Origin: Steromphala cineraria
Taxonomy: Eukaryota > Mollusca > Gastropoda > Trochida > Trochidae
DNA length: 64,000 nt
Assembly (NCBI GenBank): GCA_916613615.1
Contig: OU744720.1
Coordinates: 76,659,338-76,723,337 of the forward strand
Direction: 5' to 3'
The first letter of the stretch is position 1, and each line of letters begins with the position of its first letter. Positions 1 through 64,000 of this stretch are shown here, piece after piece. A program made the position numbers and the translations under genes. The notes below the pieces were generated by a model that had not been told where the DNA came from, searched no databases, and was given only the letters and a program-made list of their open reading frames with translations.

Positions 1-3000
1 GCAAAGATGAGCATAAGAACTTGTAATAGATCAGGATGAATATATATGTCCTGTTCCCCAGTGGTCAATACCTTTGTCTAAAATTCATTTTTTTTTTTAA
101 AAACGATATTAACATGGGATTCCGAAATAGATGTTTCAATGCTTGAACAGATGTTTATAAACTGTTCAGTGTTTATAACATTTTCAATTTTACATCAATG
201 GATGATTCAGTTATAATTATGTTATCATAAGCTTTATACACCCCCGTTACGAAGAAATCGGGGGTATATAGCAGTTATTCTGTCCTTTCGTCCAGGTACA
301 TATCTCGAAAACCGTTAGAGGTGGATCAATCAAACTTTGTGCAGGTGTTTGTGGATTGTCCTCATGTTGCAATTAATCAAGTTTTTTTCATATTTCTTTA
401 TGTAGCATAACAGTATCATTTCAAAAACAAGACGCGTTGGTTAATCACGTTTTATCCATTCTAAATAGCAATATGCCTTTATAATGTTGTAGATACCTTT
501 TGTACACGATACAACTCCAACGTGTATATATTAAGGAGAGGGAGAGGATTTAAGTTATGATAACTTGTCCATGAATTTATTCTTTGTGAATAAAATATGT
601 TTAAATTCAATTATGAATCCTCACCTTTGCCATTAAGAACACGATCATTGGTTCATTATAAACACAAATCATTGAACTATTCGACCCTTTAAATCCGTTG
701 CATCGGGAAGATGAATGTAATGTATATGATACACGTAAACGACTTACATTAACTTTGACCAAATAACATAATGTATATATGATAATATAGATTAGATCAG
801 ATATACCGACGAACGTTTTTCCGAAGAATTATTGTGTAAGTATTAAATTATTATGATCACAAGAGTTATTACATTGAGACAAAATAATGTTTACTTTCAT
901 AATTAATTGATGTATTTTGTTATGACAGAATTAATTATTATCTTTTCAATGAAGATGACCAAGTCGTTTGCAACCATTAGATTGTAGCAATTCATTTATG
1001 TGATGATTTTACGAGTATGTACATTTCATGCCCATTTTAAAACAGAGAAAAGTGGTCCCTGAATGGTTTGGTTGGAAAATGCATGCTCGCACTTGCACTA
1101 ACATGTGAATGGTCTGTGGCGTAAATTTACCAAAGAAAAACATGAACATTTATATTAAAGTGATTAATCCAAATTGCTATATATTTGCTTATCAGAACGT
1201 TTAAACCTATGTGCATTACGGTGGGATTTTCTCAACTACTCTTTTGTTTTATTAACACATTATATTACTTTACTGTTATAAGAAAGTTATATCAAAGTTA
1301 ATCAAATGTATTGATCCTAATAAAATAAAAGTACAATTTATTTTATATTTTATATATACTTTTTATCTTAATCTTATTGTTTAGACATAACATATTGAAG
1401 TTTACTTCAAAATTCTACAAATTTGCTAACCAGATTAAGGTGTGGCTTTGGTTCATTTGATTTGGTTCGCGAATTGATTATATTAAAGTATATATATGTT
1501 ATGCCTCGAAAACAATACTAAATATGAACACTGTTATGTCCCATCTTGAAATCCATTCCATTTTGAAATGGGACGAGTGACAGCCATTCCAACTTGCAAT
1601 TGCAAGATAGAATGTCCCATCTTGAACATATTGAGTATATTTAGGTTTGAGGAAAACTGTGTTGGAAACTGTATACATGGCAAATCGCTTTAATCTACAT
1701 CTATATAGATTTCATCGATCTTATTCTAAGAAGGCAAGCTAGTAAACCCTGCTTAGTCAGGTCTAATTTCATAAAAAGTAAAGGTTACAATGCAAGTTGA
1801 AGTTACAGTTAAAGTGTGTGTGGGAAATATACATTGCACTGATTGCAGTAATCCTTTCACATAAAGTAATCTTTCAGTACGGTACAAACGTACTTTATAT
1901 ATGCAGTTTGCTATTTTAATATCTTACATATACATTACATAATACATTAGGTATCTAGGTTTGAGGAAAACTGTTTGAAAAAATATACTAAAAGACTAAA
2001 AAGCATGATTCGTGCCACGTGCGCTATAATTCTAATAAAATTCACGTATGAAGTAGTGGTTTTAGTGATTTTAATGTATCCTGTATATATTGCCTTAACT
2101 TAAACACTTAAAGGAATATACATTTTGACTTTGGAAAATTTGACTCCCTGTCATGATATAAACTGACACCTCCGAACAGGATGGAATATTAATATGAACA
2201 TATGTTCAAAATTTCAAGTAGATCGGAGCTATAGTTTAGGAGATATGCCGAATTACGAATGATGATGATTTGCACTAGAGATAGCGTGGCGCGCGCCATT
2301 CGAACCTCGTTTTTCCGTTTTAAAATTCAACCTTTGCTTTAAATACTCTGCAAAAGCTACAATTGATTTACTGAGACGAGTACATAATTGTGATATTTAA
2401 ATTTGACATTTTTTTAATGTGACGTTATATGAACGTTCAGGGCAAAATGTAATTCCTTTAAAACAATAACTTAAAAAATTCTATTAAAGAGAATAGTGAT
2501 GTTTAATGAAAAAAAACATGTGTCTGCTATTTTCGAATTTCAAGTTAACGGAACTACATTTTAGCGGAAGAAAATGGTTTCTTAATCATAATTATTCAAA
2601 ATACTTCTGGAAATTTATATCATTCTTGAAAATAATAGTTGATTTAAGTAGATAATAATTAGTTCAAGATGGGACATTCTATCTTGCAATTGCAAGTTGG
2701 AATGGCTGTCACTCGTCCCATTTCAAAATGGAATGGATTTCAAGATGGGACATAACAGTGTTCATATTTAGTATTGTTTTCGAGGCATAACATATATATA
2801 CTTTAATATAATCAATTCGCGAACCAAATCAAATGAACCAAAGCCACACCTTAATCTGGTTAGCAAATTTGTAGAATTTTGAAGTAAACTTCAATATGTT
2901 ATGTCTAAACAATAAGATTAAGATAAAAAGTATATATAAAATAAAAAATAAATTGTACTTTTATTTTATTAGGATCAATACATTTGATTAACTTTGATAT

Positions 3001-4288
3001 AACTTTCTTATAACAGTAAAGTAATATAATGTGTTAATAAAACAAAAGAGTAGTTGAGAAAATCCCACCGTAATGCACATAGGTTTAAACGTTCTGATAA
3101 GCAAATATATAGCAATTTGGATTAATCACTTTAATATAAATGTTCATGTTTTTCTTTGGTAAATTTACGCCACAGACCATTCACATGTTAGTGCAAGTGC
3201 GAGCATGCATTTTCCAACCAAACCATTCAGGGACCACTTTTCTCTGTTTTAAAATGGGCATGAAATGTACATACTCGTAAAATCATCACATAAATGAATT
3301 GCTACAATCTAATGGTTGCAAACGACTTGGTCATCTTCATTGAAAAGATAATAATTAATTCTGTCATAACAAAATACATCAATTAATTATGAAAGTAAAC
3401 ATTATTTTGTCTCAATGTAATAACTCTTGTGATCATAATAATTTAATACTTACACAATAATTCTTCGGAAAAACGTTCGTCGGTATATCTGATCTAATCT
3501 ATATTATCATATATACATTATGTTATTTGGTCAAAGTTAATGTAAGTCGTTTACGTGTATCATATACATTACATTCATCTTCCCGATGCAACGGATTTAA
3601 AGGGTCGAATAGTTCAATGATTTGTGTTTATAATGAACCAATGATCGTGTTCTTAATGGCAAAGGTGAGGATTCATAATTGAATTTAAACATATTTTATT
3701 CACAAAGAATAAATTCATGGACAAGTTATCATAACTTAAATCATCTCCCTCTCCTTAATATATACACGTTGGAGTTGTATCGTGTACAAAAGGTATCTAC
3801 AACATTATAAAGGCATATTGCTATTTAGAATGGATAAAACGTGATTAACCAACGCGTCTTGTTTTTGAAATGATACTGTTATGCTACATAAAGAAATATG
3901 AAAAAAACTTGATTAATTGCAACATGAGGACAATCCACAAACACCTGCACAAAGTTTGATTGATCCACCTCTAACGGTTTTCGAGATATGTACCTGGACG
4001 AAAGGACAGAATAACTGCTATATACCCCCGATTTCTTCGTAACGGGGGTGTATAAAGCTTATGATAACATAATTATAACTGAATCATCCATTGATGTAAA
4101 ATTGAAAATGTTATAAACACTGAACAGTTTATAAACATCTGTTCAAGCATTGAAACATCTATTTCGGAATCCCATGTTAATATCGTTTTTCAAAAAAAAA
4201 ATGAATTTTAGACAAAGGTATTGACCACTGGGGAACAGGACATATATATTCATCCTGATCTATTACAAGTTCTTATGCTCATCTTTGC
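1..4288. repeat. Giant inverted repeat, 1.63-kb arms
   Basis: Bases 1-1626 are the reverse complement of 2663-4288, with only a handful of differences seen by eye (a short A/T-run difference near 85-105, one base near 555, one near 1350). The two arms have the same length. Base 1 of the window pairs with base 4288, so the left arm may continue outside the window. Each arm contains its own small palindromes, for example around 240-265 (CCCCCGTTA/ATCGGGGG) and at 1538-1574. No coding sequence was recognised in either arm. It could be a foldback transposon, a recent inverted duplication or a palindromic assembly artefact; the sequence alone cannot separate these. Confidence 0.95.
1627..2662. other. 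Spacer of the giant inverted repeat
   Basis: About 1.04 kb of AT-rich unique sequence between the arms. A short direct repeat (TAGGTTTGAGGAAAACTGT) occurs near 1643 and again near 1956. No open frame or domain was recognised. Confidence 0.6.
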
Positions 4289-5040
4289 ATTCCCCACTGT
4301 CAAAAATTCGAGCGCATTAAACACCCGGAGTATAGAGTGCACTCAAGCGTTATGTGTATTCAAGTGGCCGGACACCGTAGAGCAAATTGGGACACACCTG
4401 TGTATAACAGACAGTGCTGTCTCTCAGATCGTTTGTTTATCATTGAATTTACGTTTTGTCGTGCGAAGATTGTGTAGGCGAATTAAGATTTTATGTTTTG
4501 CCGAATTTCAACGATTTAAGAATTTCAACATGAACTATTTACAAATATCAATATCCATATACAATATATTAAGACGAAGTAACAAACTTAATAGTATTTT
4601 TATGCAAAAAGGGAAGGAATTAACTTCATGTTTTACTACAATAAAGGTTTTGATCTTAAAAAACAAACATATAAGAAATCCCTAAATCCCTCTAAAATAT
4701 TAGTATCTTAGAATTTTATTCTACATGTTCCCATTGTAATGGAGCTCTCCATATGATAATTGTTACATCGATCCTAAATATTTATTGAATTCTATGATAA
4801 GTACTATAAAATATTGGTAGAACTGCATGAGCAGCGAATTCAAAATAAAGCTTAGAAAATGTAAATAAATGTGGTATCATACTAAAGTCTTCGAAATTTA
4901 CAAACACGTTGTTTTCACAAATATTTTGGATATGAAGGTTTTATAAATCAAATAAGGGAATGTGTGGGAATAAAATCCAGATTCAACATTAGTTCATGTT
5001 GATAGGATTTGAAAGCTCAAATGGAAAAAAAAACTCAACA

Positions 5041-5835
5041 TTCATTTTGAATCTGAATGTTGAAAAAAAAATCAACATTCAGATTCGAATGTGAATGTGA
5101 AATTTAATTTCAGATTCAGATTCAGATTCGCGAATGTTGGATTTCTCGCACATTCATCGGGAGACAGTGTTTTTAGCAGGGTATTACGCGTTAGTCAAAC
5201 TAATGCCCGGAGGCAGTCCGAGTCCGAATCTGAATGTGGAAATAAATTCCTGATTCAACATTCGTTCATATATGTAGAGTCTATAAGATATGATTTGAAA
5301 GCCCAAATTGAAAAAACTCAAGATTCATTTTGAATGTGAATGTTGAAAAAAAATCAACATTCAGATTCGAATGTGAATGTGAAATTTAATTTCAGATTCA
5401 GATTCGCGAATATTGAGTCTATAAGATATGATTTAAAAGCCCAAATTGAAAAAACTCAAGATTTATTTTGAATGTGAATGTTGAAAAAAAATCAACATTC
5501 AGATTCGAATGTGAATGTGAAATTTAATTTCAGATTCAGATTCGCGAATATTGAGTCTATAAGATATGATTTGAAAGCCCAATTGAAAAAACTCAAGATT
5601 CATTTTGAATGTGAATGTTGAAAAAAAATCAACATTCAGATTCGAATGTGAATGTGAAATTTAATTTCAGATTCAGATTAGCGAATATTGAGTCTATAAG
5701 ATATGATTTGAAAGCCCAAATTGAAAAAACTCAAGATTCATTTTGAATGTGAATGTTGAAAAAAAATCAACATTCAGATTCGAATGTGAATGTGAAATTT
5801 AATTTCAGATTCAGATTAGCGAATGTTGATTTTTG
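5041..5835. repeat. Tandem satellite, 138-bp unit
   Basis: A block beginning TCAACATTCAGATTCGAATG recurs at 5354, 5492, 5629 and 5767, a period of 137-138 bp. A diverged earlier unit lies at 5072, separated by an extra stretch. Each unit contains a self-complementary core around an A-run (AATGTTGA...TCAACATT). Short open frames here simply follow the repeat. Confidence 0.9.
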
Positions 5836-5840
5836 TACCT

Positions 5841-5910
5841 GAAGTTAGCACAATATTCAATATTCAACATTCGAATGTGAATGTTGAATCTTGAATCTTG
5901 TGCTAACTTC
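5841..5910. repeat. 70-bp palindrome closing the 138-bp satellite
   Basis: GAAGTTAGCACAA at 5841 pairs with TTGTGCTAACTTC ending at 5910. Between them are mirrored copies of the TTCAACATTC satellite motif. This could be the terminus of a foldback element that contains the satellite. Confidence 0.75.
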
Positions 5911-5948
5911 TGGTTGCTATTTCTTTGGTCATTTATTAGAACTATTAC

Positions 5949-7000
5949 CATTCTGGATAAGTTGTCTGACATCGGGACTAATCTGGATAGGTTGTGACTT
6001 GCTCCCTTCTTTCATCTTGTACCAGCCCTGGAAGCTGTAGTCCTCTCCTGGAGTAGGGCACTGGAGAGATACCGAGTCTGTCTCCTTCACATTCACAATG
6101 TGTTCTTCTATTCCTGCAATATTTCATTTTATCGTCTGATTTAAAATGTTCTAGACATCATTTTAAACTTTAAAAATTTCTTAAATTTACTTATTTAAAG
6201 TGACAGTTGCACGTGTATTGAAAGTTTTTTTCCCAATGGTTTGCTACTTTACATTAGTTTATGCAACATGTATTGTCTTCAGAGGATAAAACAAGAAATG
6301 CATTATCAAGTATTAAGCAAACACTACTGTCTACTGTCAATTTTGTGTGAACAACTTTTGTTTATTTGATGTTTGAAAAGAGATTCGGGTAACTAAATTG
6401 AAAATCATACGTTTGTTTTGCAACTGCATCCTTTGATTCAAAACATTGTCTTCCAAATGGTAATGTTATTTCGTTTTCGTAAGATATTTTTCACCTTAAC
6501 TAAATGTGCAATTGTCACTTTATAAGAATAATCCAGTTAAAGGGTCATACTAAAGCACTACCCGGAATAAAAATAGGAATATGACCTTTGTTAAATCATT
6601 CATCTTTTGTGATAAATGTGTTTCATCTTTGCGATTAAGGTTCAATTAAACACTGATCGTTTTAATATGAACACCCCTGTTATGATATATTGCTATTATA
6701 ATCAATTTATTCTGGAGTGTAGGCAATAAAACGTTCAATCTTCTGCTTTTTGACAGAAGTTTGTTTTAAAAATATTAATCTGCATGTTTGAAATCAAGGC
6801 TATGAACCAGTTTTCTTAAAATTCATTTTTGTTTACATTTTTTCTTTTTACAAATAACTCTTTATGTAAGAAAAATAGATAATATTCAATTATTACCATT
6901 ATAATCATTTCATTATATATTCAACGTAAGATATAAACTTACCTTGGCACAGCACAATAAACAGCATAAGTCCGCATGAAACTTTAACTATAGAAATCAT
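5949..7000 (-). CDS. IgSF gene 1, 5' part only (signal peptide + half Ig domain)
   Basis: Two exons are seen. Exon 1 (7000 down to 6943) encodes MISIVKVSCGLMLFIVLCQ, a typical signal peptide, and ends in phase 1 at a GTAAGT donor. Exon 2 (6113 to 5949, 165 nt) starts after ATTGCAG in phase 1 and encodes the first half of an Ig domain, with the Cys in VSLQCPTPGE and the Trp in FQGWYK. It ends in phase 1 at a GTAATA donor. A partner exon carrying the second Cys (the DxGxYxC motif) was looked for between 1 and 5948 and not found. The rest may lie beyond the left edge, past the giant inverted repeat, or the gene may be broken. The plan matches the IgSF gene just upstream on the same strand. Confidence 0.72.
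6195..6525. mobile_element. Diverged TTAA-type MITE copy
   Basis: TTAA at 6195 is followed by AGTGACAGTTGCACGTGT. The inverse GTGCAATTGTCACTTTA lies near 6505-6522. Interior motifs (TTGTGTGAACA, ACATTGTCTTCCAAATGG) match the better copies elsewhere in the window. It sits in intron 1 of IgSF gene 1. Confidence 0.6.
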
Positions 7001-9134
7001 ATTTCTTTCTGCTATTTCTTCATCTGACTAAACCCCTCTGTAATTTCTCATTCCCTTCTGTAACATCGATCTAGGTTTATGAAACACAATTACGGTCAAG
7101 TTTTAATGTGTTAAGTAAACAAATCTAAGGTTTTATTTGTTCCTGGTTGTAAATGATTCGCTGGTGTGAGTCAAACCACCAAAAGCGACTAAGTCTCACA
7201 TGTGTAGTTATTCCTAAGGAATTAAAAACAATGTATTGTTGGACATAGTTGAAAGAACAAGAGGAAGTATATCAGTTGCTATATCCTTGTCATTGTCGAG
7301 CCCAGTTTAATTTGTTTCTATTTTAATCTATTCAAACACGTTTAAACGTTCTGTGTTGAATATGTGTTAACACTATCAACCCACAAATCTTCGTATTTTC
7401 ATATTTAATTACTTGGTGAATAATGAAATAATTCCAGAGAAGAAGCATTACTAATACTGGATTTTTCAGTCATAGGCAAAATCTCGGGAAGACAATCAAG
7501 ATCACGGATAACGAAACTGAATGTTTTGCGAGTCGTTCTCTGAATACAGTTGTTTCTTAATTTATAGTGTATCATCAAGGCTTAAATAAGATAAGTGTAT
7601 AGAGAAAGTTTATCAAAGAGAGATTATGAATTAGATTTTAATTTTCTGGAAGCGTAGAAATGTCAAAGGCTCCTTTGTATTTTAAATTCTGCCAAATTTT
7701 GGATAAGAGAGGTCTCCTTTTAGCGACTAGACGAGAGGCATCTTTATTCGTGTAATTGCAATATGTATACATTTGTACAATATAAGTTGACAAAACTGAA
7801 ACCAGAAGAACTTGATGTTTATTTAAATAAATATTGTAATGCTGTGTTACTTCATCTACAAATGTAATTTAGTGTTCACTTTAGTTTGATGTCATATTTT
7901 CGAATGAAAATTAAAACTTTTTAGGAGAAGAAGAAAATCATATTCCTATCGCATATAATGATAGTCATAATCATACAAAAACACATTTGGTATGGACTTT
8001 GTGAAAAACTGGGATCCAAAATGAAAAAAAAAATTACTTTCATTAAAATTATCATTTCAAATTTGTTTTTGAAAATAACATGATATATGCCATAACGTGG
8101 AACAATATTAACTACTTAAATTATGAGGAAAATATGCTTGATTGACATACATTGTACTTTTAAATAATCTAATGAAAATCGATTTTATATATTGACCCAA
8201 TGCCTTTTTTCTTGTAGTGACATGTCTTGTGTTTTGTTCAGAAATGGTGGCCATTTTAATTTTTTTAAATAATTTTAATTTTTAATTGGAAATTTCTGAA
8301 CAGTGTAACTTTTGTCAGCAACTGTAGGGACTACAATGCAAGCAATTATATTCATGTAATTCAAGACAATTGTCATTTTTGTTATTTCTTATTTGAACCA
8401 CAAAATGTAAAACCTCTGTGTCAGTTTAGATCAATATACATGTACATGTGTTAGCAACTGATTGAACCACAAAGTTCATTTACATCGTAAAAGCTTTTTA
8501 CCTTTACTTTTGATTCAAAATATAATTACTGAAACATTATTTTTGTGTACATGTATTTTTGATGACATTACTCATGGAAATCTAAATTAAACAATTTTGT
8601 CGTACATGTATATTTTAATTACTGGACCAAGCTATGTATTTCAACCAATGTAAATGCAAATCGAGTAACACTTTTAATATATATAAAAACGCCGTCTGAA
8701 TTGATAAAATGTAAAAAAGATTTATTAGCAAAATATCATAGCAAAATGAAGTTATCAGCAAGAAGGAGTGATAAGAAAAACCTGAATTTGCATTTATTCG
8801 TCCTTGCACCATTGTCGCCCTAACACAATTGACAATGAAACTATGCCTAGTGATGGTAATGTTTTTAACACGCATTTACGTCAAAATAAAAAGATAACTT
8901 CTAAAATAACTCCAATACCTCATGTTCATTGAACATCAAATTACATAACACAATAAATAAGTTTGAATAATTATTTTGATATGCAAATGAGTTGCATTTT
9001 ATAACTTTATGAATTTTTACGTTCAAATAATTTTAAGGTGTGAAAAGGACACAAATGGCTCTATTGTAAACTCATGTAGGTGAATCATTTAGAGAAATTT
9101 GTTGAAAGCTTTGAAAAGGACGATCACTTAGTAT
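7001..9134. other. Intergenic / upstream region of IgSF gene 1
   Basis: AT-rich sequence with no gene or repeat recognised beyond short A/T runs. It should contain the 5' UTR and promoter of the minus-strand gene starting at 7000, but no clear TATA or initiator could be chosen. The minus-strand open frame at 8615-8875 has no domain signal. Confidence 0.4.
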
Positions 9135-9494
9135 TTAAAGGGGCAGTAGCACGTTTTTTGATAGATTTATATTTTAAAATGTTCACTGATAATTGTAAGT
9201 TAATGCTATATGTATTATTTTGACAATGTCAAAAATCTCATTACACTAGCCAATCATCCATAGAGGATAAAGTATGAAGATTCACATAAAATCTACTGGC
9301 GGCCATTTTGTGTGAACACCTTTAATTCATTTTCTGTAAGAAAAAGGAATCGCATGGCTAAACTTTACATTATATATTTGAATTATTACTGTTCCATTTA
9401 GTTAAAATACATTGTCTTTCAATTGGAACCATTAATTTATATTTTCCTGACATCACCTTATACTCCCCCTAAAAACGTGCTACTGCCCCTTTAA
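9135..9494 (+). mobile_element. piggyBac-like MITE, copy A
   Basis: TTAA flanks (9135-9138 and 9491-9494) enclose inverted ends AGGGGCAGTAGCACGTTTTT and AAAAACGTGCTACTGCCCCT. The interior shares CGGCCATTTTGTGTGAACAC and a TTTCCTGACATCACCTTAT stretch with the other copies. There is no coding capacity. TTAA target duplication is the mark of the piggyBac superfamily. It lies just past the 3' end of IgSF gene 2. Confidence 0.88.
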
Positions 9495-9779
9495 ACGTCA
9501 GTAGCTGCGAACAAAATATATAATTACCAAAATCATTTAATTTCTATTACGTGTGAACCATAATCATAAGATACATGCATTTAAGATAAAGCTTATGTAT
9601 AAAATAATCAGCTTGTAGTATTGCTTTGGTCCGATTTAGAAACATGTCTTTCAAATTATCAACCTCTTATATCTGAAGATGTTGACCAAAGCACAATGTC
9701 ATTCTCAGCAACTATAAACATTCAATTCGCCAATTACACCCTTGGCCACAATTCGGATAACTGTGACCTGCAGTCATGT

Positions 9780-10617
9780 CTAAGCTTCGGATTCCGCTTG
9801 ATCCTCGACTTCTTCTCCTGGTCTTTCTGTATCAGCCCCGCTAGTATCCTCTTCTTCACCACCATTCTTCGTCTCCCTACCAAAACTGATATTGTTCTCG
9901 CTACTCCCAGCACTGACGACATTCATACCTGTGTCATCAGCACTCATATTGATGACCTTTGAGTCATCATCATCAAGATCGTTAACCTTCTCTTCAGTCT
10001 TCTTAGCGTGGTTCCTGTTTTCCTCCTTGCGCTTTTCAACCTCTTCATTCATTCTGCCGTTTTTGGTATTTTCGGGACTCTCCACATTGGTGTTCATCTC
10101 CTCTGTCTTCCCCATGTTAGTTTCCGTTCTCTTCGTTTCTTCCTGTCCTACCCATGTGGGATGATTTATCTTCTCAAGCACGCTCTTTCCACTGTTCTTA
10201 GCCTCCCCGTCGTTGGTCTTGTCGTCTTGTGACTTCTGTACGCACTTTAACTTCGCTTTTAACTCCTTGGCAACCCGTATTTCGTTCTTCTTTGTCTCTT
10301 CAAACTGATTTCCATCCTTTTCTGTTTCCTGCAGCAATCCATGGATATTTCCTTCCTCTTGCACGTTCGTATCGTCCTGAGACTCCTGAAACTCGATTCC
10401 ATGGTTTTCAGGTCTTGAGGGATCCCCATGACTCTTCGTCTCCATGGTGTTGCTAATCTCCGCCTCCTCCTTATGGACAATCTTGTATCCCTCCGCCTCC
10501 TCCTCATGGGCCATCCTGTATCCCTCCGCCACCTCCTCATGGACCATCCTGTATCCCTCCGCCTCCTTCCTCAGCATCTCCCGTCTCTTCCGCTTCCAGG
10601 AACACCATTTATGGCAA
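9780..10617 (-). CDS. Last exon of IgSF gene 2: cytoplasmic tail
   Basis: The acceptor CTCCTTCAG joins in phase 2 to the transmembrane exon; the stop is TAG at 9782-9780. The tail begins with Cys residues that could be palmitoylated and a basic cluster. Then come three tandem 11-residue units with tyrosine motifs (EGYRMVH, EGYRMAH, EGYKIVH). The rest is a low-complexity, mostly charged region ending in an acidic run (GEEVEDQAESEA). Composition suggests it is largely disordered. No SH2, TIR, death or kinase domain is visible. Confidence 0.88.
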
Positions 10618-13600
10618 CTGAAGGAGAACAATCTAGATAAGAGGGGGACACTCAATTTACAAAGTATATAATTTTGGCCTTTGAGACATATACTGAATTA
10701 GAGGGATAATAATTATAGGAACTTGTTAACATTAGCTGTCCAATATATTATCACCTGTCAATCATTTATGGATACCATCATGTGTTTATACCTTCAAGTT
10801 CAGACATTTTGCTTAAGAAAAAGAAGTATATTTACGTTTTGCCTAATTCTTTAACGAAACAGTGAAAAAAGATCGTTGAAATAGACATTCTTATACACTT
10901 ATACTCATATTGTCATTTCCGCTTTAAAAACAGATGTAAATTTTAGGCAAACTGCATATAAATCATTCAATGGTCCATATTTTAAATCATTCATAATTAT
11001 TATACAGTATAACAAATACAGTTATTTCGCGTCTTGTATTTGAGGCTCGTAGCAAAGGTTGTCCCCACTTCAAGTAAACTTTATTTTTTATGACATTTCA
11101 TTGTAGTTTATTTTACAGATCTACCAACAGAATGGCAGTGATTAGTTTGATGTAAATACCAAATGCCACTAGACAAAGTGTTTTAAAACATTGAATATAA
11201 GTACAACAAAGGAATTTACAACTATCATGAACTATCAAAAAGTTCATCTCTTCTAGTTCCAGAAGCTCATATATTTAATGATTTGAAGTTAGTAGCTTCT
11301 TCCCGTTCCTTTACAAGGGATCCGGGTAATATGATTACTGACACACTGTTAAACAGTTTGCTTACATATACATGTATATTCTTTTTGTTCCATATGTTGA
11401 TCTTAAGGGGAAAAAACTTGCAGGGTAGAAGGAAATGGTAGAAAGATGAGAGCCTTTCTTTAAAACCTGTTATTGCCTTTTTGGAAACGAGTATAATGTT
11501 TGTCCTTCATTGGGTAGGCCCTGTCATTTTGCATAAGAATATTAATGATAGCATGAACAATCAAAAACAACTCGAATTCGTAACATATCCGCGTGTTGAC
11601 ATATCTTTTTTATGAGCCAAGTTAAGTTTGTTCTATGTTTTGTTTTCTTCTGATTTGATATCGATTAAAATGATAACGAACAATGATAACCATTCATAGA
11701 AAGATATATACCAGTCGGGGGATCACAAACTTCTTGACAATGCGTATAGAGATACAGCATAGAGATAAAGTATAAAGATACACTATATACATGTATAGAG
11801 ATACAGTATAGAGATGCAGTATAGAGATGCAGTATAGAGATACAGTATAGAGATTAAGTATAGAGATACACTATAGAGATACACTATAGAGATACACTAT
11901 AGAGATACAGTATAGAGATGCAGTATAGAGATACAGTATAGAGATAAAGTATAGAGAAACACTATAGAGATACACTATAGGGATGCAGTATAGAGATGCA
12001 GTATAGAGATGCAGTAAAGAGATGCAGTATAAAGATACAGTATAGAGATACAGTATAGAGATACAATATAGAGATACACTATAGAGATACACTATAGAGA
12101 TACAGTATAGAGACACAGTATAGAGATGCAGTATAGAGATACAGTATAGAGATACAGTATAGAGAAACACTATAGAGATACACTATAGGGATGCAGTATA
12201 GAGATGCAGTATAGAGATGCAGTATAGAGATGCAGTATAGAGATACAGTATAGAGATTAAGTATAGAGATACACTATAGAGATACACTATAGAGATACAC
12301 TATAGAGATACAGTATAGAGATGCAGTATAGAGATGCAGTATAGAGATACAGTATAGAGATAAAGTATAGAGAAACACTATAGAGATACACTATAGAGAT
12401 GCAGTATAGAGATGCAGTATAGAGATGCAGTATAGAGATGCAGTATAGAGATACAGTATAGAGATACAGTATAGAGATACACTATAGAGAAACACTATAG
12501 AGATGCAGTATAGAGATGCAGTATAGAGATACAGTATAGAGATACAGTATAGAGATACACTATAGAGAAACACTATAGAGATACACTATAGAGATACAGT
12601 ATAGAGATGCAGTATAGAGATGCAGTATCGAGATGCAGTATAGAGATGCAGTATAGAGATACAGTATAGAGATACAGTATAGAGATACACTATAGAGATA
12701 CAGTATAGAGATACAGTATAGAGATGCAGTATAGAGATGCAGTATAGAGATAAAGTATAGAGATACAGTATAGAGATGCAGTATAAAGATACAGTATAGA
12801 GATACAGTATAGAGATACAGTATAGAGATGCAGTATAAAGATACAGTATAGAGATGCAGTATAGAGATGCAGTATAGAGATAAAGTATAGAGATACACTA
12901 TAGAGATACACTATAGAGATGCAGTATAGAGATGCAGTATAGAGATGCAGTATAGAGATGCAGTATAGAGATACAGTATAGAGATACAGTATAGAGATAC
13001 ACTATAGAGATACACTATAGAGATACAGTATAGAGATACAGTATAGAGATACACTATAGAGATACACTATAGAGATACAGTATAGAGATACACTATAGAG
13101 ATACAGTATAGAGACACAGTATAGAGATGCAGTATAGAGATACAGTATAGAGATACACTATAGAGATACACTATAGAGATACACTATAGAGATAAAGTAT
13201 AAAGATACAGTATAGAGATGCAGTATAGAGATACAGTATAGAGATGCAGTATAGAGATGCAGTATAGAGATGCAGTATAGAGATACAGTATAGAGATGCA
13301 GTATAGAGATGCAGTATAGAGATACAGTATAGAGATGCAGTATAGAGATGCAGTATAGAGATACAGTATAGAGATAAAGTATAGAGATACAGTATAGAGA
13401 TGCAGTATAAAGATACAGTATAGAGATGCAGTATAGAGATACAGTATAGAGATGCAGTATAGAGATGCAGTATAGAGATGCAGTATAGAGATACAGTATA
13501 GAGATGCAGTATAGAGATACAGTATAGAGATGCAGTATAGAGATGCAGTATAGAGATGCAGTATAGAGATACAGTATAGAGATGCAGTATAGAGATGCAG

Positions 13601-16600
13601 TATAGAGATACAGTATAGAGATACAGTATAGAGATGCAGTATAGAGATGCAGTATAAAGATACAGTATAGAGATACAGTATAGAGATACAGTATAGAGAT
13701 GCAGTATAAAGATGCAGTATAGAGATACAGTATAGAGATACAGTATAAAGATGCAGTATAGAGATACAGTATAGAGATACAGTATAGAGATAAAGTATAG
13801 AGATACAGTATAGAGATAAAGTATAGAGATACACTATAGAGATACAGTATAGAGATGCAGTATAGAGATACAATAAAGAGATGCAGTATAGGGATGCAGT
13901 ATAGAGATACAGAAAAGAGATACAGTATAAAGATACAGTATAGAGATACAGTATAGAGATACAGTATAGAGATGCAGTATAGAGATAAAGTATAGAGATA
14001 CAGTATAGAGATGCAGTATAGAGATACAGTATAGAGATACAGTATAGAGATACACTATAGAGATACACTATAGAGATACACTAAAGAGATACACTATAGA
14101 GAGACACTATAGAGATACAGTATAGAGATACAGTATAGAGATGTAGTATAGAGATGCAGTATAGAGATGCAGTATAGAGATACAGTATAGATATGCAGTA
14201 TAGAGATGCAGTATAGAGATGCAGTATAAAGATGCAGTACAGAGATGCAGTAAAGAGATACAGTATAGAGATGCAGTATAGAGATGCAGTATAGAGATGC
14301 AGTATAGAGATGCAGTAAGAGATGCAGTATAGAGATGCAGTATAGAGATGCAGTATAGAGATGCAGTATAAAGATGCAGTATAAAGATTCAGTACAGAGA
14401 TTCAGTACAGAGATGCAGTATAGAGATGCAGTATAGAGATGCAGTATAGAGATGCAGTATAGAGATGCAGTAAAGAGATGCAGTATAGAGATGCAGTATA
14501 GAGATGCAGTATAAAGATGCAGTACAGAGATGCAGTATAGAGATACAGTATAGAGATACACTATAGAGATACACTCTATAGATAAAGTATAAAGATACAG
14601 TATAGAGATACACTATAGAGATACAGTATAGAGATACAGTAAAGAGATGCAGTATAGAGATGCAGTATAGAGATGCAGTATAGAGATACAGTAAAGAGAT
14701 GCAGTATAGAGATGCAGTATAGAGATGCAGTATAAAGATGCAGTACAGAGATGCAGTATAGAGATACACTATAGAGATACACTATAGAGATACAGTATAG
14801 AGATACAGTATAAAGATACACTATAGAGATACAGTATAGAGATACACTATAGAGATGCACTATAGAGATAAAGTATAAAGATACAGTATAGAGATACAGT
14901 ATAGAGATACAGTATAGAGATACAGTATAGAGATGCAGTATAGAGATGCAGTATAGAGATACAGTAAAGAGATGCAGTATAGAGATGCAGTATAGAGATG
15001 CAGTATAAAGATGCAGTACAGAGATGCAGTATAAAGATACAGTAGAAAGGTACAGTATAGAGATACAGTATAGTATAATGAGTTTCAACAATAGTGTTAC
15101 CAATAATTATCATCTATTTCTATACTGTATATTATGTTTAAAATGGGGGTTAGGTTCAGTTGTGGTTAATAAAATGTTTTGCGAGAGATGAAAGTATTTT
15201 GAGCATTTTTCACATGTACATAATCCATGGCATAATTATGCCAACGTCTATGAAGAAGAAAAGGCTTACCATCGACCTATGGCTAAAGCTGAGATGAGAG
15301 CGACGAGTCCTAATCCAGACCAGATCCATCTCAGCAACATTTCCTTGTTGTCTGCCATTGTGAGGAGATCACATAATCATTGATAAAATAAGCGTATCAT
15401 CCAAACATAACACAGATTTTGCATCGTACTAAAGGTGTCATTATAAGGGAGAAAGTCATTGACTATTAACTTGCTCTCATGCTAAAAACAGTTCTTTAAC
15501 TGAATTTAAAGGTTTGAATATATATTTTAATAATTGTGAATATCAAAAACATGTTTCGTGTTCTCTTGTCATTCATTACTACATAAGATGCAACGTCTTC
15601 TGTTATCTTGATAAATTTAGATCAACAGGTTTAACATTAGGCCATACTGTCGATCTAAGATTGACCAGTGTAGGCGGGTCGTCCCGCTGAACTCTGAAAT
15701 GGGCCAATCAGACTAGATGCTCTATCTCGCTGGAAGCTCAACTACTCAGCCGCGCTATTGGTTGGTGTATGGAGTATTTTCATTCGGGGCGGAGCAGAGC
15801 GACCATTTCGCGTATAATCCGATTGCTTGGATGTATTAACAGATTATATTTTTTTAATTTTCAAATGCTTGTTGCTAATTGTCAATGACAAATTATGATT
15901 GCAAATCGCACAGATACAGATACACAGATAAGGGGCGAATAATATTCACAAAATGAGAGCTTGAAAAATTTAAATATTATTTGTATGTGATTAATCAATT
16001 TGCGATTTCCTTATTTGCGCATTAAAGGTCATCGGGACGACCTTTCACACTGGTCAATATAAGACCAACGGCATGACCTAATGTAAAACCTGTTGATTTA
16101 AAGATATTTAGATTGTGTCTTCTGATAACTCAGATATTCAGGATTCTGTTAATTAAATTCAAAAGTTTTCGCCTACGATTAGAGTATTACTTACCAAACA
16201 AGTTTATGTTCTGTTTGTCTTGGCCAGCGCCATTCGTCCCCATACAGGTGTAGGAAGCAGTATGAGGGATGATATAAGACAGGTTCAAGTGACTTTTCAT
16301 ACCATTTGTCTGTACGCCTGTCGTAATCATCTTACCCTCGCTCCACCATGTGATGTTTGGCACTGGTCTGATAAAATAATTTATTTTGAACAACAAAACC
16401 CGAAAGGCATAACTATCACAATCTCATTTACGCTAATTTCACATATGCTGCATTGCGTCAATTTTTCTTTGCCAGCTCCTAACACTCATTTAACTTGAAT
16501 ACCATTTCAGGAAGATCCTGGCGGTTACTTCTTCAACTTATTTTCATAGAATGCAGCAAGGCTTAGGCCAGCTTGTTGTTAAGACGGGCGCGACATGTGC

Positions 16601-19600
16601 TTTGTGGAGGACAGTTTGTATCAACCAAATAGTGAAATATCAATTCAAATTGCAATATTGCAAAATTTTATTTTTGTGAAATAATAGATGTAATGTGATG
16701 AAACTTAACTACAACTGCTTTATTCCTAACCAAATGTTACCACATGATTATAGAAGCTGGCTTTACAATGTCCATTTAGAAAATTTTCTATTTCCATGAA
16801 ATCATACTAATTATAAAGAAAACTATTAATCCCCACTCAAGAGACAAGACATCACTATTGCATACCTGAGATTATCACACCGAATCAAAAAGATTGACAC
16901 TTGCTTTTATATCAAGATATCGGCAACTAAGAAACTGATAAGGACATCGTTCTTTGTATTACATCAGCTTACCTTCCTGCAAAAACACAGACAAGTTCCT
17001 GGGGGTACAGACTCGACTGAGTCATATTGGGACTGCTCCACAGTAACTTTGGTTCTCTATGAGTGGAACCTGAAACATGATATTTAATAATAATTCATGA
17101 ATAATAACCACGAAGATCACCGTGGCAATTTACATTTAACGTTAATAAAATACTTCATTTTAATAATTTTCAGTTTGATACAAATGTAATTTGTATCAGT
17201 CGGTATTGGTCATTTGAATGATTCAACGCCACTTAAAGACATGATTCAACACCACTTGAAGACATGATTCAACACCACTTAAAGACATGATTCAACACCA
17301 CTTAAAGACATGATTCAACACCACATAAAGGCATGATTAACTGTTTAATAACGTATACCATAGCAATCGCCTTACCCCTAGTAACATTGAGAGTAATGTT
17401 ACTTCCAAAGGAAATGCTATCCTGGTCCGAAGAAGAACATCCGTAAACGCCTGTATCCCCGGGAAGTACATAGGAGAAGAACAGGGTGCCTGGGAAAGTT
17501 ATACTATTTAAGGGGCATATTGATTGAAACAAGTACATGTATTCTTGGAATCTTTGACTGTCAACGAATGTTTTCATCAACGAAGTTTTACATGAGTCAA
17601 TATTTTTTTCTAAAAGCAGTATGCCTAAGAATAAGCTTCTCTCTCTACAGACCTAGACGTAGTCCGAGACATTGAATTTTATGTCGGCCACTATCCGAAA
17701 AAGAGACTTTCTATTGCCAACGGCAGATTTAATTAGCGATAATGATGCCATGATGTATGAAATAATGATGCCATGATGTATGAAATAATGATGCCATGAT
17801 GTATTAAATAATTATGCCATGATGTATTAAATAATTATGCCATGATGTATGAAATAATGATGCCATGATGTATGAAATAATTATGGCATGATGTATGAAA
17901 TAGTGATGTAATGGTGAATTAAATAATGATGCCATGGTGTATTAAAAAATTATGCCATGATGTATGAAATAATGATACCATGATGTTAGAAATCATGATG
18001 CCATGATGTATGAAATAATGATGCAATGATGTATGAAATATTGATGCCATGATGTATGAAATATTAATGCCATGATGTATGAAATAATGATGCCATGATA
18101 TATGAAATAATGATGCCATGATGTATGAAATAATGATGCCATGATGTATTAAATAATGATGCCATGATGTATGAAATAATGATGCCATGATGTATGAAAT
18201 AATTATGGCATGATGTATGAAATAGTGATGTAATGGTGAATTAAATAATGATGCCATGGTGTATTAAAAAATTATGCCATGATGTATGAAATAATGATAC
18301 CATGATGTTTGAAATCATGATGCCATGATGTATGAAATAATGATGCAATGATGTATGAAATATTGATGCCATGATGTATGAAATATTAATGCCATGATGT
18401 ATGAAATAATGATGCCATGATATATGAAATAATGATGCCATGATGTATGAAATAATGATGCCATGATGTATGAAATAATGATGCCATGATGTATGAAATA
18501 ATGATGGCATGATGTATGAAATATTGATGCCATGATGTATGAAATAATTATGGCATGATGTATGAAATAATGATGCCATGATGTATGAAATATTGATGCC
18601 ATGATGTATGAAATAATGATACCATGATGTATGAAATAATGATACCATGATGTATGAAATAATGATGCCATGATGTATGAAATATTGATTCCATGATGTA
18701 TGAAATAATTATGGCATGATGTATGAAATAATGATGCCTTGATGTATGAAATAATTAGGCCATGATGTATGAAATAATGATTCCATGATGTATGAAATAA
18801 TTATGGCATGATGTATGAAATAATGATGCCATGATGTATGAAATAATGATGCCATGATGTATGAAATATTGATGCCATGATGTATGAAATAATTATGGCA
18901 TGATGTATGAAATAATGATGCCATGATGTATGAAATATTGATGCCATGATGTATGAAATAATGATGCCATGATGTATGAAATAATGATGCCATGATGTAT
19001 GAACTATTGATTCCATGATGTATGAAATAATTATGGCATGATGTATGAAATAATGATGCCTTGATGTATGAAATAATTAGGCCATGATGTATGAAATAAT
19101 GATACCATGATGTATGAAATAATTAGGCCATGATGTATGAAATAATGATACCATGATGTATGAAATAATGATGCCATGATGTATGAAATATTGATGCCAT
19201 GATGTATGAAATAATGATGCCATGATGTATGAAAAAATGATGCCATGATATATGAAATAATGATACCATGATGTTTGAAATCATGATGCCATGATGTATG
19301 AAATAATGATACCATGATGTATGAAATATTGATTCCATGATATATGAAATAATTATGGCATGATGTATGAAATAATGATGCCTTGATGTATGAAATAATT
19401 ATGCCATGATGTATGAAATAATGATACCATGATGTATGAAATAATGATACCATGATGTATGAAATAATGATGCCATGATGTATGAAAAAAATTATGCCAT
19501 GATGTATGAAATAATTATGGCATTATGTATGAAATAATGATGCCATGATGTATTAAAAAAAGATGCCATGATGTATGAAATAATGATACCATGATGTTTG

Positions 19601-22506
19601 AAATCATGATGCCATGATGTATGAAATAATTATGCCATAATGTATGGAAAAATGATGCCATGATGTATTAAACAAAGATGCCATGATGTATGAAATAATT
19701 AGGCCATGATGTATGAAATAATTAGGCCATGATGTATTAAATAATGATGCCATGATGTATGAAATAATGATGCCATGATGTATGAAATATTGATGCCATG
19801 ATGTATGAAATATTGATTCCATGATGTATGAAATAATTATGGCATGATGTATGAAATAATTATGCCTTGATGTATGAAATAATTAGGCCATGATGTATGA
19901 AATAATGATACCATGATGTATGAAATAATTAGGCCATGATGTATGAAATAATGATACCATGATGTATGAAATAATGATGCCATGATGTATGAAATATTGA
20001 TGCCATGATGTATGAAATAATGATGCCATGATGTATGAAAAAATGATGCCATGATGTATGAAATAATGATACCATGATGTTTGAAATCATGATGCCATGA
20101 TGTATGAAATAATGATACCATGATGTATGAAATATTGATTCCATGATGTATGAAATAATTATGGCATGATGTATGAAATAATGATGCCTTGATGTATGAA
20201 ATAATGGTGCCATGATGTATGAAATAATGATACCATGATGTATGAAATAATGATACCATGATGTATGAAATAATGATGCCATGATGTATGAAAAAATGAT
20301 GCCATGATGTATGAAATAATTATGGCATGATGTATGAAATAATGATACCATGATGTATGAAATAATGATACCATGATGTATGAAATAATGATGCCATGAT
20401 GTATGAAAAAATGATGCCATGATGTATGAAATAATTATGGCATGATGTATGAAATAATGATGCCAGGATGTATTAAAAAAAGATGCCATGATGTATAAAA
20501 TAATGATACCATGATGTTTGAAATCATGATGCCATGATGTATGAAATAATGATGCCATGATGTATGAAAAAATGATGCCATGATGTATTAAAAAAAGATG
20601 CCATGATGTATGAAATGATTAGGCCATGATGTATGAAATAATTAGGCCATGATGTATTAAATAATGATGCCATGATGTATGAAATAATGATGCCATGATG
20701 TATGAAATATTGATGCCATGATGTATGAAATATTGATGCCATGATGCATGAAATAATTATGGCATGATGTATGAAATAATGATGCCATGATGTATGAAAT
20801 ATTGATGCCATGATGTATGAAATATTGATGCCATGATGTATGAAATAATTATGGCATGATGTATGAAATAATGATGCCATGATGTATGAAATATTGATGC
20901 CATGATGTATGAAATATTGATGCCATCATGTATGAAATAATGATGCCATGATGTATGAAATATTGATGCCATGATGTATGAAATAATGATGCCATGATGT
21001 ATGAAATAATGATGTCATGATGTATGAAATATTGATGCAATGATGTATGAAATAATGATGCCATGGTGTATGAAATATTGATGCTATGATGTATTAAATA
21101 ATTGTGCAATGATGTATGAAATAATGATGCCATGATGTATGAAATATTGATGCCATGATGTATGAAATAATGATACCATGATGTATGAACAATTATGATT
21201 CTGCCACCTCCCCAACATTTTTTTACAACACATGTCCTTGAAATAGTTTCAGTTTAGATTGCTTGAAAAACATAGAAGACTCACCCAAAGCGTTAACACA
21301 CAATCGATCCTCATTACCGAGCTGTTGTGGAAATGAGAATGAGGTATTCTTTCTATACCAGTTTAGAACTCTTGGTTTATGCGGGATCACGTGACACAGG
21401 AAGCACACAGGATCACTCTCCAGTACTGCCACTTCCGGGTCTTCGCAATCCATTCCTTGAACATATGTTGTATCTCATGTTAGAAATTACAAACACTTAA
21501 CCGTGTAACATCATTCAAAATTAAAGGCCAATCAAACGCTCTGAATGTTCTTGTCAAACTCCATCTGGATGAGAGCATTAAAGCCAACATAAGAGAAAAG
21601 TAACACTGATAAAGAATATCTAAAAGATCAAACGTGCACAAAAGCATCATCTTTGAATATCTAGAGGCTTTTGGTGAAGGCAGTTATCTGAAGGTTTACC
21701 AACTAAGTTCATTTAATTACAGAAGTGTTTATGTTAAAGTCACGAGAGCTTCTCATTATCAACCCGATTATTCGTCGTAGTATTCTTATATTATCAACTT
21801 TTAAACGAAATCTGCAAGCGGCCATTACAGTATGAGCACCTATCATCATTTAAGATGAGGAAATGTAGTTAAAACGCAAAAGTTCTCTTAAACTCCGCCA
21901 CTTTTGATTAAAACATCGTCTTGTAATTGATACAGTTTCGATTCCCTACTTTACCATTGATAACGAAGAGTCAATCTCTGATAATAACAAATATGAAGGA
22001 GTTATGTTAATTGTAATTCTTATTTGTAAATGTAGTTACCCTGCTACAGAATACACATGATCAGACGGAACATAGTCATCATTTGTATAAGCTAAAAGAA
22101 AAATTACTTGCAATACAGAGAGCTTTATGAAGCCTATATCTGCGTACTTCCGGCTACCCCCATAAAGTGACTCTAGAACGCTGTCACTAATGTTTGAAAA
22201 TCAGTTAGCAGAACACATATTTTCTAATAAAGCCAAATCGAAAGAACTATCTCCTTCTTTCACTTTGGCTATCTCTTTAATGTGAGATTCGATAAGAAAT
22301 GGGTATGTCAGCTATCCAAAAAAACAAATACTTAGAACCAGATTTGAAGTACCATAGGAAAACAGTTTTAAAAAACTTTAAACAGTTTTAACATTTCAGA
22401 TTATCGGATTTGTGAATTTCTAATAATGAAAATAAAAAGACTTACCATTACATAGAAGGACCTCCAAAGATACAACGTATACCAGATACAGCTGAAGAGG
22501 CAACAT
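9780..22506 (-). CDS. IgSF gene 2: two-Ig transmembrane receptor with long charged tail
   Basis: Seven exons, in minus-strand order: 22506-22446 (signal peptide MLPLQLYLVYVVSLEVLLCN), 21455-21285, 17489-17376, 17069-16973, 16367-16195, 15351-15270 and 10617-9780. All introns are GT-AG and phases agree (1,1,1,2,1,2). Coding length is 1536 nt, giving 511 aa. Ig1 (about 21-115): Cys in VCFLCHVI, Trp in VLNWYRK, DTGVYGC. Ig2 (about 116-205): LVCVFAG, ITWWSEG, and HTASYTC, where the usual Asp is His. The transmembrane helix (about 210-228, LRWIWSGLGLVALISALAI) follows Ig2 almost without a stalk. Next come Cys-Cys and a basic stop-transfer stretch (CHKWCSWKRKRR), then a 280-residue Glu/Lys/Asn-rich tail. 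It is probably a single-pass surface receptor or adhesion protein; the ligand is unknown. Introns 2 and 6 hold giant minisatellites. A weak polyadenylation signal (ATTAAA) may lie at 9541-9536. Confidence 0.88.
10462..10560 (-). repeat. In-frame 33-bp coding repeat, three units
   Basis: Units at 10462-10494, 10495-10527 and 10528-10560 begin GCCTCCTCC or GCCACCTCC on the plus strand, and a partial fourth follows. Since 33 is a multiple of 3, copy-number change would add or remove whole tyrosine-motif units in the receptor tail without shifting the frame. Confidence 0.9.
10618..11740. other. Intron 6 of IgSF gene 2, unique part
   Basis: About 1.1 kb of AT-rich intron between the cytoplasmic-tail exon and the 13-bp minisatellite. 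No exon or mobile element was recognised. Confidence 0.6.
11741..15077. repeat. 13-bp minisatellite, about 3.3 kb, in intron 6 of IgSF gene 2
   Basis: Uninterrupted array of ATACAGTATAGAG and one- or two-base variants (ATGCAGTATAGAG, ATACACTATAGAG, ATAAAGTATAGAG), roughly 250 copies. Because 13 is not a multiple of 3, three units (39 bp) encode a 13-residue period (LYTVSLYCISILH) and all three minus-strand frames stay open for long distances. Those frames are by-products of the repeat. There are no unique spacers, so this is not a CRISPR array. Confidence 0.97.
15613..16110. mobile_element. MITE-like element with about 75-bp inverted ends
   Basis: The left arm (about 15613-15686: AGATCAACAGGTTTAACATT ... 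GACCAGTGT ... GGTCGTCCC) is the diverged reverse complement of the right arm (about 16031-16110). The centre is unrelated and has no open frame. It lies in intron 5 of IgSF gene 2. A shortened relative forms the palindrome at 28276-28345. Confidence 0.75.
17217..17335. repeat. Short 23-bp tandem array in intron 3 of IgSF gene 2
   Basis: ATTCAACACCACTTAAAGAC-type units start at 17221, 17244, 17267, 17290 and 17313, an exact 23-bp period, with few substitutions. The sequence differs from the large 23-bp array 400 bp away. Confidence 0.9.
17737..21190. repeat. 23-bp minisatellite, about 3.45 kb, in intron 2 of IgSF gene 2
   Basis: Array of ATGATGCCATGATGTATGAA plus ATA and variants, about 150 copies. 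Higher-order structure is visible: a block with a GTGATGTAATGGTGAATTAA variant at about 17.88 kb returns 322 bp later (14 units). A longer block ending near 19453 returns about 806 bp later (35 units) near 20259. As 23 is not a multiple of 3, 69 bp encode a 23-residue period (SLFHTSWHHYFIHHGIIISY) and minus-strand frames stay open. No independent coding role is supported. Confidence 0.97.
21584..21740 (+). repeat. Diverged direct duplication, copy 1
   Basis: This stretch (ACATAAGAGAAAAG ... GGCTTTTGGTGAAGGCAGTT ... TTACAGAAGTGTTT) matches 23344-23500 along its length with scattered differences and small indels. Copy 1 lies in intron 1 of IgSF gene 2, copy 2 upstream of the gene. Confidence 0.7.
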
Positions 22507-25442
22507 CACTGTAACATCACTGAACATCACTGGACATAACTGGACATCTATATCGCTTCTTGTTACCTATACTTAAACAGATATTTCAAGTGGATAATTC
22601 GTCATATGAAACTTCAGGAAAATAAGTCCTGGTGTCGAAATGAATAATTCCTCATTTCAAATATCTAAGTAGATTTGTAACCGAAGCAATTATGACAGGA
22701 AGTTTGATATTGAAGTTTGATTATTTTTTCAAAACAGCTTAGAAATAGAATAGATAGACTGATAGATCGTTCAGCCTAGGCAAAGTAACAATTGCAAGTA
22801 CCATATCTTTACATGTCACTACCAATTGTTATATACACATATATTTGTAATCATTAACATCGTGGGTTATACTGTTATATACACATATATATATTATTAT
22901 ACACTTGGTGAGTTTGATCTCCTTTCTAATCTTATATCCACATCATATAAAAATGATTGGAGACAGTAAAGTCACTATGTTGTATTTCATTATATTAAGT
23001 TAATTTCGATGCAGCTTTTAAATCTTGATTAAAAACGTTTCATAGTGTGTTTTATAAATTCTGCAATTGTTAAGTTAACAATTTTGCAGTTTATTAATCA
23101 GTTAATTTCTATGCAACTTTTAAATCTTGATTAAAAACGTTTTAAAACTTCTGCAATTGTCAAATAAATAACATATTTCTTTCATCCTTGCCATATGACC
23201 TCCGATTATTAATATGTGATTTATGTGAAAGAAAGGAATATTAGTAACTTAATCTTGTTTCAGAACTTATTTCCTTGTTCTTCCTTTGTTACGGAAATTG
23301 TTATCCTAATGATTCAATTTCCGTGGGATGTGAGTTTTACAGCCCACATAAGAGAATATGTATCATGATAAGGGATATCTTAAAGATAAACCGTGCACAC
23401 AAAAATCATCTTAGAATATCAAGAGACTTTTGGTGACGGCAGTTATCAGAGAGTTAACCAACTATGTCACTTAGTTACAGAAGTGTTTTGGTTTTCAATA
23501 TTGATAGTATTACATTTCATCATATTTAAAGGAATATGGTATAATAATATATCTTAAATAGCTAATTTTTTATCATTTACTTTGTAGAAACTGTATACCA
23601 AATTTCAATCTTCATGAACATTATTATCGTAAATCATTATCCTAACTCACGTGATAGATATGAATACTTCCTGTTCAGTTGTTAACAATTTGAAACATGA
23701 TTTTAACTTTCTTTCACAATCGAAATTAAACATCTGTAAATTTTCTTAGTATGATATATTACAGTGAATTCAGGAAAGAAAATATACTCATCTTCAAATG
23801 AACACTTCTTACTGACAATGTTATTGTGTCGTCCTGTTGTTTTTCCTCTTGAAATTATGACAAGGGTCAAGAAATGCCCTTTAATGAATATTCGTCACAT
23901 CATAATTAAACAGAAGGTGGCGATTGATCCAATACCATGCAACGCTCAGTCGACATCGATCAGTGTAGTTCAGCAACTACGGCCGGGATCATTGGATGAG
24001 TGGGTTACCCGCTCATTGTTGAATACACTGAACGTCTTAAAGGTTGAGACCCTGTCCGAACCTGAGAACTTTTGTTCACTTACCTGCGTTTTAAGTGCAA
24101 ATATCATGTTATTTGGAATGTCTTATTGGCATCCTAGCAATGCGAAAACGAAACGGATAATGTTGAAATTTGAGTACATAAGTTAACATTCAGTTTGCGT
24201 TAATATACTCATATGTCATACCTTAAAAATAACCGTAACTAGTTTGGCAGGACATTGAAATGACCAGGGGTCAAAATTTAGAAAACAATATTTTGCATTT
24301 TCGCTACAAAATCCTTCATTAGTGATCAATAGCTTTAGACCTAAGTCATATTTGTTCCTTTGCATTAAAGGTAAAAATGAAACCCAGTTTATATGATATT
24401 TGCAAATAGCTACACAAGCAAGTGAACAAACTTAAGGTACGCAGCTGTACAGACTCGTTGCGTCACATTTGGCACATGACTGTAATACGAAATGAACCTC
24501 TGTTCACAGCAGTATGATTTTAACGCGAGAGCTCTTTGATAGATAGCCATAAAATCTCCTAAACTGGTAGCTTGTCCGTCTACTCCCAGTGAGTTGAGAA
24601 TTAATATAAATAAGACGTTTGGAAATAATGTGTAGGCCTATAGCGATTTGAGAATGCCCTTTGTGGTCTTGATTTAGCGAATTTTTAGTATTTTCATTAT
24701 TATTGATATAAATGATATCACAAGAACGGATGATGCAAGGAAGCAACTTAAATGGATTCAGATCCGCGTGCATAACATTTAAAGTAAACCAAAATCTTTA
24801 CAAATTCTTAAAAAGGATAATAAATGAAAATTCAAAAGGATATAAAATTCAGATTGATATCATTTTTTCGGTTTGAATAGATGAAGAACATATATTCTAC
24901 CAATAACGGATATATAAAAGGAAATAAGGACTGTCATACATGTAGATATGTATAGTGAACTCTGAAATAGCCAATTCTCTTAGGTTAGAGTTAGTATATT
25001 TAGATACTGAATTTAAGTCTTGAAAAACTTGTTTGATTTAAACACATTTTATTCATGAAGGAGAGTATGATGGAAGAGTCCTCCAACTTAAAATACCTTC
25101 TCCTTAGAATGTACCCCATGGATGATTGACAAGTTTAATAAAGATGACAGAGCAAGAACATATAGACAGATAAGAAGTTATAGAACAACACAGAACACAA
25201 CGAATATCTTACAAGAATGTCTTTTTCTCACGAATGAATGCCTGTTGTGACGCAAATCCATAAATATATAAATTTATATTTTGACATGATGATGGTCAGC
25301 ACTTCCTGCCAACAAAAGTTTACGGTTAACTGGTATACCTGATAATGTACATATGCGCTCTACTGATAACGTTAAGTTTTATATTTCTTGTCTGTATCAT
25401 GGGCATTCAAACAGTAAATGATAAGAATTTTCAACAGGATTT
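22507..25442. other. Upstream region of IgSF gene 2 / intergenic
   Basis: It should carry the 5' UTR and promoter of the minus-strand receptor starting at 22506; no definite core promoter was picked. Short direct repeats occur at 23015-23150 (TTAAATCTTGATTAAAAACGTTT twice). The second copy of the 157-bp duplication is at 23344-23500. A 140-codon plus-strand open frame at 23764-24186 has no recognisable domain, no neighbouring splice pattern and no coding feel, and is not called as a gene. Confidence 0.45.
23344..23500 (+). repeat. Diverged direct duplication, copy 2
   Basis: Matches 21584-21740 (see copy 1). Shared segments include AATATC, AGAGACTTTTGGTGACGGCAG and TTAGTTACAGAAGTGTTT. It may be two copies of an unnamed dispersed repeat or a local segmental duplication. 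Confidence 0.7.
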
Positions 25443-25787
25443 CCTCATTAACAGATTTGGGGTCGGGATAGCGCAGTGGTTAGCGCGTTCGGCTTCGGAT
25501 CAGGAGGTCCGTGGTTCGAATCCCGCCAGGAGCTCGGCAACTTTGTCTGCAGTAGAGAACTGTTCTACACGCAGTCAGGTTTGGGTGCAATGCTACACTG
25601 AATTCCAGTGCAGTACCACCCATGGTTGCTAGTTCCAGCCGATGCTCGCAGGTTACACCGCAATCATATAGCCACAATGGTGCTGCGGGCCTTCTCCCTG
25701 CAATAATACTAGCAGCCGCGATAAAAGTGAAATACTCTTGAAAGCGGCGATAAACCCCACATCGTCTCACCTCATTAACAGATTTGG
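25443..25787 (+). mobile_element. tRNA-Arg-derived SINE with 18-bp target-site duplication
   Basis: The body (25461-25769) opens with a tRNA-like head: A-box region GATAGCGCAGTGGTTAGCGC, then CTTCGGATCAGGAGGTC, which resembles the anticodon arm of tRNA-Arg(TCG), and B box GGTTCGAATCC. About 230 bp of unrelated body follows, ending with the AAGCGGCGATAAACC type of tail common in mollusc SINEs. The direct repeat CCTCATTAACAGATTTGG flanks it at 25443-25460 and 25770-25787, showing insertion by target-primed reverse transcription. The open frames across it are not genes. Confidence 0.92.
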
Positions 25788-26127
25788 CCACATTTTAATT
25801 TACTTTATATAAACAAAGATTTATGCCACTGACTGAATAACGCAACTTGGTATTGATGATATTAAGGTTTCTAGAATTAAATGAAAAGAATGTGGGCTCA
25901 CAGATATAGTTATTAGTACTAAGTGAAATACTTTCTAGGTTACGAACGTTGCTTGGTAGGTTATTCTTACAATTTTCGAGTCCCCCTTCGTTCTTGTATT
26001 GTTTCCAAACCGGTGTCATAATAACGAAACCTAATCGGTGACATATTTCGGTAACCTGTAGCCATTCATGGCGTTTAAAACTGAAACTGTTTCTAGTCTG
26101 TTAATGAGTACAACCGTCCCAAATGTC

Positions 26128-26128
<1 letters not shown>

Positions 26129-26158
<30 letters not shown>
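26129..26158. repeat. (TA)n microsatellite
   Basis: An uninterrupted run of about 14 TA dinucleotides after TCCCATA. Confidence 0.95.
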
Positions 26159-26434
26159 GCTTCTAGTTGTAATAAGTGTGAATTCATCGGGTGCAACAGT
26201 TCAATATACAAGGCGCTAATACACATTGACCAGTTGTCGAAGTGTCGATCTTGAAATGAGGGTAAGGTCAGCAACAAAATGAAAAAAATCGAACACAGTA
26301 TGTAATATCTAGGCCCCGAGACAGTTTCTTCAATAATCTACAATATTAAGTTGAACGCGTCACTATAGCAATTTCAAATTTCTGAAGGTATTGTGAATAA
26401 ACGATGATTTATTTACATTCCAAACTCTATTTAG

Positions 26435-27010
26435 AGTGAGCGAGTGAGTGAGTTATTGTTTAGCGCCGCTTGGGCAATATTGCAGCCATTAGCGGCGAGA
26501 AAGTTAATGAAATTGCCTAAATATGAAAATGATTGCAAAAGCATATAATGAAACAGCGCGAAGGCTGTAAAACACCAGAATCATATCACAAAGTTGTTAA
26601 AAGCTCATATATAATTTAAAAATTTATAACTTATCAAAAAGCTCGATTTCCTTGAGAAAATCTAAAATACGGTGTTCACCGCAGTGATATAGAAAAGTTG
26701 TGAAATTGGAATATTAGGGTAAAATGTTTCCCTGATTTGGGCTGTGTCCCAACACTCATACAATATATGTTTTACAGTGAGGGGACATTGACAGAGTATA
26801 CACAATCATACATGCATGTAGGGGGATCTTTCCCCTTTAAAAGATAAGAATGAGTTAATTGAGTATGTCCAATACGACATCGTCGAAGGACACAAGTTTC
26901 CTCCCGAGTAAAAGAGGAAAGAGATTTATAACCTGAATGAGGATGAATGGTATGAAGTTTGTTATGTTGTTGGTGGTCCCATTGGGATCTCCAACGCTTA
27001 AATAGATATA
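26435..27010 (-). pseudogene. 5'-truncated jockey-like LINE, 3' end
   Basis: Read on the minus strand from about 26970, the translation gives KLHTIHPHSGYKSLSSFTRE, then LRRCRIGHTQLTHSYLLKG and DPPTC. After a frameshift near 26787 it gives CPLTVKHILYECWDTAQIRE. These are the hallmark residues of the C-terminal region after the reverse transcriptase/RNase H of jockey/I-type non-LTR elements. The 3' end (about 26435-26500) carries a GCGCCGC...GCGGCG motif like that of local SINE tails. Frameshift and stops show it is dead. Confidence 0.85.
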
Positions 27011-29465
27011 GCTTTAGTGAATCGAATACGGTTGTGAAAATCCCCGACCCGGGCCATTGCTAGAGACGTCATGAATTACATCATAGACTCAAAATTGATT
27101 ATGACAACTCAATCAATGAATATTGCTGAGCTTCAATAGTAAATATAGTTTCGAGGTTTTATACATAGAATCGAAAATGTTGCTTTCATCTCAATTTGAA
27201 TGTTAAAATACTATTGATCATTTCGAATTCGTTCTTTGCTATATTGTTTGTATCAGCCAATGGTCATGGCGTACGTTAATATGTTAACTGAATTGTTTCA
27301 AGCATGAAATTGATAATAGGTGATCATAGCCCTTGTATCATGTACATAATTTAATGTGTTTTAAGAAAATAAGAATTGTTATTATCAAGTCATGTACTTA
27401 CTTATTACTTACTTACGTATTCTGACAACAAGACCCTTACCTTGTCTGTGATGTTTAAAAGAATCTTAATTTTCATGAAAAATCACAATGAAATTTGAAA
27501 TATATCTTATCTTGTTATGCTTTTTAAACACGAACGGCATGCAACTATGACGAAGGGGCTTTAAGGCCTTCTCTCTTTATGTCCTTATATATCAAGCTCA
27601 TATATCAACTGAAGATGTGAAGAAAGTTGTGTATGTTGTTATTTTGTTATGATCTATATCAAAAACAACGAACCAGTAAGCTTTTTATACAGTACTCTTT
27701 TCTTGAAACACCAAAGCAATTATACAATTTGATAATTTGATAATCCAAAGTCACTAAGGTTCACAATATCCTTCCCCATGTGTTTGATTTAATATTCAAA
27801 GCCTCTGAAGTCTTTTTATTTGTAAAATGGGTTAGTAAAGATAAATGTCAATTCGTGATTCAAAACATGAAAGCACACGTGTCAAGTCAAAATTGAAAAC
27901 TCTCGACGATAAATATATCGATTTGGGAATGTTTAATTGTGGGAAGAAGAAGTCGGAACAATAATTGATGTTCAGCTTGAGATGTGTACGATCATCGCGA
28001 AACTTTGAAATTGGATACCAATTCCATATTGACATTGGCTTATGTTATTAAGAGCAGATTTAGTTGTCCACTAAGCAGTCTGATAGGTCTAATTTTCACC
28101 CGAGAGGGTTTCCTGATGTATAAAACAAGACAAACATGCCGATCAATAGATAACACCACTAACACCCTATTTATACGGCGAGTATTTGCATAGAAGAAAA
28201 TCTTTGCATATATGCAAATTTCTTCATTTAAACATATTTCGCCATATAAACGAATTCGCACATTTGCACATAATGCAATCTAAATAAATTTCGATCAACA
28301 GGTTTTATATTTGGTCATACCGTTGATCTAAATTTATTTAGATTGGCACATATGCAAATTATAATACCCTCGGCATAGTTTTACTAAGTGGCATAAACCT
28401 AAGTAAATTTGCACTTAGTAACGGGCAGGTGCAAATGTACATTACCGTGAGTAAATGCCGTTTTGTAAATTTTGAAACCCCTTTGCTTATGGAGAAAGAA
28501 AACACGTATGAATGCATAGTATATTGTTTGTACTAATGTGTGTATATTTAAAAGATTAACAACATTACATATGTGCAAAGTCCGCCGTATAAACAAGTGA
28601 TAGGATTAAGATGGTCAAAAGTAAGCAAATATAAACATTCATGCGACATTCATCACCTATACTTAAACAGTGACAAAGCTAAGAAAATACGATATACTCC
28701 CTTGTAATAAAACACCACGTGGACGGAAATTGAATATAAATTAAATCATTTCTTCTGTAAGGAAATTCACTTAGTATGCAAATATACTTATAGGTTAATA
28801 TGCGCATGTACATAGGATTTAGAACTACTGCTTTTTCTGATTGTTCAATTTTCATAGAATTCTTATTGTTGAAACAAGTTATACATGGAAATTCAATAAA
28901 TTCGTTTTAATCTTATGTATAGTGCGTCAGATATGTTATAACTGACCCTTTAACTTGAAGTATATCACAATGTTAAAGATTAGAGGTAATTTAAATTTTC
29001 GCAATTCAAGAGAAAGGTGAATGCAGATCATGAGAACAGAACATCTGTTACGGCTAAGTTCCTTAGCTGATTTTAATTAATGTTAACGAAAACAGGTTTA
29101 AAGGTGTGTCTAAGGTGTGTTTTCTCAGTGAAAAAGAGAGTTTTGCTTCTAAAAGAATGTTGGGAGCAACTTTACAATATGTTCGCCACTTTATCAACAA
29201 TACATTACCAACCCTTACACTAGACAAACTAACCCGAAAACTTTGTCGATACGGATCCAAATGTTAAAAAATCAATCGAACGAAAATCCAAGGGTTAAAT
29301 CCACAGCTTATTTTAGTGGCGAACATAGGGTAAAGTTGTACCCATGTGATATACGATATTAATTTGTAAAAGTTTATGCGCTCAAAATATCTCTATGGAA
29401 TGCTACTGATGACAAATACAATTATCAACATAAGACGAATGTAACATAAATGAGTAAAATATAAC
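27011..29465. other. Intergenic, AT-rich
   Basis: No gene recognised. It holds a perfect-arm palindrome at 28276-28345 and AT-rich short palindromes around 28195-28260. Short open frames here have no domain signal. Confidence 0.45.
28276..28345. repeat. 70-bp foldback related to the 15.6-kb MITE
   Basis: CAATCTAAATAAATTT pairs with AAATTTATTTAGATTG. Inside, GATCAACAGGTTTTATATTT and GGTCATACCGTTGATC repeat the terminal motif of the element at 15613-16110. Confidence 0.8.
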
Positions 29466-29471
29466 TTTATT
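29466..29471 (-). terminator. Polyadenylation signal of the GalNAc-transferase gene
   Basis: AATAAA on the minus strand, about 70 bp past the stop codon of the 29540-31375 gene. Confidence 0.7.
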
Positions 29472-29539
29472 GAGCATCAACAAAACCTCAGGCAACATGT
29501 TTTATGATTATCATACCTACGTTCAACATCGCCAGATAT

Positions 29540-31375
29540 TCAAATCAACCTCGGTTCTCTATTTTTGTGCCACTTCCACTTTTGTTTATCAGAACCATCA
29601 CATGACTGTTGCACAAGGACAGTCGATTCGCCGTCCACACTAATACAGAGTCCAGTTCGAACATTTCTGATAAACTGACCATCAAATGACCAGGCCTGCA
29701 TCCCTCTCTGACCATGACACTTCATCAACCTCAATTCTAAAGCATTATTACTGTCAAGACAATGGTCCAAGTTTCTCACTTCACTAAAATCTGACAGGTC
29801 CCATAGTTGGTTGCCTCCGTGGCCGTGACATTGGAAGATGGAGGGACTCTCATAGTCGGACCCCGTGTCCATACACCTGGAGGGGAAGAGGACGCTGCTG
29901 ATCTCTCCTGTGTACACCCCATCTCCACTGATGAACATTTCTGGGTGTACGTTATCAATGTACCATTTAAACTTCTTGCAATTCAATCCATCTCGTATCT
30001 TCCTTCGTTCAGACAAATCTCCCAAATGAACCTTTTCTCCATTCCAGTTGGTGATGAACACCTTGTATTCATCTAACCATACGTTAGCAACGCGCCCAAC
30101 GTTTCGGGGATAGATGTATGAAAAGTTTAGCTTCCCGTGATGGTAGTTTGCATGGGACCGATATACATGGCCGACATGAGAGCATGGAATGATCTCCATA
30201 CTCCCTCCGCATGTCCACACTTTAACAGATAGCTCGGAATTTTCTCCACCCCAAATCAGAAGTTCTGGATCATACTTGCCCAGCTTCTCAAACCAGTCTC
30301 TGTTCACTGTGAAGAGGCCACCCGCCATTCCTGGTGATCGGATGGGATCAGTTGGAGATTTTCGACGTTTCATCTCACGCTCTGGTGTGTAGATCCAGTC
30401 GAAGCCAAGACTTGGAAATTTCAACACTGCCACGTGTGTAGGTACAGTGCTTTGTATTTCAAAATTCTTCATGTCGATAATTTCAATCACAGGCATTGCA
30501 ACAATCTTAGGATCATAAGCAACTCTTTCTAGCAAGGGTTCCAGCCAGCGTTCAAAACACTCACAGTGACTGTCCAGAAAGGTAACAGTGGCAGCAGTGG
30601 CCGCATCAAACCCTATGATCCTCGCTTTCATCAGGCCTACCCTCTCAGGGGAACGTATAAGCTTCACTTTGGGATATCTAGATAGATACTTCTCCAAGGG
30701 TTTGCCAAGATAGTCTTTAGTTGAACAATCGTCCACAAGGATTACCTCCTTCAACAAACTGTCGGGTGTTTTATCCAACACACTGTGCATAGTACGGAGG
30801 AGAGTTGTCCATGTTTCGTTCATGAAGATGACGACGACGCTGGTCTGTGGTAGGCGAGTCACATCGTAGGTGATGTCTTCACATCCTTGTACTCGGATCC
30901 TTGGAGTACGTCTGTGAAGCGAAATGAGATTACTCACGTAGTTGTGGTATCCATTTGCCTTCTTACTCTCGTCATATTTGATACGCTCCTCATCAGGCAG
31001 ACGAGAGCTGTCTATATAAACGGGGGCGCCAAACTCGCCAGGGTTTGTAAGGTTGAAGAGCCCTTTTACTAAAGTTACATTTGGCATATCTGGCATGAAA
31101 ACTCGGAATGAATGTGGCTTCTCTTTATCCATTGTTTCTAAAATTTCTTCGGATAATTGTGAAGAAATTAGAATATAGAACAAAACGAAGATTGTGATTA
31201 AAGTGCAGCTGCTTCTGTAGAACTTTCGGTTGAAGCGACAGTATCTCTTGCACCTGAGCATCATGTCTGTCCTTGTGTATAATGAACTGCTGCAGCTATG
31301 ATTTGAATAACTACTAAAGTCAACAACGGGAGTGAACCTTTCAAACACATCTGCCATGCAGCAGGTGTTAATCAA
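29540..31375 (-). CDS. GALNT-like: Polypeptide N-acetylgalactosaminyltransferase (GT27), single exon
   Basis: Starts mucin-type O-glycosylation by moving GalNAc from UDP-GalNAc to Ser/Thr of proteins in the Golgi. The 611-codon frame shows a type II membrane protein: short cytosolic part, helix at about 57-71 (CTLITIFVLFYILIS), stem, then the GT-A domain. That domain has VVVIFMNETWTTLLRT, VILVDDCST (about 211-219), the metal-binding DSH (268-270, TFLDSHCECF), AGGLFTVNR, WGGENSELS and CSHVGHVYR. A C-terminal ricin-type lectin domain carries three QxW-like motifs (NQLWD, MQAWSF, KQKWKW). All catalytic landmarks are present. Met1, Met7 and Met38/39 could each start; Met38/39 gives a more usual N-terminus. 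It has no introns, unlike most animal GALNT genes, so it may descend from a retrocopy. Which GALNT subfamily it belongs to is not decided. Confidence 0.97.
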   Translation of the reverse strand: MINTCCMADVFERFTPVVDFSSYSNHSCSSSLYTRTDMMLRCKRYCRFNRKFYRSSCTLITIFVLFYILISSQLSEEILETMDKEKPHSFRVFMPDMPNVTLVKGLFNLTNPGEFGAPVYIDSSRLPDEERIKYDESKKANGYHNYVSNLISLHRRTPRIRVQGCEDITYDVTRLPQTSVVVIFMNETWTTLLRTMHSVLDKTPDSLLKEVILVDDCSTKDYLGKPLEKYLSRYPKVKLIRSPERVGLMKARIIGFDAATAATVTFLDSHCECFERWLEPLLERVAYDPKIVAMPVIEIIDMKNFEIQSTVPTHVAVLKFPSLGFDWIYTPEREMKRRKSPTDPIRSPGMAGGLFTVNRDWFEKLGKYDPELLIWGGENSELSVKVWTCGGSMEIIPCSHVGHVYRSHANYHHGKLNFSYIYPRNVGRVANVWLDEYKVFITNWNGEKVHLGDLSERRKIRDGLNCKKFKWYIDNVHPEMFISGDGVYTGEISSVLFPSRCMDTGSDYESPSIFQCHGHGGNQLWDLSDFSEVRNLDHCLDSNNALELRLMKCHGQRGMQAWSFDGQFIRNVRTGLCISVDGESTVLVQQSCDGSDKQKWKWHKNREPRLI

Positions 31376-32349
31376 TGCCAGGATTGATTTAATCTTTGAC
31401 TACTTTGTTAAAAATCTATTTGTTCAGCCTGTTTAACACAAGTGCTCGCTTAATAATCGTTTAGTCTTATTTACGTGTCAGTGGTAGCTTGATATATTGA
31501 GATTAGGTCTTGGAACAGAACGAATCTTGTATAGTCAATAATGACTTGAAATAGGACTCTCAATTACAAATTTATTTAGTATTATTTCGAAGTTAGATTG
31601 GCCTCAAGCAGGAAAGAGTATGTTGGAAAGGCCCAAATGAGTAGTGTCATGCCATGAACATTTGACTGTATAGCCTCAGACAACTACATTTAAGTAGAAA
31701 CATCTCTGAATAGGATACTGATATGAAATATGACATTTTGGTGAATTGATTGTCATTTCTGCATTGCTTTTGCATTGCATTTGTGATTTAGTGTTGGTAC
31801 AAAATATGAAATTATCAAATCATTCATTTGATTATAGTATCATGTTATAGTTATTTGTTACAAATATTTTTTAAATAGTCTTTTAATTCAATTGCTTCAA
31901 TTGATATCGGGATGAAGATCGAGACATGATCACCATTGTAAATGCAATGGAAATGTTACCGAGAGTCCCATATTACAGCCTTAAGAGGAAATGTATCAGA
32001 CCCTATGGTGCTCTGTCACACTAGACATGCCTTTTCACAACGTCTGCTCTGCGTTTTAAAAATAACTAAATTCGATCAAAACGCCCCCTTAACATGTTTA
32101 TCAAATTAACTACTTTATCAAACGCCGGACTTCAACCGGTCTGTAAGACGCACATGTAGGCATCAATCCAATTAAAAGCAGGAGTATATTCATGCTGTAC
32201 CGAATTATTTAAAACTGAGATTTTTTTGTTTTATTTTGACTTATTTCAACGAAATATAACCCGATACAAGATCTATTTTTATCCGGCCCTATATCAAGAC
32301 AGGCGGTTTTCTCAGTGACTCAAAACGTATAGTCGAGGCAGGCTTGTAT
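31376..32349. other. Upstream region of the GalNAc-transferase gene
   Basis: AT-rich, with no exon or repeat recognised. It should contain the promoter and 5' UTR; a 5' UTR intron cannot be ruled out. Confidence 0.4.
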
Positions 32350-32695
32350 TTAAAGGGGCAGTAGCACGTTTTTTGACAATTTTATATTTTGAATTTTTCA
32401 CTGATAATTGTACGTAAATACTAAATGTATTATTTTGATAGTGTCAAAAATCTCATAACACAAATCAATCATCCATAGTCAGAGGACAAAGTATAAAGAT
32501 TCACATAAAATCAACTGGCGGCCATTTTGGGTGAACACCTTTAATTCATTTTGTGTAATAAAAAGGAATGGCATGGCTAAACTTTACATTAATACGATTT
32601 CATTTAGTGTAAATACATTGTCTTTCAATTGGAACCATTTTCGTTTTCCTGACATCACCTTATATTCCCCCTAAAACGTGCTACTGCCCCTTTAA
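32350..32695 (+). mobile_element. piggyBac-like MITE, copy B
   Basis: TTAA at 32350-32353 and 32692-32695 enclose AGGGGCAGTAGCACG and CGTGCTACTGCCCCT. Same orientation and interior as copy A (GGCGGCCATTTTGGGTGAACA). Confidence 0.88.
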
Positions 32696-35600
32696 GACTA
32701 ATCTTATCAAAATATGATCTATTTGCTACACTACGCTACGCATGTAGCTATAATCTGCGTAACGTAGTGAAGAAAATTATGTTACCATTTTAATGAGATC
32801 GAAATGGATTTAAGGTGGGCTTCTGATGAAGGATCTCGTCACGGTGTGGTAATAAATTGCTGTTCTTTCATGTGTGAAACCAAATAACTGTTGACATGAA
32901 AAAAACCCAATTATTTTAGTTACCTGGTCGACATGCTATTGACATGTTGGCAACATTCCTGACAAAGCAAGTTCAAAGTCAAAATCAAAGATGTTTATTG
33001 TATGAAAGCAAGTTAAAGAACGTCGATAATTCGAGGGAAACTTTTTAAATCATATCCATAAAGGTAAACAATTAATGGAATCAGTCAAATATGCGAATCT
33101 GCTATTATCCACAATTCTGCCCACTCATAAGCGTACAGCTTGAACTTAAACTGAAGTAACTTAAACCTTGACAAGCAAATTTACAGTCCTGTATGTAATT
33201 ATAGATTAAATACTGATTAATTGCCATTTGCTTTTCCACAGATGTTTTTGAAATATTATATCTATTTGTTGATTTTGTTTTGTGGTAATCATAAATCTGC
33301 AGCTGTAGTTTATTATACAAATATCTCATCGTAATATTGATGCTTTGACATCACTGCACGAGTGGTTGTGTTGTGCAGTGTCCATAAATGTAAATGTTTC
33401 ATGCAAACGAGATGAAAAAATATTTTAAATGATAAATCATATCTCACTCTCGTGTCTTCTGATATCAACAAGACTTATATTTATTCCTTTTATCAACTCG
33501 TGATGATTATATTTGATATAAAAGACACTTGGATGAGATTCTCTATGTTTTGCCATTTTACCAATACAACGTTAACGTTAATGTTACATTGTGATGTCAG
33601 CTAAACGACTGGGGCTTTGCTTATCTTCCTTTTACTATACCGCTAGTAACTACAGCACACCAATGGTTAACGTAGCTATATGGTCGAGCAGAGTCACCTT
33701 ATGTGCAATGAATGTGACATATCATATTAATAATGTCTTCTGCAACACATTAATTTAACCCTGACACTTCCTAACTATCTCAACATTCAGTTCTGTTAAT
33801 AGTCTTACACTCAGACTGTAGTTAATATTCTTTTGACCTAACAAAACCTCTATAATAGCAAGTCTAGATCTGCAGTGAACTACATCTGAAATTTACAATT
33901 CTCCGAGGCTCCTTTCTTATATCTCATAAAATAGTTGGTTTTTTTAGAATTATTATTTTTCAGAGACTGAATATAAGTCTATTTAGTTAATATTGGTAGA
34001 CAATGTGAGGGTACCACTGAAAAACAGCAATTACTGGCAACTGAAGCTTATGCATCTCGTGATTTTGTCGTTATTTCCATTTACACTCCATTAGAGTATT
34101 ATTCGTAAACATTTAATATTGATGCATTTCGGACATGTGTTCATATTATTTAAGCCAATACCTTATGGCCATGGAACATTCGAGACTTGTAAATGCAAGT
34201 AGTAATTCTTGAACGTTTTCGTGGCACAGGATTAAAACCTTAGCAAACATGTTCATTTTCATTTTCCGTAAAATAGCTCATTTAAACGAACGTGAAGAAA
34301 ATATTATCATAACTGATTGACTTACGTTCAGATGTTGAAAACTATTGACCAGTTTTTCGGTTGAAATTACATATGCATGTACCTTTAGTTATACCCCACT
34401 TCCGGTCTCGTTGTTATAGTTTTCTATGTTCTAAATGTAGGTGTCCTGACCAATTAACCTCTAATTTTATGATACACCTACTTTTAATGGTACATCTACC
34501 CTTAGTCAGGTGCATAGATCTTCAAATTTGGCAAATAAACGGACTTGCAAAAGTTTTAAATTGTTGAAAACTATAAACAACGATTATGGGAAGCAGCGAC
34601 TCTGCCGAGCTACAGAGGATTGATACAAACAATGGTACTTTCTGTTGTATCATATCTATATTGTTATTTTTTCCTATATAACCCAAAGTATAGGTACTAG
34701 AATGTACCAGGTTTTAATGTAATGAAGTTAGTATATCATTTTTAAACCTCAATTAGAAGAGTATTGTTTATATTATAATTATCTAGTTAGACGTATAGAC
34801 ATATAGAAGGATGGAACGCTCTGTTTCATCAAATATAACTCGACCGGAGTGGGATATAAGTCAGATATTCCCACCTTTCCCTCGGTGCATCACTTAATAC
34901 CCCTCGTCTTTGAATCCTGTTTCCTCTCCTCCGCTACGCTACGCTACGCCTCGGAGACCCACGATTCAAACAGGAGGTGTATTGAGCGATACACCTCGGT
35001 ACGTGTGGGTATATCTATCACATGGAACCCAGGATAATGCCAATACATACGCGAAAAACTCCAATCACATGTACAACGCTGAAGTCTGAAAAATGTATTC
35101 TTCGTGTACACAAAGTGAAAACTCGACCTTTTTTTCCAAAGGGTTTTGAATTAACAACATTCATGTTTTGGGTTAAAAGGGTGTAGACGCATACTGTCTA
35201 CAATTTCACAATAATTGATAATATGGTGTTTCATGATTTTTTTCTGCTTCTAAAAAATTCAAGTTGATGAAAATCATTTCAGCTGTAAGTGTTGACCGGA
35301 CAAAAAGACATACATGTTAAGCTTATGATTTTAACGATATATGATTTTTAACTAAAAAGGAATCATATTACTAGTAAGCTTGAAATTATAGAATTCCTAT
35401 GTGTTTTATCGAAATGTGGTCGTGGACTTTACCTCTGGTTAATTTGTAAACATGTAGATTTTTTAAAAACTGTTGATAATCGATATCATCTGGTGTCTGT
35501 GTGAGTAATATGCCAGTCCAACAATTTTTGTCAGGACTTGTAAATCAATAAGATTTATATTAAATTTTGCCATTAAAATTAATCAATTAACAACACTTTG

Positions 35601-35833
35601 TACTGGTGTCTTCTCAAGTTGTTAACATACTATGTTGATACTAAAATTCCTTGCCGGAAATTATTTAATTGACATCCTGCCTCAGGATACGAACATTACG
35701 CTAACTCCACTAATCTGTACCCTGGGCTCAGAAGCTAGATTCGCTTGCGCGGCCCGACTTGGGATATAGCCAATCAAATCATTTTCTCGTTGAAATTTTA
35801 TCGAGAAGGTGGTGAGAAAATGATTCTGATTTG
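32696..35833. other. Intergenic with foldback fragments
   Basis: 32697-32768 is a half copy of the foldback at 41083-41187 (ATCTTATCAAAATATGATCT ... CTACACTACG). 34865-35020 is an imperfect hairpin: GATATTCCCACC with GGGTATATC at the ends, CCTCGGTG and AATCCTGTTT paired further in, and TACGC repeats at its tip. 35783-35830 has a small palindrome, CATTTTCTC/GAGAAAATG. No gene was recognised. Confidence 0.5.
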
Positions 35834-36946
35834 AAATGATCGGTTACCTGCCAAAACGCAGAACTGTAAAACGCAGAACTGCTAAAACAACAACATTTAT
35901 GGTTGGTTGCACACACCTGAACCCTCATAATATAATGGAACGGCCCGATAGGAAATGAAATGAAGACAAAAATACAATTTGTTGTGTAAACATGTATTGT
36001 GCATGTTTTTTAATCATATGTTTCCATTGTTGGATTCTTTCATCATCTTGGATATTGATTATTTTACAATTTACAACATTGCTTATCATTGTTCATTGTT
36101 CAATCTGTGCTTTCATTCACATCTTCATCATCATGAGAGGTCCGACTGCATCCAGGAACTGCATTGGTGACTTCTCACCACGGCGAAGCTGATCTTTCAG
36201 ACGAGACAGGCGCTGCTCCTTCTCTTTGTAGATTGCTTTCTTGGGTGGTGGAGCAGCTCCAAAGTTGATCTGGATGACCTTCGCCTTCTCTCCGTTTTCA
36301 ATGTTCTTGATCAGTTCAATGAACCTGTGCAGTGGTTCATAGCATCGAGCCACGCATCCTGGACCTGGAGCAGGGGAAGCAGCGGGAGACCTGCAGCTCG
36401 GCGAACCCACTTCCTAACCTCAGCATCTTCCTTGTAGGCAACCGCAAGTCCTAGGTCTTGCGTCTTGCGCCATATTGCCTGACAGAAGTGGAAGAGGCAT
36501 CCCTTCAACGTGGCCTGAGGGAACACAGTCTCTGCAGCAACAATGCTGGCTTGCTCAAAGTCAGTCTGGATCACTGAAGGTGCGAGTGGTCTGTTGAGGG
36601 TCTGCTGCACGTGAGTCTTCAGTAAGTTGAACAGTCTGGTGTAGGTAGCTCTCGTGCGGTCTGGGAGTAAGGCGAAGACCAGTGGGTACATGGTCGATCC
36701 TGACATGGCATGTATGATGTACAACTGGTTCCAGAGAGCCGGACAGGAGGAGAAGGTGCCGTCCATGTAGATGTAGTCAGCAGACTGTTGAACATAATTT
36801 GACTGTGTCGCTCTACTCACTGTCAGAGTGGACCAGTCCATTACTTAATTGAATAGGTGTGACCAGCCTGACAATGAACTTTTCATTTCTGCTAATTGGG
36901 ATTCTGCGTTTTACAGTTCTGCGTTTTGGCAGGATACCAAATGATC
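35834..36946 (-). mobile_element. Deleted MULE transposon with TIRs and target-site duplication
   Basis: The left end (from 35842: GGTTACCTGCCAAAACGCAG ...) and right end (to 36938) are inverted copies over about 37 bp with few mismatches. AAATGATC flanks both sides (35834-35841 and 36939-36946), an 8-bp duplication, or 9 with one mismatch. The interior is a transposase fragment on the minus strand and about 230 bp of 3' non-coding sequence. At about 1.1 kb it is far shorter than an autonomous MULE: the whole N-terminal half is missing, so it is a deletion derivative. Confidence 0.88.
36117..36841 (-). pseudogene. Truncated, frameshifted MULE transposase
   Basis: The upstream frame (36841-36311) gives the MULE DDE core: an Asp in YIYMDGTFSSCP, the second Asp in VIQTDFEQA, and C-x2-H in GCLFHFCQAIW, followed by KWVRRAAGLPLLP and VQDAWLDAM. 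Near 36330 the frame shifts. The continuation (to 36117) reads FIELIKNIENGEKAKVIQI, then a Lys/Arg-rich end typical of the C-terminus. The N-terminal zinc-finger part and the third acidic residue region were not found. It should be inactive. Confidence 0.85.
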
Positions 36947-38144
36947 CAAAGGTCTGGAGTGAATGGAATTAAGGATATACAATTGGTTGCCAAGGAATGG
37001 TCACCCTGGCCAACTCACGCCCAACTCCGAAGATCAAATGTTTACAAAATGAGGCTACATTTGTTATGAATAAACATTTGGTACCCTGAAAATGAATAGA
37101 TCTTGAAAAAGGTTCAAATTTACTTGTACATTCTGGCACAATGAACTTGATCCCCGAATAAAGCAAAACTTTGAGCAACTGTCTTACAGATGGACGTTTG
37201 CAATTACTCGGTGGACTTATTATGATGTATTATTTATAAATGAAATGTTTTTTGATAAACCGTTCCATCATCTTTGGTGAAAAGGCTGTATTAGTAATGG
37301 ATATGTAATGTTAAACCGTGTATGATATGATCAGAATGTAAATAGATTCTGTTTATTGTTTTGTTGAGATGATAATCACAAACTGACCCTATTGTGTGTT
37401 TGTTTGTTTGGTTCCTTATTGTCTAGTAATTTTATTCACATTTAAATCTTGGATTTTTTAGATTATGCCAATACCTGCATATTGTGATGTGCAAAATGTT
37501 GTTATTACTGTGAGTCAACAGTGATGTTGATATTGCAAAATTATTTTCTCATGTGAAGAGTTGAATAGATTGATGCACAGGTGAAATCTGCGATTAACAT
37601 TTTCCAAATACGGTCAATACACTGTAAACAAATAATTACATGGATAATGTGTTTTAATGTTAATCAATGTTACAATGTTTTGTTATGTTGTATATTTCTA
37701 TTCAAATTATTCGGTCCGATAAATCGCAATGTAGCAAAAAGGTGCCGTGGTCCCATATGTGAAGAATTTCCATGGTCGGAGAAGTTGTGAAATATTGCAA
37801 GACCACGTTGAACTCACGATACAAAATACTTTCGTCATGGCAAGTATTTTGCTATGAAACAGTCGGTGACCCCCAAATATTCTAGCATTATTAAGAAGGA
37901 TATAATTAACCTTCCATTTCCGAAATTAATTAAAATCGTTGAAAACACAAAGAGGCACTTTTAGTATTCGATGAATAAAATGATTAAGAATCAGAAAAAT
38001 TGAAATTAGATACCTCCCATTTTTCATAATTTCAACATCATTTAACATTTGTATGTTTTGATATCAAATCTATCGTCATTTGTTCACATCAATGATTTTT
38101 TTTACAATTATGACGTAGCGATAAATATGTGAATTGTGAACTCT
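36947..38144. other. Intergenic, AT-rich
   Basis: No gene recognised. The minus-strand open frame at 36969-37178 has no domain signal. A GTCGGTGACCCCCAAAT motif near 37862 recurs near 38508 on the far side of MITE copy C. Confidence 0.4.
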
Positions 38145-38504
38145 TTAAAGGAGCAGTAGCATGTTTTAGGGGGAATATAAGGTGATGTCAGGAAAATGAA
38201 AATAAATGGTTCCATTTGAAAGGCAATGTATTTAAACTAAATGAAGCAGTGATTAATCATACAAAAAACGTTAAGTTTAGCAATACTATTCCTTTCTCTT
38301 ACACAAAATGAATTAAAGATGTTCACACAAAAATGGCTGCCAGTTGAAATGCGATTCTTTATAATTTGTTTTCTAATTATGGATAATTGGTTTGTGTAAT
38401 GAGATTTTAAACACTTTCAAATAATACATCAAGCATTTATGTACAACTATCAGTGTAAAATTTTAAATATAAAATTTTCTAAAATTGTGCTACTGCCCCT
38501 TTAA
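38145..38504 (-). mobile_element. piggyBac-like MITE, copy C
   Basis: TTAA at 38145-38148 and 38501-38504; ends AGGAGCAGTAGCATG and GTGCTACTGCCCCT. Orientation is opposite to copies A and B (GGGGGAATATAAGGTGATGT lies near the left end). Confidence 0.87.
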
Positions 38505-39814
38505 AACTGTCGGTGACTCCCAAATTTTGTACATGCCAAATAAGACGACATCCATATAACAAATAGTTTGAGGGTCATTCTGTGATTTTCATTATATTCA
38601 CGCGTGCCAAAACACCTGAAATCACATTCATTTCCAACATCCAACGTATTTATCCCAACATGCCAAATAAATAGTTCTCAAAGAAATTCTTACAACATCC
38701 TTATGAATATGCAGAAGCAAAATGACTCGTGTTTCTAACATAAAAACTATCAATACCAATTAATTACTGTAAAATCATTATATTTCGCGGGGGTTTAATT
38801 TTCGCGCAATTCGCGAAAATATATACAGATATATATGACATGAACGTGGAAACACATTGAAACAATCACAGGCAAGTAATATCTGCCAGTCGAGCCAGTC
38901 ACGCGAGTCGATGTTTTACAAAGGAAGCATTGATGTCATTTCAAAACATATCTTGTAAAATAAATTACTTTTGTCTAAATGGTGCATTTTAATGAAAATA
39001 TAGAGAGAAATGATAAGTATTCTGTCTGCTTCACATACGTTTTCAACATAACGTTTGACTAATTGACGCTTGTCTGTATTTCTTGACCGATTTCGTTCAA
39101 ATTTGAGATTTAGGTTTATCTCAACATATGAAAACGATATATGAGTGCAAATGTCCAGGTTTTGAATATATTTTTTTTATAGTGTCCACTCCGAGATTCG
39201 AACCCCTGTGACTCAATGCATCTGATAATCCAAAAACACATGTGGATGGTTTTATAGACTCTTTATTCAATTCGTAACGCAAAATACTCAATTTTCATAT
39301 ATTCAATCATAACCACATCTTGTTCATTTTGTTTACCTGAAGTACAATTGTATTCTTTAGATAATATCAGTAAATAAACGTATGAGAAGTTCGTTATGGG
39401 TATACAGCAGGTGCCATGCTGTTTAAGATAAATAAACGCATCTAATTGTAAACCATTGATTGTTTAGATTCAGTATTTACTCTGATCAATAACCAGCAAC
39501 ATATGTATACCTGTATACAGGTAAGTATGAAGACACCAACTGTTATACTTCAGAAGCTAGCTCGGACAATATTGAAATATCGAAACATCTGTTGCCTATT
39601 TTGCCGGGCGGAAAATGGAAATATAAACTTTCAATAAAGGTATGGTAGTGTTTATTGATGGATTTATGAAGCGCACATGTGACAGGGATGCTTGAATTAC
39701 ACCAGTTATTCAATACATTTATGATGACACCTTAAATGTGTCAAGTACATATGAAATATGACTAGCATAAATTCACACATAGCAATATATTGATAACATT
39801 ATATAAGATGTACA
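38505..39814. other. Intergenic
   Basis: A CpG-bearing short palindrome at about 38785-38820 (TTTCGCGGGGG ... TTCGCGAAAATAT) resembles a common dispersed mollusc repeat. A tRNA B-box-like GGGGTTCGAATCTCGG on the minus strand near 39191-39206 may be the edge of a decayed SINE. No gene. Confidence 0.4.
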
Positions 39815-40168
39815 TTAAAGGGGTAGTATCACTTTTTAATGGGAATATAAAATGATGTCAGGAAAATGTAAATAAATGATTCGAATTGAAAGGCAATGTA
39901 TTTCAACTAAATGAAGCAGTAATAGATAAAATATATAGAATGTAATGTTGAGCCATGCAATTCCTTTTTCTCACATAAAAGGAAGGTGTTCACACAAAAA
40001 GGGCCGCCAATAGACTTAATGAGAATCTTAATTTGTTCTCAGACTTTGGATGTCAAGTTTGTGAAATGGGCTTTTTGACACTTTCAAAATAATACATTAA
40101 GCATTAACGTACAATTATCAATGCGTAATTGAAAATACAAAATTAAAAAAGTGCTACTGCCCCTTTAA
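39815..40168 (-). mobile_element. piggyBac-like MITE, copy D
   Basis: TTAA at 39815-39818 and 40165-40168; ends AGGGGTAGTATCACTTTTT and AAAAAGTGCTACTGCCCCT. Same orientation as copy C. Confidence 0.87.
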
Positions 40169-40745
40169 AGTACCGACGTTTTTTTAAGGAAGACGAGAAT
40201 ATGTCACCTCTCAACAGTTTGTTATCTTACACCATGCCAATATTAGTCAATATTATAACATATCTAAGATGATGTATGGAAATATATATATATGGCCATA
40301 TACTGAAGAAAAGAATAATTGATTGATAGGTTGTTTGTAAATAAATGTTTGTAAAGCAGGTCTTAAAAAGTTTCATAACGATATATCTCGCAATGAATAT
40401 AAATATCGCTTAACAGCATAATATATGCCGGTTCTATACCAGTTGGATAGTTTCAAAGTCAGTGCATGTACTCGTGCAAGGTTAAATGTTTCCGGTAAAC
40501 AGTACACGTTCCAAATGTGAATTTATCCCAAATCAAACACATCAACCAATCAGAATCGAATATCAAGCACTGCCAACTCCGAAGGGGTATCCTTGAAATA
40601 TAGGTAAGCAACGTTCCAAACCATTGTGTTCCAAGATCCCATCTTCATTTTTGCATGTAAAATGCATCATTGTTATACAACTTCCACTGTCACATCACAT
40701 TATTACTTTTAAAAAATCAGGATTCATTATCCAGTTGTTCCTTTT

Positions 40746-40925
40746 TCAACTAAACGTGTTATTTGAATCATTCGCGGTCCTTTGTGTACTCTGCACAGCG
40801 TCATGTTGGCTGGTCGCGGTGTGGAGCAGGAACTCGGACACAAACCCCAGGACGGTCAAGTGGATCACCCAGAGAATAATAGTGATGACCAGAACAATCT
40901 GAATCCGTCTTGCTAGAAGAACCAT
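40746..40925 (-). CDS. Possible N-terminal exon of a type II membrane protein
   Basis: A 59-codon frame starts MVLLARRIQIVLVITIILW, then VIHLTVLGFVSEFLLHT: a short basic start, a strong hydrophobic segment and a polar stem. A good splice acceptor (TTATTAACAG) precedes it at about 40962 in what would be the 5' UTR. A donor could lie within the polar part, but no continuing exon was found. The layout resembles a Golgi glycosyltransferase anchor, and the GalNAc-transferase gene lies 9 kb further along the same strand. That gene already has its own anchor, so a link is speculative. Confidence 0.35.
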   Translation of the reverse strand: MVLLARRIQIVLVITIILWVIHLTVLGFVSEFLLHTATSQHDAVQSTQRTANDSNNTFS

Positions 40926-41082
40926 TGGAGATCACTGCTGATCTCTGGTTCTGCTCCTGTTAATAACAGAATATAATACAACATGACATAAGCTTACTAT
41001 GAATAACAGATAGTTCTGCTTCATGGTTCAATCTCATTCAATCTCATTAAAATGATATCTTAATTGCTTCACTACTTTAAGC

Positions 41083-41187
41083 AGATTATAACGTAGTGTA
41101 GCAAATAGATCATATTTCAATAAGATTGAATCTTATCAAAATGTTATATATATTGCTTCACTACGCTCACATATAGTATAATCTGCG
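41083..41187. repeat. Foldback repeat (CGTAGTG / CACTACG family)
   Basis: AGATTATAACGTAGTGTAGC ... ATTTCAATAAGATT pairs with AATCTTATCAAAATG ... CTTCACTACG ... TATAATCT. Half copies lie at 32697-32768 and about 55863-55895. Confidence 0.75.
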
Positions 41188-44100
41188 CAAAAAAGTCGAG
41201 TAAAATTATTTAAAGGAGATTGCTTTATGGCTACATGTATGTACGGAATAGAGGTCATTAATACAGTCTGGGTTCCATTCAGCAAGCCTACATATAGATT
41301 GAATTGTTGTCTATTAAACGGCGTTGTTCACATATGCTAAATACGAACTGATATGACATCACCATAAAGGCTCATGATTCTTCCTGTTCAGTTTGTCCAG
41401 TTCTTTGAATAAATTCTAATTCTTTGAAACAAAATTACGATATTATTAAATGATATTCTTATTTTGTTGTTATTTAAGATAATAAATATCTTTGTTAGGT
41501 AGGCACATTAACACTACAGTTATGATATCATTATTTACAAATACTTTGTACACAGTTATCATCTCAAGAAGCCAAGTCTTAATAAAAAGCAAATTCGAAA
41601 GATCTATTATTTCTTATCATTAATTCCTACTTAATTCATCCGCAGTTACCCAAACATATCGTGATACAGTTGAGATGAGCTGAGGGCGGAACCCTGGGTT
41701 ACCGAGGATGAGTTGATTCTAACACTTATCTTTCAATGCAAGACAAGATTGCCAAATTGTACATATGATATTCTTACCTGTTCACTTGATCTTGAATTGT
41801 GTGTACAAATGCATGTAACAATAAATAGCATGCATGATCCGTGTCGACGTCGTTATGGTCATAACTTCATGCTTTAATGTATTGTATGAAACATGTGTGG
41901 AGCAGCTGTAACGACTTTTCTTTTCAACAGTGTAACGATCTTTTAACTTCACCGCTGAATGAATTTGCCTGTCTAGAAGAATTGATAAATGCTTAAAGCT
42001 TTCCTGTTGAGTTAGTGATCGTTTGTACTTGACAACTTTATTGAATTTTATTTAGAAACGGTTTAATACAATAACATTAATTAATATTAATTCATCTTAT
42101 TTCAGTCCTAATTGTTCGAAAGGTAATTATCATATGGAATAATCAACTGCATGAATATTTATATGATAATAATTATTATTCTTTGAATATAAATTTAACA
42201 AATCAAAATCAACAAATCTTGTCTGTACAGTTTATGTACATATTACATTTCGCAAATTACAAGTCTACATGATTCAATTTTTGGCGCATATCCAATTTCA
42301 ATGCGAAATCATATACAGATGCAGTTTGAAACATTGCAACAGTCTGTTTTACAACACTTCATTTTCCATTTGTGAAACGTTAAGTTCACATTGCTAAATG
42401 TGAATATTACTTTTCATTTAAATATAAAAATGAGTTTCGACTAGAAAAAGATGGATAATAGAACAGCGAGTCGAAATTTACAAGATTGAATTGTTAGTTT
42501 TAAACTGCAGGCTTGGACTTGTCTTTTCGAGAATTACATGGTTGTGAACGACATATTTCATCTTGCGAGTTACGAGTCTAAATGGTTTTATGTTTGGCAC
42601 AAACCCCCTTCCATAGTAATTCAGAGTGTTAACCCGAGACTAGAAAATTGGATTGTAAACTTCACAACTATTATATTGGTAGTTGAAACATAGCCTTCGT
42701 TTTAAGATAATGATAAAATACCATAATTTCTAAAAGCCATATATTCAGTTACCTTTTGTTGCATTTCAAGTGTTAAACAAAAGTTGATAGCACCACTTTG
42801 CAAATGCTAACTCTCGTTTCAAGCTAACCTGTTTCTCAATATTTGTTCTTGATGCCGTTTCCAAGGCATTTTATTTAGGATATGAAAACAAGTATTCCGG
42901 GAAACGATTGTATTGTATTCCATTTTATTCAAAATCTTTTCTAGGTAAAGGTGTTTTATGTATACATGTGCTCATATTAAAATATCTCACTAATTATGTT
43001 AGAACCAATGAGTTATAACTATATGTATTATCAATATCTGATGAAATAAGACATGCCATAAATTGCGATATGTTGCAAATGTGTTATGAACCTTAGCGCC
43101 AGTTTCATTGTTCCGTTACGAAAATCACGTGACATCGGATACGGGACTTCTTTACAAGCTACCCAGCTTTTGGCAGGACCGAGAGCTTCCGGGTAACACG
43201 CGAAAAGCGTGTAGCACGTGCAAAGTCGTGTCAAGGTGAAACAGTGCAATCGTGTCATTTACAGCCTTACGTAAACGCTAAAGCCTGATTAGATATAAAG
43301 AGGAATGTCAATTCTGTTTCATTTGATATTTGTCTATATCAACATTAATAGATAACATCAAACTAAGTCTCGTTTGTTGTTTGAAATTTGCGTTACATCA
43401 TTTTCTCTATAAGAGATTTATCCATACGCACTGACATGATTGATTTCAACATTGAAGATGCTTTTGACTATTCTAATAAACGGAATTATGACCTTCAGAC
43501 TTAGGAATGCCATAGAAAGTAACACTCGCGAGATGTCATATAGTTTTAACAACATACCTGTAAGTAAAATGATATATCAAATATCAGTTTACATTCACTC
43601 GTGTTGAAAAAACAATGTAACATCTCTGCTCTGATGCTGTTCTTTATATGCGAGATTTAAAGGGCCATTGCGTGAGTTGTTGGGGTCACATACAACTTTA
43701 TAAATAGTGTCATTTGATCGAGAAGTATCGACTGTTGCAAGAAAGCATCATTTTAAAGCTAATCGACGTTTTGAAGGTTTGAAGTCGTGATTTCGGTTGG
43801 AAACTAAAACAAAGACGCGCGTCAATAAGTCAAACGTAATTTTGGAACTGATAACGAGTTACGAGTTAATACTGTTTGGTGTGTTATGTAACGTATATCC
43901 TTGTACATTGTAAATTGTGAATTTCTTCTGCGTACATAAATTGTATATTTGCCATTTTGAGAAGAATGTGTGAGATTTCATTCTTTATATAATGAACTAT
44001 GCCATTTACGTTTGTAACATAGCAAAACAATGTATCATGAAAATCATTGAATTCCTCTTAATAAAAGACATGGCGCTTCACAGAAAGATAACATCAAAAG

Positions 44101-44458
44101 CGGTTCACAACTTAGTAGGCCTAAATGAGACTGACTCATTTAACTTTATGACATAGTATGTGAAAATGAAAGGGGAAATAGTTTGTGAATGAATGCAAAC
44201 AATATTTTAGAGAAAATATATTGCTAATACTTCCCTTCCATTATTTACGTTGGTTTCTTGACAAGAACTTTTTGTGAAACAGATGATTTGTGTTATCTTG
44301 TATTTTGGTGAGCTTTTAATGTTTCTTTCTAGATAACAATTCTGATGAATGTTTAGAATGAGTTATGGCTATTGTTCGTACATAGCTTGAATGCTATACA
44401 TTTTCTACATGTAAAACGTTTATATTCTTCGGTTAATTGTCATTTTCAGAGAGTGGTT
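41188..44458. other. Intergenic / upstream of IgSF gene 3
   Basis: No gene recognised. A less AT-rich patch with several CpGs at about 43090-43260 could be regulatory. TTTCAG at about 44444-44449, just before the start codon of IgSF gene 3, may be the acceptor of a 5' UTR intron. Confidence 0.4.
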
Positions 44459-47400
44459 ATGATGAAAACTAAAGACTATTTGTTGATAGTTTGTATGATG
44501 GTGTCCGAGTCCTTGTCACTTTCACTAGGTAAGTACATGAAATCTCTGGATAACTGGAAAAATATAATGAACATTGATTGCATGTCGTTATATAATATTT
44601 GAAATATTTCTCATGTAAGTACATTTGTAAGTGTTGGGAATGCAAGACGTTAAATGGTAATTTAAGCACTTTATGTCAATATGCATTTTTATGAAAACAC
44701 AAAGTCATGATGTTTATTGATATAATTTTGATTTAATTCAAAGCTAATACAACATTTATAGGGGGAATGATATTGATATGGTTGAGTGAAATTTGAGTCA
44801 GCCTTCCGCGCTTGACGTCATAATGGCATGACGTCAACGATGAATAATTGGCCTGTGATTCAGCTGTTAATAGAAATAGTCAAATTATTTGGTAATGTGA
44901 CAGTCTTAAGTAAATCAAGCCTTGCATTCGTGTAATTTAACAATATGGTAGCAACGGAAATTCTTTTTTGACAAGGATGTGATATTTTCCCTCAATATAT
45001 CCATTGACTTTCTCAGAAATGAACGTATCGCTAAAACCACTATCGGGAAGCAGGAAGTTGGTTTACGCAAGACCGGAAGAGACCTTAATAATCAACTGTT
45101 CCATCGATGGTGTCAATGATCCAAGGTAGGTAACTCTTGAAAATGTTTTTACTGACACTAAGAGTCATGTAACCTCAAACGTGTGAAATGTTGGTGACAT
45201 TTATTTTCATGAAACACATTTTTTGGAGAAATTGTTGCAGCGAGTGTTCCTCGTATCTTTAAATTAGATTTAAAAAGATGTTAAATTACGTAATGCGACG
45301 ACTAGCTTTTCAAATTGATAAAAAAATTGAAAATTAATGATTAAATGATAGAGTATTTGATTATAGTGACATATATAATTTTGGTGGCTATTGAAATGGT
45401 GAACTTTGAATGTAGAAAAGACTTTCAATTACAGTATTACACATGGGAATGGTCGTATGGTAGCAAGGAATCGTATTTTTCTCATATGATAACAATTTGC
45501 ATAGAAACTGCAATAAAAAGAACTATCAAATTGCTTTCCGTGTAAACATATTCCTTATCAATTGCTATCATTGTATCAGTTGTACATGTGACATTCACTG
45601 GGCGCATCACCACAGGCCCAAAATCGTTCCCGCTGCAAAAAAATGAACGACCCCTTAAATTCAACTATGGAGGTGTTGAAATCGAGGGGTTATCTCAAAA
45701 ACCTTTTTTGAACTTACACTGACGCGAGGGCCTGTAAGGACTACTCCCAAACAAAAATGCTGTTTTTCACGAAGTAAATGTTCATGATGAAATAACGATC
45801 GATGAAACGGTGATCTTTGGAGTATCATTTTTATCAAAGCTGATGTTTTGTACATTCCATGTGGGTTGATTAGGTTTAGTGACATCTGAATAATTGAAAT
45901 ATGATGATAATGGTTATGTCCGGACTGCCAGAACGAACCAAGAAACTGATTAGTGGTGTTATAGTGGCCATAATTAACGACCGGCTGCATGTATGTATGT
46001 TGGTCTGGTATCAATCTACGGCTACCTCATGTTGTGCTTAGGAGGAATGGCTGTGTAGTGTTTAGTGTTTACTGAGGAATTGATTTACTTGGGGAAAATA
46101 ATCACTTCATCCCTACATTTATTTGTATGAATTTAATTATGCACAGGGAGCACTTTTTTAACCATCACTCAAAATAATGACAGATCTCGATCAATCCCAT
46201 TAATTTTAGGTTATAGAATATACAGTCTAAGTAAACCTAGCCTCAATAATACTCGCTACACTCCCGATATTCTGTTTCCATATCGGGAGTGCAGCGAGTA
46301 GCCTATTATTGAGGCTTGGTTTACTTAGACTGTAGGATACGTTCCTTAAATTATAGCTAAAGGCATTTCTCCGAAACGTAATGCAACCAAAATTATTGTC
46401 TTTGTAAAATGAGATTCAATAGTCGTAAATTATCAACTGCTTTATTCTGAGATCATGATAATTAGCGCCCCATTTAATCATGATTGTACCAACCTTCATT
46501 TTTATTGTAATAACAATCAAATTAACTTTTTAATTGTTCAAATTAATAATTTTATTATCAGTTGACTTTGTATAGATTTAACATTTCAAATCGAATTTTG
46601 ATATTTCATAGCTTCAGATGGACCAAGAACGACTTCCTTCTAGATGAAGAGAGTAATGAATTGAAGGTGAGGAAAGTGTCACAGGAACAGGAAGGAGAAT
46701 ACAACTGCCACGTCACTTCCGGGTTGGGGACACTCCGCTCAGAGACGATCACCCTCAAACTGGCAGGTAACCAATACTGAAGCACACGGGTTCGAATCTC
46801 GGATTGTGTCCATGTGAAAGGATGAAAATCTCAACACCTCAACTGTTTAGATAAAGCTTCATTTTAAATTTGGACGAATTCGAAATAAAGATTTGAGCAT
46901 AATTATCTACATATCACAAAGACCCGTTTCCTATTCGAACCTTTGTGCATAAAAGTTACACAGAGTATCCATCATTAGATTCGCCGTATTTGAGATTAAC
47001 GGTTGATGGTAAGAATGATTCCGGGTATCCAGATTTATCCTTTTGATGTTTTTTTTTTACATTTTCACTTTAAGTCATGAAATATAACTGAAGTCAATAT
47101 TCTAAAAAATAGTAAGCTGTATCAACTGCAGAAATCAATTAGATCAGTTGATTTTACTGGCGCTTTTGTTACTTTGTTTCCTTCAATTACAGTTATATAA
47201 TTATGAAGAAAACGCATCTCGGATATGAAAGAAAATGTAACACAATCGTAATCAGAAAATCTCATCCCTCTTCTTTCCTGTCATGGGTTCACAATCCCAC
47301 CAAACACCCGTATGATGACTTTACTTATACATGTAAGGAGATGTATTTGAATGGTAAACATAACGCTTCATTTAAACTCTATCTGCTATATAACCGAGCA

Positions 47401-47696
47401 GGTTTTACCTGGATATTAGGCGCTATACAAATCAGCTGTCATTCTATATTTACTGCTTGACTTATCTTCATTACAGAGATGAGGTCAACAGCAGGTCCTC
47501 CGCCAATGAAAGAGATACAGGATATGGACCTCCTGCAGTGTGATGTATCTCCCCACTCGGTACCTCCTGCACAGGTGTTCTGGTTCAGGAATAAGAAACA
47601 GCTTGGTAGAGAGGCTGAACATTTGTACACTGACATCAACGGTATCGTGTTTATATCATCTTATATACTGCCACTACTGCTTCTACTATTACAACA

Positions 47697-47731
<35 letters not shown>

Positions 47732-50700
47732 TACTACTATTACTACTAACGCTACTTACACTACTACTATTACTACTGTCACTACTACTGCTGTTACTTC
47801 TTATACTTATACGACTACTACTACTACTTATACTGATACTTCTACTACTAACACTACTAACACTAACACTACTAACACTTCTGCTACTACTTCTACCAAC
47901 CCTACTAACACTACTACAACTTCTTCTACTACAACATCTGCTACAAATGCTGCTACTACTTCTGCAACTTGTACTTGTAAGTACTTGTACTACTACTATT
48001 CTACTATCACCACCACAACAATTACCACTACTTCTACTACTACTGCTGCAACCAAAACTACAACTACCACTACTTCTATTACTACTACTACTACTACTAC
48101 TACTATTACTACGACTACTACTGCTACTACTACTTATAATAAAAATGATACTACAAATAGTACTTCTGCTGCTGCTATTATCTAAACTTATAATTATAAT
48201 TACGATATTATCAGTTTCCTAATTTTATTGGTTAGCCGAGAGATAACCAGCTGTACAACATTTAATTCTACGAAGACAAGTACCGGCAGTATCAAATCAG
48301 AGCCAGATAGATAAAATTCTGGTCTTACACGTGTTAGCGATACGAGATTGGCATACGGTTCCCTTGGAAGGGAGACAACTCGTCATTCCTTGGTTATTGC
48401 ACCTGGGTCTTCATTGCTTATTGCAATCCTAGAACACCGTAAAGCTGTCTTAGTACAAATATATTGAACAAAACGAACAGAATTAAACTGCAACTACATA
48501 ATAGATGATTCCTTCATCAATAGTTTGATTGTCCTGATCGTTACACCTGTTCAGGGCGCCTGGTATTCATGTACAAGACCCCGGATGACAGGAGGGCTCG
48601 GTACCAGTGTATGGTGACCAATACCATTCTCAACAACAGCGTCACAGGAGACGATATGTACTTCAAAAGTCGATTAATATACGGTGATTAAGTTTTATTA
48701 TACAAAAAGAGAGAAAGTTTTTACCCTGATCTGATTTTTCCGGGAATATCACTTTGTAGTTAAATAATTATGCCTTCTACGATTGTGTTAATGTATTTTT
48801 ATCATTAACTTAAAAAGATCAATCAACTACTGAAAAAAATATTGTAAAATGTAATTCACTATAAATAAATGATTGTATACTTACGTGTATGTTCCTGGAA
48901 ATACTGAACTTACAAATAGTTTCATTCACATCGCCCTTTCTGTTAATAATCATTATCGCGGTTTTTATGTCTTTCACATTCTCTCCCCACAGAGGCAGCT
49001 CAGTCATACCCGAGTCCTTATTTGCAGCCAATGAAAACACGTTTGCGATATCCACGACTTGGGTAATTCTTAACGGTCGTTAAGTGACATGGAAAGCATC
49101 ATGCCTTTAGGTTTATTTTTCATTAACAGTGTGAGAGGGAAAATATTTGAAAATCAGATATGGATAGAGTTTTCATTAGAAATTAGAAAAATTATACTGC
49201 TTCGAATTGTGTAAATTGTTATTTTTTTATGATAAATTTTATTTTGATAATTTACCAAATAAAAACTAATGAGAAGGTGAAAAGACATATTTGTAGAAGG
49301 AAGAGTTATCTCCCCTGGATGTTAAATTTCAACGATAGCAGTCTAAGTAAACCTAGCCTCACTATTATCCGTTACACTGCTATACTGAGTCTAGAAAGGT
49401 TAGGTTTACTTAGACTGCAACGATAGCTTTGCCGAATCACATGGGAATAGCCGAGCTTTTGCGAATGACCTCTTTTGAAACGGCGTTTAGTTAGTTTTGA
49501 AACTAACTTCGAGTGCCTCCAATCAGCTTTCTACCTTTCTATCCCTTTCTATAATAGAACAGAGGCTAACTCGGGTTTGGTATGACTGAGCTGCCTCTGT
49601 ACGGAGAGAATGTGTCTTTCAGTGAGAGTTTCTTTGTAAGGTTCTTGCCTGTAAATAATAAGGTAAATTAATTTTCATAATCAATTTTGATTATTTTCCA
49701 GCCCGCCAACAAACACGACCGATACTTGTGAGTTCTACTGAAATAGTGACGGGAGTGGAGGGGGAGGATATCGTTATGGAGTGTGTTTTTACAGGGGAGT
49801 AAGTAAAACTTTTCAATAAAAAATTATTCGTAATCTCAATTGGTTATGTTCGATAACTGGAGGCAGTAAGCAGTAAAACTCTTTCACTTTCATCTGATAT
49901 ATGCTGTGCAGTTGAACCTTTAAAGGGAAAGTAACACGTTTAGGGAGAATATCAGGTGATGTCAGGAAAATGAAAATTAATGGTTCAAATAGAAAGGCAA
50001 TGTATTTAAACTAAATAAATCAGTACTAATTCAAATATATAATGTAATATTAGCTATGCGATTCCTTTTCTTACACAAAATTAATTAAAGGTGTTCACAC
50101 AAAATGGCCACTAATGGATTTTATGTGAATCTTCATACTTTGTCCTCTGACTATGGATGATTGACATTTAGCAATAACTGACAATTATCAGTAAAATATT
50201 TAAAATATAAAATTATCAAAAATCGTGCTACTGCCCCTTTAAATCGAAGTAGAATTGGTTTACCTCTTTTAAACGACGCTTACAATGATTACAGAAATAT
50301 ATCCGCAAATCTGGTCATCACACATTCATTCTATTTGAGACTAATTCTCTCCAAGTAAACAATACAATAATTCGAAATTATTTTCTTTTCTTATTTCGTT
50401 GTCAAAAAATTTACAACGATTTTTTCTAAGTTGGTATCACTTTTCTATTTACGTTGATGATATTTTGGGTCATTTGCGACTCGTTTTTAAGTAAGAGGGA
50501 GATTTCGTGTCATACAGATTGCAGCAATACACTCAAATCATCTTAACTTATACGATTTTTAAATAGAGGATACTAAACAACGCATCATGTAATACAACTT
50601 TTTAATGAAACTGTGGTTATTTTCTGTGAAATATGTTTCGTCATTTTATGAAATGTCTATCAATATGCTAAAAGTGTAACATTGTTCGTCTCTTCACAAT

Positions 50701-53700
50701 TTCTTTACGTTACGTTATTCGACAACATCGACTAGATACACCTTTTAGTTACGGGTAAATAAATTTCGATATTTTCAGTCCTATTCCTCAGATCAGTTGG
50801 GAAAAAATTGGATTCGACGAACCTGTAATATCTTCAAACAGAAATCAGCTTGTATTGACGAATGTGCAGGTATCTGACACTGGAAGTTACAAGTGTACAG
50901 CCAGTAACACCCTTGGACAGGAGATTGGCACTGTGAGTCTCCGAGTAAAAGGTGGGTGCATTCCGCTATTCTCCAGATTCCACTGTCCCGGACTTTTCTC
51001 TCCAGTTCCAAGTGTATCCACTATGTTTTCTCTTCAAGGTCGCGGCGCCAGTTGTTGTTGGTCTACCTTTCCTTTTCTCCCGATTTAATACATGATATTA
51101 GCAAAGATTAAAAACAATTATTCGTAGTTCAATGAGAGAGATGAATTCGCGAACTGTAAATTTACGGAACATTTCGTCGAATTATTCATTGTATATATCA
51201 ATTCTTGCTTTTGATAAATGATAAATGTTTTGTTCTTTTTAAACATAATGTTACTGATTATTACTTGTATTTTGAATTAATAGTATTATAAAACATTATG
51301 ATTAAAATGATTAGATCATATAAGTGGTTGAATCACATAACCTCTTTGTATCGTCAATATAAAAATGCTATTTAGAAATTTACCAATTACCATCACTACA
51401 ATAAAGAGCCATTGTCATAGAATAATACGTCTAAATGTGTTCAATAATAGAACATACTTAATTCAGTTTTTCTCATTTGGTAAAAAGCAAGAGCATCTGC
51501 CAAAGAAGTCCCAGAGAGCCAAACTGTACTTTCCGGAAGTGACGTCATACTGAGATGTGGGAAAGCTACCGGTGACACCCACTGGTATATTGACGGAACG
51601 TCCATACAGAATAGCGGTAAGTGTTAATCAACCGTATATGTAATTACAGATATGTAAAGGCATTTAGTTTTAAATGATAATAGCCACTCACCAACCGATT
51701 TTTCAATCAAGGTGTTGAAAGTCGTTCATTTGATGATGATGATAATAATAATGATGAAATTTTTATTCGAACGTGCAGGTGTCTTTAATGTTGGACTTTG
51801 GTAAATAAAAAATTCCAAATATGAATTTAAAAAACGAAATTTGCTTCATCAAAATCTTAGTTTTTTGAAAGAATTTATAATCATACATTTAACATGTAAT
51901 GAAAGCAGTTTCCCTTTCATCAGAAGGCCACCACTTGAACCTAAGTGAGGATAAAACATCGCTGACAATTCATTCCTCTGAAAACAGAACCAATGGGTTG
52001 TGTGTTCAGTGTGACGTCACTGATGATCGTTCTTACTCTCTCTACAGCGCATGCGTCAAATACGTTGGTAAGTGTTTTTATTTCACAATGTATATATTCG
52101 ACATTAAAGGGGCATAATTATAAGTATTTTTTTCAAATTTTCAGGTTTATATATTAGTTTATGCTAATTAGATCACCTTCATGATCAAAATCGACGAGAT
52201 CTTCAGTTCTCGTAAAGGACATTATAGAGCATAAACCACTAGTGGACATTTTTGTGTGAACACATTTTAGTTATTAGAGGCAGAAAGTTGGATTCCAGAA
52301 GCTTAACTGAACAAAGGCTTATTTCTTTTGATTCATAAAATTGTGTTATCATTGATAAAAACTTTCTTCGTATGATCTTATTTTACATTAAACGTTCCAC
52401 TGGCTCTTTAAGAGTTTCCTGTCTTGCTATATATTCATACATGTATTTTTTTGTAGAATCTGTGGACCAACTGCCAACAACACAAACCACGACTGATAGA
52501 ACGACGGTCACTTATACTTTTGCAAACAGTAAGCTATATAGAGACGTACATGTGTAATTACAAATGAACATTTGTCTCTTCTTTAGAAAAATAATAACGT
52601 TGGTCTCTTTGAAAAAGGTTTATAAGTTTTGCCCAATTGGACTAGCCTGAAAAAAACGAAAAAATGATTTTTGTAGTGGCCGATGCCCGAGTGATGCCAA
52701 ACATGCCAATGGGGGTGATCATCCTGGTCACAGTAGCAGTAGTGTTTGTAATGTCTTCAGCAATCGTCATCACTGTGCGACTCATCAGGTGAGTGTCAAC
52801 GGTAGCGTAGTGAGCAATAGATGTTGTTCTTTTTATTAACAAATTAAATAACAGTTAAGGACCTCAAATACCAATATGCTATTACGCGCCTCGAACTCGA
52901 AACCGGCGCCACTAAACCCTTCACTTATACCACTGCGACAAAAGGCTTAGATGAAATAAGATGAGTTCGTAGGTCCTCTAAGACCTGCGACTTGAATGAT
53001 TAAAGCGGGATTTTACTGGTGATTGATTTCCATTTATAACCGGGCTTGAAGAGCGATTTTTTAAACTTATATATTTCGGTATATAAGAAAGAGAAGGGCC
53101 TCTCGCGAGGGCTCACCGTCAAAGATTGCATTGCCCTCGGTCCCGTTGGGGCCCCGGGGTCAGGCTAAAGCCCTCACCCTTGACTGCTTCCTTAGGCAGC
53201 GGGCATTCTTTGACGGAGAGATCCTTCCCTATATTTAAAGCATAAATTAGATGGGCAGTAGCATGTATATTAATGTAAGTAGAGGGATCTCAAGAAAACG
53301 ACAAAATTTTTATCAATTGCAAGACAATGTTATAAGAGAAATAACACAAATGTACCTTATTTGATTAAGTTTTTGAATTAATTTCCCTACCTCAAACTAT
53401 TCAAAGGAGTTCGTTACAAAAAACCGTTTTCCAGCTTTAGCTTGAGACTTGATAATCCATTCTTCGACTATGGATAATCGGGTGAGCAGTTCAATCCTCT
53501 GACGATGATATATTTGGCATTAATAAATATCTAAAATGGGATACTTAAAAATAATATTTCAAAACAACATGGTACTGACCCTTTGAATGCACTCAAGACA
53601 CGTTACAATGTAGCAAATATGTTTTACCGGCTCTATGGATATTGGAATCTTGACATGGTTTAAAGGATTAAGATATCTTCGTGTTAAGAAGTATTTTCAG

Positions 53701-54016
53701 CGGAGTAAACAAGGTGTCGTTTCACAAAGAAGTTGTAAAGTTTCAATTGACTATAGCTCATTCTTATAACATTGATTACAATCAATCCTAGCCCTTATAT
53801 CGATTGGAAATGTTTAGTGTCACGATGACCTCGATAATTTACCCACAAACATATACACACATATAGTATCAAGCTCAAAAGACATTCCTTGATTTCAGAA
53901 AATACAGGCGACGAAGGAAGAAGAAACTTGACTCGCGTGTGTCCACTGTTAGTTGTACCCTGCCAACCCGCGCCAGCCTTCTGTGTGAGATCAACTTGAT
54001 GGAGGAAAAACTCTGA
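44459..54016 (+). CDS. IgSF gene 3: four-Ig transmembrane receptor
   Basis: Twelve exons: 44459-44528, 45017-45125, 46612-46766, 47477-47641, 48555-48683, 49702-49798, 50779-50951, 51488-51616, 51924-52067, 52457-52528, 52677-52788 and 53899-54016. All introns are GT-AG and every junction agrees in phase; 1473 nt, 490 aa. Signal peptide (MMKTKDYLLIVCMMVSESLS). Each Ig domain uses two exons: D1 IINCSIDG / FRWTKND / GEYNCHV; D2 LLQCDVS / FWFRNK / ARYQCMV; D3 VMECVFTG / ISWEKIG / DTGSYKC; D4 ILRCGKA / THWYIDG / LCVQCDV, where the usual Tyr is Val. Then a Thr-rich stalk (PTTQTTTDRTTVTYT), a transmembrane helix (GVIILVTVAVVFVMSSAIVI) and a short basic tail (KYRRRRKKK) with no tyrosine signalling motif. 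Probably a surface recognition or adhesion protein; the family name is unknown. Polyadenylation signals lie about 720 bp downstream. Confidence 0.92.
44813..44836. promoter_or_regulatory. Paired full CRE palindromes in intron 1 of IgSF gene 3
   Basis: Two perfect TGACGTCA sites (44813-44820 and 44829-44836), 16 bp start to start, in AT-rich intron. TGACGTCA is the full CREB/ATF consensus. Activity here is inference. Confidence 0.45.
46222..46333. repeat. Foldback hairpin in intron 2 of IgSF gene 3
   Basis: ACAGTCTAAGTAAACCTAGC ... CTCGCTACACTCCCGATAT pairs with ATATCGGGAGTGCAGCGAG ... GGTTTACTTAGACTGT: arms of about 50 bp and a short loop. Same family as 49338-49418. Confidence 0.9.
47655..48185. 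repeat. (ACT)n trinucleotide tract in intron 4 of IgSF gene 3
   Basis: About 530 bp of imperfect ACT/CTA repeats just past the donor of exon 4. It makes a long Leu-rich open frame in one reading frame and Thr- or Tyr-rich ones in the others. These are repeat by-products. Confidence 0.95.
48993..49062 (+). other. Possible cassette (poison) exon of IgSF gene 3
   Basis: A clear acceptor (CTCTCCCCACAG) and a donor (GG then GTAATT) bound 70 nt that read EAAQSYPSPYLQPMKTRLRY in phase 1. Because 70 is not a multiple of 3, inclusion would put the next exon (49702) out of frame and reach a TGA about 13 codons in. Skipping it gives the intact receptor. It may never be spliced. Confidence 0.3.
49338..49418. 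repeat. Foldback hairpin, second copy, in intron 5 of IgSF gene 3
   Basis: GCAGTCTAAGTAAACCTAGC pairs with TTAGGTTTACTTAGACTGC. Ends are the same as the hairpin at 46222-46333 with a shorter, different centre. Confidence 0.88.
49920..50242 (-). mobile_element. piggyBac-like MITE, copy E
   Basis: TTAA at 49920-49923 and 50239-50242; ends AGGGAAAGTAACACG and CGTGCTACTGCCCCT. Orientation as copies C and D. It sits in intron 6, between the two half-exons of Ig domain 3 of IgSF gene 3. Confidence 0.86.
52104..52412. mobile_element. Decayed TTAA-type MITE
   Basis: TTAA followed by AGGGGCATAATTA at the left, and GGCTCTTTAA at the right. The interior keeps GACATTTTTGTGTGAACAC. In intron 9 of IgSF gene 3. 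Confidence 0.5.
52885..52945 (-). mobile_element. Decayed tRNA-like SINE head
   Basis: On the minus strand TCGCAGTGGTATAAGTG resembles an A-box region and GGTTTCGAGTTCGAGG a B box. No clear body or target duplication was seen. In intron 11 of IgSF gene 3. Confidence 0.4.
53095..53230. other. GC-rich hairpin-forming island in intron 11 of IgSF gene 3
   Basis: About 135 bp of unusually GC-rich sequence in AT-rich surroundings. CACCGTCAAAGATTGC near the left pairs with GCATTCTTTGACGGAG near the right, and GGGGCCCCGGGG forms an inner palindrome. No known small RNA was recognised. Confidence 0.5.
53236..53586. mobile_element. Decayed TTAA-type MITE
   Basis: GGGCAGTAGCATGT near the left and ACATGGTACTGACCC near the right are degenerate forms of the A-E ends. 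The interior keeps traces (GACTATGGATAATCGG). Confidence 0.5.
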
Positions 54017-54738
54017 TGATTTCTTACTTAGAAAAAAAACGTCTTTACTAATCTTTCAATCACAGTCTCCTTAACAAAATATATAAAAGTGATTCAACTT
54101 TTGTAAAAATATTAACCTCAATTTTTTTGTCATTTGGAAATTAGGAGAACATGCTCAAGCGTTCTCGTTATTTTGAGCTGATTGATTTATTAATTTAATT
54201 TCTTCTACATCTGCATACGGAATGCGTTTCGTTGAAAATATAGAGATTCTGATGATTTAAATTGTTTATATCTGTTACATAGCTTCCTGAAGTATCATTA
54301 TTCGTTTTATCGCCCTTATCTTTCACGAATTAATATATTTTCTAAATGTTTTCATCAATTTTTTTTCTACCTTATTTGTGAAACCTTCTGATGCCATGAA
54401 ATGAGTAATCCAAAGTTGACTGGACTAATTCATCGTACGATTTATACTTTATATTGCTTCACGTGTACATAATTGGCAGTTGCATTACATTGATGTGTAA
54501 TTTCAGATTGACTTGTTTGTTATGTGAAAAGATAAGCTTATATTCTCTTCAGTATAGAATCTCGTATTGACGCGTGCTTCGTTTGTAGAATTTCAATTTT
54601 TCCTCTCGTTTTGATTATTTTAAACGCTATGGTTGTAACTTTAAAGTGATACGTATAATACTTATGTTAAAAGAACTATTTATCATGTTCATTGCTTTAA
54701 TGTTCATAGGCTGACAAGAGATCTTGTTCATTGATAAC

Positions 54739-54758
54739 AATAAACACTCGACAATAAA
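54739..54758 (+). terminator. Polyadenylation signals of IgSF gene 3
   Basis: Two AATAAA hexamers (54739-54744 and 54753-54758), about 720 bp after the stop codon. They are the first tight pair downstream. Confidence 0.5.
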
Positions 54759-55006
54759 CACAACCTTTGAAGTACTTGCAATGAATCGATATTAACGAAA
54801 ATTTCATGTTACACAATCATTGTGCAACAATGTAATTGTAAATTCTAACATTGAAAATACAAGACTTTCTGTCTACATGTATGTTTGTTGTCTTTTAGCG
54901 ATTTTTCTTTATTACGTTCGACTCAGCTATTATCTTTAAAATCGAACCAATTTTACACATACTTAATACATTAGGAACATAAATAAAAACACTATCTCCT
55001 AAAGGA

Positions 55007-55080
55007 GAACACCGGATTCGAACCCGCCACCCGTTGTTGTCACACAAGGTGTGTAAGGCGTGGTCTAATCTACCCGGAAG
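55007..55080 (-). mobile_element. tRNA-derived SINE head
   Basis: On the minus strand GGTAGATTAGACCACGCC resembles an A-box region and GGCGGGTTCGAATCC contains a perfect B box, at tRNA-like spacing. The cloverleaf is imperfect, so it is read as a SINE remnant and not a tRNA gene. Confidence 0.5.
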
Positions 55081-55892
55081 TTTACACATTAACGACACAA
55101 CGTGTATTCGAACTAGGACATTTGCAACATGGAAGGCATCTTACATGGATTCACAATAGCACGGTAAAGTATTCTTCCCATATATGTTAGTAAACTTGAT
55201 CGATATCATGTTAAAGTAAACGAGGAATATATAATGAAGATGTATGGCTTGTACTCTGTACTAGGTCAGCCTGACTGTAAGTACATGTATATAAAGGTGT
55301 TGTACTGTAGCCGGGTAGCGGGTAAGCTGGCTGTGCTGAAAGGGCTATTGTCAGCTTTACGTAAATGTTTGTCATACTGTATTAAATTCATGCTTTCAAA
55401 ACAACTCTCCTGTATGTTAAATGAGCGACGCAATAAAATAAACATTCAGCCGAATGTTGTTGTTAGCAGTGTGTCATTATTAACATATAACTCATCTCAA
55501 CAAAATGATTTAGCACGTTAACTGCCTTCTATGAAAATGCATCTAATTGAAATTTAGACACATTACAGTATTGATAGATAAATAGAACAAATACACAAAG
55601 AAGAGAAAAAATACACAAAAAGAATCATCTAGTATACGAACTGCAACTATAACTTAATACGTTTGTTCATTCGGTCTATTCATTTATTCAGTCAATGAGG
55701 AAAAACGATCCTCTACATAGTGTTTGGTTACATTCGGACGGGATGTACAACTTGTTTAGCATCCTCAATAAAGCGATCAAGCAAGACATTATGAAAAGCA
55801 TGACGTGTACTGAATGAAGCGGAGCACATGTGCCAATCTCATTAAAGTAAGGTAAAACCTTTGCTTCACTACGTTACGCAGATATTGATCAT

Positions 55893-56240
55893 ATCTCAAT
55901 AAGATAAGATAAGATAAGAAAAGAGCTTTCAAATCACAATTAAATAGATATATAAAATATATACAACAAATAGATTTTGCTCTACAAGCAGTAAGGGTGT
56001 TACATTGAACAATACATTTACGATTACAGTGCGACGGTTAGTTAGACTTACAATTTTGTATGTAAATTTAAAATCTTGATACTGTATGGAACAAATGATT
56101 TTGTACTTCTATTAGTTTTGAAATGCCAAATTTTGAAACGACGTCCAGAAGGTAAAAATTCATTACATTCATTTAGAAAGTGGGATGGGTCACATTGAAT
56201 GGCTAGAGCTTTCTATAGAGATTGCATATGTGCATAAGAT
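55893..56240 (-). pseudogene. LINE fossil: reverse-transcriptase C-terminus and microsatellite tail
   Basis: Minus-strand 56197-56048 gives 49 open codons ending in a stop, containing FLPSGRRFKIW, FKTNRSTKSFVPYSI and LN. This LPSGRR...NSFVP...LLN pattern is what I recall from the C-terminal end of CR1/L2-like non-LTR elements. The 3' side ends in a (TTATC)n tail on the minus strand (about 55893-55917), as such LINEs often do. Strongly 5'-truncated. Confidence 0.7.
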
Positions 56241-57774
56241 TGTATATAAAGCCGAGAATTACTGAGACGAAATTAAATTTTAAAATTCATGTTATATTCC
56301 AAAATTTAATTTTCTCCATTTAAGGACATAAATGCATACCGCCTAGAAATACTGATGTAAGAAATAACTTTGAAATCGATAGTATGCTATATTTCTTGTT
56401 TATCTTTGTATTTGACATTTATATTTGAATATTACATTCCACGACGCATCTGTTTTTCTTCTCGTTATATCAATCACTTTATCAATAGCAGATTGAGTAG
56501 CTTTTTACTTACATTGTGTTTAAATAGTTAACCCGATTTCAGCTTTTTAAGAGTATTTTCCCTTTTATCAGATATATTTTTTCACGGTGAATATCAGTAG
56601 AAATATCTATCAACATTAAGAAAAAATTAAAACAACAAATAAAAATCAGTTTTGAAACGAAACATAAGATGTTTTCTTACTGAATTCAGTTTATTATTTC
56701 AGCAATGTTGAAGATACTTTATAAACGCTATTCTCACTTAAATATTGCATTGTGCACCAACTAACGCGAAAATTTTGATGATTGCTTGTTATATAAAACG
56801 GGAGATGTTTGCACAAACGCAGTTCCTCTAGCTGTTATTTGATAAGAGTTTAGTTTGAATTGCAAAGGTATTGACTAGATATAACCCTCAGTATGGCCTT
56901 CGTGGGGAAGCAATTTATCAACGTTTATTAAGGCTTAAGCTGAAAAGAAATGTATGTGACAGTGTATGCATGTTAAAATTTGTATAAATATTAATTGCCG
57001 CCATGGAATGAGAGTTGATTTTCTCGGAAAAATGGAACACGAGTTAAGTTGGGGGAGGGGTTGATATTGTCCATAAAAATTAAATGGATATGGATATGGT
57101 GCACTGATATTCCTAGCATACTTTTTGACGACATTTAACACAGATTTTTCGAACTTTACTTTTAATACTTCAAAAAAAGTAGATTATATTATTTAAATTA
57201 TAAATTATAAATTTGAATATATCACGTTTTCAAGTTATATATTTATATATATTTATCTATTCTGAAAGACTTAAATCCAGTAATTGTTGTTGAATTGAAT
57301 GATATTACAATTCCTGGTTCAATGACTAACGTTTCAAACTGAACATCCCCCATATGCAACATTATTGAAATATGAGAAAAAAGTTGTATAAAATTTTGCC
57401 CAAATTAACTGTTTTCGATGGGAATAAAAAACAATTTTATAGTTCATTTACTTTAAACCAAATGCTTGGTATCAAGTTAACATTAATATACTAAAACTTT
57501 TTTTTAAATTGATCTTTATCGTGCATGATGAGACGATACTTGAAATTGAAGTCCCTTTGTATAAAATACTTAAAAAAAGCCTACAATCTTTAGATCCGTG
57601 AATAGATATGAGATTCTTTTCATTCATTCCAAGCAATCAATTGTTATATCTTTGCAATGGAGGACATATGCCCTGTTTACATTTGAGATTCACAGAGCGA
57701 TACATGTATATAACCACAATATAATCAATAATTAATTGATTAATATAATACAAAAACTAACATTATATACCGGG
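56241..57774. other. Intergenic, AT-rich
   Basis: No gene, RNA or mobile element recognised. Confidence 0.4.
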
Positions 57775-58650
57775 TACACAAAGAACTTAATTAAGCACCC
57801 CCTATTTTGTAAAATGAATTTGAGTGCTCTTGGACTATTTGGATTAATTTGATGTATTGACCACTCCAGATATAACAATTGCCTTTTTATTGACTATTTA
57901 ATTGAACGAAAGATCGCTAATGAGCAAAAATAACGAAAATATGAGAAAAACTGTGAGACTACTGAAATTTTGTCAAATATAACTATTGTCATAGGGGGAA
58001 AACTACACATTAAACTTTTGATGTTATGAATCAAAAATAACAATTTTGATCCCTTGTTGACATTCATACACAAAAAACCTTTTTATCATGCATGATAAGA
58101 GGCTAGCAAGACATTGAATGTTCAGTACTTTTTTCATCCAAAATTGATAAAATGCCTTTAATCATAATATCTGTGAGTAAATTTGAGATTCCTTGAGTTG
58201 AAATGGTTGACAAACAGTTCTCCTTCCTTAACATAAGCCATTTCCTTTGACAGTGGCCAATCAATGTCTTTGTGCAGTTTTCTTTAAATTCATTTTTGAT
58301 AATTTTTTTATTTTGAAGGTTCATACTGCTTTAACGATTGACTTTTGCTATGAAGTTATTTACTAAAAAGTCATCAATTCACTCAAGAGAATGATAATAA
58401 TCACATTGTGCACAGCAAAAAATATTGACTTAAAGTAACTTGGATTTTGACTAAAAAATACCAAGTTTTTGTAAAACCAGTTATTCAGCGACAGTGAATC
58501 ATAAGCCGAATGAAGTTTTTGTTTCCACAATGCTAGATGATCGTTCTATTTAAAAATCCTTATTGTTTTATTGTACATTTGTTTTGTTTATTATCAGCAG
58601 TGTTTTTCTGTTTGAAAAAGTGGGGGGTGCTTAATTAAGTTCTTTGTGTA
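57775..58650. mobile_element. TIR element, 876 bp
   Basis: TACACAAAGAACTTAATTAA then GCACCCCC at the left is matched by the inverse GGGGGTGC and TTAATTAAGTTCTTTGTGTA at the right. The interior has no long open frame, so it is non-autonomous. Flanks give no convincing target duplication. The superfamily is not decided. Confidence 0.85.
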
Positions 58651-59275
58651 TATTATTGACGAAGCAATATATCTCTTAGAGTCATTGCTTTGTGAATTAA
58701 AATTGAGAAGTTCTTAACAACATCCTGATTTACAATTCATGGACAGTTGGGTTTGAATAGAAATAATGTAGTAAATACAAACGGCTTAGATGTTGGTAAC
58801 ATTCACATACAAGCAGGAAGTGAAATTCATTTCAATAGAGTTATCTGTACCAAATATATAATTCATATTGGAAGTGATGTGAGGCACAACTGAATCTAGA
58901 AAGGGATGGTCGAAATTTTAATAATGAATAATTTGTTATATAAAATTCAACACTCAATCTTATGTTAAAACAGCAATAATTTAAAACTAAGTGTTTTCAA
59001 TTATTGATGTGAACCATTAATGTTCATAACTTTATGTCTAAACACATTATTCAAATTTTGCTGCTATTCCCGAATATAATCAAATTTTGAATTTGATGCC
59101 TAGTTTGTTTTCCTATTTACAGAATCCAAAATAACATGTTATAACATTGATTTACAAATTTAGATTCTGAAATTTGAGTTTATATATAAAACACTTTGTG
59201 TCGCTTTAGAGAAGTCATTGATGTCTGGCCGGGTGTTTTCATTTGGCAACCTTTTTGAGTTTGATAGATTCATAA
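58651..59275. other. Intergenic, AT-rich
   Basis: Nothing recognised. It may include the eroded left part of the diverged relative that ends at 59816. Confidence 0.35.
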
Positions 59276-59816
59276 ATTTGTGATTTTGAAAGTTCATACT
59301 ACTTTTACGGTTGACCTTTGTTGAACGGTTATTTACTTAGTTACATCACTGAAATGGAAACAATGTCAATTATAATAAAACAACAAACATTGACTTTCAT
59401 TTTCAATTATAAGGTAACTTGGATATTGAAAAAATTACCAGGCTTCTGTATAAACGTTTATCGTTAAACAATGAAACGTTAGGATGACAAGAGTAATTCT
59501 ATGGATGAAACACTTCTTTATTTGACAGTAACGACGTTTCGGTAAAGATTCTTATATCGTGTTTGTCATATGATTGAAAACGGTATAAGAATGTATACCG
59601 AAACGTCGCTACTGTCAAATAAAGAAGTTGCTCATCCATAGAATAACTCGTGTCTTCCTTATACCTTCAACTTCTAGAATGCCACTCAAAAAGCTAAATG
59701 AAACGTTAGAAGAGTAATGTTTTTGTTTCTACACAAATGATTTTTCCATCTTAACTTGCTAAAAACAATTCTGCTGTTAGAAAACCGGTGGGTGCTGAAT
59801 TAAACTCTTTGTGTAT
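59276..59816. mobile_element. Diverged relative of the 876-bp TIR element
   Basis: TTGAAAGTTCATACTACTTT and GTAACTTGGATATTGA match the interior of 57775-58650. The right end GGTGGGTGCTGAATTAA ... CTCTTTGTGTATA is a degenerate copy of its right TIR. The left end was not located. A foldback has inserted at 59486-59654. Confidence 0.6.
59486..59654. repeat. Long-stem foldback (ACGACGTTTCGGTA family)
   Basis: GACAAGAGTAATTCTATGGA ... TTCTTTATTTGACAGTA ... CGACGTTTCGGTA pairs with TACCGAAACGTCG ... TACTGTCAAATAAAGAA ... TCCATAGAATAACTCGTGTC. Stems are about 60 bp with a few mismatches. Confidence 0.92.
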
Positions 59817-59948
59817 AGATGAAACTTACACTTGATCCATATTTATTTTCAACTAAGTTTAAAAATAATGTTCTTTACTCATTAGAATAAATTTGAATCG
59901 GTAATTATTGAGTAAGAAATCTTTAAAGTCTTCTATAATAAGAAAGTT

Positions 59949-61365
59949 GTTACCTATCAGTCCTTGAAACGATTTACGGCGTTATGTTTATTGGTGGTAT
60001 AAGTACAACTTGTGAGTGAGTGGATGGTTGAATGAGAAAATTTGTGACTGAATGATGGTTGATTAAGTGGTTGTTTGAGAGAATGATGGTAGATGAGTAG
60101 ATATGTGAATGAAGGATGGTTGAATAAATGGATGTGAGGTTGAATGGTTGAATGAGTCGATGTGTGAATGAAGGATGGTTGAATGAAAGGATGTGAGGTT
60201 GAATGGTTGAATGAGTCGATGTGTGAATGAAGGATGGTTGAATGAGTGGCTGTGTGAATGGAGGGTGGTTGAATGAGTGGGTGTGAGTTGTTACCTATTA
60301 GTCCATTTGCGGCGTTATGTTTATTGGTGGTATAAGTACAACTTGGCATTGTTAATAAGAGCAATTCAACATTGAAATGACGTAATCCGATAATGACAGA
60401 GATTTATTTTGTTGTTGTTAACATGCTGAGGCACATTTTTCACGGCTTGACATACATTTAAGATTTACCCAGTAAATTAAAAATGACTTAAAGTTGTTAA
60501 CATATAGTAGGTCGTAAAAGTTGCAAGGGTTGTAAGGCAATAAAGCATGTGATGAGTGCATGACGGAATGTGTAAATGGATGGACATTTACATAAGTGAA
60601 TGTAAGATTGAGTGCATGGTTTTTGGGTGAGTGAGTGGATGTGTGAATTGTTGGGTGAAAAAATTGTGGATGGTTGAATGAGAAAATTTGTGACTGAATG
60701 ATGGTTGATTAAGTGAATGTTTGAGAGAATGATGGTTGATGAGTAGATATGTGAATGAAGGATGGTTGAATGAATGGATGTGAGGTTGGATGGTTGAATG
60801 AGTGGATGTGCACGTGTGAATGAAGGATGGTTGAATGAGTGGATGTGTGAATGGAGGGTGGTTGAATGAGTGGGTGTGAGGCTGGAAGGTTAAATCAGTG
60901 GATGTGTGGTTGGATGGTTGAATGAGTGGATGTGTGAATGAGTGGATGGTTAAATGAGTGGATGTGAGATTGGATGGTTGAATGAGTGGATGTGTGAGTG
61001 AAGGATTGTTAAATGAGTCGATGTGTGAGTGAAGGATGGTTGAATGAGTGGATGTGAGGTTGGATGGTTGAATGAGCGGATGTGAGGTTGGATGGTTGGG
61101 TGAGTGGATGTTAGGTTGAATGAGTGGCTGTGAAGTGAAGGATAGTTGAATGAGTGGATGTGAGGTTGGATGGTTGAATGAATGGATGTGAGGTTGGATG
61201 GTTGAATGAATGGATGTGAGGTTGGATGGTTGAATGAATGGATGTGAGGTTGGATGGTTGAATGAGTGGATGTGAGCTTGGATGGTTGAATGAGCGGATG
61301 TGAGCTTGGAAGGTTAAGGTTATTGATGGATGAGTGGATAGGTGTGTGGTTCGGTTGACGGAATG
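59949..61365. repeat. 28-bp-based minisatellite with duplicated block
   Basis: GGTTGAATGAGTGGATGTGA-type units with a 28-bp period, clearest at 61150-61260, and mixed-length variants to the left. A unique stretch containing GCGTTATGTTTATTGGTGG occurs at about 59980 and again at about 60312. The block beginning GATGGTTGAATGAGAAAATT recurs at about 60022 and 60667. So the array grew partly by segment duplication. The His/Ser-rich minus-strand open frame is a by-product. Confidence 0.9.
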
Positions 61366-62201
61366 TCTGAAAAATATGGAAAGATGACAGGTGGATACCC
61401 GCGCAGCATATCTATACTTTGCATACTCCTTGTAGTTAAACTATATCATATCCATGCATTATGTCGTCATTATATGCCTGATTAAGAATGCCATTATATG
61501 CATCATGTATACCCTTGTATATCTATTATTTGTTTTTGAGATGCATGAATATTTTTATATCCGCTATTTGCATTAATTTCCATTTATTAGCATAGTCTAT
61601 ACTCTAAAAACAAGCATTCAATTAAGTTCTGTGAAATATATTAAATGATATTAAAAGTTTCGTTCGCGAGTTTCTTTAATTGGAAGCAGTTATTGTCTGA
61701 ATAATGTTTTAAGTAACTAACAACAACAGTTTTATCTTTTCCTTTTACTTTGCACGTTTATACCACATGTTACCTATAAACAAAACCATGTAAAATGTGA
61801 ATTTTTATTTTTATTCAGGTTAGCAAGTAGCAAATCATCTTGAGTATTTTCCGTGTCGTGATTCAAGCTAAATTAAAATCCAGTCACGTTCCTTTGCTTG
61901 TAAAGATACCCTACGTTTACTATTGAGGGGACATTGTGATTAAAATGTTACATGGATCACGTTTCCCCTTTCTCCTTCTCTAGTCTCAGTGAAGCCTAGT
62001 AGCACAAGTTTGTTTAACCGTGTAAGGGTTTCTTTGTGATTCTATCATGGTTTCTCTATAGTACAAACTTTTTGATGAATGTGTAAATGGATTACATTTT
62101 ACATAACATATATAAAGGACAGGTAAAGGCAAGTCAGACACGATTCCACGATCCTGTCATTCCCTTAAAGAGGCATGGGGTCAGTTGAAGAATATTTTGG
62201 T
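61366..62201. other. Intergenic, AT-rich
   Basis: No gene or repeat recognised. Confidence 0.4.
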
Positions 62202-62519
62202 TTTCTTTGTTTTGAAATCTATTTTTATTGATCACATTTTCAGCAGAAACTTGTCGAAAAGTCGGTAATAGTTATCATTATGATATATATTAAGTTTTGT
62301 ATAAAACTATCGAAACGACACTGTAATAAGATCATATCAAATGTTTGGGGTGTTTTGCATTTTCTTTGTTTTGAAATCTATTTTTATTGATCACATTTTT
62401 AGCAGAAATTTGTCGAAAAGTCGGTAATAGTTATCATTATGATATATATTAAGTTTTGTATAAAACTATCGAAACGACACTGTAAAAAGATCATTTCAAA
62501 TATTTGGGGGGTTTTGCAT
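62202..62519. repeat. 159-bp tandem duplication
   Basis: TTTCTTTGTTTTGAAATCTA starts at 62202 and 62361. The two 159-bp units differ at only a few sites, so the duplication is recent. Confidence 0.93.
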
Positions 62520-62918
62520 TTGGACTTAAGTATTGCACAAATTATTGCCAATAATTTCCTAGTATATTATTGAATTATAACAAAAACAATTTTTGCTTTC
62601 GTCTTTTTGAAAAAAAATTCAACTTACACCGTAAGTACGATGACGATTCAATGGGTCTAACTTAAGTAAATACCATATTGCATGAAACCTATATTAAGTT
62701 CGAAAGTAACAAGACAAAATTTTGTTAAGCAGTTGTAAATAATGTAGTTGTAACTTTCATGAGAGAAGAAACTGCAGTTGATATCAATACTGGAAAAAAT
62801 AAGTAAGGGTATCCAATTAATTCAATTAATATTTCATAAGGGGGTATATGAAGAAATATATTAGTATTCATAATTCCTTTATTTTCAGATATTATCAAAT
62901 ATCATTTTCCAATATATA

Positions 62919-63948
62919 GGGGAGACCAGGGCAAAGCGCGCTCAAGGGGCAAAGTGACCACGCGTTATTTCTTCAAAACTATCAACATTTGGAGTAAATT
63001 TGTCATTACCAACAAATGAAAGTAACTGTGGTGAAGCGTTGTGAAGCGATTTTACTATAAGGAACGGATATGTCTCAAATTCAAATATTTCATAAATATA
63101 CAAAACGGAACATTGAACTCTCGTGCACATGGAACATGAATTAGTATCATTAATTCATTGAATAATGAAATTTGTAGTTACTTGCTTTAATGACTTTCTG
63201 TGATGTAAATAACAAATGCTACCCTTGATTGGGCAAAACGCATAATTTTCTGTTGTTTTTCAAATCATGAATATGTAATTCATTGATATTACTGTTCAAC
63301 CCTAAACGATAAGAAATTTATGCCGTTCTGCCAAGTCCGACGAAAAATAGTTGTATGAATTCTTTAGTTCGTCAACATAACCAATTCGATTCATCTCATA
63401 TTCTATTTTTTCCTGGTTTTTATATTAAAAAACCTACATTATTAGCACTTGCGTAGTTGAAAGAAATGTACATGTACCAACCATAACGATATTTGGTCAT
63501 TGAGAATGTTAAACATGTAGGTCCATGACATGTTGAGGAATAGATATTTTGCGCATACTTGCATATATTGCCAACTTTTATGTTTATTCTATCCTACATA
63601 TGGGTTCGATAGTTGCCTTGCATTATCAAGATGATAGCTTTTGATTTGTATTGGCTGATTATTGGTGTGTAATATCTATTACATTCTGTGCTGTTTTTCG
63701 AATGAGGCAAAGCGCCCAGGGGATTTGGCACTTTGCCCCAAACTACAGGGCAAAGCGCGCCCCCTTAGTAAAAAAAATATTTACGTAAATATATCCTTAT
63801 GTCGAAATGGTAGATTAAAAAAGCATGTGCCATGTTACAGTCTATCTGATAAGTATTAGGGATAGTGTGAAAGTTGCATCCTGTACATGTCGGGGTGCCC
63901 ACTCGACGCACTTATATGTTAGGGGGCGTGCTTTGCCCTGGTCTCCCC
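62919..63948. mobile_element. TIR transposon, 1.03 kb, TA-flanked
   Basis: GGGGAGACCAGGGCAAAGCG at 62919 is matched by the inverse GCTTTGCCCTGGTCTCCCC ending at 63948. TA lies on both sides and could be a target duplication. The GGGCAAAGCGCGC/GGGGCAAAGTG motif is repeated inside both ends, giving subterminal repeats (for example 63709-63760). No transposase frame is present; non-autonomous. Confidence 0.85.
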
Positions 63949-64000
63949 TATTTTCGAAGAACTATTAACTGCTGAATTTTCTTGATATAATAGTATTTGA

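Follow-up and report, generated by a model that had tools for sequence, protein, structure and literature searches.

A 33-bp in-frame coding minisatellite spaces three tyrosines in the tail of a predicted two-Ig receptor of Steromphala cineraria

The window, a 64,000-nucleotide stretch of the Steromphala cineraria genome, contains on its minus strand a predicted immunoglobulin (Ig) receptor gene whose last exon encodes three tyrosines at equal distances. The locus raises the question of whether this spacing marks a signalling motif of the ITAM type, as the initial annotation had suggested, or reflects the period of the DNA repeat in which the tyrosines lie.

A predicted small receptor with two Ig domains

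A splice model made from the sequence, with no transcript behind it, joins seven minus-strand exons into a stop-free reading frame of 511 residues. All six introns are bounded by GT-AG, with phases 1,1,1,2,1,2. Exon 1 (22446–22506) holds the start codon and a putative signal peptide (MLPLQLYLVYVVSLEVLLCN), a hydrophobic N-terminus judged by inspection, and its open frame ends at a GTAAGT donor in phase 1. The two halves of the first Ig domain are encoded by exons 2 (21285–21455) and 3 (17376–17489, including DTGVYGC) and those of the second by exons 4 (16973–17069) and 5 (16195–16367, including ASYTCMGTNGAG). Exon 6 (15270–15351) encodes the transmembrane helix (WIWSGLGLVALISALAIG), recognized by inspection as a hydrophobic segment bounded by Arg. 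Exon 7 (9780–10617) encodes the cytoplasmic tail, which is acidic, of low complexity and contains the three Tyr, and ends with the stop codon. None of 1500 shuffled frames (500 shuffles, three frames each) stayed open as long as the frame of exon 7.

Taken singly, the exons gave weak Pfam scores, and the spliced protein exceeded the cut-offs for Ig_3 (43.8 bits, cut-off 30, in two stretches) and I-set (39.7 bits, cut-off 23.7). By inspection, a single membrane span covers residues 214–231 and is followed by a basic stop-transfer stretch. The remaining 280 residues, from residue 232 onwards, form the acidic tail (net charge −26, counted over 277 residues). With a signal peptide, Ig domains above the curated cut-offs and one membrane span, the product has the features of a single-pass receptor of the immunoglobulin superfamily, and the gene is predicted to encode a small cell-surface receptor with two Ig domains.

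Three introns of the receptor gene contain minisatellites. TRF reported 256 copies of a 13-bp unit in intron 6 (11744–15073) and 150 copies of a 23-bp unit in intron 2 (17739–21189). A third array, of 5.3 copies of a 23-bp unit, lies in intron 3 (17218–17338).

The 33-bp repeat and its spaced tyrosines

A tandem repeat with a 33-bp period occupies positions 10458–10573 on the minus strand (TRF, 3.5 copies, 90% matches). It lies in frame in exon 7, which in the gene model directly follows the transmembrane exon. At a lag of 33, the self-match is 71 of 83 bases; the best value among dinucleotide shuffles of exon 7 at any lag from 12 to 60 was 47, and none of the 300 shuffles reached 71. The units stand head to tail and in frame within one exon, and their length is a multiple of three. 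The repeat thus qualifies as a genuine coding minisatellite, in frame in the receptor tail, as the initial annotation had proposed.

The three units read YRMVHEEVAEG (10521–10553), YRMAHEEEAEG (10488–10520) and YKIVHKEEAEI (10455–10487). Their Tyr codons start on the minus strand at 10553, 10520 and 10487 and encode Y255, Y266 and Y277; no other tyrosine occurs among the 280 residues beyond the membrane span. The peptide preceding unit 1, RREMLRKEAEG, has the end of the unit in common with it, and the peptide following unit 3, SNTMETKSHGD, is not unit-like. The tetrapeptides YRMV, YRMA and YKIV, with Val, Ala and Val at +3, can be read directly from the units; as originally described, each is separated from the next Tyr by seven residues, giving an exact Y-x10-Y spacing.

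In pairwise comparison the units differ at 2, 7 and 7 of 33 bases, and all changed codons are nonsynonymous. These counts give no sign of purifying selection on the unit, because about 81–83% of random single changes in the unit codons are expected to be nonsynonymous anyway; they are compatible with neutrality, and their small number leaves room for constraint. Among the 11 codons, five do not vary, the Tyr codon being one. Since every difference between units changes a residue and the Tyr codon shares its constancy with four others, nothing sets it apart.

The ITAM consensus, in the form given in the source consulted, is YxxL/I-x6-8-YxxL/I (PMC12058738). The tail contained no match to the strict consensus, the +3 residues being V, A and V; when L, I, V, M or A was allowed at +3, two overlapping matches appeared. 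The spacing between tetrapeptides, seven residues, falls twice within the range of six to eight. However, it is dictated by the 33-bp repeat period, and because the units duplicate one another, the second spacing is no observation independent of the first. The same caution applies more widely: any in-frame repeat of 10–12 codons that holds one YxxPhi motif will show ITAM spacing. The ITAM-like description is therefore upheld as far as the spacing goes, itself a by-product of the repeat period, and fails at the +3 residues; an ITAM in the tail is not supported.

Other tyrosine-based and sorting motifs were sought in the tail as well. An ITSM has Thr two residues before the Tyr. At that position an ITIM has S, I, V or L (PMC6851185); in the tail it is occupied by Glu in all three cases, and none of the three Tyr fits either motif. 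The tail contained no match to the YxN, YxxM, NPxY, TxYxx[VI] or dileucine patterns and one occurrence of PxxP.

The tail might nevertheless act as a degenerate ITAM, in which paired phosphorylation of the tyrosines would attract a tandem-SH2 kinase of the Syk type. In favour of this, the Y-x10-Y spacing is exact; a paracaspase dependent on Bcl10 is described as part of the molluscan inheritance, and homologues of Syk/Zap70 in invertebrates are said to occur only together with CARD-CC/Bcl10 (both in PMC5978004). An oyster receptor of the immunoglobulin superfamily with an ITAM, CgIgIT2, has also been reported in a review (PMC11999971). Against these points stand the Val or Ala at +3 in all three tetrapeptides, the absence of strict matches and the origin of the spacing in the repeat period, and we consider a degenerate ITAM decidedly improbable. 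Like the receptor described here, CgIgIT2 of Crassostrea gigas is a molluscan single-pass Ig receptor with a cytoplasmic Tyr motif. Compared by its description only, it differs in having five Ig domains and a motif that the review terms a classic ITAM (PMC11999971), whereas the present receptor has two Ig domains, V, A and V at +3, and Tyr residues that owe their number to a DNA repeat.

Relatives of the receptor and of its tail

The flanking DNA was examined by local search over 40 kb on each side of the window. A tandem paralogue lies immediately downstream of the receptor gene in the same orientation. Its exons 1 (signal peptide, 7000–6943) and 2 (Ig half, 6113–5949) fall within the window (5949–7000, minus strand), and the other five lie beyond the window start. 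The paralogue has seven exons encoding 275 residues, the same intron phases as the receptor (1,1,1,2,1,2) and two Ig stretches recognized by Pfam (Ig_3, 57.9 bits). In a two-sequence BLASTP alignment with the receptor, 67 of 215 columns were identical (31%, E 4e-21). The 39-residue tail of the paralogue contains no Tyr and no repeat.

The Tyr-free tail of the paralogue counts against a degenerate ITAM and equally against the sorting function considered below. Combined with the exclusively nonsynonymous differences between units, the lack of strict ITAM matches and the period-set spacing, it also leaves a selected signalling module unsupported, and the tyrosines do not appear to form a conserved one. 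Conservation, which the initial annotation had made a touchstone of its proposal, could be followed in one relative, and the absence of Tyr from the tail of this relative goes against the proposal; as this relative is a tandem paralogue at 31% identity and not an orthologue, the test is partial and would weigh little. The tandem pair, one member with and one without the repeat, offers a natural comparison for the role of the segment.

Several further elements lie in or near the paralogue. An inverted repeat (1–1632 and 2657–4288) inside one of its introns has arms of 1632 nt that are 100% complementary in the window and 1024 nt apart; it extends past the window start, where 782 of 793 further positions pair, and is either a palindrome of recent origin or an artefact of the assembly. 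A 138-bp tandem repeat with four copies (5277–5829) lies in a paralogue intron, and what by eye is the same unit recurs on the opposite strand, in 13 copies, in the adjacent flank (L002:7220–9013) within the same intron. Downstream of the paralogue, an open frame of 389 residues rich in basic-Ser motifs (window coordinates −19315 to −20481, minus strand) is probably a separate gene.

We searched the host assembly (1.27 Gb, 281 contigs) for other relatives. At the protein level (E ≤ 10) the tail exon matched only itself, with 27 candidates scored and limited sensitivity, and at the DNA level it likewise gave one match. The first 294 residues of the receptor gave 23 matches at E ≤ 10, of which seven were its own exons and 16 were weak (best E 0.003); this search missed the tandem paralogue, so distant family members may have escaped it, and the tail-exon search too. 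In a protein collection that includes molluscs, residues 1–290 yielded 1489 candidates, none at E ≤ 1, and residues 200–300 yielded 53, none at E ≤ 10; that search needs shared 5-residue words and so misses distant Ig relatives. By sequence, 512 distinct PDB sequences matched at E ≤ 1. The best 60 of the 512 were Ig-domain proteins, headed by the Netrin receptor DCC (E 1.3e-13), and so pointed to no specific relative.

One weak match to the repeat itself (receptor residues 250–286, E 8.3, two stops) came from another contig, C3. The matching locus (C3:87177215–87177925) is a 33-bp minisatellite filling the 711 bases examined (21.6 copies), which reads QESEGYVLHN* in one frame and is interrupted by stops in almost all units. 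Its unit, at the best rotation, is identical to the receptor unit at 19 of 33 bases; 12 of 5000 letter shuffles did as well. As the locus was selected by its match, this is no clean test, and we do not draw a line of descent between the two repeats.

Tail helix, sorting and repeat number

The reading we favour, and consider probable, is a copy-specific coding minisatellite that forms an acidic, helical juxtamembrane segment, its three tyrosines being copies of a duplicated unit. One Tyr-containing 11-residue unit would have been spread just inside the membrane when 33 bp rich in purines were duplicated in tandem and in frame. This would have happened in one of two small two-Ig receptors that stand in tandem, and the ITAM-like spacing would have arisen from the 33-bp period. 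The segment would serve as an acidic, helical stretch after the basic stop-transfer sequence. Counting against this reading, all tyrosines of the tail lie in the units, so they are its only possible phosphotyrosine sites.

A helix was predicted by AlphaFold2 for the exon 7 frame, run with no alignment (mean pLDDT 63.8, pTM 0.25). Residues 2–59 of the exon, a stretch with many Glu, form one helix in this single-sequence model, with block pLDDT values of 83–93 over residues 1–50; in the same numbering the repeat units are residues 22–54. The model also contains helices at 85–136 and 185–213 (block pLDDT up to 87), and the helix call is therefore not special to the repeat. As 11 residues make approximately three helical turns, each Tyr and its +3 residue would share one face. 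An amphipathic character of the helix was rejected as evidence: its value was reached by eight of 5000 composition shuffles, but by 1074 of 5000 when the periodicity was kept. A juxtamembrane helix in the cell is likely, although weakly supported by such a model.

An endocytic role for one or two of the tyrosines is the chief rival to the helix reading. Here YRMV and YKIV would be YxxPhi signals read by AP-2 mu2, and the repeat would supply more than one copy. Sorting signals of this kind had been offered as the alternative from the start, and the motif is indeed present at two of the three tyrosines, Y255 (YRMV) and Y277 (YKIV); YRMA does not fit. AP-2 binds the YxxPhi motif in extended form, whereas the repeat is helical in the model. 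The three tyrosines are 24, 35 and 46 residues from the membrane end (residue 231). Internalization signals of the YxxPhi type are described as usually lying 10–40 residues from the membrane (PMC4584282), a range that, of the two fitting tyrosines, includes Y255 (24 residues) and leaves out Y277 (46 residues). The motif is, moreover, short and easily met by chance. On balance, endocytic sorting by the repeat is unlikely, and a role for Y255 is possible on sequence grounds.

Repeat number might also vary between alleles and so tune the receptor. The array is in frame, so changes in copy number would keep the frame, and other, large minisatellites occupy introns of the receptor gene. However, the array has 3.5 copies, as read from one assembly, and any two of its units differ by 2 to 7 bases in 33, which suggests that it is fairly old and slow; a variable tail of this kind seems very improbable to us. 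Still less credible is a germ-line dial, in which the number of in-frame YxxV motifs carried by an allele would set how many sites for phosphorylation on Tyr or for sorting there are in a tail with no other Tyr, the sites being a new gain that followed duplication from a Tyr-free sister; we would be surprised to find it. Were the tyrosines functional and variable in number, the locus would show clearly how slippage of DNA can alter the signalling valency of an immune-type receptor.

Every element described here has a precedent, and finding them together would be important only once both a function and polymorphism had been demonstrated. The tails of arthropod Dscam, also an invertebrate Ig receptor, carry ITAM-like Tyr optionally, and as described there the variation comes from exon skipping (PMC6851185), whereas here, if any, it would come from DNA repeat number. 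The 48-bp VNTR in exon 3 of DRD4 is likewise a coding minisatellite that keeps the frame, situated in a receptor's cytoplasmic part that carries SH3-binding motifs; it differs in lying in a GPCR loop and in having known alleles, of which 2R, 4R and 7R are given as the commonest, with up to 11R (PMC3877354). Internal tandem duplications of FLT3 are described as in-frame duplications in a receptor juxtamembrane region as well. They are leukaemia mutations in a receptor kinase, whereas the present repeat belongs to a reference genome sequence and the Pfam matches of the receptor include no kinase domain. FLT3, too, has Ig domains. Among the open-access literature matches listed, none concerned this receptor gene or a Tyr-bearing coding minisatellite in a receptor.

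Other features of the window were recorded. An apparently single-exon gene for a polypeptide N-acetylgalactosaminyltransferase with a ricin-type lectin domain lies at 29543–31399 on the minus strand; its best match, among the best 120 of 1879, was from Haliotis asinina (61% identity over 83% of the query). This one gene of a multi-member family would place the host, most likely a gastropod, close to Haliotis but outside that genus. A fragment of a MULE-type transposase is found at 36314–36844 (minus strand). Exons of another Ig-domain gene lie on the plus strand at 47461–51624, with an ACT-rich array (47673–48134) after the first recognized exon, and a dense block of minisatellites with units of approximately 28–31 bp occupies 60011–61339.
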